From: Flagellimonas beolgyonensis
Lineage (GTDB): Bacteria > Bacteroidota > Bacteroidia > Flavobacteriales > Flavobacteriaceae
Reading direction: 5' to 3'
NCBI RefSeq assembly: GCF_003992615.1
Contig: NZ_RZMY01000016.1
Span: 62,001 to 126,000, forward strand
Length of the DNA stretch: 64,000 nt
Positions within the stretch are counted from its first letter, which is position 1; every line of letters starts with the position of its first letter. Positions 1 through 64,000 of this stretch are shown piece by piece. The position numbers and the translations under genes are program-made. The notes under the pieces are model-generated. The model had not been told where the DNA came from. It saw only the letters and a program-made list of their open reading frames with translations, and searched no databases.

Positions 1-1005
1 TGTCAACTGACCGGCCAATCGAATGTTATGTCCTCCCCTACCAATGGCCTTGGACACCTCTTCAGGTTTCAAGAACACTTGTGCGGTCTTTTTTTCTTCG
101 TTCAATTTAACCGATGATACCCTAGCTGGACTCAGCGCACGGGTCACCATTAATTGTGGATTGTTCGTCCAATTGATCACATCGATGTTCTCGTTGCCCA
201 ATTCACGTACAATACCATGGATTCGGGATCCCTTCATACCCACGCAAGCCCCAACGGGATCGATACGGTCATCATAGGAATCCACAGCCACTTTTGCCTT
301 TTCACCTGGAATGCGAACTGCCTTTTTGATGGTGATCAAACCATCAAAAACCTCTGGTATTTCTTGGAAGAACAATTGCTCCAAGAAAATCGGCGATGTC
401 CTTGACATAATGATGGTTGGTTTATTTCCCTTGAGCTCCACGCTCTCTATGATTCCACGAACGTTATCTCCTTTACGGAAAAAGTCGGAAGGAATCTGCT
501 TTTCCTTTGGAAGGATGATCTCGTTTCCTTCATCATCCAACAAAATGACCGCCTTATGGCGGATATGGTGCACCTCAGCGGTGTAGATTTCACCTTCCAG
601 ATCTTTAAATTGCTTGTAGATCGTGGTATTGTCGTGCTCATGGATCTTGGAAATCAAATTTTGGCGCAATGCCAAAATGGCCCTTCTTCCCAAATCGATC
701 AGTTTCACCTCTTCGGAAACGTCCTCACCCACCTCAAAATCGGGTTCGATCTTTCTAGCTTCGGAAAGGGAAATTTCCTCATTGGGATCTTCCACTTCAC
801 CATCCTCTACCACAACGCGGTTTCTCCAGATCTCCAAATCCCCTTTATCTGGGTTGATGATGATATCAAAATTATCGTCAGATCCGAATTTCTTCTTGAG
901 GGCACTTCGGAATACTTCTTCCAAAATAGCCATAAGGGTCACCCTGTCTATAAACTTATCGTCCTTAAACTCCGAAAAGGATTCGATGAGCGCTAGGTTT
1001 TCCAT
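1..1005 (-). CDS. nusA: Transcription termination/antitermination factor NusA (3' part missing)
   Basis: NusA binds RNA polymerase and nascent RNA and modulates pausing, termination and antitermination. The visible 335 residues start MENLALIESFSEF and cover the N-terminal RNAP-binding domain (about 1-125), an S1 domain (about 130-200) and the KH domains. The last residues seen include GRGGHNIRLAGQL, the KH2 GxxG loop, so only the C-terminal end lies outside the window. The ATG at 1003-1005 is 12 bp after the rimP stop, so the two genes form one operon. In most bacteria infB follows; that cannot be seen here. The frame is open to the window edge. Confidence 0.97.
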   Translation of the reverse strand, partial: MENLALIESFSEFKDDKFIDRVTLMAILEEVFRSALKKKFGSDDNFDIIINPDKGDLEIWRNRVVVEDGEVEDPNEEISLSEARKIEPDFEVGEDVSEEVKLIDLGRRAILALRQNLISKIHEHDNTTIYKQFKDLEGEIYTAEVHHIRHKAVILLDDEGNEIILPKEKQIPSDFFRKGDNVRGIIESVELKGNKPTIIMSRTSPIFLEQLFFQEIPEVFDGLITIKKAVRIPGEKAKVAVDSYDDRIDPVGACVGMKGSRIHGIVRELGNENIDVINWTNNPQLMVTRALSPARVSSVKLNEEKKTAQVFLKPEEVSKAIGRGGHNIRLAGQLT

Positions 1006-1017
1006 TTTCTACTTCAA

Positions 1018-1479
1018 TTAAAATTTTAATATAACTTTTGCTTCCTGGATTTCAGAAAACGGGATGTCCCGTTTTTTCTGTACTGTTACTTTTCCTTTAC
1101 CAACGGGCTTTGGCTCGCGGGCCTTCCACTCCAAGGTAATGTTATTGTCAGTGGCCTGAACCAATGTTCCTTCCAATTCGCCGGAATCGGTCCTTACCTT
1201 TAATTTTCTACCAATATTCTTAGTATACTGACGCGGCATTTTCAAAGGTGACGTTGCTCCTGCGGAGGCCACTTCCAGGGAAAAATCCTCTTCTTCCCTA
1301 TCCAGATTGTGTTCTATGGCTCGGCTTACATCCATACAATCCTGAAGGGTAACACCTTTATCACCGTCCAACACCACTTTTATGGTGTTGTCCCCACCAA
1401 TCGTAAAATCTATCAAAAACAAGGAAGGATGCTCTTCCAAAGCCTTGCCCAGTAAGGATTCCACTTTCTCCTTCAGCAT
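1018..1479 (-). CDS. rimP: Ribosome maturation factor RimP
   Basis: RimP assists maturation of the 30S subunit. The 153-residue protein has the family length and layout: an N-terminal alpha/beta domain (about 1-80, with [14 protein letters not shown] and the SLEVASAG strand), then a C-terminal SH3-like barrel (about 85-150, ending [15 protein letters not shown]). It is followed 12 bp later by nusA, the order found in many phyla. A promoter-like -7 box and a hairpin with a T tract lie between about 1491 and 1578 upstream, so the operon may be controlled in its leader. Confidence 0.97.
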
Positions 1480-1490
1480 AAATTTCAGTA

Positions 1491-1517
1491 ATAAAAGAGG
1501 GGACTCAAAGTCCCCTC
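1491..1517 (-). terminator. Leader hairpin with T tract upstream of rimP (possible attenuator)
   Basis: The arms 1497-1505 and 1509-1517 are perfectly complementary over 9 bp with a 3-nt loop. Read on the minus strand the hairpin is followed by TTTTAT. It lies downstream of the putative rimP promoter and only 11 bp before the rimP start codon, so it would interrupt the rimP-nusA transcript. It could be an attenuator or the terminator of an unrelated upstream transcript. No T tract follows it on the plus strand. Confidence 0.6.
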
Positions 1518-1546
1518 ATGAATATTCCTCTATCCGTTCAGTCGCG

Positions 1547-1578
1547 CAAATATACGATAAATATTCATGCAGATGCAA
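1547..1578 (-). promoter_or_regulatory. Putative rimP-nusA promoter
   Basis: On the minus strand TATATTTG (1547-1554) matches the Bacteroidota -7 consensus TAnnTTTG. A TTG (1576-1578) lies 21 nt upstream, at the usual place of the -33 element. The implied start of transcription near 1540 leaves a leader of about 60 nt that contains the hairpin at 1497-1517. The call rests on consensus matching only. Confidence 0.55.
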
Positions 1579-1776
1579 GTATGTGGCACACAAATCATTT
1601 GACAATGTTTTATTTGGCTACCCCTGGATTGCCGTTAGCCCCTGGTCACAATAGAGAAATAGCACAAAAAATCTAGGTTCACATGGCCCAACCACGATTA
1701 AACCCAGAAATAGCAGTCATTAACCAACCCATTTCCCCATTTCACAACAAATATTTTACAGGCATCCTATTAAAGG
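1579..1776. other. Intergenic spacer, no gene seen
   Basis: This is the rest of the 324-bp gap between divergent rimP and the large secreted protein gene. I see no conserved ORF, RNA gene or repeat in it. Promoter-like elements lie at both ends of the gap. Confidence 0.5.
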
Positions 1777-1784
1777 TAGTTTTG
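1777..1784 (+). promoter_or_regulatory. Putative -7 box for the secreted lectin-like protein gene
   Basis: TAGTTTTG matches TAnnTTTG and lies 19 bp before the ATG at 1804. No clear -33 TTTG is visible at the expected spacing (only TTTTAC), so this is a weak call. Confidence 0.4.
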
Positions 1785-1803
1785 TTTTGAATTAACAAGG
1801 AAA

Positions 1804-4800
1804 ATGACATCAACAATGCTTGTCAAAGAAAAAACACCAAGTTTTTTCAATGGCCAAAGAGCTTTACTTATTTGTTTTTTATTGTATGGAACGTTCCTTT
1901 CCTTTTCACAAACCTCAATCTGGAACGAAAATTTCACGTACACCAATGGCACAACCAGTGGTACGGCAACAGGACCTTCTGCCTCGAACTGGACAACGGA
2001 TAGAGGAGGTAGTCTTTCGGTTCGAAACAACGAACTACGAGCCCGGAACTTGGGCGGCGTGGGTACGTGGCAGGTGAATCCCATAGACATAACCGGATAC
2101 GACTTCATAAGTTTTAACATGGACACCAGGGTCAATGATCCCAACCGAATGGACGATGGCCAAGATTATTTTATTGGTGAATACCGAATTGATGGCGGTT
2201 CTTGGCAGCAATTTGTGAATGCATCTGGATCCAACTCCAACCCACTGGACCCTTCCTATACCGTTAACCTATCCAGCACCGGAAATACTTCCCTGGAAAT
2301 AAGGGTCCGCATGTTCAACAATAACAACAACGAACAATATTTCATCGATAACGTATCTGTATCAGGTGTTTCAGGCATCTGTAATGGAGAAATCGACTTT
2401 GAGTTTTATGACAGCGTTCCCTCTGGAAATACCGTGGACAATATTCCAACATCCGGTGCCCTGGGCACAGGAGTGTTTACCAGCTTTGATGTGGACGCGC
2501 TCCAAAACCAAGAAGACCCGGGCGATGCCGATACGTTTAGCATCAGGTACAACGGTTACATACAAATCGATGCTGCGGGCAATTACACCTTTTTTACCTC
2601 GTCCGATGATGGGTCCAAATTATTTATTGATGGCACAGAAGTGGTCAGCAACGATGGCCTTCATGGCAATCAGGAAAGATCTGGAAACATTACACTTACT
2701 GCCGGGCTACATACCATAACGGTGCTGTTTTTTGAAAATGGAGGTGGTGAAACGTTGACGGTCCAATATCAGGGTCCATCCATTACCAAACAAAATGTGC
2801 CCTTTTCCATTTTATATTCCAATTGTTCGGCGCCAGACTTGGATAACGATGGCGTACCGGACAGTACCGATTTGGACGATGACAACGATGGCATCTTGGA
2901 TTCTGATGAATGTGGTGGACTTGGCGGAAACTATGTACAGACGGCGTCAAATCTTGCCTTTTTCACCAATCCTTCGAATGCAGAAGGCAACCCGGGAACC
3001 ACATATGCCGCAAATGCCGTATCGACCTATGAGGGACAATCGGAAATACTGCTTCAATTTGACCAACCTGTTACGGTTGGAACCACGGTCAGTGTTTTTT
3101 TGGGGGCAGACCCAGCCGTTTCCAGCACCGATATGCAGATACAACGGTCCTCAGCCGCTGGAGGAAGCGATGGCTGGCTGGTGGGTGCCAATGGGACCAC
3201 CCCGGGATCCATTCGGGAAGTTACTTTTACCGTAAGCGGAAGTAATTTGCAATATATCAAGGTGATTGCATGGCAAGTTGGCGCAAGGGTATATGGTGCC
3301 AGTTATGGCGGTTCCTTTGATTGTAGCACGGTGGATACTGATGGCGATGGGATTCCCAATTACCAAGATCTGGATAGTGACGGTGATGGGATTCCAGACA
3401 ATGTGGAAGCCCAGACCTCCTTGGCGTATACGCCCCCTTCAGGAAGTGACACGGATAATGATGGTTTGGACAATGCCTATGAAACAGCTGGTATTGCCTA
3501 TATAGATACCGATGGGGACGGTACACCCGATTTTTTGGACACGGACAGTGACAATGACGGCACCAACGACACCACCGAAGCGGCCCTGACCCTTTCTGGC
3601 TCCGATAGTGATAACGACGGATTGGATGATGGAATGGATACCACAACAGGCTACGGCGATCCGGGCGGTACTGTGGATGATCCCACCAACACCTCGGGCG
3701 GCAGTCTTATACTGCCCGATTCTGATGGCGATTTGAATTCCGGGGGCGACCTCGACTTTAGGGACGATACCATCAACAGCGACCAACCACCTTCCATTGC
3801 GGCTACAGGAGACCAACTATTTTGTCCTGGCAGCCCAATCCCAGTGGTGGAAAGTGTTTCTATCACCGATTCCGACAGCACAACACTTGATGCGGCTTTT
3901 GTGCAGATTGCATCAAATTATGATGCGACCGGGGACCTTTTGAGCTTAACCGGGACCCACCCGAATATTGTAGCAACATGGAGTGCTTCGGAAGGAAGGC
4001 TAACCTTGAATGGACTTGCAACCCTTGCCGAATTTGAAGCGGCCATCAGCGCTGTTGTTTTTCAAACAACGGCAACCGTGAACTCGGGTGACACAAGATC
4101 ATTTTCCATTGTGCTCAACGAAGCCAATTACCTGGCCTCTACGGGCCACTATTACGAGTATGTACCTTCCTTGGGCATTACCTGGACCAACGCACGGGAT
4201 GCGGCCGCGCTACGAACGTTCAATGGATTGCAGGGGTATTTGGCCACTATTTCTTCCCAGGAAGAATCGGACCTCTTGGGGTCCCAAGCTCCAGGGGCAG
4301 GATGGATCGGGGCAAGTGATGCAGCTTTGGAAGGCGATTGGTATTGGGTTACCGGCCCCGAAGCAGGCACCTTGTTTTGGAGGGGGAATGCTACTGGTAC
4401 AGCTTTTGGATATGAATTCTGGAACAATGGCGAACCGAACAATTCCGGAGATGAAGATTATGCACACATTACGGCTCCAGGGGTCGGTTTGCCCGGCTCG
4501 TGGAACGACCTTTCCAATACGGGAGCTGCCAGTGGCGCTTATCAACCGCAAGGGTATTTGGTCGAATACGGTGGTATACCCGGTGATCCACCCCCCCCAA
4601 ACATTGCGGCAAGCACAACCATTACCGTGGACCCCACACCACCTACTGCAAGTGCACCAGCCCCTTTGACCGTTTATTGTCCTGCGGATGTTCCTGCAGC
4701 CGATATAACCGTTGTTACGGATGAAGCTGATAATTGTGATACAAATCCCATCGTAACTTTTGTGGGCGATGTGAGCGATGGAGGGACCAATCCGGAAATC

Positions 4801-5220
4801 ATAACAAGAACCTACAGGATCACCGATGCTTCGGGCAACACGTTGGATGTGGAACAGACTATAACCGTTTCACCATTTTCCATATCCACACAACCTACAG
4901 ATCAAACCTTGATTGTTGGTAACAGTGGCTTTTTCTCTGTAACGGCCAATGGCACCGACACCTATCAATGGGAAGTTAGTACGGATGGCGGTAGTAATTT
5001 TGTGGCGCTGGTCGATGGACCCGACTATTCGGGAACACAAACGGCGAACCTTTCGGTGATCTCACCGCAGTTGGATAAAACCGGGTACCTATTTCGTGTT
5101 CTGGTTTCCAATTCCACGGCAAGTTGCAGTGCACTTACCTCAAGTGAAGCTACACTTACGATGAAAGTAGGTACGGTGATAACCAACCGAAAAGTAACCT
5201 ATCGGGTAAACAAAAATTAA
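1804..5220 (+). CDS. Secreted multidomain protein: PA14, calcium-binding repeats, C-type lectin, HYR and Ig-like domains
   Basis: This is probably a cell-surface or secreted glycan-binding protein. An N-terminal signal peptide ends near SFSQ; the ATG at 1816 would give a shorter n-region and is an alternative start. Then come a jelly-roll region, a PA14-like domain (about 197-328, with [12 protein letters not shown]), thrombospondin type 3-like calcium-binding repeats (about 344-372 and 510-658, with many DxDxDG motifs), a C-type lectin domain (about 781-912, with [19 protein letters not shown] and WNDL), a HYR-like domain (about 953-1022) and an Ig-like domain (about 1027-1122). The EPN motif in the lectin domain is the one associated with mannose-type ligands. 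The short basic end [13 protein letters not shown] is not a recognisable type IX sorting domain. Confidence 0.85.
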
Positions 5221-5247
5221 GCTAATTCGGGTGGCAAGCATTATTTC

Positions 5248-7167
5248 CTAAAGCACCTTTTTTTCATAAATCCCAACCATTTGATCTTGGAACAAGGTCT
5301 GTATCTCTGTTAGTATTTCTGGATCATCGATGGTGGAAGGCACATTGAATTCCTTGCCATCGGCAATCGCCCTGATTATTTTCCTGAGAATCTTACCCGA
5401 ACGGGTTTTGGGAAGGCGCTCGGCCACCAAAACTTTCTTGAGGGAAGCCACTGGGCCTATTTCCTTTCGCACATCGGCCACCACCTCTGTCTGCAACTGA
5501 AAATGCTCAATGGCCGAGCCAGCTTTTAGCACTGCAATGGCCATAGGAATCTGTCCTTTTAAATCGTCTTCGATGCCTACCACGCAACATTCGGCGACAT
5601 CGGGGTGTTTGGCCACAACCTCTTCCATTTCCGCGGTCGACAATCGGTATCCTGCCACGTTGATGATATCATCCACCCTACCCGTAATGAACACATAGCC
5701 TTCTTCATCGATATAGCCGCCATCGCCAGAAAAATAATAGCCTTCAAATTTTTGGAGATACCCCTTTACAAAGCGTTCGGCATCCCCCCAAAGATTGGGC
5801 AAGGTTCCCGGAGGCAACGGTAGTTTAACGGCCACGTAGCCTTCCTCGCCCCGATTGGCCTGGGTACCATCTTCGCGTAAAATCTGCACGTTATAACCGC
5901 AAACTGGCTTGGTGGCCGATCCCGGTTTTACTTCGAAATGGGTTTCAAATCCCATCATATTGGCCACTATGGGCCAGCCGGTTTCGGTTTGCCACCAATG
6001 GTCAATAACAGGAACGTTCAATTGATCTTCTGCCCAATGCAGGGTGCTCACATCACACCGCTCCCCTGCCAAGAAAAGATATCGCAATCCCGACATGTCG
6101 AATTGCTTGATCAGCTCACCCTCGGGATCTTCCTTTTTTATGGCCCGAATGGCGGTAGGAGCCGTAAACATAACCTTTACATCATGATCGCTGATCACCC
6201 GCCAAAATGTGGAGGCGTCCGGGGTGCGCACAGGCTTGCCTTCAAAAAGTACCGTAGTGCAACCATAGATCAGTGGTGCGTACACAATATAGCTATGTCC
6301 TACTACCCAGCCCACATCACTGGCGGCCCAAAACACTTCTCGTGGATGTAGCCCATAAATATGTTTCATACTGTACTGCATGGCCACGGCATGCCCTCCA
6401 TTGTCCCGAATAATACCTTTGGGTTTGCCGGTGGTTCCGGAAGTATACAGAATATAGAGCGGATCGGTTGCATCCACTTCGGTCCAACGCACGGGGTCGG
6501 CGATCTTCATGAGGGTGGCATAATCGATATCGTTTTCTCCGTCTGGACGCACAGCCCCCAGTTTTCGATTGTAAACGATCACCTGTTCCGGTTTATGGGT
6601 TGCTTTTTGAATGGCCTCGTCCACCATAGGTTTGTAGGGAATGATGCGATCCACCTCTATCCCCGAAGTTGCCGTAATGATCAATTTGGGCTTGGCATCG
6701 TCGATTCGAATGGCCAGTTCATGGGGTGCAAATCCACCAAAAACCACCGAATGAATGGCTCCCAGTCGTGCGCAGGCCAGCATCGACACTACCGCCTCAG
6801 GTATCATGGGCATATAAATGATCACCGTGTCCCCCTTTTCCACACCCAACCGCTGCATGCCTCCGGCCAACCTACTGACTCTATCCCTTAGTTGCAGATA
6901 GGAATATTTTTCCACGGATTGCGTAACCGGGGAATCATAGATTAGGGCAATATCATCGCCCCGACCATTTTCAATGTGATAATCGAGTGCCAAATAGGAG
7001 GTATTCAATTTACCTCCCTTGAACCAATGGTAAAACCCATGTTCATCTTTGGCAAGTGCTTGTTTGGGTTTTTGAAACCATTGAATCTGTGCTGCTTGGT
7101 CCATCCAAAAACGCTCTGGGTCGTTTATGGAGTCCTTAAAATCCTGTTCATAAATTCGCTGTTCCAT
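5248..7167 (-). CDS. Acyl-CoA synthetase, PrpE-like (propionyl/acetyl-CoA synthetase)
   Basis: This enzyme activates a short-chain carboxylate to its CoA thioester through an acyl-adenylate. The AMP-binding loop YTSGTTGKPKG, the WWQTETGWPI motif, YFSGDGGYIDEEGY, the hinge GRVDDIINVAGYRLS and the C-terminal PKTRSGKILRK with its catalytic, acetylatable lysine are all present. The GERCDVSTLHW region resembles PrpE more than Acs. The ATG at 7165-7167 (MEQRIYEQDF) is preferred over an in-frame ATG 66 bp upstream because the extra residues are unlike the family. It converges with the secreted protein gene. Substrate preference is not settled by sequence alone. Confidence 0.9.
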   Translation of the reverse strand: MEQRIYEQDFKDSINDPERFWMDQAAQIQWFQKPKQALAKDEHGFYHWFKGGKLNTSYLALDYHIENGRGDDIALIYDSPVTQSVEKYSYLQLRDRVSRLAGGMQRLGVEKGDTVIIYMPMIPEAVVSMLACARLGAIHSVVFGGFAPHELAIRIDDAKPKLIITATSGIEVDRIIPYKPMVDEAIQKATHKPEQVIVYNRKLGAVRPDGENDIDYATLMKIADPVRWTEVDATDPLYILYTSGTTGKPKGIIRDNGGHAVAMQYSMKHIYGLHPREVFWAASDVGWVVGHSYIVYAPLIYGCTTVLFEGKPVRTPDASTFWRVISDHDVKVMFTAPTAIRAIKKEDPEGELIKQFDMSGLRYLFLAGERCDVSTLHWAEDQLNVPVIDHWWQTETGWPIVANMMGFETHFEVKPGSATKPVCGYNVQILREDGTQANRGEEGYVAVKLPLPPGTLPNLWGDAERFVKGYLQKFEGYYFSGDGGYIDEEGYVFITGRVDDIINVAGYRLSTAEMEEVVAKHPDVAECCVVGIEDDLKGQIPMAIAVLKAGSAIEHFQLQTEVVADVRKEIGPVASLKKVLVAERLPKTRSGKILRKIIRAIADGKEFNVPSTIDDPEILTEIQTLFQDQMVGIYEKKVL

Positions 7168-7339
7168 GTTGTGTTTGTTTATTGGGCAAGTTATGTGCAT
7201 TGCAATCGAATCAAACATAGAAACCACTGACAATGAGAATCTTGATTGACACCATTACCCAACTAAAGTACTTATTAATCCGTAGCGAAGCCTGAATTAA
7301 ATTGGTAAATTGATATATCTAAAATTGAATGGGAAAGAC

Positions 7340-7810
7340 CTAGTTACTTTTGTTAAGCCGAAACCTTTTGAAGGGATGGCCCTTGATGGTAACAATCCCT
7401 TCTTCCTTAAAGCCAAGACCAATAACACCACTGACCCTAACTCTGGATGTTGGCAGCAAAAGGGTAATGGAACTGAGGCCCATGGGCCCAAAAGCTTGTT
7501 CCAGGATTTTATTATAAATGGCCTTGCCACAGCCCCAAAAGTCCGGGTGTAGTACCAGGGCCAGATCGGCATCGCCTTCTTCCGGTTGCAATCCGCCCCA
7601 CCCGGCGAATTGGCCATCGACCAAAAAAGCCCATGGGCCAAATCCAAAATCGTCCCATAACTTTTCTTTAGCCGCAACAAAACTGTCACAATCACGTGGC
7701 TTGAACTCTCCGTCAAAAAGTGGCATTTGTCTGCGAACCAAAGGATGATTCATCAAATTGATAATGTTGGACTTGTCAATCGTTGATAATCGGGTCAATT
7801 CAATTTTCAT
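7340..7810 (-). CDS. GNAT-family N-acetyltransferase
   Basis: This 156-residue protein has the GNAT fold. It shows an N-terminal strand-helix segment, the LALVLHPDFWGCGKAIYNKILEQAF region corresponding to motif A with a degenerate acetyl-CoA loop, and a C-terminal segment with FKEEGI. The substrate cannot be predicted. It stands alone between the acyl-CoA synthetase and the divergent cyclase gene. Confidence 0.75.
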   Translation of the reverse strand: MKIELTRLSTIDKSNIINLMNHPLVRRQMPLFDGEFKPRDCDSFVAAKEKLWDDFGFGPWAFLVDGQFAGWGGLQPEEGDADLALVLHPDFWGCGKAIYNKILEQAFGPMGLSSITLLLPTSRVRVSGVIGLGFKEEGIVTIKGHPFKRFRLNKSN

Positions 7811-7884
7811 GTTAGCGGTATTATGGAGTACCTCTTGGTCACATTTTAAGCCAGCACATTACAAATTCCTATTACCTTTATAAC

Positions 7885-8985
7885 ATGATTCGAGTAAAAA
7901 AGGCCAAGGTGCTGTACTACATGAAACGCATTCTGCCGTTCGGCCTTATTTGGCTCGTTTTGAGTTGGTTCATTCTTCTTATCGAAGCCATGGCCACCGG
8001 ACATGAAAACCATAGGCCGGATACCGATATTACCGTTACATGGGACATTTTTCTGTTTGCCTCCCTAGCGGTGTTTGTGGTTGGAATTGCCATGGGGGCG
8101 GTTGAAGTTTTGTGGCTCGGCAAACTTTTTAAATCCAAGGGGGTTGGCCTCAAAATTTTTTACAAGACCGGGTTTTATTTGATTTTTATGCTGATCATCA
8201 ATCTGGTCACGTATCCCTTGGCTGCCAGTATTGAATTGAATACTTCTCTATTTGATGATCTGGTCCTGACCAAATTATCCAACTATCTCGGTAGCCTCAC
8301 ATTCCTCAGCACCATGGTCTCGTTGACCTTCAGCATTTTTGTCTCTTTGCTCTACGCGGGTATCAGTGAACATTTGGGACATGATGTACTGCTCAATTTT
8401 TTTTCGGGAAAATACCATGCGCCCAAAGAAGAGTCCCGGATTTTTATGTTCGTGGACATGCAATCCTCCACCTCATTGGCCGAAAGATTGGGCCACCAAG
8501 CCTATTTTAAGTTCTTACGGGATTATTACAACCAGCTTTCCGACGCCATTATCCAGTTTCGGGGAGAGGTGTATCAATACATCGGGGATGAAATCGTGAT
8601 TACCTGGCAAGAACAGAAAGGCCTCAAAGACCAAAACTGCCTACATTGTTTTTTGACCATGAAGCAAAGCCTGGAAAAAAAACGGCCCTATTTTGAAAAG
8701 ACCTATGGTGTGGCTCCTTCCTTCAGGGCCGGGCTACATGCCGGTAATGTAACCACTGGTGAAATCGGTGCCCTTAAAAAAGAAATTTTCTTTACCGGGG
8801 ATGTACTCAACGTTACCGCACGCATCCAAAAACTCTGCAAAACCTTCAACCAAGAACTCATTGTTTCCGGGCGATTGGCAACTCTGTTGTCCACAATGGG
8901 TGGCTTGACGCTCCAACCTTTGGGCACCATGGAACTGGAAGGAAGACAGGAGCCAGTTTCGCTGTTTACACCCGATTTTAACTAA
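7885..8985 (+). CDS. Membrane-anchored class III adenylate/guanylate cyclase
   Basis: This protein probably makes a cyclic nucleotide at the inner face of the cytoplasmic membrane. Four hydrophobic segments (about 17-36, 53-78, 95-115, 135-158) precede a class III cyclase catalytic domain (about 183-340). The two metal-binding aspartates are visible in FMFVDMQSST (D191) and QYIGDEIVITW (D235). GLHAGNVTTGEIG and TGDVLNVTARI are also typical. An ATG 36 bp downstream (MKRILPFG) could be the true start. No receptor or effector gene lies next to it. Confidence 0.88.
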   Translation: MIRVKKAKVLYYMKRILPFGLIWLVLSWFILLIEAMATGHENHRPDTDITVTWDIFLFASLAVFVVGIAMGAVEVLWLGKLFKSKGVGLKIFYKTGFYLIFMLIINLVTYPLAASIELNTSLFDDLVLTKLSNYLGSLTFLSTMVSLTFSIFVSLLYAGISEHLGHDVLLNFFSGKYHAPKEESRIFMFVDMQSSTSLAERLGHQAYFKFLRDYYNQLSDAIIQFRGEVYQYIGDEIVITWQEQKGLKDQNCLHCFLTMKQSLEKKRPYFEKTYGVAPSFRAGLHAGNVTTGEIGALKKEIFFTGDVLNVTARIQKLCKTFNQELIVSGRLATLLSTMGGLTLQPLGTMELEGRQEPVSLFTPDFN

Positions 8986-9082
8986 CCCAAGTTTCTCTAA
9001 AATCCATTTTTGGAAAAATGATCTATCTTTAATATTCTTCACGAATCCCTTTGTATTTTCGCAGTCGCTATTGCTTTAGGAT

Positions 9083-10027
9083 ATGATCGTTTGGGTAATC
9101 TTCATTCTTGGAATATTTGCTTTTTTGGCCTTGGATTTGGGCGTTTTCAACAAAACGGCCCATGTCATCAGTGTTAAGGAAGCCTCGATATGGACCACGA
9201 TTTGGGTCAGTTTGTCCTTATTGTTTGCTTTTGTGATTTATTGGTTATACGGCAACGACCACATTGAAAATCCGGATGGACTGTCGCCCATGCTGGCCAG
9301 TATTAAATACTTAACCGGTTATCTCATAGAACTGTCCCTAAGTGTTGACAATATTTTTGTGATCGCCGTTGTCTTCGGTTCTTTTCAAATTCCCCAAAAA
9401 TACCAGCACCGAGTGTTGTTTTGGGGCATTTTGGGTGCCATTATTTTTCGAGCCCTGATGATTTTCTTTGGCGTTGCCCTTATTAAAAAGTTCAGTTTTA
9501 CCACCTACGTGTTCGGAGGTTTTCTCCTTTTTACGGCCATTCGCATGTTGGTTGACAAGGACAGACCGTTTAACCCAAAACGATCTTTTGTGTACCGAAA
9601 CCTGCGAAAGGTAATGCCCATTACCTCGAAGATGGACGGGCAGCGTTTTTTCATTAAAGTAAAGCACATTACCGCAGCGACTCCATTGTTCATTGCTTTG
9701 GTGGTTATTGAGTTTACCGATATCTTGTTCGCTTTGGACAGTGTACCCGCCATATTGGCCATTACTTCCGATCCTTTTTTGGTGTTCAGTTCCAACATCT
9801 TTGCCATTTTGGGACTGCGGTCGATGTACTTCTTCCTCGCCCACATGATCAAAAAGTTCCACCACCTTAAGTATAGTTTGGTGGCCATTCTGAGTTTTGT
9901 GGGCATCAAACTGATTTTGGCCCATCATTACAGTTTTCCGGAATGGCTTTCCCTTGGGTTTATCGCCGTGGCACTTTTAACAGGAATCGCCATTTCCCTG
10001 CTCGATAATCAAGAAAACAAGGAATAA
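9083..10027 (+). CDS. TerC/Alx family integral membrane protein
   Basis: The 314-residue protein has about eight to nine hydrophobic segments and the family signature acidic motifs inside the membrane: SLSVDNIFVIAVVF (about 90-103) and EFTDILFALDSVPAILAI (about 210-228). Members of this family are linked to manganese export or metal loading of secreted proteins in other bacteria, and to tellurite resistance when in a ter operon. No ter genes lie nearby, so a role in metal homeostasis is more likely. Confidence 0.9.
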   Translation: MIVWVIFILGIFAFLALDLGVFNKTAHVISVKEASIWTTIWVSLSLLFAFVIYWLYGNDHIENPDGLSPMLASIKYLTGYLIELSLSVDNIFVIAVVFGSFQIPQKYQHRVLFWGILGAIIFRALMIFFGVALIKKFSFTTYVFGGFLLFTAIRMLVDKDRPFNPKRSFVYRNLRKVMPITSKMDGQRFFIKVKHITAATPLFIALVVIEFTDILFALDSVPAILAITSDPFLVFSSNIFAILGLRSMYFFLAHMIKKFHHLKYSLVAILSFVGIKLILAHHYSFPEWLSLGFIAVALLTGIAISLLDNQENKE

Positions 10028-10186
10028 GAGCATCCCCCACCCCATTTTGTCAGGCTCAACATAGCAAAACCTGCGGGTACAGGGTCGAGAAATCACCTGA
10101 ATTGATGGGATATGCAACCATTTTGCCATTTTTTAACAACATCTGCGTAACTTAGATGGCATTCCATGTACAAAAACTAAGGCCGT

Positions 10187-10582
10187 ATGAAACTACATAC
10201 CAAAGTGGATTGTGCCAACGCACCCAAAAAGGAATTGATCAAAAACCTGACGGTCCAATTTGTCACTTATGACCTGGATACCGCCATGGCCTTTATGGAT
10301 GACAATGTGGTATGGACACTGGTGGGCGATTCCCCCATTGCGGGCAAAGCTCAATTTAAAGCCGAACTTCAAAAAATGAGCGGGAACAAAGCCACCGAAT
10401 TGACCATTCACAGTATTATCACCCATGGAAAGGAAGCAGCTGTGCACGGGGTAATGACCATGATGGACGGAAATAGGTATGGCTTTGCGGATTTCTATGA
10501 GTTCACAAGTGCCAAAGGCACAAAGGTCAAATCAATCACAACATACATCATCCACAAAAAGAATGATTCCATTACTGGCTAA
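10187..10582 (+). CDS. NTF2/SnoaL-like fold protein
   Basis: The 131-residue protein has the pattern of the SnoaL-like/NTF2 cone fold. It shows a helical start, the DTAMAFMDDNVVWTLVGDSPIAGKAQFKAEL segment (shown here in part; the DDNVVW turn and the GKAQF helix are typical) and alternating strands to the end. It probably binds a small ligand or is a small lyase or isomerase. It is 33 bp upstream of the penicillin-acylase-like gene and may be cotranscribed with it. Confidence 0.65.
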   Translation: MKLHTKVDCANAPKKELIKNLTVQFVTYDLDTAMAFMDDNVVWTLVGDSPIAGKAQFKAELQKMSGNKATELTIHSIITHGKEAAVHGVMTMMDGNRYGFADFYEFTSAKGTKVKSITTYIIHKKNDSITG

Positions 10583-10615
10583 ACCATTTTAAAATAACCC
10601 ATCAAACCGTAACCC

Positions 10616-13024
10616 ATGACAATACTTCGGAACACCCTACTAGCACTTTTCTTTGTTATTTCGGCCTGTAAAAAACAGGAAGACCCCAATGCAATTCATT
10701 TGGATGGGCTTACCGATACTGTTGAAGTGATCAGGGATGAAGTAGGCATCAACCACATATATGCCAACAACCAACACGACCTGTTCTTTGCACAAGGGTA
10801 TTATGCGGCCAAGGATCGTTTGTTTCAATTTGAGATTTGGCGAAGACAGGCCACGGGAACCGTTGCGGAAATATTGGGAGAACGGGAACTGAAACGGGAT
10901 ATCGGAACCCGGTTGTTCAAATTTCGGGGCGATATGAAGACCGAGATGCAACAGTACCATCCCGATGGCGAAGAAATCATCACAGCTTATACCGATGGGG
11001 TTAATGCCTACATCGAAGAAGTGCTACAAAACCCGGAATTATTGCCCGTAACCTTTAAAGCTTTAGGCATTTTACCCCAAAAATGGACGCCTGAAGTGGT
11101 CATTTCCCGACACCAGGGCCTGTTGGGCAACATCACCGATGAACTGGAAATCGGCAGGGCGGTCGCCCAATTGGGACCGGAAAAAACAAATGAGTATTAT
11201 TGGTTTCATCCCAAAGAACCAAAAATTGACTTGGATCCTGCAATCAACCCGAATTTGTTATCCCATAATATTTTGGAATTGTACGAAGCCTATCGAAAAC
11301 CCGTAAAATTTGAACCCGAAGATATATTGCCAGCCTATCGCGTGGAAACAGGGTTGGCGTTGTACACCACCTCAGCTCCAGAGAATGAATCGGAAGCGGA
11401 TAAAATGTGGATCGGCAGCAACAATTGGGTCACCAGTCCGTCCTTGGCGGCCAACGGCCACGCCTTTATGGCCAACGATCCCCATAGAACATTGGCAGTG
11501 CCCTCCCTACGGTATTGGGCGCACCTTTCCGCTCCCGGTTGGGATGTGATCGGCGGAGGCGAACCGGAGATTCCGGGCATTTCCATTGGTCACAACGAAT
11601 ATGGGGCATGGGGATTGACTGTGTTTAGAACAGATGGGGAAGATTTGATGGTCTACGAATTAAATCCTGAAAACCCCAACCAATACAAATACAAAGATGC
11701 TTGGGAAGACATGGAAGTAATCACGGAAAACATCCCCGTGAAGAACAGTGAACCCAAAAAAGTGGATTTAAAATATACCCGTCACGGTCCGGTAACCTAT
11801 ATCGATTCCACCAACCATGTGGCCTATGCCGTACGATGTGCCTGGATGGAACCCGGCAGCTCCCCTTATTTGGCATCGTTGCGCATGAACCAAGCCAAAA
11901 ACTGGGAAGAATTCCGGGATGCCTGTAATTTTAGCAACATCCCTGGTGAAAACATGATATGGGCCGACAAGGAAGGCAATATTGGATGGCAAGCCGTCGG
12001 CATTGCTCCCGTCCGAAGAAATTTTAGTGGATTGGTCCCGGTACCCGGAGATGGCAGGTACGAGTGGGACGGCTATTTGCCCATCAAAGAGAAACCCCAT
12101 GATTTTAATCCCGAAAGCGGTTTTATTTCCACGGCCAACCAGAATGTGACTCCTGAAAGTTATACGGAATGGGATGCCGTTGGCTATATGTGGAGCGATC
12201 CTTTTCGTGGTGATCGCTTGAAAGAAGTTTTGGGCTCGGGCAAAAAACTGACCATGGAGGACATGAAGGCCCTTCAAAATGATTATTTGTCCCTTCCAGC
12301 CCGCACGCTTGTACCCCTTTTGAAGGAACAGACTTTTACCGAAGAGCCCGCCAAAAAAGCCGTACAACTATTATCCGATTGGGATTTTGTGCTGGACAAA
12401 AATTCAGCCGAAGCCGCTATTTATGTTACGTGGGAACGGGAATTGTTAAACAGTTATTTCGACTATTTCCCAGATCCAAAGGCGGAAGAAGTAATAGAAT
12501 ACATTCAACTGACCAAATTAATGCAATGGCTGCTACACCCCGAGGAGAAGTTTGGCCCAAATGCCATTGCAAAGAGAGATCGGTATGTAACGGGAACCTT
12601 TGCTTCCGCGATCAACGCACTTTCCGAGAAGTTCGGGGAGCAAATGGAAACTTGGAAATATGGTGGTCCAGACTTTAAACATGTCCAATACATCCATCCG
12701 TTGGGAAATGTCGTCAATGCAGAATTGCAATCCCAATTGAATACGGTAAAAATGCCCAGGGGTGGCAATCAATACACTCCAGGAGTGACCGGAAGCCGTG
12801 ACAACCAAACCTCGGGTGCCACATTTCGGATCATTGTGGATGTGAACGATTGGGACAGATCGGTCGGCACCAATGCACCGGGACAATCCGGCGATCCTGA
12901 AAGCCCATTTTATAAGAACTTGTTTGAAAGTTGGGCGAACGACCGCTATTTTCCAGTACACTATTCACGGGCCAAAATTGATTCAACCGCTGTGACCAAG
13001 GAACTATTGGTCCCATCAAACTAA
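10616..13024 (+). CDS. Penicillin acylase family lipoprotein (Ntn hydrolase)
   Basis: This is an N-terminal-nucleophile amidohydrolase exported to the periplasm. The start has a lipoprotein signal (FFVISACKK). An alpha-chain region (about 30-267) is followed by GSNNWVTS, in which S268 is the expected autocatalytic cleavage site and new N-terminal nucleophile of the beta chain. NDPHRTL and the late N residues of the oxyanion site follow. At 802 residues it has the usual length of the acylase precursor. Relatives cleave penicillins, acyl-homoserine lactones or other amides; the natural substrate here is unknown. Confidence 0.9.
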   Translation: MTILRNTLLALFFVISACKKQEDPNAIHLDGLTDTVEVIRDEVGINHIYANNQHDLFFAQGYYAAKDRLFQFEIWRRQATGTVAEILGERELKRDIGTRLFKFRGDMKTEMQQYHPDGEEIITAYTDGVNAYIEEVLQNPELLPVTFKALGILPQKWTPEVVISRHQGLLGNITDELEIGRAVAQLGPEKTNEYYWFHPKEPKIDLDPAINPNLLSHNILELYEAYRKPVKFEPEDILPAYRVETGLALYTTSAPENESEADKMWIGSNNWVTSPSLAANGHAFMANDPHRTLAVPSLRYWAHLSAPGWDVIGGGEPEIPGISIGHNEYGAWGLTVFRTDGEDLMVYELNPENPNQYKYKDAWEDMEVITENIPVKNSEPKKVDLKYTRHGPVTYIDSTNHVAYAVRCAWMEPGSSPYLASLRMNQAKNWEEFRDACNFSNIPGENMIWADKEGNIGWQAVGIAPVRRNFSGLVPVPGDGRYEWDGYLPIKEKPHDFNPESGFISTANQNVTPESYTEWDAVGYMWSDPFRGDRLKEVLGSGKKLTMEDMKALQNDYLSLPARTLVPLLKEQTFTEEPAKKAVQLLSDWDFVLDKNSAEAAIYVTWERELLNSYFDYFPDPKAEEVIEYIQLTKLMQWLLHPEEKFGPNAIAKRDRYVTGTFASAINALSEKFGEQMETWKYGGPDFKHVQYIHPLGNVVNAELQSQLNTVKMPRGGNQYTPGVTGSRDNQTSGATFRIIVDVNDWDRSVGTNAPGQSGDPESPFYKNLFESWANDRYFPVHYSRAKIDSTAVTKELLVPSN

Positions 13025-13043
13025 ATGGTACTTACAACTTTGA

Positions 13044-13436
13044 ATGAAAGAAATTGAGAACAAAGAAGATGTAGCACACTTGGTGCATACCTTTTATGCT
13101 AAAGTAAGAAAGGATCTAGTTTTAGGTCCAATTTTCAATGGGATTATACACGATTGGGATGCCCATTTGGATACCCTTACCGATTTCTGGGAAACCCAAC
13201 TGTTCCTCAAACGGACGTACGAAGGCAACCCCATTTTGGCCCATCAGCAAATGGATGATGCCATGAACGGCACCATTACACCGGAGCATTTTGGATTATG
13301 GATGAATCTTTGGTTCGAAACCCTGGACCAACTCTTTACGGGTGAACGAGCTTGGATTGCCAAAAACCGCGCCCAAAAAATGTCCACCATGTTATACATC
13401 AAGATTTTTGAGCACCGACAGGGCCCAAAGTCTTGA
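13044..13436 (+). CDS. Group III truncated hemoglobin
   Basis: The 130-residue protein is a trHbIII-like globin: VHTFYAKVRKDLVLGPIFNG, DWDAHLDTLTDFWETQLF and GNPILAHQQMD with the expected proximal histidine, then the LWFETLDQLFTGERA helix. Group III globins bind haem and are associated with low-oxygen growth or nitric oxide handling, but a role is not proven. The gene starts 19 bp after the acylase gene and converges with the molybdenum hydroxylase genes. Confidence 0.9.
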   Translation: MKEIENKEDVAHLVHTFYAKVRKDLVLGPIFNGIIHDWDAHLDTLTDFWETQLFLKRTYEGNPILAHQQMDDAMNGTITPEHFGLWMNLWFETLDQLFTGERAWIAKNRAQKMSTMLYIKIFEHRQGPKS

Positions 13437-13453
13437 ATCTCCATAAATCCGGC

Positions 13454-15721
13454 CTAGCCTTTGAATACCCGATCCGTAATAAAGGGCTGGTGGTAATACC
13501 TCCTGCCCGACGCCTTATACAAGGCATTGGCCAATGCACCCATTATCGGTGGGAATGGCGGTTCGCCCATTCCTGTAGGGTCAATGGTATTTTGTACAAA
13601 ATGGGTCTCGATTGCCTTTGGCGCTTCCCGATTGCGTATTAAACGATAGCGATCAAAATTTTGTTGATCTGGGGTACCATTGTTAAAGGTGAGTCCACTG
13701 TACATGGCATGTCCTATGCCATCGACCACTCCACCTTCCGCCATGTTGGTCGCTGCATCGGGGTTCACCACGATACCACAGTCTATGGCCGAGGTGACCT
13801 TTTGCACTACCGGCTCATTATTTTCCATGACAATATCCAACACTTGGGCCACATAACTTTGATGGCAGAAATAGGCCGAAACCCCTCTATGCACACCAGG
13901 TTGGTCCTGCCCCCAATTTGATTTCTCCCTCACCAGTTCCAAAACTCCTGCGTATCGGGCGGCATCATAGTCATTGGCTGTTGCATCACCCACAGGATTT
14001 TCTTGGGCCCGTTTCAACAATTCCAATCGGAAATCGATGGGATCTTTGCCCAATTCTTCCGCCACTTCATCCAAGAACGACTGTTCCGCTCCTGCAATAA
14101 AATTGGAGCGTGGCGCACGAAATGCCCCTGTGGTTATGTTGGTGTCCACGGTAAAATCTTCGGCCAAATAATTGTCAATGGCGCCAGCCGGAAAACGATT
14201 GGCAAATAGCGGGCTTTCTGGAACGCCACCCGCTTTTACATGAAATCCAATCAAATTGTTTTCGGCATCAAAGGCTGCGCGATAGGTGGCATAATATGAA
14301 GGACGATAAATACCTTGGGACATGTCATCTTCACGGGTGTACATCAGTTTTACCGGAGCTTTCATGCGTTGGGAAATGGCAGCCACTTCCACCATAAAAT
14401 GTCCATACAGCCTGCGTCCAAAACCGCCACCTTGACGGGTCATCTGAATGTCTACTTTTTCCAAGGGAAGGCCCAAACGTTCTGCAACCGCAGGTTCCAT
14501 CCACTCCGGAGTCTGTGTTGGGCCCAACAACTCAGCATGGTCTTCGGTGACGTTGGCAAAAAAGTTCATGGGCTCCATGGTATTGTGGGCCAAGAAAGGA
14601 CAACTATAGCTTCGCTCAATAATTTTGGCCGCTTTTTCAAATGCCTCTTCCGGGTTTCCATCCCTACGGGCCACATTTCCTTTGCCGGACATCATTTTTT
14701 TCAATTTGTCCGTGTGCTGTTCGGAGTTTTCCATGCCTGCCGGATGTTTCATTTCCATTTTGTTGCCAAAAAGGGTAAGATGTTGTGTTGCTTCCGGTGC
14801 ATCTTCCCATTCTATGTTGATGGCCTTTTTGGCCTGAAACACTTGCCAAGTGGATTCTCCAACAACAACCACCACTTCGTTGAATGCGGTAAAGTGGAAG
14901 GCCATTTTGTCAAAGTCTTCATCGTATAATTTAATCGAGAATACATCACGAATACCTGGCATTTGTTTGGCTGCTTCCGCATCAAAGGATTTGAGCCTTT
15001 TACCAAAAGCAGGCGGATGCACCAACCCTGCAATCAACATGCCCTCCCGTTGCACATCAATACCGTACAAGGGTTTGCCGGTTGTAATTTTCTTACCATC
15101 CACGTTTTTTCTTGAGGTACCGATGATCGAGAATTCGGATGTTTCTTTCAATTCTATTTCTTCAGGCACTTCCATTTGGGATGCGGCCGATGCCATTTCC
15201 CCGTAACCGGCTGTTTTTCCAGTGACCTCATGCGTTAAAACTCCAGCTTTTGCAGTAATTTCTCCTACGGGTACCTGCCATGCTTGGGCCGCTGCCTCCT
15301 TTAACATTTGCCTTGCAGTGGCTCCTGCCATTCTCAGGTTTTGCCAAGAACTGCTGATGGACCTACTACCACCTGCCACCTGCCAGCTGTATAAATTGGT
15401 GTTCAGCGGAGCCTGTTCCACAACAACATTGCTCCAATCAATCTCCAATTCATCGGCAACAATCATGGGCATCGAAGTCCGCACATTCTGTCCAATTTCT
15501 GGGTTGGGCGACATAATGGTGACCACACCATTGTCTCCGATTTTTAGGTAGCCATTGATCTCAAACCATTCTTTGGGCATTTCGAGTTCAACGGCCAAGG
15601 CCTCTGCCTCCTTGGGCTTGCAGGCATTGAAAAAACTGAATCCCAGCACAAGTCCACCCCCAGCCAAACTGGTGTTTTTAATGAATGCCCTTCTTCCTAT
15701 CTGTGTTTTTACGAGTGTCAT
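13454..15721 (-). CDS. Molybdopterin-binding subunit of a xanthine dehydrogenase-family oxidoreductase (IorB-like)
   Basis: This is the large catalytic subunit of a molybdenum hydroxylase, of the type seen in isoquinoline 1-oxidoreductase and membrane aldehyde dehydrogenases. The N-terminus has a twin-arginine signal (GRRAFIKNTS) with a hydrophobic stretch ending at FFNACK. The cofactor-binding motif GGGFGRRLYGHF is visible near the middle and the ETHFVQNTIDPTGMGEPPFPP end matches the family. The 2Fe-2S subunit lies immediately upstream, 21 bp away. No FAD subunit or maturation factor is present here, which fits the two-subunit periplasmic class. The substrate is unknown. Confidence 0.9.
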   Translation of the reverse strand: MTLVKTQIGRRAFIKNTSLAGGGLVLGFSFFNACKPKEAEALAVELEMPKEWFEINGYLKIGDNGVVTIMSPNPEIGQNVRTSMPMIVADELEIDWSNVVVEQAPLNTNLYSWQVAGGSRSISSSWQNLRMAGATARQMLKEAAAQAWQVPVGEITAKAGVLTHEVTGKTAGYGEMASAASQMEVPEEIELKETSEFSIIGTSRKNVDGKKITTGKPLYGIDVQREGMLIAGLVHPPAFGKRLKSFDAEAAKQMPGIRDVFSIKLYDEDFDKMAFHFTAFNEVVVVVGESTWQVFQAKKAINIEWEDAPEATQHLTLFGNKMEMKHPAGMENSEQHTDKLKKMMSGKGNVARRDGNPEEAFEKAAKIIERSYSCPFLAHNTMEPMNFFANVTEDHAELLGPTQTPEWMEPAVAERLGLPLEKVDIQMTRQGGGFGRRLYGHFMVEVAAISQRMKAPVKLMYTREDDMSQGIYRPSYYATYRAAFDAENNLIGFHVKAGGVPESPLFANRFPAGAIDNYLAEDFTVDTNITTGAFRAPRSNFIAGAEQSFLDEVAEELGKDPIDFRLELLKRAQENPVGDATANDYDAARYAGVLELVREKSNWGQDQPGVHRGVSAYFCHQSYVAQVLDIVMENNEPVVQKVTSAIDCGIVVNPDAATNMAEGGVVDGIGHAMYSGLTFNNGTPDQQNFDRYRLIRNREAPKAIETHFVQNTIDPTGMGEPPFPPIMGALANALYKASGRRYYHQPFITDRVFKG

Positions 15722-15742
15722 TTTAGTTGATTTTTGGTTGTA

Positions 15743-16204
15743 CTAGGATGCTTTGCTTGCTGCCAATTTCACGGCTTTTCTGATGCGGAGGTACGTGCCA
15801 CAACGACAAATATTGCCGTTCATGGCCATTTCGATTTCCTCATCATTAGGGTTCGGATTTTTTTCCAGTAATGCGGAGGCCGTCATAATCTGACCTGCCT
15901 GGCAATACCCGCACTGGGGCACATCCACTTCCAACCAGGCTTTTTGAACCGGGTGGTCCCCATTTTCGGACAATCCTTCGATGGTTGTGATCTTTGAGTT
16001 ACCGACCGAAGAAACGGGAAGCATACATGATCGGGTTGCCGAACCATCCAAATGGACGGTACATGCACCGCATTGTGCAATGCCACAGCCGTATTTGGTG
16101 CCGACCAAGTTCAGATGGTCCCGCAGGACCCAAAGTATCGGTGTGGATGGGTCAACGTCCACGGTTTGTGTTTTTCCGTTGATGTTCAGGTTGAATGTTG
16201 CCAT
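15743..16204 (-). CDS. 2Fe-2S subunit of the molybdenum hydroxylase
   Basis: The 153-residue protein has two iron-sulfur domains. The plant-type ferredoxin domain shows [15 protein letters not shown]...C (about 38-62). The C-terminal four-helix domain shows [10 protein letters not shown] (about 98-107) and [15 protein letters not shown] (about 130-144). It transfers electrons from the molybdenum site of the partner encoded directly downstream. It lacks its own signal peptide and is probably exported with the Tat-signalled large subunit. Confidence 0.93.
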
Positions 16205-16400
16205 TTTTTTGAGGTTTTGCTTAAAGTTATGAATTTTAGTCTTTCATTGGTTGTTCAAAAACAAAGTGGGCCATAGCCCCAATGAATTCCGCATGTTGAA
16301 CTGATCATGCACGGATTCAAAATCCTGGCAGTTCCGTAGTTGAAAGTTGGAAGTCCTTTTTTTGAAAACCCGTTGGAAAATATGGGTCAATTATTGGGCG

Positions 16401-17543
16401 TTATTTTTCGAACCAACTTGAATCAATACCCGGAATGATTTTTAGGGCGTTTTTATAGTACACTTTTTTAAGCACTTCATCCGACAACCCCATTCCATAC
16501 ATCCTCCAAAAGGCATGGTACTTTTTGTGGTAAGGAAAGTATTCATCCGCTGTTTCCAAAACCCTGAAATATGTTACATACTCAGAAGGAACCCAAGAGT
16601 CCTTCCCGAACAGGATCCTATCCTGATGGGATTCAAAAAACTGCTTTGCCATTCGGGGCTGTCTACCCAATTCCGCGATTACGGCGCCAAACTCGATGTA
16701 CACATTGGGGTATTTTTTCAAAATAGCCGATAGTTCCGCCAGATCGTTTGAATGCCATCCAAAATGGGCATTTATAAAAATGGTTTTGGGGTGTTTGGCG
16801 AAAACGTCATGTTGTTCTTGCATCAATTGTTCCCATGATGGAATGGCACTGTTCGCATACCTACGATCTGGGTATTTGTACAGCTCCAACCATCGCTCAT
16901 TTTTTTCATCCATGGGATCCCAAAAAGATTTCGGGGCACCGGAATGAATCAGCACGGGTATGCCCAGTTCTCCGCAGGCCGCCCAGATGGGGTCCAATCG
17001 GGGGTCATTGATCGGAATCCGATTTCCATGAATATCGGTATAGGCTATGCCCAATTCTTTGAAAATCTTTAAGCCCTTTGCCCCATTGGCAACATCCTCT
17101 TTAAGTTGGTTCACGCTATATTCGGTCCATTGTACAAATCCAAACCCTTGAAAGTCGATATTTGCAAACACGGCCAATCGGTCGGACATGCCATTCTTGT
17201 AAATACTTTCCACTGCTTCTTTTAACTGGGACCCCCAACCTCCATTAAGGTTGATCATGAACTTCATTTGTAAGGAATCCATGGCCATTTTCAGTTTTTG
17301 GAAATCTTGCGGGGTCCTCAAGTATTGGTGACTGTGAACATCGATAAATGGATACTTGGCAGCGGAGACGATATGATCCGGAACGATCAACGTGGAGGCA
17401 GGATTATAGGCTTCCACGGTTATTTGCGCATTTGACCACAACGGAGTAAAGCCGAAAAGCGCAGTCAAAACAATTTTAAGAACCGTTGCTTTTTTTGGGG
17501 TGTTTTGACATCGTTTATTCGAGCTTTTATTTCCAACTCTCAT
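16401..17543 (-). CDS. Amidohydrolase family protein (cassette, altered start)
   Basis: A metal-dependent hydrolase of the amidohydrolase-2 type with a TIM barrel. Metal-binding motifs are visible: FIDVHSHQY, LIHSGAP, INAHFGWH and LFGKDSW. An export signal (VLTALFGFTPLWSNAQ) precedes the domain. The ATG at 17541-17543 is taken because an earlier in-frame ATG overlaps the upstream gene. A repeat copy lies inside the N-terminus (17511-17527), and the ATG that overlaps it, as in other cassettes, is out of frame by one base because of a run of seven A (gene strand, 17490-17496). With six A that ATG would yield MSKHPKKATVLK and an ideal signal peptide. The present start may therefore be secondary. 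Confidence 0.8.
   Translation of the reverse strand: MRVGNKSSNKRCQNTPKKATVLKIVLTALFGFTPLWSNAQITVEAYNPASTLIVPDHIVSAAKYPFIDVHSHQYLRTPQDFQKLKMAMDSLQMKFMINLNGGWGSQLKEAVESIYKNGMSDRLAVFANIDFQGFGFVQWTEYSVNQLKEDVANGAKGLKIFKELGIAYTDIHGNRIPINDPRLDPIWAACGELGIPVLIHSGAPKSFWDPMDEKNERWLELYKYPDRRYANSAIPSWEQLMQEQHDVFAKHPKTIFINAHFGWHSNDLAELSAILKKYPNVYIEFGAVIAELGRQPRMAKQFFESHQDRILFGKDSWVPSEYVTYFRVLETADEYFPYHKKYHAFWRMYGMGLSDEVLKKVYYKNALKIIPGIDSSWFEK
17511..17527. repeat. Cassette-junction repeat, copy 1 (variant)
   Basis: TCGTTTATTCGAGCTTT, 15 of 17 positions as consensus. It lies inside the annotated N-terminus of the amidohydrolase and 44 bp after the stop of the zincin lipoprotein gene. An ATG overlaps its edge, as at copies 9, 14 and 15. 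Confidence 0.8.
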
Positions 17544-17571
17544 AATGGATAATAATTTCTGAGTAAAACAT

Positions 17572-18390
17572 TTATTCACAAGGCTTATTAAATGTGTCTT
17601 CATTTATTGCTGGAGACTCTGGATATTTGACCAGCAAGTCCTTTTCAAGTTTATCCTTAAGACTTTCAAACGGTAAGCCGTAAATATGCTCAAATTCCCC
17701 AAATCCACTCTTCCAAAGTTGTACAAACTGGTCTATTCCATAATTTTTCAATAGACATTGAACTAAATATCCCGATTGATGATTGGCATACATTTCGGGT
17801 TGTCCATAGAAATCAGTTGTTAGTGATTCCATTGGAATGAGTTGGTCGGTTTCAAGAAGGTATCTGTAGAGTTCCGAAACATTCCATCCACTACAGCTGT
17901 TCTCAGCAAAAGTTCCCAATCCTTCGTTCATCCAATCGGATGATGCTCTTGGATAATCCCATTCCAACATTGCCATCAAGTGCATCAATTCATGCTTAAT
18001 CGGCGATTTGGAAGTTTCATTGGACACTACATACACGGTCTTGATATGGGGGTAGGCATTACCGAGGGCATGGGTTCCAGTTAAAGGGAACATTTCTTCA
18101 CGCGAACGTAAGAACCGTATAAAAATGGTATCCTTAAATTCTTTAAGTCCAAGCAAATCACGATCAGTTTTAAGTGCATTGAAACTTTCTTCTATCAAAT
18201 CTTCTTTGTTGTCAAATGCGAATCCACTATCTGGAAATGTAAAATGGACGTTTCTGATGGTTTTTTCAACTTGACCAACCTTTTTCCAGCCATCGTTTTC
18301 CTTCGTACTGTTTTTATCTTTTGAATAATTGCAAGCCACGATGGACAAAAGGACAATTAATAGATAAAGATTTTTTGAGCTTTGCTTCAT
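17572..18390 (-). CDS. Zincin-like lipoprotein (peptidase MA-type, HExxH)
   Basis: An exported 272-residue lipoprotein (lipobox SIVAC, C20). It carries the zinc protease signature HELMH (H133, E134, H137) and a downstream glutamate in WMNEGLGTFAE (E156), the gluzincin arrangement. No prodomain or other domain is recognised. The family resembles small peptidase-MA-like proteins, but I cannot name a substrate. It occupies one repeat-bounded unit of the array, 54 bp after repeat copy 2. Confidence 0.7.
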   Translation of the reverse strand: MKQSSKNLYLLIVLLSIVACNYSKDKNSTKENDGWKKVGQVEKTIRNVHFTFPDSGFAFDNKEDLIEESFNALKTDRDLLGLKEFKDTIFIRFLRSREEMFPLTGTHALGNAYPHIKTVYVVSNETSKSPIKHELMHLMAMLEWDYPRASSDWMNEGLGTFAENSCSGWNVSELYRYLLETDQLIPMESLTTDFYGQPEMYANHQSGYLVQCLLKNYGIDQFVQLWKSGFGEFEHIYGLPFESLKDKLEKDLLVKYPESPAINEDTFNKPCE

Positions 18391-18444
18391 CGTATTTGGA
18401 TTTCTAAAATGAGATGGAACTTATCTATTTTATTTAGGCGACAA

Positions 18445-18461
18445 TCGTTTATTTGAACTTA
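18445..18461. repeat. Cassette-junction repeat, copy 2
   Basis: TCGTTTATTTGAACTTA. Its edge forms the TAA stop codon (18459-18461) of the S41 peptidase gene. The next gene, a zincin lipoprotein, starts 54 bp further. Confidence 0.9.
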
Positions 18462-20669
18462 TTTTCCTTTTGCAATTATTTCAATGGCCTTTTCCAGCAA
18501 TTCGTCCCTCCCATTTCGTATTCCTGCAATTGTAGGTTTCACTTCAATATCAGGAACAATACCTATTCTTTGCGTCTCTTCCCCATTTGGATAATATACC
18601 CCAATACCTGAAATCATCGTTCTGATCCCTCCTGGCAAGTATATGGTAGAAACATTTCCGTCAGCACCCGCAGTGGTACTACCAATTATTGTGGTATTGT
18701 CGCCCGCCCTAAATGCCATGGACGTGTATTCGGCTTGACTCTGGGAAAGCTCATTGACCAAAACCACCAATTTTCCATTATAGGTGTCTCCGTTATTGGG
18801 AATTTCCAAATTTTCGGTAAACACGAATTCCCCGGGATTATCTATACTGCCATTGGTAAACTTCACAAAAGGAGTAGAGGAAGAAACAAAATAGGAACCC
18901 AATGTGAACGGAACAAACGTTGAAGGGTAGTTTCTGATGTCAATGATTATCCCTTTGGTGTCTTTAAATTGCTTTTTGATCAAAGGTATGTCCTCTTCCT
19001 TGATGGTTTGAAGGGTCACATAGCCAATGTTGTTATCCAACATTTTGAAAGACTTGAAATCTTCCCTTCTATACCATCGGTAGGTATCAAGGCTATCCTT
19101 CGGATAGAGTTTTAGTGTTTTAGTCTCCAATGTTTTATTTTTTGATGCTACAAGGATTTCAATTTCATTGTTATTTGAGCGCAAAAGATCGGTAGAAATA
19201 TCTCTTAGCCTGGTGGGGTAATTTGATGCCGGATAATATTTGGTTCTCTCTTGCACTATTTCGGTTACGGGCCTGTTATTGACCTTGGTTATGATGTCTC
19301 CGATCTCCAATCCAACCTCGTCTTTGCGTTCTTCGTTATAGTAATCCGTTACCACCAATTTATCTTCAATAAAACGGACATGGACCGGAGGATAGTTTGA
19401 TCCCTTCCAGTCATTTATCCTGCCAGCACCTTCCCAGATATTGGCGTGGGTATCCTTCACTTCCCCGATAAGCTGTATGGCTGCCATTTCATATTGAAGT
19501 TCGTTTTTGGCATTCAAGAAGAGTGGGATATATTCACCTAATACAGCGTTCCAATCTTTATCGGTCAGATGCTTGTAGGGGAAAAAATAATGAATCATGT
19601 TCCAATATCTATATAGCGAAAGTAGTCTGTATCCATCGTCAGGGAAAGGCATAAGATAATAGGCCGCTTCATTTTTAAAAATCGGGTTACCTACACCTGG
19701 GGCCATGCCTATGTAATAATGATTTCCCTGGGAACGGTTGTTGTATACATCCAGTAACTTCTCCCTTAGTGGATTTTCTTGGTCCTCGATCCACTTATGG
19801 TCGGGGCGAATTACCGCATCTTTACTTGTGGGCCCGCATTTGGAACACGTTGGTAAATCGCCCAAGGAAGCAATCCAATCGATCAAGAGGTTGTTTCTTT
19901 CTGTATCGTTTTGGGTTTGAAGGTATTTTGGCAAAATCCTGAACAGCTCATAGTCCCAATTATAATTTCCCTTGGCCGTTTCTGGATGATGGTATTTGAG
20001 AAAGCCCCAAACTTTGCCCAGCAACTCTAAATCTTCAATCTTCTCTTCCGTGATATTGGAAAGGTCGACCATTGATCCCGAGTCGAATTCTTTGTCCAGC
20101 TCTGCTTTTGCTAGTTCCCTTTCAACTTCTTTAAGTGTTTGTAAATTTTCGCCGTCTATGGTTATGGTAAAATCATCAAACCAAGCTTCCCCTTTCCCAA
20201 CGAGGATTCCGGCAACATAAATCATTTCAGCGCCTTCAGGATATTTAAGGGTTATCGTATATTTTTTCCAATCATTGGTTCCTGTTATATTTTGATTTTG
20301 CATGTTATCAAATGCCAACGAAGTGCCTTTTCCGTCTATTCTTATCAATAGACCGGCAAAGCCATCCTGAACTTCCTTGGTTTTCATATAACCCTCAAGC
20401 TGTATGCCCTTACCTTCGTACTTTGCAGGTATTTTATAGGCAATGCTTCCGAAGTTGGCACCATCCAGCGAAGAAATCTTTCCGGCCTTTGTTCCCGAGT
20501 AAGCTTGGGTATCAACGGACAAATTATGACCCCCCCATTGGAACCAATCATCCGGAAGTTTGCTTCCTTCTTTTTGATTTTCAAAATCTAGATTGAACTT
20601 TTCCCTGTTTTGACCCTGGCAACCTATGGAAATCAACAAAAGTAAAACCGATAGTAGTTGATGTTTCAT
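18459..20669 (-). CDS. S41 family peptidase, lipoprotein
   Basis: A 736-residue exported serine protease of the C-terminal processing protease family. A lipoprotein signal (LISIGCQG) is followed by a carbohydrate-binding-like or jelly-roll region (about 25-170). Then come a helical region, a PDZ-like segment (GLEIGDIITKVNNRPVTEIV) and the S41 catalytic domain with the nucleophile in LSQSQAEYT (about residue 645). Its stop codon is made by repeat copy 2. It has a 243-bp leader after the upstream decayed repeat and is less AT-rich than other array genes, so it may be a large cassette or a resident gene captured between sites. Confidence 0.88.
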   Translation of the reverse strand: MKHQLLSVLLLLISIGCQGQNREKFNLDFENQKEGSKLPDDWFQWGGHNLSVDTQAYSGTKAGKISSLDGANFGSIAYKIPAKYEGKGIQLEGYMKTKEVQDGFAGLLIRIDGKGTSLAFDNMQNQNITGTNDWKKYTITLKYPEGAEMIYVAGILVGKGEAWFDDFTITIDGENLQTLKEVERELAKAELDKEFDSGSMVDLSNITEEKIEDLELLGKVWGFLKYHHPETAKGNYNWDYELFRILPKYLQTQNDTERNNLLIDWIASLGDLPTCSKCGPTSKDAVIRPDHKWIEDQENPLREKLLDVYNNRSQGNHYYIGMAPGVGNPIFKNEAAYYLMPFPDDGYRLLSLYRYWNMIHYFFPYKHLTDKDWNAVLGEYIPLFLNAKNELQYEMAAIQLIGEVKDTHANIWEGAGRINDWKGSNYPPVHVRFIEDKLVVTDYYNEERKDEVGLEIGDIITKVNNRPVTEIVQERTKYYPASNYPTRLRDISTDLLRSNNNEIEILVASKNKTLETKTLKLYPKDSLDTYRWYRREDFKSFKMLDNNIGYVTLQTIKEEDIPLIKKQFKDTKGIIIDIRNYPSTFVPFTLGSYFVSSSTPFVKFTNGSIDNPGEFVFTENLEIPNNGDTYNGKLVVLVNELSQSQAEYTSMAFRAGDNTTIIGSTTAGADGNVSTIYLPGGIRTMISGIGVYYPNGEETQRIGIVPDIEVKPTIAGIRNGRDELLEKAIEIIAKGK

Positions 20670-20912
20670 TGATGGTACTTTTAGTATTTATTTTAAGCGG
20701 AATCTATTTTGTCGGATGTTATCCGATATTGTTGGGGGAGAATGCCACTTGGCGTGCAGCTGTTCTAAAAATATAAAAATCCAGATAGCTTAACGAGAGG
20801 TTAACAGCAATTTAAGGGTGGCTTAAGTTATAAATATTGTCCAGTTGATCTATTTTAAAAGGCTTGGACAAAGAATATTTATGGTTGAATTACAAATCAT
20901 CTTTCATCCCAT
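20670..20912. other. Long leader between decayed repeat copy 3 and the S41 gene
   Basis: This 243-bp stretch has no ORF of note. A short palindrome TCGGAT...ATCCGA lies near 20712-20726. It may hold the promoter of the S41 gene, but I see no convincing -33/-7 pair. Confidence 0.4.
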
Positions 20913-20929
20913 TAGTTTGTTTGAACTTT
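20913..20929. repeat. Cassette-junction repeat, copy 3 (decayed)
   Basis: TAGTTTGTTTGAACTTT, 15 of 17 positions as consensus. It marks the downstream edge of a 119-bp mini unit holding a micro-ORF. Confidence 0.7.
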
Positions 20930-20947
20930 AATCAATTTTTGTCCCTT

Positions 20948-21031
20948 TCAAAAGAGACGTTTGCCAAACTTCCCAAGATGCTTTGTCCATTCAATATGGG
21001 TTGTTAGTTGTCCTTTTCTTTTTTGAGACAT
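20948..21031 (-). pseudogene. Micro-ORF cassette, probably truncated by a nonsense change
   Basis: The ATG directly abuts repeat copy 4, as in other cassettes. It encodes 27 residues, MSQKRKGQ...HLGKFGKRLF, then TGA. Beyond the TGA the frame continues KGQKLIK and runs into repeat copy 3, which encodes VQTN before a TAA. From memory this resembles the start of small basic proteins common in Bacteroidota in which a Trp follows KR-F; a TGG-to-TGA change would explain the stop. This identification is not verified. Confidence 0.45.
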
Positions 21032-21048
21032 TTTTTTATTTGAAGTTT
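21032..21048. repeat. Cassette-junction repeat, copy 4 (decayed)
   Basis: TTTTTTATTTGAAGTTT, 14 of 17 positions as consensus. It directly precedes the micro-ORF start and lies 22 bp after the stop of the 188-residue protein gene. Confidence 0.6.
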
Positions 21049-21070
21049 TGTAAATCAAAAATGGAATGCA

Positions 21071-21637
21071 TTACCTTATATTATTGCATTCAACTATAAT
21101 TTTCTCAACACTTTTTATTTTCCCCTTTTCAATCTTTTCAACAACTAAGGGGAATCCATTTAGAAACTTTTTGATTTTACTTTTGCCGGACATTGTGGCA
21201 TTTATAACCTGACCGGTTTTGAGTTTTAAATATTTATGTTGTCTAACCATTGGCATTTTTTTGCCAAGGGCTTCATTTAAAATTCTTTGATTAAGGGATT
21301 CCTTACTCTCTACCACATATAAATTGAGGTATGGTCCGTGAATTAGTTTCTTTGCCAGTACGTATACCCCATAGGCAAGAATCAGAGTTTCATATTCTTC
21401 TTTGCCCCTCTTGTACATTCTAATATCTTCAGCCAACATTTTCTTTTTGGCACCAGACGCCGTCATGTAATTTATCTTCCTAAAACTTTGGAACCTATCC
21501 AAGACTTTAATCTTCACGATAAGTGTGTCTCCAGAACGCGTAACAATTTCTCCATCCAAATATTCACTGCCCTGTCCGTAACCAACAATGAAGAACAAAA
21601 AAATGATTAGATAGACCGATGAATTCCTAATTTTCAT
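21071..21637 (-). CDS. Exported protein of unknown function (188 aa)
   Basis: I do not recognise the family. A signal peptide (VYLIIFLFFIVGYGQG) is followed by a basic, strand-rich region beginning DGEIVTRSGDTLIVKIKV. This opening resembles the small beta domain at the start of many Bacteroidota secreted proteins that describe a property written to a surface. The C-terminus is lysine-rich. It forms one repeat-bounded unit, starting 22 bp after repeat copy 5. Confidence 0.65.
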   Translation of the reverse strand: MKIRNSSVYLIIFLFFIVGYGQGSEYLDGEIVTRSGDTLIVKIKVLDRFQSFRKINYMTASGAKKKMLAEDIRMYKRGKEEYETLILAYGVYVLAKKLIHGPYLNLYVVESKESLNQRILNEALGKKMPMVRQHKYLKLKTGQVINATMSGKSKIKKFLNGFPLVVEKIEKGKIKSVEKIIVECNNIR

Positions 21638-21659
21638 ATAAAACCAAAATATAGGTCAA

Positions 21660-21676
21660 TTGTTTATTTGAGCTTT
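21660..21676. repeat. Cassette-junction repeat, copy 5 (variant)
   Basis: TTGTTTATTTGAGCTTT, 15 of 17. It overlaps the TAA stop (21675-21677) of the next gene upstream in the array. Confidence 0.85.
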
Positions 21677-22115
21677 ATTTATCGTATATACTATCCAATT
21701 CATACAAGAAATCGATATAGTCCCAACTGTTTTTGATGCCTGAAAAATTAAGTCTGATTATTGTATCAAGTTCCTTCCTTCTAAGTCTCATGTCTAGGTT
21801 ATTCTTCTCTTTTGAAATCGAATCACCCACTTCAATGAACTTAAACAATCCTATCCATTCATAATCCAATCTAACTTCTCTGGTTTTAGATTGATTCACA
21901 AGAACTATTTTCTTATATCCGTGATTATCCCAATCAATAAACTTTTTTGACACTATCCCACTAAAGCTATCATTGTAATATGTTTGTGCAACACTTATGA
22001 AGAAATCATCATTGAGCCCCAATGCATTTTCCACTTTTTTATTCATTAAATAGAACCCAAAAATCCATCCCATTACAATTAGAACAACTACAATTAAAAT
22101 TTTTGAACTCTTCAC
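21675..22115 (-). CDS. Small membrane-anchored protein of unknown function (146 aa)
   Basis: The family is not recognised. One N-terminal transmembrane segment (ILIVVVLIVMGWIFGFYLM, about 5-23) anchors a soluble domain of about 120 residues that probably faces the periplasm. The start is GTG, 2 bp from repeat copy 6. The stop overlaps repeat copy 5, so the coding region fills nearly the whole unit between two repeats. Confidence 0.65.
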   Translation of the reverse strand: MKSSKILIVVVLIVMGWIFGFYLMNKKVENALGLNDDFFISVAQTYYNDSFSGIVSKKFIDWDNHGYKKIVLVNQSKTREVRLDYEWIGLFKFIEVGDSISKEKNNLDMRLRRKELDTIIRLNFSGIKNSWDYIDFLYELDSIYDK

Positions 22116-22117
22116 AA

Positions 22118-22134
22118 TCGTTTATTTGAACTTT
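22118..22134. repeat. Cassette-junction repeat, copy 6
   Basis: Perfect consensus TCGTTTATTTGAACTTT. Two bases separate it from the GTG start of the small membrane protein; the serine hydrolase stop is 103 bp away on the other side. Confidence 0.9.
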
Positions 22135-22237
22135 GGTAACGGTTGTTATATGAAAGTTAAGGGTCTTATACACTTGATTTTTGGTTTAGTCCTGACCTTA
22201 AATTTATAAAACCGAAATTTGATTAGGCACTTAAACA

Positions 22238-23788
22238 CTATTTTTCATATACACCGTTAGACATAGAATCTTCTTCAATCGATTTTATTTTTTTCTTTAT
22301 GCCAAAAAACGTAGAATCTATGGTTTGAACCTTCTTAAAATTTATCAGTGCATTAAATGTATCTCCTTTCGCCAGTAATGCATCACCATAACTATCATAC
22401 ACATTGGCTGATTTGGGATACTCCTCTTGATTCAATTTAAATATACCTATGGCCTCATCCATCTTTTTATCTTCCAGCAATTCATATCCCAGAAAATTAA
22501 GTTCATTTTCATGAAAAATATAGTAATCCGGTTGCTCTGATTTTAATTTTTTATAGTGCTCAATAGCAGTTGTAATTCCTTCGGCCTGAACTTTTTTCCC
22601 TATTACGTCCGCAATAAATATTCTTGGGAATTTCGGTGGTTTATTGTGAAGAATATCAATTAAACCATCATCTAAATTGAAATACCTACTATTGTTATTC
22701 GTTAATGTTATGATACAGTTGTCCTCTTCTATTTCTCGATAAATGTTGGTCAAGAAACCAGCCCATCCACCCATGTGCTTTACCACTTTTTTACCGTTTG
22801 GTGATACATCAATAAACCAACCAAAACCATAATTTGTTTTCTCTCCATTATTTAATATTCCCGGAGAAAAAGCCACCTCTAGTGTTTGTTTGGAAACCAG
22901 CTCCTCTGTATATAATATTCTGTCCCATTTCATTAGATCTTCTAGTGTAGAATATATTCCACCTTCTCCTTTGGCTGCATTTAGGTAATGGAAATCAGTA
23001 GAAAACCTATCAGTTCCATTAAATTTCGTTCCAAATCCAAAGACCCTATTTGGCATCTTTTCATCAAAACCGGGGACATATCTATAAACGGAGGTGTTGG
23101 ACATCTTGGCAGGGGTGAAGATATGTTCTTGTAGAAATTCATCAAATGTCTTCCCAGATGCTCTGGAAATAATGGTAGCAAGCAAATTGTAACCTGTATT
23201 GCTATATTCCCACTTTTCCCCAGGTTTAAAATGAACAGGGGGCTTATATTCAGACAACATCTTAAGGATATCCTCATTACCGGATATCAATCTTTCCGGG
23301 TCGTCATATGATAGATCTATTTTCCAATGTTCGTTCATGGTCATAGTATAGTCAGGTAAACCAGAGGTGTGATTTAGTAGATGCCTTATGGTTATTCCTT
23401 GATAGGAGAGTTCTGGAATAAACTCCCTAACATCCTGATCATAGGATAATTTACCCGCTTCTTTTAAGATCATAATACCCATTGCGGTAAATTGTTTACT
23501 CACAGAACCTAACCTAAATACCGAGTTCAGTTTCAAGGAATCAATAGGGTTGAAATTGCTTATTCCAAACGTTCCTTGAAATACCATTTCACCATTTTCA
23601 ATGATTAGTGCATTGCCATTAAATTGCCCCTTATCATATAATCCGTATAAATATGACTGGTACTTGTCTGCAAGGGTTACCTTTTTAGTATCTGATTTGT
23701 TTTGAATTTGACCGCATGATGAAAAAAAGAAAAGGATAAGAAGTAGTGTACTTGTATATTTTTGTCCTTTTGCTTTAAATGTTTTCAT
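22238..23788 (-). CDS. Serine hydrolase, beta-lactamase/class C family lipoprotein with TPR-like tail
   Basis: A 516-residue exported lipoprotein (LFFFSSCGQ). The penicillin-binding fold shows SVSK as the SxxK catalytic motif, YSNTGYNLL as the YxN motif and HMGGWAGF near the third motif (HxG type). A C-terminal segment (about 400-505) has TPR-like helices (FKLNQEEYPKSANVYDSYGDALLAKGD). Such proteins are esterases, D-aminopeptidases or carboxypeptidases rather than true beta-lactamases. It fills one cassette unit and starts 25 bp from repeat copy 7. Confidence 0.88.
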   Translation of the reverse strand: MKTFKAKGQKYTSTLLLILFFFSSCGQIQNKSDTKKVTLADKYQSYLYGLYDKGQFNGNALIIENGEMVFQGTFGISNFNPIDSLKLNSVFRLGSVSKQFTAMGIMILKEAGKLSYDQDVREFIPELSYQGITIRHLLNHTSGLPDYTMTMNEHWKIDLSYDDPERLISGNEDILKMLSEYKPPVHFKPGEKWEYSNTGYNLLATIISRASGKTFDEFLQEHIFTPAKMSNTSVYRYVPGFDEKMPNRVFGFGTKFNGTDRFSTDFHYLNAAKGEGGIYSTLEDLMKWDRILYTEELVSKQTLEVAFSPGILNNGEKTNYGFGWFIDVSPNGKKVVKHMGGWAGFLTNIYREIEEDNCIITLTNNNSRYFNLDDGLIDILHNKPPKFPRIFIADVIGKKVQAEGITTAIEHYKKLKSEQPDYYIFHENELNFLGYELLEDKKMDEAIGIFKLNQEEYPKSANVYDSYGDALLAKGDTFNALINFKKVQTIDSTFFGIKKKIKSIEEDSMSNGVYEK

Positions 23789-23813
23789 GAGTAAATCTTC
23801 AATTTGGTATGAA

Positions 23814-23830
23814 TCGTTTATTTGAACTTT
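23814..23830. repeat. Cassette-junction repeat, copy 7
   Basis: Perfect consensus, 25 bp before the start of the serine hydrolase gene and 74 bp after the stop of the next gene upstream. Confidence 0.9.
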
Positions 23831-23904
23831 GGTATTCCGTCATTTAGATTTATCTATTTTTTCAATCCTCTATATTGGATTAGAACTTTTTGTTTTATTT
23901 CAAA

Positions 23905-24285
23905 TTAGTCAACAAAACAAAGTCCCTTAATATTATTGGCTACATATAAATTATTTATTGAGTCTCTCTCGAATAGAATCTCAGTACCGTTGAATTCAAC
24001 GCCAGCTAATTCCAACGTCACAATGTCCCTTCCTTCAAAATAGGACTTAACATCCAAATCATAATATTGATTCAATTTTAAAGCATTGCAATCATTTATT
24101 TTTTCTTTGGCAGACATAATTTTAAAGAGACAATTGTTTTTACGGGTATAGATTAAATAAACTTGGCCAACAGAATCTATTCTTATTATTCTATGTAGTT
24201 TGGTTTTTGTTATTTGGCTGCTGCCTTTATAAGGAGTCAGGGTTATTATCAACATTAAACCAAATAATATCAATGCCGCTTTCAT
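23905..24285 (-). CDS. Exported protein of unknown function (126 aa)
   Basis: Family not recognised. A signal peptide (LILFGLMLIITLTPYKGSSQ) precedes about 100 residues that include YTRKNNCLFKIMSAKEKINDC and a final CFVD; the cysteines could form a disulfide after export. The start is 3 bp from repeat copy 8. Confidence 0.6.
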   Translation of the reverse strand: MKAALILFGLMLIITLTPYKGSSQITKTKLHRIIRIDSVGQVYLIYTRKNNCLFKIMSAKEKINDCNALKLNQYYDLDVKSYFEGRDIVTLELAGVEFNGTEILFERDSINNLYVANNIKGLCFVD

Positions 24286-24288
24286 TTA

Positions 24289-24305
24289 TCGTTTATTTGA
24301 ACTTT
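24289..24305. repeat. Cassette-junction repeat, copy 8
   Basis: Perfect consensus, 3 bp before the start of the 126-residue gene and 17 bp after the stop of the zinc-binding protein gene. Confidence 0.9.
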
Positions 24306-24322
24306 TGATTCATTAAGGCTCT

Positions 24323-24598
24323 CTATGTACAATACCTTTTATTCATCGCCTTCAAAAATTCTGTATCATCAATAGGTAGGTTATCTGATAAAACCGAATC
24401 TATTGCGCAAAACGGACACAGAGCTGTTTTTCCCCTAGAATCCTCTTCATCAACCCAATCAATTATTTTATTTACTTCAAAAATGTTTTGACAATGAAAG
24501 CAGCCACATTTCTTACTTTCATTTAATTCCTTATCATGAAAGATACTTCGCTTGTGAGCTTCTTCTAAAAAAGCATTATCATATTTATTTCTACTCAT
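24323..24598 (-). CDS. Small cytoplasmic protein with two CxxC-type zinc knuckles (91 aa)
   Basis: No signal peptide. Two knuckles, C33-x2-C36 (within CGCFHC) and C61-x2-C64 (CPFC), could hold one zinc ion; the region between is acidic (DWVDEEDSRG). Similar small proteins are known in other bacteria without assigned function, sometimes near toxin or immunity genes. The ATG overlaps repeat copy 9. It is one of few non-exported products of the array. Confidence 0.65.
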   Translation of the reverse strand: MSRNKYDNAFLEEAHKRSIFHDKELNESKKCGCFHCQNIFEVNKIIDWVDEEDSRGKTALCPFCAIDSVLSDNLPIDDTEFLKAMNKRYCT

Positions 24599-24614
24599 CG
24601 TTTATTTGAACTTT
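24598..24614. repeat. Cassette-junction repeat, copy 9
   Basis: Perfect consensus. The start codon of the zinc-knuckle protein (24596-24598) shares a base with it. Confidence 0.9.
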
Positions 24615-24648
24615 GATATTATTATGTGAAGCAGTTACCCCAAACTGA

Positions 24649-25239
24649 TTAACCTTCATAACCAAACCAATGATTATAACACTCAACTTTGGCAGCTTCA
24701 ATTTCCTTGAATCTTCCTTCCTTTAAGTTCACCACCCACACTTTAATGAGATGATTGATATCAAAAAACTCTTTATCCTGATCAATGGCAATTCCGTAAA
24801 CAAACTTCTCGTCAGGGCCATCAATAATTTTACAGGTAGTAGGTTCCGAAAAAAGCTTTGACCTATCTGCAATTAATCGAACTTCATCTAAAATTTTATA
24901 TTTGACTTTTGATGGGTTATCTCTAATAATTTGTTCTAAAACAAGAACCTGAAGACTGTCTTTTTGGATATATGCAATTGCTTTGTCTGTACCATCCAGA
25001 ACTGATCCAAGAATTTTTGTAAATCCTTTGTATTTTTCCAATTGAGTTATGTCTCGAAATATTTGGCCATTATTGTCCAAATTGGAATTTTTGTTAATCT
25101 TAGAATTAGATTCAGTATTCGCAACTTGACTTTCATTTTCAATCTTTGAATCCTCTTTTATTTCTGATGTCTTCTTCCCTTTTTGACAACTGACAAAAAG
25201 AAGTAGTGATAAAAAAATTAAGCTTTTTCTCAAATTCAT
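24649..25239 (-). CDS. Lipoprotein of unknown function (196 aa)
   Basis: Lipoprotein signal FLSLLLFVSCQKG, then a long polar linker rich in Ser, Asn, Glu and Lys (about 20-62) typical of surface-exposed Bacteroidota lipoproteins, then a folded domain of about 130 residues with TTCKIIDGPDEKFVYGIAI. The domain is not recognised. It starts 20 bp from repeat copy 10. Confidence 0.6.
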   Translation of the reverse strand: MNLRKSLIFLSLLLFVSCQKGKKTSEIKEDSKIENESQVANTESNSKINKNSNLDNNGQIFRDITQLEKYKGFTKILGSVLDGTDKAIAYIQKDSLQVLVLEQIIRDNPSKVKYKILDEVRLIADRSKLFSEPTTCKIIDGPDEKFVYGIAIDQDKEFFDINHLIKVWVVNLKEGRFKEIEAAKVECYNHWFGYEG

Positions 25240-25259
25240 GAATTGAATTTTGTTGGTAA

Positions 25260-25276
25260 TCGTTTATTTAAACTAT
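25260..25276. repeat. Cassette-junction repeat, copy 10 (variant)
   Basis: TCGTTTATTTAAACTAT, 15 of 17. Only 3 bp separate it from the stop codon of the 136-residue lipoprotein gene. Confidence 0.85.
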
Positions 25277-25279
25277 TAT

Positions 25280-25690
25280 TCAGTTACATATTTCCGAATG
25301 TCTCCTGTTGATAAAGCCTTTCCAGAACTCATTCACATTTTCAAAAGTTACTCCATTTTCTATTCTTCGCATAGTTAGGGTTTCACCATTATTTAAATTC
25401 TGCATTTGGATTTTACTCTTTCCAACATACTTTAACCTTGCTTTTATGGAGTCACGCCATTCTCCAAAAGTTTCAAAAAAAATTGTGTCCTTACTAATCG
25501 TAATTTGATTCCAATCAGATAATTTCGCCCATTCATTTTCAGATGCAACCCTCATCGAATCTCCTTTAAAATATACCTCAAGATATTCTCCGTTATGACA
25601 CATAGAATAATTTCCATCAAGGCTTCCTTGATCTTGGCAACCAGCGAATAGTGCTAACATCAAAATTGTATACCATTGTTTGAGTGCCAT
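25280..25690 (-). CDS. Small lipoprotein of unknown function (136 aa)
   Basis: Lipoprotein signal ILMLALFAGCQDQ. The rest looks like a small beta-rich domain (LEVYFKGDSMRVAS, KDTIFFETFGEW, LKYVGKSKIQMQNLNNGETLTMRRI), similar in layout to lipocalin-like or META-like folds, but no family is assigned. It starts 22 bp from repeat copy 11. Confidence 0.6.
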   Translation of the reverse strand: MALKQWYTILMLALFAGCQDQGSLDGNYSMCHNGEYLEVYFKGDSMRVASENEWAKLSDWNQITISKDTIFFETFGEWRDSIKARLKYVGKSKIQMQNLNNGETLTMRRIENGVTFENVNEFWKGFINRRHSEICN

Positions 25691-25712
25691 CTTATATTTC
25701 CTAACCTGTATA

Positions 25713-25729
25713 TCGTTTTTTTGAACTAT
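25713..25729. repeat. Cassette-junction repeat, copy 11 (variant)
   Basis: TCGTTTTTTTGAACTAT, 15 of 17, 22 bp before the small lipoprotein start and 19 bp after the stop of the next gene upstream. Confidence 0.8.
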
Positions 25730-25748
25730 GATTTAGTTTTAGTTCTTT

Positions 25749-26180
25749 TTATTCTTTACAAAATTTACCCTCTATAGATTGTTCACCTCCGTTGTATTTG
25801 AGAGTCGATTTGTAAAAAAAACAATTCCCTTCAATTTTGACCATTTCGTTAATAAATCCACCTAGCTGATTCACCATTTTTTGCATATCGGTCAACTCTG
25901 ATTTTGTCGAATCATATGTCAATTTATAGGTGCAATCATCTATCCATTCTATAATTCCATACCGTGGATTCATTGGGAAGTCAGTTCCTTTTAATTCATC
26001 TGGTAATACCCCAGGGATTTCTATTTGGGAACTTCCCTCTCTGACTATTTTCCATTCTATTTTCACAGGTTCAGTCATGCTTGAAATAAACTCTCCTTCT
26101 TTAAAATCATCACATGACAATTCCTGTCCAAATGAGATAAGGGCAGAAAGGAAAAGTGGGAATATCAGTAGTTTTTTCAT
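25749..26180 (-). CDS. Exported protein of unknown function (143 aa)
   Basis: The ATG at 26178-26180 gives a clean signal peptide MKKLLIFPLFLSALISFGQ; a 60-bp longer frame crosses towards the repeat and lacks export features. The mature part contains several paired-looking cysteines (LSCDDFKEGEF, DDCTYKLTYD, NCFFYKSTL, GKFCKE), suggesting disulfides in the periplasm. No family recognised. It lies 25 bp from repeat copy 12. Confidence 0.65.
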   Translation of the reverse strand: MKKLLIFPLFLSALISFGQELSCDDFKEGEFISSMTEPVKIEWKIVREGSSQIEIPGVLPDELKGTDFPMNPRYGIIEWIDDCTYKLTYDSTKSELTDMQKMVNQLGGFINEMVKIEGNCFFYKSTLKYNGGEQSIEGKFCKE

Positions 26181-26205
26181 TTTAAGTTTATGGTATTGGC
26201 TTTGG

Positions 26206-26222
26206 TCGTTTATTTGTACTTG
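26206..26222. repeat. Cassette-junction repeat, copy 12 (variant)
   Basis: TCGTTTATTTGTACTTG, 15 of 17, 25 bp before the 143-residue gene and 30 bp after the stop of the 325-residue gene. Confidence 0.85.
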
Positions 26223-26252
26223 AAGTCTAAAACAATGCATGAAATGAAGTAT

Positions 26253-27230
26253 TTATTCATCATAAATTAACTCTATTTCCAATTCCGCAAGATTTTCAAC
26301 TTTGGTATTATCCAAATTCAAAATTGTCTTTCGACTACCATAAATTCTATGAGGAATACCTGGATCATAATAGTATTGATAATAATTCAAATCAGTGATA
26401 TAGAAAATTGCAGATTTCATCAACTCTTCTGCTTTATCCTCTTCTAAACCCATTTTTTTAAACAACATTGTGACTTGTCTTTTGGTATCAATTGGATTGA
26501 TAATAGCTTCTTCTTTTAATACACAGTAAAAGTCTTTTTTATCAGCTTCAACAATTGATAGTTTTGCATCCGCCTTTACAGGATCTCCTCCAACCATATT
26601 TGGCAATTCTGATTCATATTCGTAAGGCTCATTCAAATCATATTCTGAACCAAAAGGAAAATGAAAATATTGTAATTCGTATACAATCAACTGTTCAATC
26701 CCTTCCTTTGAACTATAAATGTTTGCTAGAGGTTCTATGGCTTGTCTAATTTCATTGATTTTATCTGGTTTACGAAGCTTAATGTTTCTTTCCAATTCAC
26801 CAAGTAAGTTGCTCATTAGACTACTTATATCCTTCCAGTTTACTATTTCCAAGAATTCTCCATACTCATCCGTTTTATAGATCACATTTGTGACATTATA
26901 TTGATAAACTATATCATTAAATGCTTTTTTATCTTCATAAATCTTATTTAAATTTTCCTTATAACTATCAGCAAGGAAATTATTGTAAGACCATTGTATT
27001 GTATATGATTTTTCGGTTGAATCAATTACTTTAAAATTTGCAATGTATTGTATGGAATCATTTATTGATAGTTTTTCATTGGTCCATCGTTTTTTAGTTT
27101 TAGTTACTTTAAAATTGTAACTATCACCTAAAGACCAATATGCAATGAATGCAATTTTGGTTGAATCACTTTGACTAGATGAAGAGAGAGTAAAAATTAA
27201 AAAGAAAAGAAAGGTTAAGTTTTTACACAT
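26253..27230 (-). CDS. Exported protein of unknown function (325 aa)
   Basis: A signal peptide (FLFFLIFTLSSSSQS) is followed by about 300 residues without a recognised domain. The mature region begins with strands (YWSLGDSYNFKVTKTKKRW) and has a helical middle part. Similar long periplasmic proteins are frequent in this phylum without assigned function. Very AT-rich. It starts 37 bp from repeat copy 13. Confidence 0.65.
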   Translation of the reverse strand: MCKNLTFLFFLIFTLSSSSQSDSTKIAFIAYWSLGDSYNFKVTKTKKRWTNEKLSINDSIQYIANFKVIDSTEKSYTIQWSYNNFLADSYKENLNKIYEDKKAFNDIVYQYNVTNVIYKTDEYGEFLEIVNWKDISSLMSNLLGELERNIKLRKPDKINEIRQAIEPLANIYSSKEGIEQLIVYELQYFHFPFGSEYDLNEPYEYESELPNMVGGDPVKADAKLSIVEADKKDFYCVLKEEAIINPIDTKRQVTMLFKKMGLEEDKAEELMKSAIFYITDLNYYQYYYDPGIPHRIYGSRKTILNLDNTKVENLAELEIELIYDE

Positions 27231-27267
27231 AGATATTTCAATTATGTACCAATTTCATCTATTAGAA

Positions 27268-27284
27268 TCGTTTATTTGAACTTT
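27268..27284. repeat. Cassette-junction repeat, copy 13
   Basis: Perfect consensus, 8 bp after the stop of the PD-(D/E)XK-like gene. Confidence 0.9.
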
Positions 27285-27292
27285 TTTCCCTA

Positions 27293-27874
27293 TTAAATAC
27301 GTTGTAACATATAAAAATGATATTCCACCAAATAGGGACGAGAAATGGAAATGGCATCTAATGGCTTTAATTTTGCATCTTTAAATTCTTCGAAACTTTT
27401 TAAAACATTTGATTTCCAAATCTCAGATTTGGCAATATATCTATTCAAGCTCGGAGTTATTTTCCAAGTATCATCAAATTTCTGTTTGTCTGCAATGTTC
27501 CAATTTGCAATTACTAGTATAAATAAGTCTGAATTTCTCTTTAAAAAGTCATTTCGAATCATAAAACTGTAATCGGACAAACTTTTAAAATCTCCACTAA
27601 ATTGATATTTAAATTCAATTTTGATTGGACTTTCAGGATTATTCTTATTGACGACACTGAGGTCAGCTCTAGTTTTATTTTCCCTAGGATGCTCTGCAAA
27701 TGCTTTCACATCTGTTCCTTTAAACCTTTCGTTAAGTTCCTCTAAAATCAAATTACGAATGTGATTTTCTTGTTTCAGATTGGGGTAATTGCAATTTACC
27801 TTTTCAAGCATATTTTTAAATGAATCTGATTCTATTACACCTGAAATCAATTGTGATATACTTTCAACTTCCAT
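27293..27874 (-). CDS. PD-(D/E)XK nuclease-like protein of unknown function (193 aa)
   Basis: Cytoplasmic, no signal. The pattern LILEELNERF, then TRADLSVV (D71), then IKIEFKYQ (E87, K89) matches the core of the PD-(D/E)XK fold: a helix with Glu, a strand with Asp, and a strand with ExK. This suggests a nuclease or a restriction-like domain, possibly defensive. The assignment is by motif only. Its ATG overlaps repeat copy 14 and lies inside the 3' end of the small gene upstream. Confidence 0.55.
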   Translation of the reverse strand: MEVESISQLISGVIESDSFKNMLEKVNCNYPNLKQENHIRNLILEELNERFKGTDVKAFAEHPRENKTRADLSVVNKNNPESPIKIEFKYQFSGDFKSLSDYSFMIRNDFLKRNSDLFILVIANWNIADKQKFDDTWKITPSLNRYIAKSEIWKSNVLKSFEEFKDAKLKPLDAISISRPYLVEYHFYMLQRI

Positions 27875-28124
27875 CGTTTATTTGAACTTTTCTGATATTA
27901 GATGCATCCTTGATAATTGAAAAAGGATTTAATTTCAAATTACATTCTTTTATAAAATATTCAAGATGATCAATGGCTAGTCCAAATTCATTATTTTCTA
28001 AAAACTCTTGAATAATTTCCTTGGCATCATTTACGCCTAATGATTCAATTTCATGTGGCAACCTCACAATATTGAAAAACTCATTAATAATTTCATTACT
28101 CAATTGCCATATCTCTTGCTTCAT
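27864..28124 (-). CDS. Small acidic protein with repeat-encoded C-terminus (86 aa)
   Basis: A helical acidic protein (DAKEIIQEFLENNEFGLAIDHLEYFIKECNL) whose helix pattern recalls small immunity proteins of contact-toxin systems; this is a resemblance from memory, not a proven match. The last codons KVQIND are encoded by repeat copy 14 itself, followed by GS and TGA, so the natural end was probably replaced when the cassettes were joined. The ATG overlaps repeat copy 15. Confidence 0.6.
   Translation of the reverse strand: MKQEIWQLSNEIINEFFNIVRLPHEIESLGVNDAKEIIQEFLENNEFGLAIDHLEYFIKECNLKLNPFSIIKDASNIRKVQINDGS
27874..27890. repeat. Cassette-junction repeat, copy 14
   Basis: Perfect consensus. 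It lies inside the last codons of the 86-residue gene and overlaps the ATG of the PD-(D/E)XK-like gene. Confidence 0.9.
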
Positions 28125-28140
28125 CGTTTTATTGAACTTA
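28124..28140. repeat. Cassette-junction repeat, copy 15 (variant)
   Basis: TCGTTTTATTGAACTTA, 14 of 17. One base separates it from the stop of the TlpA-like gene and it overlaps the ATG of the 86-residue gene. This is the copy nearest the recombinase in array orientation. Confidence 0.85.
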
Positions 28141-28141
28141 T

Positions 28142-29140
28142 TTAATTTAATAGCTCATCCAGTTTTGCATTCAACTTTTCTCCATGAATGTTCTGCTCCA
28201 AAATAACTCCGTTCTGGTCAATCAAAAAGTTGTTGGGAATTGCATGAATTCCGTAAATCAAAGAAGCTGTATTTTCGTGGCCTTTTAAATCACTGACCTG
28301 AGGCCAAGGTAATCCGTCCTTTTCAATTGCCTCAATCCAACTTTCTCTTTTGGTGTCTTGTGAAACAGCAAATACTTCAAATCCTTTTGAATTATACTTC
28401 TCATAGGTTTTGACTAGATTCGGGTTTTCCTTTCTGCAGGGCAAACAACTAGAAGACCAAAACTCCAACAAAACCACTTTGTCCCTGAATTCGGAAAGTT
28501 TCCTCATTCCACCGTCAATGTCTTGCATTTCAAAATCAACATAACTATCTCCAATTCTCGGATTTTTATTGAGCTTAATATAGTTTGCAATTTTCTTTCC
28601 GTATTCAGTTCGCTTGTTTTCTATTGAAAGATTGTCATATAGTTCTTTCGTTTTTTCCTTGCCCCAAGTCGTAGAATATACCGAGAGGACATAAGCTCCA
28701 TGAAGACTGTTCGGATGCTGTTTGACAAACTCTTGCTCTTTTTGGGTTCTTTCATCCCTAGGAAGTGTTTCAGTCTCTATACTCAGATTGTAACTTAAGT
28801 TTTCCTCATCAGAACCTGTTACAATTGCGTTTCTGAAATCGGAGTTTGTGGCATCAAAGGTCATTTGATTGTTTTCCAACCATAAAAATCTATAATGGGA
28901 AAAGTCCTTTGTATTCAAAACCACTTGTACAGGTGTTTTTGTCAAATCGGTTTTGAAGTGAAAGGAATTGTTTTCCACAACAGCTGAATCGATTGCCGTT
29001 CCCGAACTGGTATTTTCAAGATAAAGAACTGTACCGTCTAAAATGTCTTTGGTCTTCCCAATTAGTTCAAATTGATTGTTTGGTTTTTTATTGCAGGCGA
29101 TAATTATAAATGGAATCAATCCAAATATTAATCTTTTCAT
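28142..29140 (-). CDS. TlpA-like thiol-disulfide oxidoreductase lipoprotein with DUF4369-type N-terminus
   Basis: Exported 332-residue lipoprotein (FIIIACNKK). A DUF4369-like beta domain (about 22-120) precedes a thioredoxin-like AhpC/TSA domain (about 195-330) with the redox pair C232 and C235 in SSCLPCRKENP and a cis-proline near IPNNF. Such proteins reduce disulfides in the periplasm. It is the first gene after the recombinase; no repeat separates the two, but a small inverted repeat (AATGGT...ACCATT, 29155-29180) lies in the gap. Confidence 0.88.
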   Translation of the reverse strand: MKRLIFGLIPFIIIACNKKPNNQFELIGKTKDILDGTVLYLENTSSGTAIDSAVVENNSFHFKTDLTKTPVQVVLNTKDFSHYRFLWLENNQMTFDATNSDFRNAIVTGSDEENLSYNLSIETETLPRDERTQKEQEFVKQHPNSLHGAYVLSVYSTTWGKEKTKELYDNLSIENKRTEYGKKIANYIKLNKNPRIGDSYVDFEMQDIDGGMRKLSEFRDKVVLLEFWSSSCLPCRKENPNLVKTYEKYNSKGFEVFAVSQDTKRESWIEAIEKDGLPWPQVSDLKGHENTASLIYGIHAIPNNFLIDQNGVILEQNIHGEKLNAKLDELLN

Positions 29141-29214
29141 GAAGTAATATTATTAATGGTTATGGTGCTTATAGACCATTAAAATACATATTATTCTTAC
29201 AATTCAAGCAATTG

Positions 29215-29886
29215 TTACTTTTTGATTTTCCTTTTGTGCCTTTTACAATGAGCTTTGTCCAAATCCTGTTTCTTGTCCCAGAAGAGTGTTCCGCACTCAA
29301 GGCACTTTCTTCTCCCTTGGTATGCCAAATACTTATAGAGCGTCTTTTTTGATCCAACATCAATAAGTTTCATGATTTCTTCAATACTTAGCTTGTTGTC
29401 CCTGTAATATCGTTCCGCCAACATAGCCTTGTTCAATGCCTGTTTACTGAGACCAGGCTTCCTGCCGATTTTCAAGCCACGCCTTCTTGAGCTTTCCATG
29501 CCTGCCCGTGTACGTTCAATGATGATGTCCCTTTCCAATTGGGCAACCGAAGCGAACAGATTAAAAATGAACCTTCCATGTGGGGATGTGGTATCGATAA
29601 AACTTTCCTGGATACTTTTGAAGTGGATTCCCTTCTTTTCAAAATCTTCGATGAGTTTAGTGAGATGTGAAAGGCTTCGGGCTATTCGGTCCAGTTTCCA
29701 GACCACAAGTGTATCACCTTCACGTAAAATGGATAACAATTCATCAAGACCCTTTCGTTCCGCTTTTGCTCCTGATGAAATGTCGGCATAGATGTTCTTG
29801 GGTTTGATTCCTTCCTTCAGAAAGGCATCCACCTGCAAATCGTGTTTTTGTGATTTCGTACTCACCCGTGCATATCCAAAAACCAT
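29215..29886 (-). CDS. Small serine recombinase (resolvase/invertase) with C-terminal zinc-finger-like extension
   Basis: The catalytic domain is complete: GYARVST with nucleophile S9, the arginine motif KLDRIAR (R67, R70) and QLERD at the start of the long helix E. An HTH region follows (about 150-190, LSIEEIMKLIDVGSKKTLYKYL). The protein then continues with C195-x2-C198 and C214-x2-H217 in a basic tail, which common resolvases and invertases lack. At 223 residues it is somewhat longer than the usual 180-200. It lies at the head of the array, with two inverted repeat copies just upstream. It is the best candidate to move the cassettes. Confidence 0.93.
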   Translation of the reverse strand: MVFGYARVSTKSQKHDLQVDAFLKEGIKPKNIYADISSGAKAERKGLDELLSILREGDTLVVWKLDRIARSLSHLTKLIEDFEKKGIHFKSIQESFIDTTSPHGRFIFNLFASVAQLERDIIIERTRAGMESSRRRGLKIGRKPGLSKQALNKAMLAERYYRDNKLSIEEIMKLIDVGSKKTLYKYLAYQGRRKCLECGTLFWDKKQDLDKAHCKRHKRKIKK

Positions 29887-29892
29887 AACCTG

Positions 29893-29909
29893 AAAGTTTA
29901 AATAAACGG
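29893..29909. repeat. Inverted repeat copy 16, upstream of the recombinase
   Basis: On the plus strand AAAGTTTAAATAAACGG, the reverse complement of the array repeat with 15 of 17 positions matching. It lies 6 bp before the recombinase start codon and faces opposite to the 15 array copies. Confidence 0.85.
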
Positions 29910-29978
29910 TAGAATGTAAACTATTTATCTAGTACGGGGAAATGAACTTTGACAAACCAGTGGAGTCGTTTTACACTA

Positions 29979-29995
29979 AAAGTTCAAAAAAACGG
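29979..29995. repeat. Inverted repeat copy 17
   Basis: On the plus strand AAAGTTCAAAAAAACGG, inverted relative to the array and 15 of 17 as consensus. A half copy TCGTTTTA (29966-29973) faces it, making a dyad, and GAACTTT (29944-29950) lies between the two inverted copies. The stretch 29893-29995 could be the primary recombination site. Confidence 0.75.
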
Positions 29996-30035
29996 TCCAT
30001 TGAGGGAACCCAATCTAATAAGGAGAAAAAATAAA

Positions 30036-30060
30036 CCCCTCAAAACATAGTCTTGAGGGG
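30036..30060. terminator. Terminator downstream of tRNA-Gln (usable on both strands)
   Basis: CCCCTCAA (30036-30043) pairs with TTGAGGGG (30053-30060) over a 9-nt loop. On the plus strand TTTT follows; on the minus strand GTTTATTTTTT follows. It would stop tRNA-Gln transcription before the array and shield the array from outside. Confidence 0.85.
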
Positions 30061-30066
30061 TTTTCG

Positions 30067-30138
30067 TTGGCCTACTAGGACTCGAACCTAGAATGACTGA
30101 ACCAAAATCAGTAGTGTTGCCAATTACACCATAGGCCA
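30067..30138 (-). tRNA. tRNA-Gln (anticodon TTG)
   Basis: On the minus strand the acceptor stem TGGCCTA pairs with TAGGCCA and discriminator A follows (30067). The D arm, anticodon stem-loop ACTGA-TTTTGGT-TCAGT with anticodon TTG, and T arm CTAGG-TTCGAGT-CCTAG are all present. CCA is not encoded. The 3' end faces the cassette array, the side on which integrated islands usually sit. Confidence 0.95.
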
Positions 30139-30326
30139 GTACCGTAAAAGCTAAACTGATCCAGCTTTTGAGCGTGCAAATTTAAAACAAACTTTGGTTT
30201 CAACAAATATTTTAAGAAGAATACCCACTATTTTTATTTACCCCCATGTTAAAGCTTTTGCAAAAACCGCCAACCTTCTGTGCTAGATTTACTAAATTCG
30301 CCCCAACACGGTTAACAACCATCTCT

Positions 30327-33300
30327 ATGTTTGCAAAAGACTTCAAAAAATGGGATACCATCCTCGGATGGGTTTCCTTCGCAATCGCTTTTTCCGTTTA
30401 TGCCCTTACCGTTGAACCCACAGGAAGTTTTTGGGATGCAGGGGAGTATATTTCCACCGCCGCAAAATTGCAGGTAGGCCACCCCCCTGGAGCACCTTTA
30501 CTTCAAATGATCGGAGCCTTTTTCGCCATGTTCGCCTTTGGCGACGAATCCAAGATCGCGCTCATGGTCAACGCCGTTTCGGTGGTATCCAGTGCCTTTG
30601 CCGTGCTTTTCACTTTCTGGACCATCACCAATTTGGTGCGCAAGCTTATAGGTTCTAAAAAAGAACTTTCCAACAGCAAGGCCATCGCCGTGTTGGGCAG
30701 TGGATTGGTTGGCGCGTTGGCATTTACCTTTTCGGATAGTTTTTGGTTCAATGCCGTAGAGACCGAAGTGTATGGTATGGCCAGTTTGATCATGGCCCTG
30801 CTACTTTGGCTGGGACTCAAATGGGTGGATAACTTGGATGACCCAAGGGGCAATCGATGGATTTTGCTCATCAGTTTTGTGGTCGGTCTCACCTTTGGCA
30901 TCCAGTTTATGGGTTTTTTGGCCATTCCTTCCATTGGCCTGCTCTATTATTTCAAAAAATGCAAGACCACAACGGTCAAAAACTTTTTGTTCGCCAACAT
31001 TGTAGTGGTGGCGGTTTTGATTCTGGTCTATAAATTTTCCCTCACCTACGTGTTAAAATTATTTGGTTGGAGCGAGGTCTTTTTCATCAACGAGATAGGC
31101 CTGCCCTTCAACTCGGGATCCATCATTATGGGACTGGTTTTTATCGCAGTGTTCTATTTTGGACTTCGCTATACCCGAAAACATAAGTTTTACACAGGTA
31201 ACCTGATCATCCTGTGTTTAATGTTCCTAATCCTTGGATTCTCTTCGTGGCTGATGTTGCCGATCAGGGCCAATGCCAAAACGGTGGTGAACGAGAACAA
31301 CCCTGCCGATGCCAGAGCCCTTTTGGCCTATTATAATCGGGAACAATACCCCGGTGTGGAAAGTCCCTTTTATGGTGCCTATTATTCAGATGCCTTTGCA
31401 CCGGCCGGTGAAGATCGGGACGAGAGCCCCAAATACGAAAAAGACCTAAAACTGGGCAAATATGTGATTGTTAACCATTACAAAGGCGCCCTGCCCGGCC
31501 CCAATGAAAAACACGTGGGATTCCTGCCCCGAATGTGGAGCGACCAACATGCCGAAAATTACATGCGCTATTTTGGGGCGTTGGATTTTAGGATCAAATC
31601 GGAATACATCTCCAACAACGATCTTAGGGAAGCCGTAAACCAATTTAAAACAGCCTACAGTCGTGGTGAGCTCGATTCGGACCAATACTTGAGGTTCCTT
31701 CGGGAGTTTGGCGAATACATTGAAGTGCAGCCTCCCACCTTGGGCCAGAACTTCAGGTATATGTTCGATTTCCAATTTGGATATATGTACATGCGCTACT
31801 TCATGTGGAATTTTGTGGGTAAGCAAAACGACATCCAAGGCCGCTACGATGAAAACGGCAACTGGTTGAGCGGAATCGGATTTGTGGACAGCCTTTTCCG
31901 GGGCAGTCAAGATAACCTGCCCAGCGACTGGGAAAACAACAAAGGCCGTAACACCTATTTCTTTTTGCCCTTGCTCTTGGGGATTATCGGTATCGTTTTT
32001 CAGATCACCAAGAACCCAAAACAATTTTGGGTACTCTTTGTGTTCTTTATGTTCACCGGATTGGCGATTCAGTTTTACACCAACCCCTATATTTTCCAAC
32101 CCAGGGAAAGGGACTACTCCCTTGTGGGCTCGTTCTACATCTTCTGTATTTGGATAGGGCTCGGGGTATATGGGCTTTTTGAGGAAGTCAAAAAACTGTT
32201 GTCCGCCAAGATTGCCGCACCGGTTATAACGACGCTTTGCCTTGTGGCCGTGCCCTTCCTGATGGCGTTCCAAAACTGGGACGACCATGATCGCTCCGAC
32301 AGGTATACGGCAAAATCAACGGCAAAATCCTATTTGGATTCCTGCCAGGAAGATGCAGGCGCCATTTTGTTCACCATTGGTGACAACGATACCTTTCCAT
32401 TGTGGTATGCACAGGAAATTGAAAACTATCGTACCGACGTCCGCATTGTAAACACCAGTCTTTTTGCTACGGATTGGTACATCGACCAGATGAAACGCAA
32501 GGCGTACGAAAGTGATCCCATTCCGTCGCAATTGACACACGACAAATACCGCTACGGCACCCGGGATGCCGTCTATTACAACAAAGCGGACGATATTTTC
32601 GGCAGGCCAATCTCGGAAAGCCGTTGGAGCATAAAAGACTTTATGAACTGGATCGGCAGCGACAATCCCGAGACCAAATTCGGTTTTGTTTTGGATAAAC
32701 GTGGTGCCGATGTGGATCAATATCCAGAAAGCACCTTGGATATTGTGTACTACCCCACCAATAAGATCCGGATTCCCGTAAATAAGGAAAATGTGATCAA
32801 GAGCGGTTTGGTCAAAGAAAAGGACTCCGCCTTGATCGTGGATTATATTGATATCGATCTGCCGCAAAGTGCATTACCGAAGAATCGAATCCTGATGTTG
32901 GACGTGATCGCCAACAACGATTGGAAACGTCCCATTTATTTCTCCGGGGGAAGTTTTGATAGTGCCGAATACATCTGGATGAAGGATTACCTGCAGTTGG
33001 ATGGTCTTATCTATAAATTGGTGCCGATTAAAACGCCCAACCGCAATTCCTTTGAAATGGGCCGTATTGATTCCGACCTGATGTACGACATTGTCAAGGA
33101 TTGGGATTGGGGCAACTCTGGCAGTGATAAAATCTATCATGATCCCCAAACACGCTCACAGGGACTTTCGTTCCGAAGCAACCTCGCCCGACTGATGGAA
33201 ACCTTGATTGCGGAAAATAAAATAGACAAGGCCAAGGATGTTATCGATATGGCCATGACGAACATGCCTGTCGAACACTATTACTTCTACACTTTTGTGG

Positions 33301-33680
33301 AACCCTTTGTGGATGGCTATTACAAGGTAGGAGAAACCGACAAGGCAAGGGAACTGTATGGCAAACTCAAAAAGGTCTACCAAGAGCATTTGGAATACTA
33401 TGCCAACATTCCGTTGGACGAACAATATGAAAGAATTGACGATATCCTATCCGATATGCAGGCCTACCGTAGGAACATCGATATTTTAATTGAGAATCGG
33501 GACAAGGAATTTGCTGAATCGGAAACGATCATCTTTAATGAATACATCGACAAGTTCTCCCAATTTGTGGACGATGAGGAGGAAATACTGGAAGAACCCC
33601 TGCCCATGGACCCGGATATGGAAGACTCCATTCCATTGGATACCATTGGTGCCATCAACGATTCAATAGGAAATGAATAA
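30327..33680 (+). CDS. DUF2723 family membrane protein (protein O-mannosyltransferase-like)
   Basis: A large membrane protein of about 1117 residues. The N-terminal half has about 10-12 hydrophobic segments and the signature FWDAGEYISTAAKLQVGHPPGAPL, which recalls the DE/GEY-type motif of GT-C glycosyltransferases. The C-terminal half is soluble, with NDTFPLWYAQ and NDWKRPIYFS, and ends with a coiled, acidic tail. The ATG at 30327 (MFAKDFKKWDTILGW) is preferred over 30246 because the added residues look like tRNA-proximal leader. Members are thought to transfer sugars to exported proteins; the activity here is inferred. Confidence 0.88.
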   Translation: MFAKDFKKWDTILGWVSFAIAFSVYALTVEPTGSFWDAGEYISTAAKLQVGHPPGAPLLQMIGAFFAMFAFGDESKIALMVNAVSVVSSAFAVLFTFWTITNLVRKLIGSKKELSNSKAIAVLGSGLVGALAFTFSDSFWFNAVETEVYGMASLIMALLLWLGLKWVDNLDDPRGNRWILLISFVVGLTFGIQFMGFLAIPSIGLLYYFKKCKTTTVKNFLFANIVVVAVLILVYKFSLTYVLKLFGWSEVFFINEIGLPFNSGSIIMGLVFIAVFYFGLRYTRKHKFYTGNLIILCLMFLILGFSSWLMLPIRANAKTVVNENNPADARALLAYYNREQYPGVESPFYGAYYSDAFAPAGEDRDESPKYEKDLKLGKYVIVNHYKGALPGPNEKHVGFLPRMWSDQHAENYMRYFGALDFRIKSEYISNNDLREAVNQFKTAYSRGELDSDQYLRFLREFGEYIEVQPPTLGQNFRYMFDFQFGYMYMRYFMWNFVGKQNDIQGRYDENGNWLSGIGFVDSLFRGSQDNLPSDWENNKGRNTYFFLPLLLGIIGIVFQITKNPKQFWVLFVFFMFTGLAIQFYTNPYIFQPRERDYSLVGSFYIFCIWIGLGVYGLFEEVKKLLSAKIAAPVITTLCLVAVPFLMAFQNWDDHDRSDRYTAKSTAKSYLDSCQEDAGAILFTIGDNDTFPLWYAQEIENYRTDVRIVNTSLFATDWYIDQMKRKAYESDPIPSQLTHDKYRYGTRDAVYYNKADDIFGRPISESRWSIKDFMNWIGSDNPETKFGFVLDKRGADVDQYPESTLDIVYYPTNKIRIPVNKENVIKSGLVKEKDSALIVDYIDIDLPQSALPKNRILMLDVIANNDWKRPIYFSGGSFDSAEYIWMKDYLQLDGLIYKLVPIKTPNRNSFEMGRIDSDLMYDIVKDWDWGNSGSDKIYHDPQTRSQGLSFRSNLARLMETLIAENKIDKAKDVIDMAMTNMPVEHYYFYTFVEPFVDGYYKVGETDKARELYGKLKKVYQEHLEYYANIPLDEQYERIDDILSDMQAYRRNIDILIENRDKEFAESETIIFNEYIDKFSQFVDDEEEILEEPLPMDPDMEDSIPLDTIGAINDSIGNE

Positions 33681-33684
33681 AAAA

Positions 33685-33704
33685 AGCGAGGTTTAAACCT
33701 CGCT
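33685..33704. terminator. Bidirectional terminator
   Basis: A perfect 20-bp palindrome (AGCGAGGTTT / AAACCTCGCT) with A runs before it and T runs after it. It serves both converging genes, DUF2723 and the thioredoxin-like gene. Confidence 0.9.
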
Positions 33705-33710
33705 TTTTTC

Positions 33711-34007
33711 TTAGATATATTCGTTTAAGATGCCTATCAGCGTATTGGCGTCCTGTTCGCCGCTCTGCCTCCAGACCATCTCGCCTTTTTTGTAGATCAT
33801 AAGGGTAGGCAAGCCTTTAATGCGAAGGGCTTGGGATAGCTCTTTGTTTTTGTCGACATCAATTTTGATCACTTTTCCCTTATCCCCCAATGCGGCAGCA
33901 ACATCGCGAAGCACAGGGTGCATGGAAGTGGATTGCTCGTTCCATTCTGCATAAAAATCCAGTAGTACCGGAACGTTTAAATCGATAAGTTCACCAAATT
34001 TGGACAT
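33711..34007 (-). CDS. Thioredoxin-fold protein lacking both active-site cysteines
   Basis: The 98 residues form a full thioredoxin fold, with DFYAEWNEQST at the active-site position and the conserved cis-proline loop KGLPTLMIY. The usual WCGPC is replaced by WNEQS, so both redox cysteines (positions 23 and 26) are absent. It cannot act as a disulfide reductase and may be a binding or scaffold protein. The rest of the sequence is well conserved and shows no sign of decay. Confidence 0.88.
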   Translation of the reverse strand: MSKFGELIDLNVPVLLDFYAEWNEQSTSMHPVLRDVAAALGDKGKVIKIDVDKNKELSQALRIKGLPTLMIYKKGEMVWRQSGEQDANTLIGILNEYI

Positions 34008-34308
34008 AGGTATTCAATGGTTTACGCTCAAAAGTAAGAAAAATTGTTAAAGTTTTACATGAAGGTTGTCCATTCGGAAGGCAACACAAGTTAAATTGAC
34101 GTTAAACCTGTGCAACTTCCATATTCACCCTTCCGATCGGGTATAAGTTCCTAAAAGTCATCACTTACTATTTGATTGCATAAATACTGACATTTATCAT
34201 TCATTTTAGTCCACTTACGCAGTAGGTTTACGGTAGATTTAATATCACGCTCAAAAACTGACCCAATTTCCTATTTTTCAGTATTTTGGATGTGCAAAAC
34301 CTCTTCAA
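34008..34308. other. Divergent intergenic region (301 bp)
   Basis: It lies between the thioredoxin-like gene and the porin gene. On the minus strand TACTTTTG (34029-34036) matches the -7 consensus 22 bp before the thioredoxin-like start, without a clear -33. I see no ORF or RNA gene. Confidence 0.4.
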
Positions 34309-35619
34309 ATGAAAAATTTATTCGCAACGCTTTGTGCCTTTTTGATGACTACTGTCATTTTTGGGCAAGCAGGACACATTATGCAAGGTGTCGGATCTGT
34401 AAATATGTCGATGGGGGGCGCCGCAACGGCCCAGCCCTTGGATATTTCCGGAGCCCTACACTGGAACCCAGCCACCATTTCCGCTTTTGATGATAACATC
34501 TTAAAGGTAGATCTGGGCCTATTCTTTTCTTCCCCGGAATTGAGTTCTACCGTGCCCGAATTTGATGGCAATGGACAGCCTACCGGGAACTTCTTCAGTG
34601 GCACCACCGAGGATGACAGGGGCATTTCACCCATGCCTGCCTTGGCCTATGTATGGAGCAAACCCGAAAGCAAACATACCTTTGGTGTTTCAGCTTTTGG
34701 TATCAGTGGTTTTGGGGTCACCTTTCCCGAAAATATGTCGAACCCCATCAACATGCCACAAGCCAATGGTGGATTTGGAAGGATAGAATCCGACTACATG
34801 CTGTTGCAGGTTGGTTTTGCCTGGGCCTACGAAATTTCCGATCAATTCTCCATTGGGTTGCAGCCCACTTTTAACTATGCTGCCTTGGAGTTGATGCCGA
34901 ACCCAACCGCCAATCCAAACCAAGCCGGTTATCCTTCCACCGATAAAGCATCTGCCTTGGGCTTTGGAGGTCAAATCGGGGTGTTCTACGATTCCGATTC
35001 CGGATTCAAAGCTGGGGTATCCTATAAAACCACCCAAAATTTTGGCGACTTTGAACTGGACAATACCTATTTGGATGGATCCACAAGCACCAATAAGTTC
35101 AATATGGACTATCCCGCCATTCTTTCCTTTGGTTTAGGATATAGTTTGGGAACCATTGACCTCGCCGTGGATTATCGTATGGTGGATTATGAAAACACCG
35201 ATGGTTTCTCTACCACTGGTTGGACCCAAACAGCTTCGGTAGCAGGATTTGGATGGGAGAACATCAATATTATTTCTGCCGGTATCCAATACAAGGGCAT
35301 CAGCAAATTTCCCATCCGTTTGGGATACACCTATAGCTCCAACCCCATCAACAGCGATGTGGCCTTCTTTAATATTCCAGCCACCGCTATCATTAAAAAT
35401 GCATTTCAAGTGGGCTTTACCTACGAGGCCAGCGAACGCTTTGCCATAGATGCCCTTTTCCATTACGGCACCAGTGGAGATGCAACTTCAGGCCCCGTTT
35501 TGAACCCACAGTTCATTCAAAACTATCCTCCCTATGGAGCCATTCCTGGCAGTGAAGTTTCCTATGATATGACAACGGCCATGGTAGGCATTGGCGTCTC
35601 CTGGAAGTTGAACAAATAA
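34309..35619 (+). CDS. Outer-membrane porin of the FadL/OmpP1 family
   Basis: A 436-residue beta-barrel protein with a signal peptide ending VIFGQAGH. The start of the barrel has the hallmark N-terminal hatch sequence (GSVNMSMGGAATAQPLDISGALHWNPA) in which the asparagine-proline-alanine turn is typical. FadL-family members carry long-chain fatty acids or aromatic hydrocarbons across the outer membrane. Alternating strands run to the C-terminal ...VSWKLNK. Function by family, substrate unknown. Confidence 0.87.
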   Translation: MKNLFATLCAFLMTTVIFGQAGHIMQGVGSVNMSMGGAATAQPLDISGALHWNPATISAFDDNILKVDLGLFFSSPELSSTVPEFDGNGQPTGNFFSGTTEDDRGISPMPALAYVWSKPESKHTFGVSAFGISGFGVTFPENMSNPINMPQANGGFGRIESDYMLLQVGFAWAYEISDQFSIGLQPTFNYAALELMPNPTANPNQAGYPSTDKASALGFGGQIGVFYDSDSGFKAGVSYKTTQNFGDFELDNTYLDGSTSTNKFNMDYPAILSFGLGYSLGTIDLAVDYRMVDYENTDGFSTTGWTQTASVAGFGWENINIISAGIQYKGISKFPIRLGYTYSSNPINSDVAFFNIPATAIIKNAFQVGFTYEASERFAIDALFHYGTSGDATSGPVLNPQFIQNYPPYGAIPGSEVSYDMTTAMVGIGVSWKLNK

Positions 35620-35647
35620 ACACTGACCGTAACCAGACCAAACGAAA

Positions 35648-35673
35648 AAGCACCGATTGTGAAATCGGTGCTT
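35648..35673. terminator. Terminator between the porin and metallophosphoesterase genes
   Basis: A stem containing GCACCGATT paired with AATCGGTGC around a short loop, preceded by AAAAA and followed by TTTTTT on the plus strand. It can serve both converging genes. Confidence 0.85.
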
Positions 35674-35699
35674 TTTTATGTTATGCAAGCGGAAGCAGC

Positions 35700-36932
35700 T
35701 TAAGCCAACCCCCTCTTCTTTAAAGTGATTACGGAAATCTCTGGCCAGATGCCAAAACGGCCTGGGTAACCGATGAAACCGAAACCTCGGTTCACATTGA
35801 TGAACTGCCCCAACTCACTGTAAATGCCCGCCCAATACTTGTAGCGCCATTTCACCGGACTCCATTTTACCCACCCGGGTATTTCCACCCCAAACTGCAT
35901 GCCGTGGGTGTGTCCGCTTAAAGTCAAATGGAAATGGTAATCGTCTTGGAGGACCACATCTTCCCAATGTGAGGGATCGTGGCTCAACAATATTTTAAAA
36001 TCATCTTTGTGGACACCTTCCTTGGCCTTTTGTAGGTCACCCGCTTTTTTAAATCCGCCGCGACCCCAGTTTTCCACGCCGACCAACGCAATTTTTTGAC
36101 CCTCTTTTTCGAGAAATCGATTGGTGTTCAACAACAGGTCGAAGCCCATTTCCTGTTGCATGACCTTAAGGTCTTCCAAATTCTGCGCTTTCTCTTCCTC
36201 AGTGTCCCACACGGCATAATCCCCATAATCATGGTTGCCCAAAATGGAAAACACCCCATCCTTGGCTTCCAATCGTGCAAAAACCTCTTTCCAAGGCTCG
36301 AGTTCCTCCGACTTGTTGTTCACGATGTCCCCAGTAAAGAAAATGACATCACTTTGCTGTTGATTTATAAGATCCACGCCATAGGACACTTTATTGTAGT
36401 CGTCAAAACTACCACTATGCACATCCGAAATTTGGGTGATCTGATAGTTGTGAAAGGCATCGGGCAGGTCGTCGAATTCCAGTTCGTACTTCAATACCTG
36501 ATAGTTGTATTTTCCGCGGTACATGCCGTAGAGAATGGCTCCGAACGGAAGCGCCGCCAGTCCAAGGGCCAAACCGCTCACGAATTTTCTTCGGGATGGA
36601 AAATAACCCGCTTCGGTATCGGCCACACCCACAATTTTATTGTATCCAAAACCGATCAAACGAACCACATCTTCCACCAAAAGGAAGAACCCCAACACCA
36701 AGGCCAACAAAAAGAAGGCTGCAAAAATACTTCCGGCAATGGCAGCGGTGCCCTTAAACCCTTCGCCGGGAATATGGGTAAACACCTTAATCCCCAAGAA
36801 AACAAGCACCCCCAAAAACAATACGATATAGGACCACTGCAGCAACGGGCTTTTGAACAAGGTTCGAAAAGCCTGGAAACCGTATGCAGCCAATACAACG
36901 TAAAGGATGGCCAGAACAATAAAACGAGTCAT
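35700..36932 (-). CDS. Membrane-anchored calcineurin-like metallophosphoesterase
   Basis: The N-terminal region (about 1-110) has three to four hydrophobic segments. The phosphoesterase domain follows with all metal motifs: ISDVHSGS, FTGDIVNN, LGNHDYGD, LLSHDPSHW and LSGHTHGMQFG. Relatives include YkuE-type phosphodiesterases acting on lipid-linked phosphates such as UDP-diacylglucosamine-like substrates; the exact substrate is unknown. It stands alone on the minus strand. Confidence 0.92.
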   Translation of the reverse strand: MTRFIVLAILYVVLAAYGFQAFRTLFKSPLLQWSYIVLFLGVLVFLGIKVFTHIPGEGFKGTAAIAGSIFAAFFLLALVLGFFLLVEDVVRLIGFGYNKIVGVADTEAGYFPSRRKFVSGLALGLAALPFGAILYGMYRGKYNYQVLKYELEFDDLPDAFHNYQITQISDVHSGSFDDYNKVSYGVDLINQQQSDVIFFTGDIVNNKSEELEPWKEVFARLEAKDGVFSILGNHDYGDYAVWDTEEEKAQNLEDLKVMQQEMGFDLLLNTNRFLEKEGQKIALVGVENWGRGGFKKAGDLQKAKEGVHKDDFKILLSHDPSHWEDVVLQDDYHFHLTLSGHTHGMQFGVEIPGWVKWSPVKWRYKYWAGIYSELGQFINVNRGFGFIGYPGRFGIWPEISVITLKKRGLA

Positions 36933-36986
36933 ACAATTTTTTTACAAAATTAGAGCTAATCTCCTAGAATCGAGGGCTTTTTAATT

Positions 36987-37706
36987 TTATTTAACGGCTG
37001 AAACCACCTTGCGAATCGTTTCTGGGTCCGTTATCGCAACCCGATCTTCCACCAAATGCTTGGACGAATTCATGGGAATCTTCCCCGATAACTCCAATAC
37101 ATCTCCAAAAACCGTTCCGGAACAATGGATGGCCTTTAGGCCAATTTCCTTAAAATGATGGGCATTGCTCGGTGAAACACCGCCCCCGGCCATTAGGGTC
37201 AGTGCTGTTTGTTGTTGCCATGCTTCAAGATTTTTCAATCCTTTTTCTGCAGAGGGTTCACCACCCGAGGTCAGAACCGTGTTTACTCCGATGTGCTCCA
37301 AATGTGCCAAGGCTTCCAGTGGGTTTGCGACCCAATCAAAAGCCCGATGGAAGGTAAAATGTAACGAACCACTCCGTTCAACTAACTTTTGGGTACGTTC
37401 CACATCCACCGAAAAGTCTTTCCGCAAAACGCCCGAAACGATACCATCCACTCCAGTCTTTTTACAGGCTTCGATATCGGCCAGCATCACCTCAAACTCG
37501 GTATTGTAATAGGTAAAATGACCACTTCGCGGACGCACGAGTACATGCACAGGAATGGACAACCGTTCCTTCACCAACCGTATCAATCCCATGGAGGGTG
37601 TAACGCCCCCCACCCCAAGTTCCGAACACAGTTCAATACGGTCGGCTCCTGCCTTTTCAGCATTCATGGCCGATTCCAGTGAATTGGCACAAACTTCTAC
37701 AAGCAT
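36987..37706 (-). CDS. cutC: CutC family protein
   Basis: A 239-residue TIM-barrel protein with the family motifs LVEVCANSLESAMNAEKAGADRIELC at the start (shown in parts: VEVCANS, GADRIELC), VLVRPRSGHFTY and FHRAFDW. CutC was named for copper tolerance in E. coli, but its enzymatic role is not settled. It lies 46 bp divergent from the asparaginase-like gene. Confidence 0.93.
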   Translation of the reverse strand: MLVEVCANSLESAMNAEKAGADRIELCSELGVGGVTPSMGLIRLVKERLSIPVHVLVRPRSGHFTYYNTEFEVMLADIEACKKTGVDGIVSGVLRKDFSVDVERTQKLVERSGSLHFTFHRAFDWVANPLEALAHLEHIGVNTVLTSGGEPSAEKGLKNLEAWQQQTALTLMAGGGVSPSNAHHFKEIGLKAIHCSGTVFGDVLELSGKIPMNSSKHLVEDRVAITDPETIRKVVSAVK

Positions 37707-37752
37707 ATTGCTATATTTAGCATTCGTAACTTAAAAGTAAACATCCATTCCC

Positions 37753-38754
37753 ATGCAACGTCGCAAATTCCTCAAAAATTCCGGTCTAACCGCTGCCGGA
37801 CTCGTTACCGCCTCAGCTGTGGTATCCTGCAAAACAGAAAACAAGACCGAAGAAGAAGCTGTTGTAGCCAATGCCCCAGTAACTCCCATCAAACCCATTG
37901 TGGTCTGTACCTGGAACTTTTACAACGCTTCAGAAAAGGCTTGGGAAGTGCTAAGCAAGGGAGGATCTTCTCTCGATGCCGTGGAACAAGGCGTAATGGT
38001 AGAAGAAGCGGATGAAAAAAATGAAACCGTGGGCAAGGGCGGTCGTCCCGACCGTGATGGTAACGTGACGCTGGATGCCTGCATCATGGACAAAGATGGC
38101 AATTGCGGTTCCGTGGTGTATCTTCAAAATATTGTACATCCAGTTTCCGTGGCTCGAAAGGTGATGGAAGAAACCCCTCATATCATTTTGGCGGGAAAGG
38201 GAGCTGAAAAATTTGCCTACGAACAAGGCTTTAAAAAAGAGGACCTGTTGACCGAGAGCACCCGCAAACAATACGAAGAATGGCTGAAAACCTCTAAATA
38301 CGAAACCACCATCAATATTGAAAACCACGACACCATCGGGATGCTCGCCATTGATGAAAATGGGGACATGGCCGGAGCCTGTACCACCAGCGGCATGGCC
38401 TACAAAGTTGGGGGTCGCATCGGGGATTCCCCCATCATCGGAGCAGGGCTGTACGTGGACAACGAAGTGGGCGGTGCCACGGCCACGGGCGTGGGTGAAG
38501 AGGTAATCCGTACCGTGGGCAGCTTTTTGATCGTGGAACTGATGCGACAAGGCAAAAGCCCACAAGAAGCCTGTGAGGAAGGTGTAAAGCGTATCATGAA
38601 GAAAAACGAAGGACGCAAGGATTTCCAGATCGGCTTTTTAGCCATCAACAAAAATGGGGAAACGGGCGGCTATTGTGTGCATCCGGGTTTCACGTATAGG
38701 GAATACAGTGCCAATGGGCATGAGAACCGCGAAGTGAAGAGTTTTTATAATTAG
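37753..38754 (+). CDS. Glycosylasparaginase / isoaspartyl peptidase family Ntn hydrolase, Tat-exported
   Basis: A 333-residue precursor with a twin-arginine signal (MQRRKFLKNSG) and a cysteine in VVSCK, so possibly a lipoprotein. HDTIGMLAID contains the threonine that becomes the N-terminal nucleophile after self-cleavage. GGRIGDSPIIGAGLYVDNEVG and the ATATGVGEE motif match glycosylasparaginases, which release asparagine or N-acetylglucosamine from glycoasparagines. Export would place it in the periplasm for scavenging or for glycoprotein turnover. Confidence 0.9.
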   Translation: MQRRKFLKNSGLTAAGLVTASAVVSCKTENKTEEEAVVANAPVTPIKPIVVCTWNFYNASEKAWEVLSKGGSSLDAVEQGVMVEEADEKNETVGKGGRPDRDGNVTLDACIMDKDGNCGSVVYLQNIVHPVSVARKVMEETPHIILAGKGAEKFAYEQGFKKEDLLTESTRKQYEEWLKTSKYETTINIENHDTIGMLAIDENGDMAGACTTSGMAYKVGGRIGDSPIIGAGLYVDNEVGGATATGVGEEVIRTVGSFLIVELMRQGKSPQEACEEGVKRIMKKNEGRKDFQIGFLAINKNGETGGYCVHPGFTYREYSANGHENREVKSFYN

Positions 38755-38975
38755 ATGTTGGAACGCTGCGCTGTTAGATACCAGACCGCTGCGCTACTAG
38801 AATCAGGAAGCATTACATCTTGGCTCCTGACTCTTGACTCTTTTATCTAGGTTCTAAAATCATCAATTCCGAAATCTTATTTCTTACATCTGATGTCTTT
38901 TTAGAAGCAATTCGTACTTTTAATCCCCACCTATTTATTGCCCATTGCTAATTGATAATTGACAATTGAAAATAC
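38755..38975. other. Intergenic region with short direct repeat
   Basis: CGCTGCGCT occurs twice (38764-38772 and 38787-38795). The stretch around it looks like an intergenic repeat relic of the type scattered in flavobacterial genomes. No ORF seen. Confidence 0.4.
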
Positions 38976-41810
38976 ATGTCCGACCAAAAACGACTTTTTT
39001 TACTCGACGCCTACGCACTTATTTTTAGAGGATATTACGCTCTGATCAAAAACCCGCGCATCAATTCCAAAGGGATGGACACCTCCGCTATCATGGGGTT
39101 CATGAACTCCCTTTTTGATGTGATCAAACGCGAACAGCCCGACCATTTGGCCGTGGCTTTCGACAAAGGCGGCAGTGTGGAGCGCACCGAACTTTTCGAG
39201 GACTACAAGGCCAACCGGGACGAGACCCCCGATGCCATCCGCATAGCGGTGCCCTATATACAACAGATCTTGAAGGCCATGAAAATCCCAGTGGTGGAAC
39301 TGGAGGGCTACGAGGCCGATGATTTGATCGGCACCTTGGCCAAACAGGCCGAAAAGGAAAACTACAAGGTGTTCATGGTCACTCCCGATAAGGATTTTGG
39401 TCAGTTGGTGAGTGAAAACATTTTTATGTACCGCCCCGCCCGAATGGGCAACGGGATAGAAATTTGGGGCATTCCCGAAGTACAGAAACGCTTTGGGGTG
39501 AAACGCCCCGAACAGGTAATCGATTATCTGGGGATGATGGGTGATGCCAGTGACAACATTCCCGGCCTACCTGGTGTGGGCGATAAAACTGCTAAAAAAT
39601 TCCTGGAGGATTTTGATTCGTTGGAAGGCCTGTTGGCCAATACGGACAAACTGAAGGGCAAGATGAAGGAAAAAGTGGAGGAGAATGCCGAACTCGGTCG
39701 ACTCTCCCGAAAACTGGCCGAGATCAAGACCGATTGTGAGGTCACTTTCCATGCGGAGGACTACGAAATGTGTCCGCCCGATGCCGAAAAAGTGCAGGAA
39801 ATCTTTGAGGAACTGGAATTCCGCAGATTGAAGGACCAATTCATCAAACTGTTTACGGAAGAAGCAGAAGCCAGCACCCCGGTGACCAGCACCGAAACCG
39901 CCAAACAAGAAGCCAAAGTGGCCGGCAGTGGACAGTTCACCCTATTTGGGGGCGACCCAGCGGAAGCCGCAGCGACCATCAAAGATGTGAACAGCCGCAA
40001 GACCCTAGCCGATGTACCCCATTTTTACCAGACCGTGCACCCGGGTAAAAGCATGGACCTGTTCTTGGAAATGCTTATGAAACAAACTTCGGTCTGTTTT
40101 GATACCGAGACCACTTCCCTGAATCCGTTGGAAGCAGAGTTGGTGGGTATTGCCTTCAGTTGGGCAGCGGGCAAAGGGTTTTACGTTCCCTTCCCCGAAA
40201 CACGGGACGATGCCATGCCCCTCTTGGAAAAACTGCGTCCGTTCTTTGAATCGGAGGCCATTGAAAAAATAGGCCAGAACCTTAAATACGACATCAAGGT
40301 GATGCTCAACTATGGTGTGGACGTGAAAGGCAAGCTGTTCGATACCATGTTGGCCCACTACCTCATCAACCCCGATATGCGCCACAACATGGATGTGCTT
40401 TCGGAAACCTACCTCAACTACACCCCTATTTCCATCACCGAATTAATCGGAAAAAAGGGTAAAAACCAGTTGAACATGCGTCAGGTGCCCGTGGACAAGC
40501 AAACGGAATATGCCGTGGAGGATGCCGACATCACCTATCAATTGGCACAGCATTTTAGACCCGAACTAAAAGAGGCCCAAACCGACAAACTGTTCGAGGA
40601 CATCGAAATTCCCTTGCTTCGCGTACTCGCCGATATGGAGCGGGAAGGCATCAATTTGGATGAGGGCTACCTGCACGAACTTTCGAAAGCGCTGGATGAG
40701 GACATCAAGAAATTGGAACAACAGATTTATGAAGAAGCCGGAGAGGAATTCAACATTGCCTCCCCCAAACAGTTGGGTGATATCCTGTTCGAAAAATTAA
40801 AGCTGGTAGACAAGCCCAAAAAGACCAAAACGGGGCAATATTCCACCGCAGAGGATGTACTTTCGTACTTGGCGAAGGACCATGCCATCATCAGAAATGT
40901 ATTGGAGTACCGTGGGTTGGCCAAATTGAAGAGCACCTATGTGGACGCCCTACCCAATGAGATACAAAAAGCAACGGGCCGGGTACACACCGATTATATG
41001 CAAACCGTGGCCGCAACGGGCCGTTTGAGCAGCAACAACCCCAATTTGCAGAACATTCCCATCCGAACCGAACGGGGACGACAAGTGCGCAAGGCGTTTA
41101 TCCCTCGGGATGATAATTATGTGCTTTTGGCTGCGGATTATTCACAGATAGAACTCCGCATCATTGCCGCCTTAAGCGAGGAGGACACCATGATTTCGGC
41201 CTTCCAGAACGGGGAAGACATACACGCTTCCACCGCTTCCAAAGTATTCAATGTGCCAATCGAGGAAGTGACCCGTGAGCAGCGTAGCAATGCCAAAACG
41301 GTGAACTTTGGGATTATTTATGGGGTATCGGCCTTTGGATTGAGCAACCAGACCGATTTGAGCCGCACCGAGGCCAAGGACCTCATCGACACCTATTACA
41401 AAACCTACCCGAAATTGCGCAATTACATCAGTGAACAGATTGACTTTGCCCGCGAGCATGGTTATGTACAAACCGTGTTGGGCCGTCGGCGGTATCTAAA
41501 AGATATCAATGCCGGGAACCAAGTAGTGCGTGGCGCCGCAGAGCGAAACGCCGTGAACGCTCCCATTCAGGGAAGTGCGGCGGACATCATCAAGATTGCG
41601 ATGATCAACATCCATAAAAAGCTGGCGGAAGGCCAATACAAGACCAAAATGTTGTTGCAGGTGCACGATGAATTGGTGTTCGATTGTTATAAACCCGAGT
41701 TGGACACCATGAAGGAACTCATTAAATCCGAAATGGAACATGCCTACAAACTCTCCGTACCGTTGGATGTGGAAGTGGGCGTTGGTGAGAACTGGCTGGA
41801 GGCGCATTAA
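38976..41810 (+). CDS. polA: DNA polymerase I
   Basis: A complete 944-residue PolA. The 5'-3' exonuclease region (about 1-300) has VAFDKGG and GYEADDLIGT and the GDASDNIPG motif. The 3'-5' exonuclease region (about 350-560) retains the acidic residues (FDTETTSLNP, GQNLKYD, YAVEDADITY), so proofreading is probably active. The polymerase domain shows TGRLSSNNPNLQNIPIR, DYSQIELRI, the O-helix NFGIIYG segment and the HDELVF motif C. It replaces primers and repairs gaps in DNA. Confidence 0.98.
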   Translation: MSDQKRLFLLDAYALIFRGYYALIKNPRINSKGMDTSAIMGFMNSLFDVIKREQPDHLAVAFDKGGSVERTELFEDYKANRDETPDAIRIAVPYIQQILKAMKIPVVELEGYEADDLIGTLAKQAEKENYKVFMVTPDKDFGQLVSENIFMYRPARMGNGIEIWGIPEVQKRFGVKRPEQVIDYLGMMGDASDNIPGLPGVGDKTAKKFLEDFDSLEGLLANTDKLKGKMKEKVEENAELGRLSRKLAEIKTDCEVTFHAEDYEMCPPDAEKVQEIFEELEFRRLKDQFIKLFTEEAEASTPVTSTETAKQEAKVAGSGQFTLFGGDPAEAAATIKDVNSRKTLADVPHFYQTVHPGKSMDLFLEMLMKQTSVCFDTETTSLNPLEAELVGIAFSWAAGKGFYVPFPETRDDAMPLLEKLRPFFESEAIEKIGQNLKYDIKVMLNYGVDVKGKLFDTMLAHYLINPDMRHNMDVLSETYLNYTPISITELIGKKGKNQLNMRQVPVDKQTEYAVEDADITYQLAQHFRPELKEAQTDKLFEDIEIPLLRVLADMEREGINLDEGYLHELSKALDEDIKKLEQQIYEEAGEEFNIASPKQLGDILFEKLKLVDKPKKTKTGQYSTAEDVLSYLAKDHAIIRNVLEYRGLAKLKSTYVDALPNEIQKATGRVHTDYMQTVAATGRLSSNNPNLQNIPIRTERGRQVRKAFIPRDDNYVLLAADYSQIELRIIAALSEEDTMISAFQNGEDIHASTASKVFNVPIEEVTREQRSNAKTVNFGIIYGVSAFGLSNQTDLSRTEAKDLIDTYYKTYPKLRNYISEQIDFAREHGYVQTVLGRRRYLKDINAGNQVVRGAAERNAVNAPIQGSAADIIKIAMINIHKKLAEGQYKTKMLLQVHDELVFDCYKPELDTMKELIKSEMEHAYKLSVPLDVEVGVGENWLEAH

Positions 41811-41831
41811 CCACAACGTATAAAATAGAGA

Positions 41832-42458
41832 ATGACCAACATCTTCCTTAAAGCAAAACATTGGCAGTTATTCTTGCTCATGGTGGGGGTTCCATTGGTT
41901 TCCCAGATTTATATATATGCAAGAATCTGGTTAGTTGAATCGGTTCCATCCACAGAAATGGAAAACAACGGATTTACCCAAGTCTTGGACGAAAAATTTA
42001 TCCAATTTGAATGGTTCCTTATAGTGATGCTTTGTTTTGGCCTATTATTTTTTGGTTGGTTATGGGCGTTGGCCATAGGATTACAAAAATGGGTACCCGT
42101 CGAGGCTAAAATGAAAACAACGCGGTTCAAGATTTTCTTTTTTATTCCTTTGGTGTACTTTCTGTTTATGGTTACTTCCATGTCCAGTTTATTTTCGGTG
42201 GACGCGGAGTCATTTTTCTTGAATTTAGGGATTATTGTCGCGATCATTGTACCACTCCATTTGTTCTCCATGTTCTGTATTTTACACACCTTTTATTTTG
42301 CGGCAAAAACCCTAAAAACTGTGGAATTGAAACGAAAGGTCGGGTTTGGAGATTTTATAGGTGAATTTTTTCTTTTGTGGTTCTATTTCATTGGAATCTG
42401 GATTATTCAGCCTAAAGTGAACCGACTATATGCAGAGAATAAAACCGACGTCTCCTAA
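41832..42458 (+). CDS. Four-helix membrane protein of unknown function
   Basis: The 208-residue protein has about four transmembrane segments (about 12-32, 57-78, 96-118, 132-155) plus a C-terminal hydrophobic stretch. The family is not recognised. It lies 21 bp after polA and could be cotranscribed, but the function is unknown. Confidence 0.6.
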   Translation: MTNIFLKAKHWQLFLLMVGVPLVSQIYIYARIWLVESVPSTEMENNGFTQVLDEKFIQFEWFLIVMLCFGLLFFGWLWALAIGLQKWVPVEAKMKTTRFKIFFFIPLVYFLFMVTSMSSLFSVDAESFFLNLGIIVAIIVPLHLFSMFCILHTFYFAAKTLKTVELKRKVGFGDFIGEFFLLWFYFIGIWIIQPKVNRLYAENKTDVS

Positions 42459-42474
42459 TTGGAACGGTGAAAAT

Positions 42475-42516
42475 CAACCTCCCAAAACAAGAATCCTACA
42501 AAATGTTATCTTTAAA
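42475..42516. repeat. Left 42-bp direct repeat flanking the HEPN-like insertion
   Basis: Forty-two bases that match 43223-43264 at 38 positions. It starts CAACCTCCC and ends ATCTTTAAA. It lies 16 bp after the membrane protein stop codon. Confidence 0.85.
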
Positions 42517-42556
42517 CTTGGCCGTAGACAAAAACTGATTAGAATTGCATTAACTC

Positions 42557-42572
42557 CTTACTTAAAAGTAAG
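42557..42572. promoter_or_regulatory. Palindrome before the HEPN-like gene
   Basis: A perfect 16-bp palindrome CTTACTTAAAAGTAAG sits 7 bp before the preferred ATG of the HEPN-like gene. It could be an operator or a leader hairpin of weak stability. Confidence 0.4.
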
Positions 42573-42579
42573 AAAATCA

Positions 42580-43203
42580 ATGAAAGATCCATTAAAAAAT
42601 ATAAATGTCGAGAAGCAATTTATGTTGATTGGAGAATTTATTGTCAGGTTTGAGGACATAAATGATTGGATTAGATTCTTAATACCCCGAATCATTTTTA
42701 AAGAAGACCAAACTGAATTACAGGTAAAAAGTATTGAATCTCTTACAGAAAGCATAACTGCCTATCCGTTAAGAATAAAATTGGATTCGATAATTGCAGA
42801 CAATTTTAGGAATTGTGAACGCCTTGTTCGATTAAACCAAAGACTTTCATCTAAACAAGAAAAGCTGCCTGAAATAAGGAATACAATAACCCATGGTTCT
42901 TATAGACTAGGGTGGAAAGATTTTAGTGGTAATCTTTCCTCAGAAACTTTGTCCATTCAGCATGGTAAAGCAACAAAAGGGGGGTTCGAAAAACGATCCA
43001 GAATAATTTCAACTATAAAATTGGAAGAAATGAACAAAAACCTAATAAGAGTTTCAAAATCTTACAATTATATTGCTGCCATTATTAGATGTCTAAACTA
43101 TCATGACCTTCCTAATCAAGCAGATAAGTATCTTGATTGGCTAGAAGAAGAAATCAACTCAATTGAAAAATTTAAACTGGAAGAAGTTGATATTTTAAAT
43201 TAA
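42580..43203 (+). CDS. HEPN-like protein of unknown function, AT-rich
   Basis: The ATG at 42580 (MKDPLKNINVEKQ) is preferred over the ORF start at 42430, which would overlap the membrane protein gene. The 207-residue, mostly helical protein has EIRNTITHGSY (R100, N101, H105), the R-N-x3-H motif typical of HEPN-domain ribonucleases of toxin and defence systems. No other domain is seen. The gene is much AT-richer than its neighbours and lies between two 42-bp direct repeats. The defence role is inferred from motif and context only. Confidence 0.6.
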   Translation: MKDPLKNINVEKQFMLIGEFIVRFEDINDWIRFLIPRIIFKEDQTELQVKSIESLTESITAYPLRIKLDSIIADNFRNCERLVRLNQRLSSKQEKLPEIRNTITHGSYRLGWKDFSGNLSSETLSIQHGKATKGGFEKRSRIISTIKLEEMNKNLIRVSKSYNYIAAIIRCLNYHDLPNQADKYLDWLEEEINSIEKFKLEEVDILN

Positions 43204-43222
43204 CTTGTACAATAACCCTCCC

Positions 43223-43264
43223 CAACCTCCCCAAACAAAAATCCTACAAAATGCTATCTTTAAT
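43223..43264. repeat. Right 42-bp direct repeat flanking the HEPN-like insertion
   Basis: This copy directly precedes the RadC-like gene start at 43267, so it includes that gene's upstream region. The copy at 42475-42516 matches 38 of 42 positions. Confidence 0.85.
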
Positions 43265-43266
43265 CC

Positions 43267-43893
43267 ATGGACATTAAACTAACCGAAGCCCAAAAAATCA
43301 AAATCCTCAACTCGGACGACATTTACAGCATTATGCAGCGCATTCTCTTGCGCGAGGACAAAATAGACCAGAACCGGGAGCATTTTTGGGTCATCGGGCT
43401 GGAGAACAACAACCGTATTTTGTTCATAGAGCTGATCAGCCTGGGCACCGTCAACCGTGCCTTGGCAGAACCCATGGAAGTCTTTAGCCTGGCCCTGCAG
43501 AAAAGGGCCGTAAAAATCATCCTGTGCCACAACCACCCTACGGGGGAACTGACCCCAACCGAAGCGGACAAGGACATTACCGACCGCCTTATACAGGTGG
43601 GCATTATTGTGAACACCCATGTACTGGACCATTTGATCATTTCCACCAAAAGCTACCTGAGCTTTAAGGACACTGGGCTTATGGACGAACTGTTGGAAAG
43701 CACCCAATATGTACCCAGCTACGTGTTGGAAAAACGTTTTAAAAAAGAGGCTTCCGAAATCGCCAAACGAAAAGAAAAAGTGGAAATAGCCCGGCAAATG
43801 AAGGGTAAAGGCATGGACGTGGATACCATTTCCGAAATCACCGGACTTACCGTGGAAGAAGTACAGAAGTTGCGGGCAAAGCGGGGGAAATAA
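43267..43893 (+). CDS. RadC-like JAB/MPN domain protein with C-terminal helical extension
   Basis: The MPN domain (about 25-135) has the metal signature HNHPTGELTPTEADKD, in which H-x-H and D can hold zinc. RadC-family proteins are common near phages and mobile elements and their role is still unclear. A C-terminal lysine-rich segment ends with a helix-turn-helix-like motif (VDTISEITGLTVEEVQKLRAK), not found in the shortest RadC proteins. Confidence 0.85.
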   Translation: MDIKLTEAQKIKILNSDDIYSIMQRILLREDKIDQNREHFWVIGLENNNRILFIELISLGTVNRALAEPMEVFSLALQKRAVKIILCHNHPTGELTPTEADKDITDRLIQVGIIVNTHVLDHLIISTKSYLSFKDTGLMDELLESTQYVPSYVLEKRFKKEASEIAKRKEKVEIARQMKGKGMDVDTISEITGLTVEEVQKLRAKRGK

Positions 43894-43907
43894 TAAAATT
43901 CATCAAT

Positions 43908-44717
43908 TTGAAAATAAGGCATTTCATATTGACAATCGTGGCCTTCGGAATTTGGAATTTTTCATTTTCCCAAAAAACCGAAGTGAAAAAATATCATGTA
44001 AGGATAGACACTCTCTTCATATCACAACTGACTAAAGCCTACAACACTTCAACAGAGAAACTATTAGAAGTTCTTGAAGTCAAAAATGAGAATCGGGAAA
44101 ACTTGGGGTTTGGCTATCAATTAAAGCAAAGTGGTATTGGTAAAGGCAGCCTCTCCGTCCGCTACAATATTCTTTATTACAACAATGAAGTTATAGCATA
44201 CGAGCTGGACACATACATTCCAAACAAATCAAACCGAATAAAAAAAATTTACCGAACAAAGCTCTCAGGGCTTTTTGAAATTGACCAGGACGACAAGGTA
44301 AAACCTTTGGTTCATGGCATCAGTAATGCCACCGACCCCTTGGATGGCATTGAAAAACGGAATGACAGTGCACTAGATGAAGTAATGAATCCTTTTTCTG
44401 GCATCTTGTATGGCAACCGCTGTGGCTATGGAATGAGAGTACTGCACATCAGAAATATATTTAAAGCCATTATTTCAAATGAGAACTGCGAGTATTTGTT
44501 GTACAGCAAAAATCCTGCTACGCGATTAATGGCCATTGAATATTATTATAATCATCTTGATGAATTCAATCAAGACCAACAAGAGGCCATTAAATTGAGA
44601 ATTGAGAAATTGAAACGGAATCCAATGCTGACCAAGGTTTGTTCTGGCTGTATGGCCGGAGGCCAACTAACGGGAAAGTTGATCATGGATTTAAAAACGT
44701 CTGACAATAATAAATAA
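43908..44717 (+). CDS. Exported protein of unknown function (269 aa)
   Basis: The start is TTG at 43908 (ATG is absent nearby in frame); it gives a signal peptide, FILTIVAFGIWNFSFSQ. The mature protein has four cysteines, including a pair in KVCSGCMAGG near the end. I do not recognise the family. It is 14 bp after the RadC-like gene. Confidence 0.6.
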   Translation: MKIRHFILTIVAFGIWNFSFSQKTEVKKYHVRIDTLFISQLTKAYNTSTEKLLEVLEVKNENRENLGFGYQLKQSGIGKGSLSVRYNILYYNNEVIAYELDTYIPNKSNRIKKIYRTKLSGLFEIDQDDKVKPLVHGISNATDPLDGIEKRNDSALDEVMNPFSGILYGNRCGYGMRVLHIRNIFKAIISNENCEYLLYSKNPATRLMAIEYYYNHLDEFNQDQQEAIKLRIEKLKRNPMLTKVCSGCMAGGQLTGKLIMDLKTSDNNK

Positions 44718-44733
44718 ACCCTTTTATTTTTAA

Positions 44734-45279
44734 ATGAACCAAACACACGAACAATTGGAAAATGACCTCAAAACCATTATCCAATCTGGACCCATTAATG
44801 AACTCACCTTTTACCAAGTAAACCCCAACTTTTTTGAATTTGCGGACGAAGGCTATTGGATCATAGACGGAGGTGTGGAGATCAAATTCCCGGCCGGAGT
44901 GGTCTCGGCCGCCTTCAGTCCCGATTTGGAATCATATGTGATCGAGAACAGGCCCTTATCTGAAATTTATACCCACAACAATCATGTTGCCTTGCACAAC
45001 GAGAACATTGCAGAGGTTGAAAAATGTCGTGGCCTAAACGTGATCAACGCGGAGTTTAAAAGTTTGGAATTTGAGTACATTGTGGATTACACCATGCGTA
45101 CCGAAAAGGAACAACGGTTTGTTCAATTGGTATTGGAACTGCAGAACAAATCCAAAATCCAGATTGCATTTATTGATTACACTTTGGAGGAAAACGGCGG
45201 TCCCGAAAATTTCTCGTTCAGTTTAATGAATGAGGTTTTGATTTCGACTAAAAGCATTAAGGCCATTGAAAGTGTTTAA
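44734..45279 (+). CDS. Cytoplasmic protein of unknown function (181 aa)
   Basis: No signal peptide or membrane segment. Alternating strands (WIIDGGVEIKFPAGVVSAAF, VIENRPLSEIYTH) suggest a mainly beta protein of the type found as accessory in Bacteroidota. The family is not recognised. Confidence 0.55.
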   Translation: MNQTHEQLENDLKTIIQSGPINELTFYQVNPNFFEFADEGYWIIDGGVEIKFPAGVVSAAFSPDLESYVIENRPLSEIYTHNNHVALHNENIAEVEKCRGLNVINAEFKSLEFEYIVDYTMRTEKEQRFVQLVLELQNKSKIQIAFIDYTLEENGGPENFSFSLMNEVLISTKSIKAIESV

Positions 45280-45316
45280 GCAAGATTAAATTTTATCATT
45301 TGTCACAATAACCTCA

Positions 45317-46519
45317 ATGAAACCCTCCAAACTCATACTCCCCGTTATTGTGTTTTCGCAGTTTTGCTGCACTTCGTTGTGGTTTGCCGGCAATGGGGTC
45401 ATGCAAGATTTGGTGGCCACTTTTGGGTTGGGCAACAGCGCCGTGGGGCATTTGACCTCGGCCGTTCAGTTTGGATTTATTGTAGGCACCTTGATTTTTG
45501 CCATTTTGTCCATTGCCGACCGCTTTTCCCCCTCCAAGGTATTTTTAACCTGTGCCCTCTTGGGTGCTTTGTTCAATCTGGGGGTCATTTGGGAAGACAA
45601 CGGCCTGGCGAGTCTCCTTACCTTTCGCTTTTTTACCGGCTTTTTCTTGGCGGGCATCTATCCCGTCGGTATGAAGATTGCCGCCGATTATTATGAAAAA
45701 GGACTGGGCAAATCCTTGGGTTTTTTGGTCGGCGCCTTGGTGGTCGGTACCGCATTTCCCCATCTATTGAAAAACATGACCCATGCGGTTCCTTGGAATA
45801 GGGTCTTGGTGGCCACCTCGGGTTTAGCAGTTTTGGGAGGGGTACTCATGGTGGGATTGGTTCCGGACGGCTCTTTCCGTAAACCAAGCCAAAAACTGCA
45901 ATTATCGGCTTTTATAAAAGTGTTCCGAAACAGCAAGTTTCGTTCCGCGGCCTTTGGGTATTTTGGCCATATGTGGGAACTGTATACGTTTTGGGCCTTT
46001 GTTCCCATTATGCTACAAACCTATGCAAGCCTACACAATGGAGTTTCATTCAATATTCCGTTGTTGACGTTTGCAATCATTGCCCTTGGGGGATTGGCCT
46101 GCGTATTGGGCGGCTATTTGGCTCAAGCATTGGGTACTAAAAAAGTGGCCTTTACAGCGCTTTTGCTTTCTTGTTGCTGCTGCTTGATGTCTCCCTTTCT
46201 ATTTGCACAAGCCTCGGAAGGACTTTTTGTCGCTTTTCTTATGTTTTGGGGCATGGTGGTCATCGCCGATTCGCCCCTGTTTTCCACCTTGGTGGCCCAA
46301 AATGCTTCCCCAGAAATTAAGGGTACGGCCCTGACCATTGTCAACTGCATTGGCTTTGCCATTACCATTATCAGCATTCAATTGCTCAACATAATGCGGA
46401 ATTGGAGCACGTCAAACAGCATGTATATGATCTTGGCCTTGGGTCCCATTTTAGGATTGATGGCTTTGGCTTCAAAAAGAAAAAAACAGAATGGTCCAGA
46501 AGTGGTAAAACGCAATTAA
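45317..46519 (+). CDS. MFS transporter
   Basis: The 400-residue protein has 12 predicted transmembrane segments. The inner loop after helix 2 is RFSPSKVF, a degenerate version of the MFS motif. The N-terminal half (GVMQDLVATFGLGNSAVGHLTSAVQFGFIVG) recalls transporters related to nitrate or cyanate uptake, but the substrate cannot be assigned. It is followed by a NIPSNAP-type lipoprotein gene about 50 bp away. Confidence 0.88.
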   Translation: MKPSKLILPVIVFSQFCCTSLWFAGNGVMQDLVATFGLGNSAVGHLTSAVQFGFIVGTLIFAILSIADRFSPSKVFLTCALLGALFNLGVIWEDNGLASLLTFRFFTGFFLAGIYPVGMKIAADYYEKGLGKSLGFLVGALVVGTAFPHLLKNMTHAVPWNRVLVATSGLAVLGGVLMVGLVPDGSFRKPSQKLQLSAFIKVFRNSKFRSAAFGYFGHMWELYTFWAFVPIMLQTYASLHNGVSFNIPLLTFAIIALGGLACVLGGYLAQALGTKKVAFTALLLSCCCCLMSPFLFAQASEGLFVAFLMFWGMVVIADSPLFSTLVAQNASPEIKGTALTIVNCIGFAITIISIQLLNIMRNWSTSNSMYMILALGPILGLMALASKRKKQNGPEVVKRN

Positions 46520-46568
46520 ATACGTAAATTGAAGACGGTTTTAAAGCCTAAATCCAACTACACTACAC

Positions 46569-47387
46569 ATGAAAACAATCCAACTTCTTGCATTATTGGT
46601 AACCGCAACGCTTGCCAGTTGCGGCAATCCCAACCCCGAAAAATCGGAAACCAACGAAACCCCCGAAACCGTTGCCAACGAACGGGAATTTTACCAACTC
46701 AAGGTCTATTCATTCAGTTCGGAAGACCAAGTGGCCGCCACGGACAACTATTTGCAAAATGCTTTTATCCCAGCTGTTAAAAAACAAGGCATCGATAAGG
46801 TGGGCGTTTTTAAATTCCGCACCAACGAAAAGGACACCGTTCAAAGAACCTACGTGCTTCTTCCCTTCAAATCTATGGAGGATTTTTTGGCGTTGGACAA
46901 CAAATTGGGTGAAGACGCTGAATATGCAGCAGCAGGAAGCGCGTACCTCAATGCAGCATACGATAATGCCCCTTATGACCGTATTGAGTCCATCCTAATG
47001 CAGGCCTTTACCGATATGCCCATGATGCAGGTACCGAATCTGGACAGTCCACGTGCCGAGCGCATCTACGAACTGCGGAGTTACGAGTCCCCCACCGAAA
47101 AATTATATGTAAACAAGGTAGATATGTTCAATGCAGGAGGCGAAGTCAAATTGTTCGACCGATTGAACTTCAATGCCGTGTTCTATGGTGAGGTAATTTC
47201 CGGCGCCCACATGCCCAACCTGATATACATGACCACCCATGCCGATATGGCCACGCGTGACAAAAACTGGGAAGCTTTTGTGGATTCCCCTGAATGGAAA
47301 GAAATGAGTGCCTTACCCAAATATCAAAACAATGTATCGCATGCCGACATTTGGTTCCTCTACCCTACCGATTATTCGGACTATTAA
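46569..47387 (+). CDS. NIPSNAP family lipoprotein
   Basis: A 272-residue lipoprotein (TLASCGNPN). It carries two NIPSNAP repeats: YQLKVYSFSSEDQVAATDNYL... and YELRSYESPTEKLYVNKVDMF.... The family resembles dimeric alpha-beta barrel proteins of unknown activity. It is followed 3 bp later by a thioredoxin-like gene. Confidence 0.88.
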   Translation: MKTIQLLALLVTATLASCGNPNPEKSETNETPETVANEREFYQLKVYSFSSEDQVAATDNYLQNAFIPAVKKQGIDKVGVFKFRTNEKDTVQRTYVLLPFKSMEDFLALDNKLGEDAEYAAAGSAYLNAAYDNAPYDRIESILMQAFTDMPMMQVPNLDSPRAERIYELRSYESPTEKLYVNKVDMFNAGGEVKLFDRLNFNAVFYGEVISGAHMPNLIYMTTHADMATRDKNWEAFVDSPEWKEMSALPKYQNNVSHADIWFLYPTDYSDY

Positions 47388-47390
47388 GCG

Positions 47391-47669
47391 ATGGAGGATC
47401 AACACATAGAACTTCTGTACTTCACCGGAAAGACCTGCAATGTCTGCAAGGTGTTGAAGCCAAAATTGCTGGCCGCCGTGGAGGAAGAATTTCCCCATGT
47501 GGCCATCCGGGTGGTGGATGTGGAGGAAGAAGTCGAATTTACGGGACAATCCATGGTTTTTACATTACCAGTCGTGATCCTTAAATCAGATGACAAGGAA
47601 ATGTACCGTTTTGCCCGCAGTTTTTCAGTTTATGAAATTTTGGACAAGTTGAAACGACTAAGTGGTTGA
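47391..47669 (+). CDS. Thioredoxin-like protein with CxxC (92 aa)
   Basis: A short thioredoxin-fold protein with GKTCNVCKVLKPKL (a CxxC redox pair) and no signal peptide. Its start is 3 bp after the NIPSNAP gene, so the two are probably cotranscribed. It is probably a small cytoplasmic thiol reductase. Confidence 0.8.
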   Translation: MEDQHIELLYFTGKTCNVCKVLKPKLLAAVEEEFPHVAIRVVDVEEEVEFTGQSMVFTLPVVILKSDDKEMYRFARSFSVYEILDKLKRLSG

Positions 47670-47692
47670 TCAACCTTAAAAACCCAATCAAG

Positions 47693-48136
47693 ATGAAAGC
47701 CACCTTGCAATCGCTCTTCAAAAGAGATCTGGAAAAACTCAAAACTGAAATTGAACAGTATTCCTCTGAAGAAAACCTTTGGCGAACCGATAAATCCATC
47801 ACCAATTCGGCAGGAAACCTGTGTTTGCACCTCATCGGCAACCTTAATGCCTTTATTGGAGCCGCACTCGCAAAAACGGATTATATACGCGATCGCGAAT
47901 TTGAATTTGCCGGCAAGGATGTACCGAGAACCACGCTTTTGCAACAAATTGACGAAACCATGGTCGTCGTGGAAAAGGGACTCGATACCCTGACCGATGA
48001 AACGTTGTCCGGGGAGTTTCCCATTCAAATTTGGGGCAAACCCATTGGAACGGAGTTTACAGTGATCCACCTCTTAAGCCATTTAAATTACCATCTGGGA
48101 CAAATCAACTACCACCGAAGGTTGTTAGACAACTAG
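47693..48136 (+). CDS. DinB-like / DUF1572 family protein
   Basis: The ATG at 47693 (MKATLQSLFKRDLEKL) is preferred over an upstream TTG. The four-helix bundle shows NLCLHLIGNLNAFIGAALA and a late H in INYHRRLL, typical of DinB-type metal ligands. The family includes bacillithiol-dependent or other small-thiol-dependent transferases. The specific role is unknown. Confidence 0.8.
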   Translation: MKATLQSLFKRDLEKLKTEIEQYSSEENLWRTDKSITNSAGNLCLHLIGNLNAFIGAALAKTDYIRDREFEFAGKDVPRTTLLQQIDETMVVVEKGLDTLTDETLSGEFPIQIWGKPIGTEFTVIHLLSHLNYHLGQINYHRRLLDN

Positions 48137-48324
48137 ATTTTCCCGAGATCCATTATATCGAATTTCCCTCATTGCCTACCCTTTACAGAAAAGTGAAGTA
48201 AAAGGGCAGCTTACCTAGTTTACTTTTTGGACGGTTGTTTCAATCCAATTTGGATGTTTTCTGTATTTTTAGGCAACAGGAAAATCTTGTCCTTTTTGTT
48301 CAACCTTTACTTCAAATTATACCC

Positions 48325-51300
48325 ATGAGAAAAAAATATGTTCTAGGCATTGCCTTGTTTGCACTTGCACAATTGGTGGCGCAAGAGGGAACACTTCTGC
48401 TAAGGGAACCTACCCTTTCCAACAATGCAGTGGTCTTTGTGTATGCCAACGACCTCTGGAAAGCCCCACTCACTGGTGGAACGGCCGAACGTCTTACCAG
48501 TGGAATCGGTTATGAATCCGACCCGCATTTTTCGCCCGATGGTCAATGGATTGCCTTTACTGCGGAGTACGATGGCAATAGCGATGTGTATGTGATTCCT
48601 GCCAATGGAGGCACTCCGGAACGTATCACCTATCACCCGGCCATGGACGAGGTACAGGGTTGGACCCCCGAAGGAGAAATTCTTTTCCGGTCCACACGTA
48701 ACGCAAGGCCGACCATGACCAGCCAATTTTTTACTGTTTCCCCTGAAGGTGGCCTGCCCAAGGCAATGGCCATTCCCCGAGGGGCCTACGGCAGCATTTC
48801 CACTGATGGTTTCCATATCGCCTACACACCCATCACTTCATGGGACCCAGAGTGGCGCAATTACAGGGGCGGACAAGCCATGCCCATTTGGATCGTGGAC
48901 CTAAAAACCTATGATTTAATGACAACCCCACAATTGGACCAGGAACGACATTTGTACCCTGTTTGGTCGGGCAATAAGGTCTATTACTTGTCGGAACGCG
49001 ATTATACCAGCAATATTTGGAGTTTCGATATCATTACCCAGACTGAGGAGCAGGTTACCTTTCATAAAAAATTTGATGTCAAAAATTTGGATGCCTTCGG
49101 GAATCAACTAGTGTATGAGCAAGGTGGCCGATTGCATCTTTTGAATTTGAACACCAAAGAAACACAACCGTTGACCATCGCAGTTAAAGGTGACCTTAAT
49201 TTTAGCCGCGAACGCTGGGAAGATGTATCCGCGAACGGCGTAAGCAATCCCAATATCTCCCCCAATGGCAAACGGGCCGTTTTCGAATATCGAGGCGATA
49301 TTTTCACCTTTCCCAAAGAAGAGGGAAGTTGGCGCAACCTAACCCAAACATCAGGTGTGGCCGATCGCTATCCGGTATGGTCGCCCAAAGGGGATAAAAT
49401 TGCTTGGTTTTCCGATGCCAATGGGGAGTACCAATTGGTGGTGGCCGATCAGTACGGAGGAGACCAAAAATCCTTTCCACTGGACAACCCTACTTTTTAT
49501 TTTAAACCGGATTGGTCACCCAATGGGCAATACATCGCTTATACCGATACGGATTACAACATGTGGTATGTGGATGTAAAATCGGGCAAGGTCACCAAAG
49601 TGGATACCGACCGCTATGCGCATCCCAACCGAACCATGAATCCCGTTTGGTCGCCCGATAGTCGCTTTATTACCTACGAAAAGCAACAGGACAGTCATTT
49701 CAAGGCCATTTTTATTTATGACACCCAAACCGGTAAAACGGTTCAGGTAAGTGAAGGCACAGCCGATGCCACAAGTCCAGTTTGGGATGTTTCCGGAGAG
49801 TACCTGTATTTTTTGGCCAGCACGGACTATGGATTGGCATCAGGCTGGTTGGATATGAGTTCCTACGACCCAGGTGTTACAAGAAGTTTGTATGCCTTGG
49901 TCTTGAGTGCTTCCGGAAAAGCGCCCAATTTGCCCAAAACCGATGAAGAATCACCCAAAAAAGAGGAAAAAGAGACTGAAAATGGGTCAAAATTGAAGAA
50001 AAACGGCAAAAAGGAAGAAACTGCAGCAACCACAAAGCCGGTTGTCATCGATTTTGCAAATATCCAAGATCGGGTTGTCGCCTTGGAGCTTCCAGCGCGG
50101 AACTATCAATTTTTACAACCGGGTACCGAAAAACAATTGTTTGTGGCCGAGGCCATTCCAAACGCACGAGGGCTAAAAGTGCACAAATATGAGGTAGACA
50201 AGGAAAAGGCCTCCGATTTTACGGACGGGGTCCTAGAAATGGTCGTATCCGATAACGGAGAGTTCGCCCTAATACGCAACAGCGGTAACTGGATGATTTC
50301 AGAAACCAAGAATGCTCCAAAACCGGAGGATAAATTGAACATCGACGCCAAGATCAAAATAGATCCCCAAGCGGAATATGCCCAGATTTTTAAGGAAGGG
50401 TGGCGCTACATGCGCGATTTTCTGTACGTGGACAATGTACATGGCGCACCTTGGGATGAAATCTACAGTTGGTACCAGCCTTGGATCAAACATATTAGGC
50501 ACCGCACCGACCTCAACTATGTGGTGGATATTCTAAGCGGGGAAGTAGCCATCGGCCATTCCTATGTTTCCGGTGGCGACATGCCAGATGTGGACCAGGT
50601 GCCCGTGGGTCTTTTGGGTGCTGATTTCACAAAGGAGAATGGCTTTTATAAAATTCAAAAAATTTATACCGGGGAACATTGGAATCCAGATGTGCGCGCT
50701 CCTTTGGCCATGCCGGGCATGGAGGTCAAGGAAGGGGACTATCTATTGGCCATCAATGGCACACCGCTTTCGGCCGATCAAAACATTTATGAATTATTGG
50801 CCCAGACAGCGGATCGCACCATCAGCATCACTGTAAATGGCACACCCAATATTTCCGGGGCCAAAAAAGTGACCGTGAAGCCTGTAGCAAACGAATTCCA
50901 ATTACGTTACATGGACTGGGTGGAAAGTAACCGCAAAAAGGTGGACGAACTTTCCAATGGAAAACTGGCCTACGTCTACATTCCCAATACCAGTGGCAAC
51001 GGGTTCAGAAGCTTTAACAAATACTATTTTTCCCAGCAGGACAGAAAAGGAGTCATTCTGGATGAGCGCAACAATGGCGGAGGCTCCGCGGCCGATTATA
51101 TGATCGACATTATGGCCCGTGAACCTTTTGGCTATTTTAACAGTAAAGCCAACGACAACAGGCCATGGACGAGCCCCATCGCAGGCATTTGGGGACCAAA
51201 GGTAATGATCATCAATGAGCGGGCCGGTTCCGGAGGTGACTTATTACCCTATATGTTCAAGGAAAAACAGCTAGGGCCCTTGGTGGGAACCCGAACCTGG

Positions 51301-51606
51301 GGTGGATTGGTCGGAACCTGGGATACGCCACGGTTTATTGATGGTGGCCGCATGGTGGCACCCCGTGGAGGATTTTACAACACCAAAGGGGAATGGGATG
51401 TGGAAGGAAAGGGTATAAGCCCCGATATTGAAGTAATCCAAAATCCAAAAGACGTTGTGGAAGGCAAAGACCCCCAATTGGAACGAGCTGTTCAAGAAGC
51501 CCTACGATTGTTGAAAACCCAGGAGTTTTTTATGAAACCCGAACCACCCGCACCCGTTCGCTGGAAACGGCCCGACGGTTATGACCAAGACGGAAATCAA
51601 GAGTAA
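48325..51606 (+). CDS. Tricorn protease-like S41 peptidase
   Basis: A large exported peptidase of about 1094 residues. The ATG at 48325 gives a signal peptide (MRKKYVLGIALFALAQLVAQ). The N-terminal half is a beta-propeller (many SPDGQWIAF/WSPKGDKIAW TolB/WD-like repeats). After a Lys/Glu-rich linker come a PDZ domain (VKEGDYLLAINGTPLSA) and the tricorn catalytic core, with GHSYVSGGD providing the histidine-serine pair and NERAGSGGDLLPYMF the nucleophile serine. It degrades oligopeptides in the periplasm. Confidence 0.94.
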   Translation: MRKKYVLGIALFALAQLVAQEGTLLLREPTLSNNAVVFVYANDLWKAPLTGGTAERLTSGIGYESDPHFSPDGQWIAFTAEYDGNSDVYVIPANGGTPERITYHPAMDEVQGWTPEGEILFRSTRNARPTMTSQFFTVSPEGGLPKAMAIPRGAYGSISTDGFHIAYTPITSWDPEWRNYRGGQAMPIWIVDLKTYDLMTTPQLDQERHLYPVWSGNKVYYLSERDYTSNIWSFDIITQTEEQVTFHKKFDVKNLDAFGNQLVYEQGGRLHLLNLNTKETQPLTIAVKGDLNFSRERWEDVSANGVSNPNISPNGKRAVFEYRGDIFTFPKEEGSWRNLTQTSGVADRYPVWSPKGDKIAWFSDANGEYQLVVADQYGGDQKSFPLDNPTFYFKPDWSPNGQYIAYTDTDYNMWYVDVKSGKVTKVDTDRYAHPNRTMNPVWSPDSRFITYEKQQDSHFKAIFIYDTQTGKTVQVSEGTADATSPVWDVSGEYLYFLASTDYGLASGWLDMSSYDPGVTRSLYALVLSASGKAPNLPKTDEESPKKEEKETENGSKLKKNGKKEETAATTKPVVIDFANIQDRVVALELPARNYQFLQPGTEKQLFVAEAIPNARGLKVHKYEVDKEKASDFTDGVLEMVVSDNGEFALIRNSGNWMISETKNAPKPEDKLNIDAKIKIDPQAEYAQIFKEGWRYMRDFLYVDNVHGAPWDEIYSWYQPWIKHIRHRTDLNYVVDILSGEVAIGHSYVSGGDMPDVDQVPVGLLGADFTKENGFYKIQKIYTGEHWNPDVRAPLAMPGMEVKEGDYLLAINGTPLSADQNIYELLAQTADRTISITVNGTPNISGAKKVTVKPVANEFQLRYMDWVESNRKKVDELSNGKLAYVYIPNTSGNGFRSFNKYYFSQQDRKGVILDERNNGGGSAADYMIDIMAREPFGYFNSKANDNRPWTSPIAGIWGPKVMIINERAGSGGDLLPYMFKEKQLGPLVGTRTWGGLVGTWDTPRFIDGGRMVAPRGGFYNTKGEWDVEGKGISPDIEVIQNPKDVVEGKDPQLERAVQEALRLLKTQEFFMKPEPPAPVRWKRPDGYDQDGNQE

Positions 51607-51611
51607 TCCTA

Positions 51612-51637
51612 AAAACCCAGCGAATTTGCTGGGTTTT
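51612..51637. terminator. Terminator of the tricorn-like gene
   Basis: AAAACCCAGC (51612-51621) pairs with GCTGGGTTTT (51628-51637) across a 6-nt loop, followed by T residues. Confidence 0.88.
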
Positions 51638-51741
51638 TTCATGGTGGAAACCTGCTTATCATACCATTTTACATCCCAAAAAATTCCCATCAACGGATCG
51701 AACAATTTTATACCTTCCATCGAAAATTCATTCGATATACA

Positions 51742-52356
51742 ATGATTCATCCAGATACAGAATTACGCTTTATCAGCAACGAAATTGGGTACGGCGTGGT
51801 CGCGACCAAATTCATTCCTGCAGGCACCATCACTTGGGTTTTGGACAAATTGGACCGGGAATTCACCCCCTTGGAACTCCAACAAATGGAACCCATCTAC
51901 CAAACCATTTTAGACACCTACACCTTTCGGAACAACAAGGGCAACTATATCCTTTGTTGGGACAATGGAAGGTACGTGAACCACAGTTTCAACTCCAACT
52001 GTTTGACCACCGCCTACGATTTTGAAATCGCCGTTCGGGACATACAGCCTGGGGAACAGCTCACCGACGATTACGGCTACCTCAACATTCCCCTACCCTT
52101 TAGGGCAGCCGATGAAGGCACGCGCCGCAAGATCGTTTACCCGAACGACCTGCTGAAATACTACAAGGTGTGGGACAACAAGATCAAAAAAGTGTTAGGA
52201 AATATTACCAAACAGCAACAACCCCTGCGTCCGCTGCTCAATGGGGGACTATGGAACAAAATTGAGGCTATTACGGCAGGCAAAGAACCCATGGATTCCA
52301 TTTTGACCAATTTTTATGATGCCTCACAACTGGAGTCCATTGTCAATCCTGTCTAG
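51742..52356 (+). CDS. SET domain-containing protein
   Basis: The 204-residue protein carries a compact SET methyltransferase domain: GYGVVATKFIPAGTI at the start, RYVNHSFNSNCLTT for the NHS core and GEQLTDDYGY for the terminal tyrosine. Bacterial SET proteins may modify lysines of their own or of host proteins. No histone-like partner lies nearby. Confidence 0.88.
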   Translation: MIHPDTELRFISNEIGYGVVATKFIPAGTITWVLDKLDREFTPLELQQMEPIYQTILDTYTFRNNKGNYILCWDNGRYVNHSFNSNCLTTAYDFEIAVRDIQPGEQLTDDYGYLNIPLPFRAADEGTRRKIVYPNDLLKYYKVWDNKIKKVLGNITKQQQPLRPLLNGGLWNKIEAITAGKEPMDSILTNFYDASQLESIVNPV

Positions 52357-52445
52357 TTGAACAAATTCGACCCTTTGTTTTTGTAGGACCATGCTTAGGT
52401 TTTATAATTCCTTGTATCTTAGCGAAGTAACAACCTGACCCTATC

Positions 52446-53840
52446 ATGAGAACCTTTCCTTTTTACATCCTTTTGTTGTTTGGATGGATTATGTACGGGC
52501 AACAAACGGTGTACTACACCTTGACCCATACCCCCAATTCCAACAACATTGAAGTGGCCATTAATTTTGAGCCCATGAATGCCGAGAAGGTACGATTGAT
52601 TATTCCCCGAAGTGCTCCGGGCACCTATAGCCTTACTAACTACAGGGCATTTGTGGAACAGGTAGTGGGCACTTCTACCAACGGAACAATGGCAAAGGGC
52701 ACCATAGGTGATGGCTCTTTTTTTACTTTTGAAGCAGAGAGTGAACAACTGGCACAAGTAAGTTACCAATTAGATCTTGAAAAAATGGAAACCCAATTAT
52801 TGGACGGGGACGCCAGCTCTAAATCCAGAACAAACTACGTGGGACTATTGGGTTACTCCGTTTTTGGGTTTGTGGAAGGTTTGGAGGAAAATCCAATTGA
52901 GCTTACCTTCAAAACAGAACCATCTTGGCCCATTTTTAGCACGTTGGCTCCTACATTGGATCGCCCAAAGGGTTCAGCGAGCTTTCAAGCAGAGAATTTT
53001 GGTGTTTTGGCAGACGGACAGTACACCTTGGGCAAGGATTCCCAAATATATCAAGTCCCAAATGCGCCCATACCTCTTTTTGTGGCCATTTACAGTGAAA
53101 CGGAGGTAAATCTGGAGGAAATTGGTAGAAGGGGATTGTTGGCACTTAATGGTCTCAAAGATTTTTACGGGTATGTACCCATGCCCCACTACACCATTTA
53201 TGAGGAGTTCATCAACCCAAAATCTGACCGACACGATTATGGGTTTTCCATGGAGCATTTGAACAGCATGACCTATACGGGTGACCTTTCACGAGCGGTT
53301 ACATCATACGATCCGAAGGCAAACATCGGAAGCATTGTACACCACATGGGGCATTCATGGATTCCTCTCAGGTCTTACGGAAGAGGATATCGTCCCTTTG
53401 CATGGCAAGTGGCCCCTTTGATCGAGACCATTTGGTTGAACGAAGGCTTTACCTGGTATATTTCTTACGCCTATGTCTTGGAACGGTCTGGCATCTTGAA
53501 TTTTTATAAAAGGAATATGGAAGAAGCCCCAAAATTCATCAAGGAAAAATCTTTGAAGGAACTGTCTTTACTTGGCTCTTCCCAATATGCTGCGGATTTC
53601 AGGATAGGCAAGAACCTCTTCTCTCGTGGGGCCTTATTGGCACACGACCTGGACATGGTAATTCAAAAGGAAACCAACGGGCAAAAATCAATAAAAGATG
53701 CCCTGTTGGGCCTTTTAAATTGGACAAAAACGAATCAACGGGCTTTTGAATATGATGAAATTGAGCCCATCATGTCCAAAGCTACTGGAGTGGATTTAAG
53801 TACCATTTGGGAACAATGGCAGGGCGGTAAGCTTGATTGA
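52446..53840 (+). CDS. M61-like peptidase with degenerate metal site
   Basis: The protein has the length and layout of M61 glycyl aminopeptidases: signal peptide, beta domain, then a thermolysin-like region. The usual HEFFH is IVHHMGH, in which H299 and H303 remain but the catalytic Glu is replaced by His300. The third ligand region WLNEGFTWY is kept. It therefore binds metal at best and probably does not hydrolyse peptides by the standard mechanism. A TATCTTAG box (52415-52422) lies upstream. Confidence 0.82.
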   Translation: MRTFPFYILLLFGWIMYGQQTVYYTLTHTPNSNNIEVAINFEPMNAEKVRLIIPRSAPGTYSLTNYRAFVEQVVGTSTNGTMAKGTIGDGSFFTFEAESEQLAQVSYQLDLEKMETQLLDGDASSKSRTNYVGLLGYSVFGFVEGLEENPIELTFKTEPSWPIFSTLAPTLDRPKGSASFQAENFGVLADGQYTLGKDSQIYQVPNAPIPLFVAIYSETEVNLEEIGRRGLLALNGLKDFYGYVPMPHYTIYEEFINPKSDRHDYGFSMEHLNSMTYTGDLSRAVTSYDPKANIGSIVHHMGHSWIPLRSYGRGYRPFAWQVAPLIETIWLNEGFTWYISYAYVLERSGILNFYKRNMEEAPKFIKEKSLKELSLLGSSQYAADFRIGKNLFSRGALLAHDLDMVIQKETNGQKSIKDALLGLLNWTKTNQRAFEYDEIEPIMSKATGVDLSTIWEQWQGGKLD

Positions 53841-53856
53841 TAATAAATTGAGAAAT

Positions 53857-55092
53857 CTACAACGCTTTCCACAAGGCTTGGATAAAGTCATCTATATCCT
53901 TTTTGCTGGTGAACATGTGACAGGAAATCCGGTTTCCGTTGATACCGGGAAGGGTTTTGATAATGATATCCTGATCTTTAAGTTTACGGGCTATTTCTGA
54001 GTTTTTGGCCTCTTCCAAGGTAAAACTGACGATGCCGCAACTAAGTATATCAGCTTCCGAGCTAATGATGTGGAGCCCCTTTAACTTTGTCAATTGGTCG
54101 TAGCAATAATTACGTATCTCCAAACACCTTTTATACACCCGATCCTTGCCAATTTCCCGATACCATTGAATAGCTGCTCCCAACCCGATCAGGGTCGCCA
54201 CATTTCGTGTACCCGACGATGCTGAATAACTACCAAAACCTGAGTGGGTAAAGGCCATATTGATTTGGGATTTGAACTCTGGAGCCACATAGAGAAAGCC
54301 TGTCTCTTTTGGGCCCATCAACCATTTGTGGCCGCTGCAGGCATAGGCATCCACACCCATTGCTTCCACATCTACTGGGATTTGTCCCATGGCCTGTGCC
54401 CCATCCGCAATCAAGATGATGCCTTTGGGCTTGGTGATTCGGGCAATGGCCTCGAATGGCATCACCAATCCAGTAATGGTATTCACATGGCTTAACAAAA
54501 GGACTTTGGTTCGTTCTGTAATATTGGATTGAACGGTTTCGACAATTTCCTCCACACTGTTGGTGGGCATTGGGAACGATAGCTTCCTTACCACCGTCCC
54601 TTGATTTTCGACAAGGTAGTCCAACCCGACCATGGCGCCACCGTGCTCTTGGTCAGTGGTAAGGATTTCATCCCCAGGTTGTAGCTTTAAAGATTGGGCA
54701 ACCACATTCAACCCCTCTGTGGTATTCCGGGTCAATAAAATATGTTCTTTATCCGCATTGACGAATTCGGCAACTAGCTCCCTCACAGCTTCCATTTCTT
54801 TGCCAAGAGTGCCCCAGTTTTCAACCACGGGGTTCATTTCCAAGGTTCTCATGGTTGCATGTACCAAATCCAAAATCTTCACGGGACTTGGGCCCAAACT
54901 GCCCGTGTTCAGGTAAATTCGATTAGGTGGTATCAACAATTGACTTCTGATCAAGGTGAACAATTCGTCATCGCCCATCGAATCCATCATGTCCAATGAA
55001 ACTGGAAAGAAATCATCCATATACAACCTCGGGACCAATGGGGTCAGACCAAACAATGCCGTATTTTGAAGAAAATGTCTACGCGAAGCCAT
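53857..55092 (-). CDS. Aminotransferase class V-fold protein, Tat-exported
   Basis: PLP-dependent fold-type I protein. The ATG at 55090-55092 (MASRRHFLQNTALFGL) gives a twin-arginine signal and is preferred over 55122. ADGAQAMGQIP and the Schiff-base lysine in SGHKWLMGPKE are visible, as are TNTTEG-type phosphate contacts (TRNTTEGLN). Relatives are isopenicillin-N epimerase-like or cysteine desulfurase-like enzymes; the specific reaction is unknown. It is unusual for a PLP enzyme to be exported. Confidence 0.88.
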   Translation of the reverse strand: MASRRHFLQNTALFGLTPLVPRLYMDDFFPVSLDMMDSMGDDELFTLIRSQLLIPPNRIYLNTGSLGPSPVKILDLVHATMRTLEMNPVVENWGTLGKEMEAVRELVAEFVNADKEHILLTRNTTEGLNVVAQSLKLQPGDEILTTDQEHGGAMVGLDYLVENQGTVVRKLSFPMPTNSVEEIVETVQSNITERTKVLLLSHVNTITGLVMPFEAIARITKPKGIILIADGAQAMGQIPVDVEAMGVDAYACSGHKWLMGPKETGFLYVAPEFKSQINMAFTHSGFGSYSASSGTRNVATLIGLGAAIQWYREIGKDRVYKRCLEIRNYCYDQLTKLKGLHIISSEADILSCGIVSFTLEEAKNSEIARKLKDQDIIIKTLPGINGNRISCHMFTSKKDIDDFIQALWKAL

Positions 55093-55199
55093 AAGTGGAA
55101 AATTAATTCCCTGAAAATACAAATTGCGATCGGAAACTTACCCTCATTTATTTGTAATCAATAATCACAAACCAACTTTATCCATACGCCATTTCATTG

Positions 55200-55207
55200 T
55201 ATCTTAG
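55200..55207 (+). promoter_or_regulatory. Putative -7 box for the serine hydrolase gene
   Basis: TATCTTAG, a relaxed form of TAnnTTTG, lies 27 bp before the ATG at 55235. TTTA lies 19 nt further upstream in place of TTTG. Weak evidence. Confidence 0.4.
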
Positions 55208-55234
55208 TGGGATAACCACCAACCTTTTCCAAAA

Positions 55235-56728
55235 ATGAAACACTTTCTTTATTGCATTACCTGTCTTTTTCTTTTAATTCATCCCAGTCACGCCCAAAAT
55301 AACAAAGCCAAACAGTTGGATGCCATGATTGTCCAGGGTATGGCGGATTGGGAAGTTCCCGGTCTTGTTACCGTAGTGGTGAAAGATGGGGAAGTCCAAT
55401 TTCGCAAAGCCTATGGGGTCAAAAATTTGGAAAGCAAAGCCCCAGTTGACGAACATACCCTTTTTACCATGGCCAGTACCACCAAGGCCATTGTTTGCCA
55501 AGCCTTGGGCATTTTGGTAGATCAGGGTAAATTGAACTGGACGGACAAAGTGCGTGATCATCTCCCCTATTTTCAACTTTCGGACCCCTACATTACCGAA
55601 GAAGCACGTGTTCAAGACCTGCTCACCCACAATCTGGGCATAGAACAGGCCGATTTGCTTTGGGCGTTGGACAGTGTGTCCACCAAAGAAACCTTAAAAC
55701 GATTTGCCCATTCCAAAAAAGGATACCCGATGCGCGCCGGTTTCGATTACAATAATGTAATGTATGCGGTGGCCGGGGAAGTGATACAAGCCGTGAGTGG
55801 ACAACACTGGACCGATTTCGTCACCGAAAATATTTTTAAACCTATAGGAATGACGGATGCTGTGGCCAAATCCGCGGACATCTTTAAAAAAGGAAATTAT
55901 ACCACCCCCTACCTCAACGATTTGGATGAAGGTATTGTGCAGGTGGATTACAATCTTTCAGATCAGATCGGGGCCGCGGGTATGATCTGGGCCAGCCTTT
56001 CGGATGTGACCAATTACTTAAAATACCTGGAGAACGATGCTGTGGTGGGCAACGACACCATTTTGAGCAAAAAAACCTTCGATTACCTGTTTAAGCCCCA
56101 CGCATTTGTTACCGATGCGAGCTTCTACCCTACCCAACAACTCACCAAGCCCCACTGGAAAACCTATGGTTTGGGTTGGTTCCAGCACGATTACCGCGGT
56201 GAAAAACTCGATTTTCACACAGGAAGTCTCGGGGGACTGATTGCCATTTGTGGCATTATTCGGGATAAGAACACCGCCGTTTATGTGTTCGCCAATATGG
56301 ACCATGCGGAATTACGGCATGCCATCATGTACAAAGCCATGGATCTATTTGCCTTTGATGACAACAGTACGGACTGGCATCAGGATATTTTTGAACTCTA
56401 TTCCAAGTTCAAAAAGCAACAAAAAGAATATGTGGAGAAAATGCGCAGCGACAGGGTCAAGGACACTGACCCCACTTTGGACCTAGCAGCCTATGAAGGC
56501 GAATATACCCATCCCATGCTGGGAAAGGCTATGGTGAAAAGAACGGACAATGGGTTTAGTATTGATTTCAACAGTTTTGTGTCGTTGGACACCTACCATT
56601 GGCAATACAACACCTTTATGTCGACCAAGGAAAATCCATATCGGGCAGAGATTGATTTCAACTTTTTGATTGGGTCCGATGGGAAAGTGAAGGCTTTAGA
56701 GGCGTTCGGTGAAAAATTTGAAAAATAA
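55235..56728 (+). CDS. Serine hydrolase, beta-lactamase/class C family
   Basis: A signal peptide ends at PSHAQN. The SxxK motif is in TMASTTKAIV, the YxN motif in DYNNVMYAV and the third motif near FHTGSLGG (HTG). A C-terminal DUF3471-like domain (about 385-497) follows. The family includes esterases and D-amino acid peptidases and is not evidence for antibiotic resistance. It stands alone with its own terminator downstream. Confidence 0.9.
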   Translation: MKHFLYCITCLFLLIHPSHAQNNKAKQLDAMIVQGMADWEVPGLVTVVVKDGEVQFRKAYGVKNLESKAPVDEHTLFTMASTTKAIVCQALGILVDQGKLNWTDKVRDHLPYFQLSDPYITEEARVQDLLTHNLGIEQADLLWALDSVSTKETLKRFAHSKKGYPMRAGFDYNNVMYAVAGEVIQAVSGQHWTDFVTENIFKPIGMTDAVAKSADIFKKGNYTTPYLNDLDEGIVQVDYNLSDQIGAAGMIWASLSDVTNYLKYLENDAVVGNDTILSKKTFDYLFKPHAFVTDASFYPTQQLTKPHWKTYGLGWFQHDYRGEKLDFHTGSLGGLIAICGIIRDKNTAVYVFANMDHAELRHAIMYKAMDLFAFDDNSTDWHQDIFELYSKFKKQQKEYVEKMRSDRVKDTDPTLDLAAYEGEYTHPMLGKAMVKRTDNGFSIDFNSFVSLDTYHWQYNTFMSTKENPYRAEIDFNFLIGSDGKVKALEAFGEKFEK

Positions 56729-56754
56729 AAAAGGCACCGTTTCGGTGCCTTTTT
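56727..56754. terminator. Terminator of the serine hydrolase gene, shared with the convergent gene
   Basis: GGCACCG (56733-56739) pairs with CGGTGCC (56743-56749), with A residues before and T residues after, so it works on both strands. Confidence 0.88.
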
Positions 56755-56773
56755 CATCCTTCTTCATAACGTA

Positions 56774-57337
56774 TTAGTTGCCAAAACTGTTGGCCAATCG
56801 TGGTTGTGGGCTTCTGCTCCGCATAAACAAATCCGTAAGCGGTTTAAAGTGTCGCCTCCACTGAAATGGAGCAAAATCGAACCACAATTTAACTTCAGGG
56901 GCATTGCCTTCCTCCACACAGAACCCACCATCAATGGTAAAATCAATGTACGGTACTTGGTTGGCAGATTCCTCTACCCCATCCTGGTAGGTAAACCGGT
57001 TGCCCCATCCCGCCACATAAAAGCGGAGTTTGGTGTAATTACCATCCGGAAGGGAGACCACGCTGCGCGAGCGCAAGAAACTGCCCGAGGGGATACCTTT
57101 AAGGGTAACAGGGTTCTGTCCAGGAAAATCTATTATAAAGTACTCATTGCCTTGTTCATCGATGGCCGAGAACTTGGTAATGTTCAAGATCATTTCGGAA
57201 ACCTTCAGCGACTTAGCCGCCTCATTCTTCAAGATCAACTCAGCTCCCTTTTGTGGGGCACTGTACCAATCCGCCATTACGCTCGGCGTATAGGGGACCG
57301 TTGACCAAATCGTTGGATAAAAAATTGTTTTCTTCAT
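56774..57337 (-). CDS. Cytoplasmic protein of unknown function
   Basis: The ATG at 57335-57337 (MKKTIFYPTIWS) is preferred over 57400. The 187-residue protein has no signal peptide or membrane segment. It contains DFPGQNPVTLKGIPSGSFLRSRS and a C-terminal basic tail MRSRSPQPRLANSF. I do not recognise the family. Confidence 0.55.
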   Translation of the reverse strand: MKKTIFYPTIWSTVPYTPSVMADWYSAPQKGAELILKNEAAKSLKVSEMILNITKFSAIDEQGNEYFIIDFPGQNPVTLKGIPSGSFLRSRSVVSLPDGNYTKLRFYVAGWGNRFTYQDGVEESANQVPYIDFTIDGGFCVEEGNAPEVKLWFDFAPFQWRRHFKPLTDLFMRSRSPQPRLANSFGN

Positions 57338-57513
57338 AGCTGTGTACATTTTCAGTATACAGGTACAAAGTTGCGGTGGATTAATTGCGCCCACGTCCAA
57401 TAAATTGACCAGTTTCTATGCTCCATTACCTTAAATGCCCGTTTTTAAGATTTTTTTTGGTTAAAATGACATATCGTTTGTTTCCTATCTTTAAAAAACC
57501 ATAGCAAAACACA

Positions 57514-59346
57514 ATGAAACACCAACTTTTTGGACTCTTGGCCCTATTCTGCTTGAGTTTCAACCTTTCTGGACAGGAGGGTCACAATTTACTCATCAAC
57601 GCCTACAACAGACCGTCCACTTCTTTAAATGGAAACTGGCACTATATTGTAGACCCTTATGAAAATGGTTATTACAATTATCGGTATGAGCCCTTCGACC
57701 AGCAGGACAATCCTTCCCCCAATGCGTATTTTACGAACACCAAGGCAAAAAGTCCATCCGATTTGATCGAATATGACTTTGACCTTTCCGATACGATTCA
57801 GGTACCGGGGGACTGGAATACCCAAAAAGAGAAATTGTACTACTACGAGGGCACGATTTGGTATAAAAGGTCCTTTGATTATGTGAAATCAAAAGACAGT
57901 AATAGGGTTTTTGTGTATTTCGGGGCTGCCAATTATAAAACCGAGGTGTATTTGAACGGTCAGAAATTGGGTGTCCATATGGGTGGCTTTACCCCGTTCA
58001 ATTTTGAAGTCACCAATCTGCTAAAGGAAAAAGACAATTTTTTGGTTGTAAAGATGGACAATAAACGCACAAAAGAAGGCGTACCCACCTTAAATACCGA
58101 TTGGTGGAACTACGGTGGCATCACCCGTGATGTAAAATTGATTGAAACCCCTTCCACTTTTATCCGGGATTACTTTATTCATTTGGACAAACAGGATAAT
58201 GGACTGATCGTTGGTGAAGTACAATTGGAAGGTTCATCGATAAACAACCAAACTGTTTCCATCCAAATTCCAGAACTGAAACTGCAAACGATAGTCACCA
58301 CAGATGCTTCCGGAAAGGCCCAGTTTAAAATGAAATCAAAAAAAATAAGCTATTGGTCACCAAAAAATCCGAAGTTATACCAAGTACGGTTGATAACCGA
58401 CACGGAGCAACTCCAAGACCAAATAGGATTCCGGAGCATTTCCACGCAAAACGAAAACATTTTGCTCAATGGTGAGCCTATATTTTTAAAAGGCATCAGT
58501 CTGCATGAGGAAAGCCCGATTACCAAGGGGCGTGCAAATACGGTGGAAGATGCCAAAAAAGTATTGGACTGGATCAAGGAGATGGGCGGCAATTATGTGC
58601 GATTGGCCCATTATCCCCATAACGAACACATTGTTCGATTGGCCGATGAAATGGGGATTCTGGTTTGGGAAGAGAATCCCGTGTATTGGACCATACAGTG
58701 GAAAAACCCGGAAACGTTCAACAACGCCGCCAACCAATTGGAAGAAATGATATTTCGGGACAAGAATCGAGCGTCGGTCATCATCTGGTCCATGGCCAAC
58801 GAAACACCTGTTAGTGAAGCCAGAAACCAATTTTTAAGCGAGTTGATTGAAAAAGCGCGATTTCTGGACCCAACCCGATTGATCAGTGCCGCGTTGGAAC
58901 AAAGCAATTCAAAAAATGATCCCAATATCAAAATCATTGACGATCCCATGGCCGAACTGGTCGATGTGCTCAGTTTTAACCAGTATATGGGCTGGTATGT
59001 GGGTACGCCTGAAATTTGTAGGGACATCCAATGGAACATTACCCAGAACAAACCCGTGATCATTTCGGAATTTGGGGGTGGGGCCAAACAAGGGCTTCAT
59101 GGTGATAAAAGTACCCGCTGGACGGAGGAATATCAGGAATTCCTGTATCAAGAAAATTTGGAAATGCTTTCCAAAATCAAACAATTGCGAGGTATGTCAC
59201 CTTGGATTTTGGTCGATTTTCGTTCACCACGCAGACCCTTGCCCAAAATTCAGGACGATTACAACAGAAAAGGGTTGATTTCGGAAGATGGAACCAAGAA
59301 AAAGGCCTTTTGGGTACTCAAGGAATATTACGATTCCATGAAATAG
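57514..59346 (+). CDS. Glycoside hydrolase family 2 protein (beta-glucuronidase-like)
   Basis: Exported 610-residue glycosidase. A signal peptide (LFGLLALFCLSFNLSGQ) is followed by a sugar-binding jelly-roll domain (about 60-190), an Ig-like domain and the TIM barrel. LKGISLHEESP and NYVRLAHYPHNE are typical of the family. The acid/base glutamate is in SMANETPVS and the nucleophile in PVIISEFGGGAK. Substrate is probably a beta-linked glucuronide or galactoside of algal or plant polymer; it cannot be fixed. Confidence 0.92.
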   Translation: MKHQLFGLLALFCLSFNLSGQEGHNLLINAYNRPSTSLNGNWHYIVDPYENGYYNYRYEPFDQQDNPSPNAYFTNTKAKSPSDLIEYDFDLSDTIQVPGDWNTQKEKLYYYEGTIWYKRSFDYVKSKDSNRVFVYFGAANYKTEVYLNGQKLGVHMGGFTPFNFEVTNLLKEKDNFLVVKMDNKRTKEGVPTLNTDWWNYGGITRDVKLIETPSTFIRDYFIHLDKQDNGLIVGEVQLEGSSINNQTVSIQIPELKLQTIVTTDASGKAQFKMKSKKISYWSPKNPKLYQVRLITDTEQLQDQIGFRSISTQNENILLNGEPIFLKGISLHEESPITKGRANTVEDAKKVLDWIKEMGGNYVRLAHYPHNEHIVRLADEMGILVWEENPVYWTIQWKNPETFNNAANQLEEMIFRDKNRASVIIWSMANETPVSEARNQFLSELIEKARFLDPTRLISAALEQSNSKNDPNIKIIDDPMAELVDVLSFNQYMGWYVGTPEICRDIQWNITQNKPVIISEFGGGAKQGLHGDKSTRWTEEYQEFLYQENLEMLSKIKQLRGMSPWILVDFRSPRRPLPKIQDDYNRKGLISEDGTKKKAFWVLKEYYDSMK

Positions 59347-59396
59347 ATCATGTTGGGAATCGGGTAAAAACACTACCTTGATCTTTTTGCCAAAGC

Positions 59397-60146
59397 ATGA
59401 AATTCAACTATATTTTTCTCTTACTGGCACTGGTTGCGGAAATCGTGGGAACCATTGGAGGATTTGGTTCCTCCGTCTTTTTTGTCCCCATTGGAAACTT
59501 CTATTTCGACTTTTATTCCGTGTTGGGCATGACGGCCATTTTTCACCTCTCCAGCAACCTCAGTAAAATATGGCTGTTCAAAAAAGGGTTGGACAAAAAA
59601 TTGCTGCTCTATATTGGCCTTCCATCTGTTGTTTTTGTTGTCTTGGGCGGATTTATGTCCAAATGGGTGAACACGGGTGTCTTGGAAATTGTATTGGGTA
59701 TTTTTCTGGTCCTTTTCAGTTTGTTGTTTTTGTTGCGAAGCGAGATCGTGGTTCTTCCCAACAAAAGAAATGCCGTTGTTGGAGGCACCTTATCCGGATT
59801 TTCTGCCGGGCTACTGGGTACCGGAGGGGCCATCCGCGGACTTACCATGGCCGCTTTCAATCTGGACAAAAATGCCTTTATTGCCACCTCTGCCTTTATC
59901 GATTTTATGATCGATTTCTCCAGGACCTTCGTGTATTATGAAAATGGGTATATCGGGAAACAGGAACTAAGTTATCTGCCCTTCCTTTTGACCATAGGTT
60001 TGGTGGGAACGTATTTGGGAAAGCGCATCCTGCATCACATCCCGCAGGAAAAATTCAGAAAGTTGAGTTTGTTGTTCATCTTGCTCATCGGGTTGGCCAC
60101 CATTGCCAAACTGGCTTTTGACCATTGGGGTCAATCGGCTTCGTAA
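59397..60146 (+). CDS. TauE/SafE family membrane transporter
   Basis: A 249-residue membrane protein with about eight hydrophobic segments. The family motif GTIGGFGSSVFFVPIG is at the N-terminus and the second repeat is GTLSGFSAGLLGTGGAIRG. Members move sulfite, sulfoacetate or related anions. Its 3' end overlaps the convergent MarR gene by 16 bp. Confidence 0.88.
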   Translation: MKFNYIFLLLALVAEIVGTIGGFGSSVFFVPIGNFYFDFYSVLGMTAIFHLSSNLSKIWLFKKGLDKKLLLYIGLPSVVFVVLGGFMSKWVNTGVLEIVLGIFLVLFSLLFLLRSEIVVLPNKRNAVVGGTLSGFSAGLLGTGGAIRGLTMAAFNLDKNAFIATSAFIDFMIDFSRTFVYYENGYIGKQELSYLPFLLTIGLVGTYLGKRILHHIPQEKFRKLSLLFILLIGLATIAKLAFDHWGQSAS

Positions 60147-60619
60147 TTCTCTCCGATTTGATCCAGGACCCGTAAAAACGTTTCGAATTCTGTTGGGTCA
60201 ATATCCTTGAGCGCCAATTTTCGCAATTGCAGTGCAGTGGGTAAGGTTCGGTCCAGGATTTCCTGTCCCTTGGGCGTAAGTGCAAGCTTAAACCGTTTTT
60301 GATCTCCATCAAAACGGGTCTTTGTGATCCAACCGTTGCGCTCCAAGCCGCTGATCACCCGGGAAATTGTTGCCCTATTTCGGAAATTGCCCTTTACAAT
60401 GTCGCGTTGGCTGGCCTTTTTGCCCAACTGATGGATTTGGTACAAGATCACCCATTGCTCAATAGTGGTATTTACCCCAAGATCTTCAAAGGCACGCAAA
60501 TAGGCCTTTTGGATTTTGCGGAGTACCAGGTCCAAGTGGAACCCCATTCCCTGTATTTCATCGATACGGCTGAGCATGTTTTTATGATTGGGCACAAAAA
60601 TAGGGAAAGTGTTCTTCAC
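60131..60619 (-). CDS. MarR family transcriptional regulator of the tyrosine-degradation genes
   Basis: A 162-residue winged-helix repressor-type protein (SQRDIVKGNFRNRATISRVISGLERNGWI, with the wing TRFDGDQKRFKLALTPKG). It is divergent from hpd, and a 15-bp palindrome TTGTTG-CAT-CAACAA lies in the shared intergenic region over the hpd -7 box. The likely model is repression relieved by a tyrosine metabolite such as homogentisate; that is inferred from position. Confidence 0.88.
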   Translation of the reverse strand: MKNTFPIFVPNHKNMLSRIDEIQGMGFHLDLVLRKIQKAYLRAFEDLGVNTTIEQWVILYQIHQLGKKASQRDIVKGNFRNRATISRVISGLERNGWITKTRFDGDQKRFKLALTPKGQEILDRTLPTALQLRKLALKDIDPTEFETFLRVLDQIGENYEAD

Positions 60620-60697
60620 GGGAATTCATCCATAAAACCCCAATAAATTTTAACCCAATTTTTGATCCACGAAATCGCTTTCGTAAGCCAAAATTAT

Positions 60698-60717
60698 TAC
60701 TTTTGTTGCATCAACAA
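60698..60717 (+). promoter_or_regulatory. hpd promoter -7 box overlapped by a MarR-type operator
   Basis: TACTTTTG (60698-60705) matches TAnnTTTG. A perfect palindrome TTGTTG-CAT-CAACAA (60703-60717) overlaps its end and the expected start of transcription, the place where a repressor would block initiation. The -33 element is not clear. Confidence 0.5.
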
Positions 60718-60752
60718 CAAAATTAACTGAAAAAACAAAAACATACCGTACT

Positions 60753-61886
60753 ATGGATACTTCAACACTTCAAAAAACCAAGGATACATCCACCGATTTT
60801 ATGCCGATCAACGGCACCGATTATATTGAACTGTATGTAGGCAATTCCAAGCAAGCCGCCCATTTTTACAAAACGGCCTTCGGATTTCAGTCTTTGGCCT
60901 ATGCCGGATTGGAAACCGGACTGAAGGACAGGGAAAGCTATGTGGTGGCGCAGGATAAAATCCGTTTGGTACTCACCTCACCCCTGCAGAGTGGAACCGA
61001 AATCGGAAAACACATCGACAAGCATGGTGACGGTGTAAAAGTGGTGGCCCTTTGGGTAGAGGATGCAACCTATGCCTATAATGCGGCCATGGAACGCGGC
61101 GCCAAATCGTACATGGAACCCAAAGTGGAAGAAGATGCCAGCGGTAAGGTGGTACGTTCCGGAATCTACACCTACGGAGAAACCGTGCACATTTTTGTGG
61201 AGCGCAAGGACTACAATGGAACTTTTTTGCCAGGATTCAAAAAATGGGAAACCCCAGACTACAATCCAACTTCAACCGGTTTGATGTTTGTAGACCACAT
61301 GGTAGGCAATGTTGGATGGAACAAAATGAACCACTGGGTAAGTTTTTATGAGAACGTTTTGGGCTTCAAAAACATCCTTTCGTTTGATGACAATGACATT
61401 TCCACCGAATACACCGCATTGATGAGCAAGGTGATGAGCAACGGCAACGGGCGCATCAAATTCCCGATCAACGAACCTGCGGAAGGAAAGAAAAAATCAC
61501 AGGTGGAAGAGTATTTGGATTTTTACGAAGGCGAAGGCGTACAGCACATTGCCGTAGCAACCGATGACATCATCAAAACCGTTCGCGATTTGAAAAGTCG
61601 TGGCGTTGAATTCCTACGTGTTCCGGATACGTACTACGATGCCGTGACCGACCGTGTAGGTGAAATCGACGAGGACATTGCCCCATTACGTGAATTGGGC
61701 ATTTTGGTGGACCGCGACGATGAAGGTTACTTATTGCAAATCTTCACCAGGCCCGTAGAGCCCAGACCGACCATGTTCTTTGAGATCATCCAAAGAAAGG
61801 GAGCACAATCATTCGGAAAAGGGAATTTTAAGGCCTTGTTCGAAGCCATCGAGCGTGAGCAGGAAATTCGAGGCACTTTGCATTAA
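60753..61886 (+). CDS. hpd: 4-hydroxyphenylpyruvate dioxygenase
   Basis: A non-haem iron enzyme that converts 4-hydroxyphenylpyruvate to homogentisate in tyrosine catabolism. Two vicinal-oxygen-chelate domains are seen. The iron ligands are the histidine in FVDHMVGNV, the histidine in GEGVQHIAVATDD and the glutamate in TMFFEIIQR. The end FGKGNFKALFEAIEREQ is typical. The 377-residue length fits the bacterial enzyme. It heads the hpd-hmgA-fahA run. Confidence 0.97.
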   Translation: MDTSTLQKTKDTSTDFMPINGTDYIELYVGNSKQAAHFYKTAFGFQSLAYAGLETGLKDRESYVVAQDKIRLVLTSPLQSGTEIGKHIDKHGDGVKVVALWVEDATYAYNAAMERGAKSYMEPKVEEDASGKVVRSGIYTYGETVHIFVERKDYNGTFLPGFKKWETPDYNPTSTGLMFVDHMVGNVGWNKMNHWVSFYENVLGFKNILSFDDNDISTEYTALMSKVMSNGNGRIKFPINEPAEGKKKSQVEEYLDFYEGEGVQHIAVATDDIIKTVRDLKSRGVEFLRVPDTYYDAVTDRVGEIDEDIAPLRELGILVDRDDEGYLLQIFTRPVEPRPTMFFEIIQRKGAQSFGKGNFKALFEAIEREQEIRGTLH

Positions 61887-61965
61887 AAATTGTACTTTTT
61901 AGGTGTTGAATATTGAGTAAATCATTTTACCCATAACCCAGCACCTTTAACTTAAAACTTTACGA

Positions 61966-63123
61966 ATGCCCATATATCATAAACTCGGAAAAATTCCGCA
62001 AAAGCGGCATACCCAATTCGAAAAGCCGGACGGCAGCCTTTACTACGAGCAGCTTTTTGGCACGATTGGGTTCGATGGTATGTCGTCCCTATCCTATCAC
62101 ATCCACCGGCCCACACAGGTCAAGGAAATTGGAAAGGCCATGGACCTATCGCCAAAGATTGCGGTGGAAAAGAACATCACCAGTCGTAAATTTATCGGGT
62201 TTGATGTCGCTCCAAAGGATGATTTTTTGGAAGCGCGTGAACCCTTGCTCGTCAACAATGATGTGCATGTAGGCTTGGCCGCTCCCCGCAAATCGGTGAC
62301 AGATTATTTTTATAAAAATGCCGATGCGGACGAAATGCTGTTCATCCACAAAGGCTCTGGAACCTTGCGCACCTTTTTGGGCAACATTCCTTTTGAGTAT
62401 GGGGATTACCTCATCATACCGAGGGGAATGATCTATCAAATTGAATTTGATACCGAAGACAACCGCATCCTTTATGCGGAATCTTTCCATCCCATTTACA
62501 CCCCGAAACGGTACCGTAACTGGTTTGGCCAATTGTTGGAGCATTCGCCTTTTTGCGAGCGCGACTATAAATTGCCCCAAGACCTCGAAACCTACGATGA
62601 AAAGGGAGAATTTGTGATGAAGGTCAAAAAGCAGGGCATGTTGCACCATCTGGTCTACGCCACCCATCCTTTTGATGTGGTCGGCTGGGATGGGTACAAC
62701 TTCCCTTACGGTTTTTCCATCCACAATTTTGAACCGATTACGGGAAGGGTACACCAACCGCCACCAGTGCACCAAACGTTTGAAACCGGCGCCTTTGTGG
62801 TGTGTTCATTCTGCCCGAGATTGTACGATTACCATCCCAAGGCCATACCGGCACCCTACAACCACTCGAACATCGATTCGGATGAGGTGTTGTATTACGT
62901 AGATGGTGACTTTATGAGCCGTACCGGTATCGGACCCGGCTATATTTCACTGCACCCCGCGGGCATTCCGCACGGGCCGCACCCGGGCACCTACGAGGCA
63001 AGTATCGGTAAAAAGGGCACAGAGGAATTGGCCGTGATGATTGACACCTTCAAACCGTTGATGGTCACTGAAAATGCCCTGAAAATTGACGATGGCAAGT
63101 ATTACAAATCGTGGTTGGAATAG
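61966..63123 (+). CDS. hmgA: Homogentisate 1,2-dioxygenase
   Basis: Ring-cleaving iron dioxygenase that makes maleylacetoacetate from homogentisate. The cupin-type sequence shows DEMLFIHKGSGTLRTFLG, the late metal-site region PPPVHQTFETGAFVVCSFCPR, and HPAGIPHGPHPGTYE. The 385-residue length is that of the shorter bacterial branch. It lies 79 bp after hpd. Confidence 0.96.
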   Translation: MPIYHKLGKIPQKRHTQFEKPDGSLYYEQLFGTIGFDGMSSLSYHIHRPTQVKEIGKAMDLSPKIAVEKNITSRKFIGFDVAPKDDFLEAREPLLVNNDVHVGLAAPRKSVTDYFYKNADADEMLFIHKGSGTLRTFLGNIPFEYGDYLIIPRGMIYQIEFDTEDNRILYAESFHPIYTPKRYRNWFGQLLEHSPFCERDYKLPQDLETYDEKGEFVMKVKKQGMLHHLVYATHPFDVVGWDGYNFPYGFSIHNFEPITGRVHQPPPVHQTFETGAFVVCSFCPRLYDYHPKAIPAPYNHSNIDSDEVLYYVDGDFMSRTGIGPGYISLHPAGIPHGPHPGTYEASIGKKGTEELAVMIDTFKPLMVTENALKIDDGKYYKSWLE

Positions 63124-63135
63124 ACTCAAAATAAA

Positions 63136-63208
63136 TGTCATTTCGAAATGAGCGAAGCGATTGAGAAATCTCAAACAATTAGATTTCTCACATGCGTTCG
63201 AAATGACA
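63136..63208. repeat. Palindromic intergenic repeat (REP/MITE-like)
   Basis: TGTCATTTCGAA (63136-63147) pairs with TTCGAAATGACA (63197-63208) and GAGAAATCT (63163-63171) pairs with AGATTTCTC (63181-63189). Together they form a long imperfect hairpin. A second hairpin, TTCCCGTTTCCACGGGAA, lies at about 63221-63238. Such elements are common in flavobacterial intergenic regions. Confidence 0.8.
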
Positions 63209-63257
63209 ATAAGTATAAGATTCCCGTTTCCACGGGAATGACATTAAAAATCATTTC

Positions 63258-64000
63258 ATGATCATAAACATACCTGAAAACTCAGATTTTTCTATCCATA
63301 ACATTCCCTTTGGGATTTTTTCCACCGAAGACCGCAGCCCACGTGTGGGTGTGGCCGTTGGTGAGCATATCTTGGATTTGGCCGCCGTGGCCGAACTCGA
63401 TGTGTTCGACTTCAATACCGCCGTGTTGGAAAAGGACACCCTGAACGATTTTATCGCCTTGGGCAAGGAAATCACCAAAAGAGTACGTAAAAATATCCAG
63501 CACTGGCTACAAGACGACCATTCTGTGTTGGCCGGAAAGCCGGAGCTTTTTGTAAAGCAGTCGGAAGCCCAAATGCACATGCCGGTGTACGTAGGGGATT
63601 ACACCGATTTTTATTCGAGTATAGAACACGCCACCAACGTAGGCAAAATGTTCCGTGACCCGGAAAATGCCTTATTGCCCAACTGGAAACACATTCCAGT
63701 GGGCTATCACGGTAGGGCCAGCTCCATTATTGTGAGCGGACAGGCCATTCACCGCCCGAAGGGACAAACCTTACCGAACGGTGCAAATGCCCCCGTTTTC
63801 GGACCCACCCAACGGTTGGATTTTGAGTTGGAAATGGGCTTTATCTGTGGAAAGGACACCCAATTGGGCGATTCGGTTTCCACCAAGGAGGCTGAGGATT
63901 ACATTTTTGGCTTGGTATTGTTCAACGACTGGTCGGCACGTGACATCCAAAAATGGGAATACGTGCCCTTGGGACCCTTTTTGGCCAAGAATTTTGCATC
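63258..64000 (+). CDS. fahA: Fumarylacetoacetase (3' end beyond the window)
   Basis: The last enzyme of tyrosine catabolism, splitting fumarylacetoacetate to fumarate and acetoacetate. The visible 247 residues start MIINIPENSDFSIHNI. They include YVGDYTDFYSSIEHATNVG and ELEMGFICGKD, which carry metal-ligand acidic residues, and YHGRASSIIVSG with the catalytic histidine. The C-terminal part lies beyond position 64000. Confidence 0.96.
   Translation, partial: MIINIPENSDFSIHNIPFGIFSTEDRSPRVGVAVGEHILDLAAVAELDVFDFNTAVLEKDTLNDFIALGKEITKRVRKNIQHWLQDDHSVLAGKPELFVKQSEAQMHMPVYVGDYTDFYSSIEHATNVGKMFRDPENALLPNWKHIPVGYHGRASSIIVSGQAIHRPKGQTLPNGANAPVFGPTQRLDFELEMGFICGKDTQLGDSVSTKEAEDYIFGLVLFNDWSARDIQKWEYVPLGPFLAKNFA

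Follow-up and report, generated by a model that had tools for sequence, protein, structure and literature searches.

Why should the gene for a small serine recombinase be preceded by two inverted copies of the same short site that, on its other side, separates the genes of a long cassette array? The 64,000-nucleotide stretch of Flagellimonas beolgyonensis DNA analyzed here (the window) presents this arrangement (Table 1). A sequence-only reading had proposed that the two copies form a candidate primary attachment site, comparable in its place to the attI of an integron, or alternatively a switch of array expression operated by inversion. Integrons are the textbook gene-capture platform and depend on one unusual tyrosine recombinase that acts on folded single strands. 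The reading that we favor, and hold with moderate confidence, is that positions 29887-29996 would constitute the outer end and control element of a gene-cassette platform run by a serine recombinase.

Table 1 Features of the cassette platform and its boundaries, in window coordinates
Feature	Position	Strand	Remarks
Cassette array	17510..28140	+	14 sites; cassette genes on the minus strand
Array site starts	17510, 18444, 20912, 21659, 22117, 23813, 24288, 24597, 25259, 25712, 26205, 27267, 27873, 28123	+	
Array site nearest the recombinase	28123..28140	+	AT centre, ATCGTTTTATTGAACTTA
AhpC-TSA/thioredoxin-like gene with DUF4369	28142..29140	-	First gene after the recombinase
Leader between recombinase and array	29141..29214	-	In type A relatives ends in promoter-like TACATTTA
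Small serine recombinase, 223 aa	29215..29886	-	PF00239 Resolvase, 1.1e-41; type A protein, CxxC..CxxH tail
Proximal copy (predicted site III)	29893..29910	-	ACCGTTTATTTAAACTTT on the minus strand; typical of type B upstream regions
Conserved middle block (predicted site II)	29916..29950	-	AAAGTTCA..CGTAC..TAGTTTAC; two half-site-like motifs, head to tail
Half copy TCGTTTTA	29966..29973	+	Not conserved: as AAAACGA in 4 of 17 rows
Distal copy (predicted site I)	29979..29996	-	ACCGTTTTTTTGAACTTT; platform outer end; type ACCGTTT..TGAACTTT
tRNA-Gln	30066..30138	-	Chromosomal boundary gene, outer side

The two inverted copies reported by the sequence-only reading are indeed present between the recombinase gene and tRNA-Gln, each of them one base longer than first described, and each deviates from the array consensus at one of 16 positions. 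Ten Markov-shuffled windows gave a mean of 0.1 match at two mismatches and none at zero or one, and a position weight matrix applied at a score of at least 14 found 15 sites in the window against 0.1 per shuffle (20 shuffles, 64 kb). By their sequence, the two upstream copies are recombinase-type sites, beyond chance. Their opposed orientation was likewise borne out, with 14 array copies on the plus strand and both upstream copies on the minus strand. Two half copies had been noted as well: GAACTTT (29944-29950) belongs to a block that is kept in all 17 aligned upstream regions, whereas TCGTTTTA is found in only four of the 17 and is probably lineage-specific.

The enzyme encoded next to these copies is a PF00239 protein, thus not an IntI tyrosine recombinase but a small serine recombinase with a resolvase catalytic domain, and at 223 aa it lacks the long C-terminal DNA-binding region of the large serine integrases and Ccr. 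Its nearest solved relatives are the DNA invertase Gin (4m6f, 5e-37) and gamma-delta/Tn3 resolvase, and a structure model (mean pLDDT 77, pTM 0.46) matches Tn3 and gamma-delta resolvase, as expected. The Mpi family model is matched at 1.7e-17, below its cut-off, and the Ccr models, whose matches extend no further than residue 142, stay far below theirs. A scan of species genomes yielded 80 homologous loci, the best 80 of 499, the near ones mostly from Flavobacteriaceae. These fall into protein types A (62-97% identity) and B (53-59% identity, without the C-terminal CxxC..CxxH tail). No type A or B recombinase was found on the plasmids searched (best 54.7% identity) or in the viral contigs searched (at most 49% among the best 80 matches); recombinases 51-55% identical to the window protein are carried by plasmids of Aureispira, Emticicia and Runella. 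Of 349 genomes sampled from the family, 15 gave a match at E <=1e-45, the genome of the window included, and the system is thus patchy outside the genus.

Comparison between loci shows the region ahead of the gene to contain an element that is conserved, fixed in place, sharp-edged, exchanged, and retained without the recombinase gene. This element extends over 104 bp and is framed by the distal and proximal copies. When positions -125 to -80 were searched for the best match, the distal copy proved to be located 103-110 bp ahead of the start codon in 53 of the 54 loci counted, window included; L049, without a good distal copy, was dropped, and L017 (no clear copy) and L027 (GGTGGTTTAATTGAACTTT) were left out of the count. 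Mean pairwise identity among 11 type A and 8 type B-like rows rises from 0.23-0.36 outside the distal copy, through 0.44-0.50 over the last 10 bp outside, to 0.91-0.93 inside it. All 28 upstream regions inspected for a proximal copy, those of 27 type B loci and of the window, contain one, the best match agreeing at 11-18 of 18 positions, while an alignment of 20 type A upstream regions contains no proximal copy and has another palindromic sequence in that place. Between the copies, AAAGTTYA..CGTA..TAGTTTA is conserved both in a 17-row alignment (window and 16 type B loci) and in the 20-row type A alignment, and columns A56, A58, G59, T60 and A63 of the GAACTTT block are invariant over the 17 rows. 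The predicted three sites span 104 bp in type B, and the 28-bp gap between sites I and II depends on boundaries of site II chosen by the analyst from conservation. The window itself is chimeric: its upstream region and the opening 29 nt of the gene are of type B, the remainder of the gene of type A, which implies at least one exchange of the element between the two kinds of recombinase.

Several further observations concern the surroundings of the distal copy. At one locus (L204, G001:C22) it is joined directly to the sequence that lies behind the proximal copy, with a remnant of a type B gene next, an arrangement that looks as if both copies had recombined and the middle had been lost. A hairpin-like module (TAGTTCCGGTAA..TTTACGGAACTA) is located upstream of the distal copy in L018, with related modules in L007, L016, L021, L031, L045 and L046, and it precedes type A and type B platforms alike. 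A search with the left flank of one platform returned a dispersed repeat rather than one unique locus. For a dispersed repeat with the core GGGGCTTGCAGCACTCCACTTCGTTGCGTTCGC, 30 copies were inspected (L193-L222): 15 are located 73-75 bp outside a distal copy, and the remaining ones have no good distal copy; this repeat may be either a preferred landing place or a hitch-hiking element.

If the distal copy were a true attI into which cassette circles are inserted, a compound site that adjoins the recombinase, is conserved together with its gene and is kept even in platforms without the recombinase would be well accounted for. Such insertion would, however, turn the outer half next to the accessory block into ATC, the triplet of 279 of 311 array copies. 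The distal outer triplet is instead ACC in 50 of 53 loci (GTC in L018 and L019, GCC in L041), while ACC occurs in one of the 311 array copies (Fisher p 1e-56). Among the 34 platforms with 10 kb on each side, no plus-oriented array copy (score >=14) was found within 10 kb upstream; 25 of the 34 have at least two array copies downstream, and on the other side no platform has more than one. We therefore do not retain the primary attachment site of the sequence-only reading.

The place at which cassettes do vary also lies elsewhere. A conserved leader ending in TACATTTA, which is promoter-like by the flavobacterial consensus, precedes the first array site, and on that consensus the leader may have a Pc-like role. 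The type A leader is followed by an intact first array site in some relatives; such a site is absent in the window, and many full type A platforms have it only in degenerate form or not at all. Where a leader end is directly followed by an intact site (12 places in 11 loci, of which eight are platform leaders and four lie inside arrays or before an orphan array), the leaders resemble each other (mean identity 0.61 over 40 bp), and none of the 66 pairs of first cassettes behind them exceeds 0.7 identity, the best reaching 0.43. Matching leaders followed by differing first cassettes locate the variable junction beyond the recombinase, away from the upstream copies, where new cassettes had been expected to appear, and the leader-adjacent site fits the role of entry point better; an attI function of the distal copy consequently deserves hardly any credence. 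What remains of the earlier proposal is an attI-like compound site in position and build, being associated with the recombinase, conserved in other Flavobacteriaceae, located beside the gene and array-like in sequence, though not as a site of cassette insertion. Leader-like ends (CCTACATTTA) are also found directly before array sites within arrays (L009:19147, L305:2407, L119:19800) and are perhaps copied promoters.

For the array itself, comparison shows cassette units, their sites, a common orientation and a pool common to platforms. The array motif, derived from 185 copies, is 18 bp long and reads ATC(G/C)TTTATTTGAACTTT; the search string was a 13-bp core, and five positions outside this core came out conserved at 85-95%. 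These 185 copies lie downstream of the recombinase in array orientation at 44 loci, against six in the opposite orientation. Within the genus, 71 genomes contain 543 sites at no more than one mismatch, distributed over 60 genomes (reversed control, 2), and 16 distant homologues (208,952 bases) had no array site. The median number of sites per genome is 10 with a type A or B match (n=34, some of them broken) versus 2.5 without a match (n=18; p 3e-6), 19 genomes with weak matches (median 3) having been set aside. The cassettes (n=311) mostly hold single genes with one site each: in 290 the longest ORF runs in array direction, 237 contain a single forward ORF of 70 aa or more, and in 59 the longest ORF begins at an ATG formed by the end of the site itself. 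A Pfam scan of 97 of 167 non-duplicate cassette ORFs (70-420 aa) returned 93 families, the commonest with three members; examples are GNAT, Barstar, Abi_2, Beta-lactamase and hydrolase families. Site decay revealed no polarity along the arrays (Spearman 0.05, p 0.52). A second array with five sites is present in the same genome (C16:193806-196842, L111), with no recombinase nearby and a leader end before its first site.

Cassettes move as units. Cutting out 324 segments gave 60 full-length homologous pairs, and after removal of 28 that represented the upstream element itself, 32 pairs of shared cassettes (72-99.5% identity) were left, which are not independent since some cassettes recur and one pair lies within a single locus. 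In none of the 32 are the 60-bp flanks related on either side (0.28-0.51 identity), and for 26 pairs the homology reaches the sites at both ends (ungapped identity of at least 0.6 over 60 bp). Two species (L002 and L003) have two cassettes in common in swapped order, and a 438-bp cassette is shared at 94.5% by a type A and a type B platform (L001 and L047). The idea that the repeats are mere promoters was rejected because the sites bound mobile units. When 20 left and 20 right copies of the 18-bp site were compared to map the crossover, left copies varied in both halves and right copies mostly at the centre, with too few differences to place it. The exchange would presumably be carried out by this recombinase.

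The opposed orientation of distal copy and array sites raises the question of inversion, since recombination between them would be expected to invert the recombinase and not to delete it. A switch in which this exchange flips recombinase and leader and thereby decides whether the array is expressed would draw on this real opposition and on the TT centre of the distal copy, which is found in the window and in nine of 53 loci in all, as in most array sites. Most loci differ in this respect, the central dinucleotide being AT in 35 of 53 distal copies versus TT in 263 of 311 array copies (p 3e-17). In the same 34 platforms the downstream copies number 150 in array orientation versus one opposite, with two upstream outside the element, and not one platform was found inverted, although assemblies show the major form only. 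The switch put forward in the sequence-only reading thus appears very unlikely, although the window itself, with its TT centre at the distal copy, might still permit inversion.

A more modest function would be that of a plain autoregulatory operator or promoter of the recombinase with no part in recombination. The element lies directly ahead of the start codon, was exchanged in one piece together with the 5' end of the gene, and contains a half-site block that may overlap the promoter, all of which would suit an operator. A search of the genus with a recombinase-less platform, on the other hand, found the element at 18 such places (query included) in 14 of 70 genomes, that of the window among them. 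What these mini-platforms keep, in matches over most of 215 bp, is site I with the middle block, the stretch ahead of the start codon, short terminal pieces of the recombinase frame, and the leader; those in G048 and G035 are without a recognizable start of the query. An array site lies 195-200 bp from the distal copy in six of 12 mini-platforms inspected and at least one site within 1.5 kb in eight of the 12; for L313 the printed stretch is offset, apparently by a contig end, and its two sites are 200 bp apart. That the element is kept where the recombinase gene is gone suggests a role in cis. Its retention could nevertheless be partly passive, since some mini-platforms are degenerate, among them the one in G048, and some may share one ancestral deletion; five that were aligned apparently have the same internal junction. 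The distal copy, about 100 bp off the gene, moreover retains a full core site with both arms, and a purely regulatory function seems unlikely to us. A degenerate mini-platform is also present in the genome of the window itself (C15:347302-347508; L312, L341), with array-type sites near it at C15:340853 and 345700.

The favored reading, an outer end with control function, leaves room for movement of the platform as a whole. One genome (G026) has a 4,975-bp contig that begins at the distal copy's outer edge, ends 3 bp beyond an array site and shows about twofold coverage (72.3 versus 36.6 for one other contig), and two other contigs with different flanks are both joined to it exactly at the distal copy, suggesting that the copy is the recent junction of a duplicated platform. 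This would be expected if distal copy and array site formed the inverted terminal repeats of a platform that moves whole, as would the differing contexts in which platforms and mini-platforms are found. Only one neighbor contig was found on the other side of this platform, however, duplication by homologous recombination would be possible, and no target duplication was identified. We regard such terminal repeats as a doubtful but conceivable explanation.

On the chromosomal side, tRNA-Gln and the first part of the long ORF that follows (30246-33680, probably encoding a DUF2723-type protein) were matched in all 70 genus genomes searched. Two relatives are without the island, and in them the genes left of the array adjoin tRNA-Gln (W7155|30058 in G037, W5120|30061 in G007). 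The nearest genome at this locus (G048, 89%, itself 75% complete) is syntenic for W2-16186 and W29970-30148; it keeps both chromosomal flanks, has a mini-platform remnant where the recombinase would be, and contains other sites and no cassettes in common with the window (blastn 1e-10). Integration targeted to tRNA genes was considered and rejected, as only five of the 44 loci scanned have a tRNA gene up to 0.9 kb outside the platform and these represent four types (L006 Val, L024 Met, L047 Met, L048 Arg, L050 Lys; the window has tRNA-Gln). Farther out, a 41-nt direct repeat, 93% identical, occurs at 42475-42515 and 43223-43263, near the start of and just behind a 257-aa ORF that adjoins a RadC gene.

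A working model of the platform can be proposed. Three predicted recombinase-binding sites would lie between chromosome and gene: site I, built like an array site yet forming a class of its own, site II with its head-to-tail half sites, and site III. Recombinase dimers could fill sites I-III and, once bound, repress the recombinase gene from its own upstream region, and a res-like complex of this kind might limit which pairs of sites recombine. Cassettes would move between the 18-bp sites beyond the recombinase gene, and the distal copy may also serve as a junction when the whole platform moves. For the system as a whole we consider the term 'serine integron' probably appropriate: a small resolvase-type recombinase would excise and insert single-gene cassettes at 18-bp double-strand sites, with a fixed platform (res-like element, recombinase, leader and first site), non-autonomous mini-platforms with the cis elements only, and a cassette pool extending across two recombinase types and several Flavobacteriaceae genera. 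No description of such a system was found in searches of openly licensed PMC papers. Marine flavobacteria seem to store and swap single genes in resolvase-run arrays that resemble integrons but employ an unrelated enzyme. If the platform is independent, single-gene cassette arrays would have arisen twice with different chemistry, and if the model is true it would help to account for the turnover of genes in marine Flavobacteriaceae. With the mini-platforms, the sequence likely to be needed in cis comes down to about 215 bp.

Known systems share individual features with this platform. SCC elements are likewise gene cassettes moved by serine recombinases, but Ccr proteins are large serine recombinases that move large elements carrying their own ccr genes, whereas the enzyme described here has 223 aa and most cassettes hold one gene. 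The serine DNA invertases Gin, Hin and Bacteroides Mpi are close sequence relatives, and Mpi is a single enzyme that acts on many sites; in contrast, inverted forms are absent from the 34 platforms and the sites delimit genes, not promoters. With Tn3/gamma-delta and Sin the platform shares the catalytic family and fold and a compound region of about 100 bp before the gene in which the core-type site is farthest off, while differing in that many core-only copies form a cassette array. As given in PMC2428073 and PMC9943657, Tn3/gamma-delta res is 114 bp long with three sites and a 22-bp I-II linker, and Sin res is 86 bp long with a head-to-tail site II, which the middle block resembles in its head-to-tail arrangement. 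Measured against the integron features set out in PMC8946536, the likeness comprises a recombinase gene with an adjacent compound site, an array of mostly single-gene, co-oriented cassettes with one site each, mobile cassettes, recombinase-less arrays and a leader before the first cassette. Whereas attC sites are poorly conserved in sequence and function as folded single strands, the cassette site here is bounded, 18 bp long and conserved in primary sequence; the enzyme is of resolvase-type serine and not IntI tyrosine character, and the array lies behind the recombinase and co-directional with it, the compound site being on the far side and inverted.
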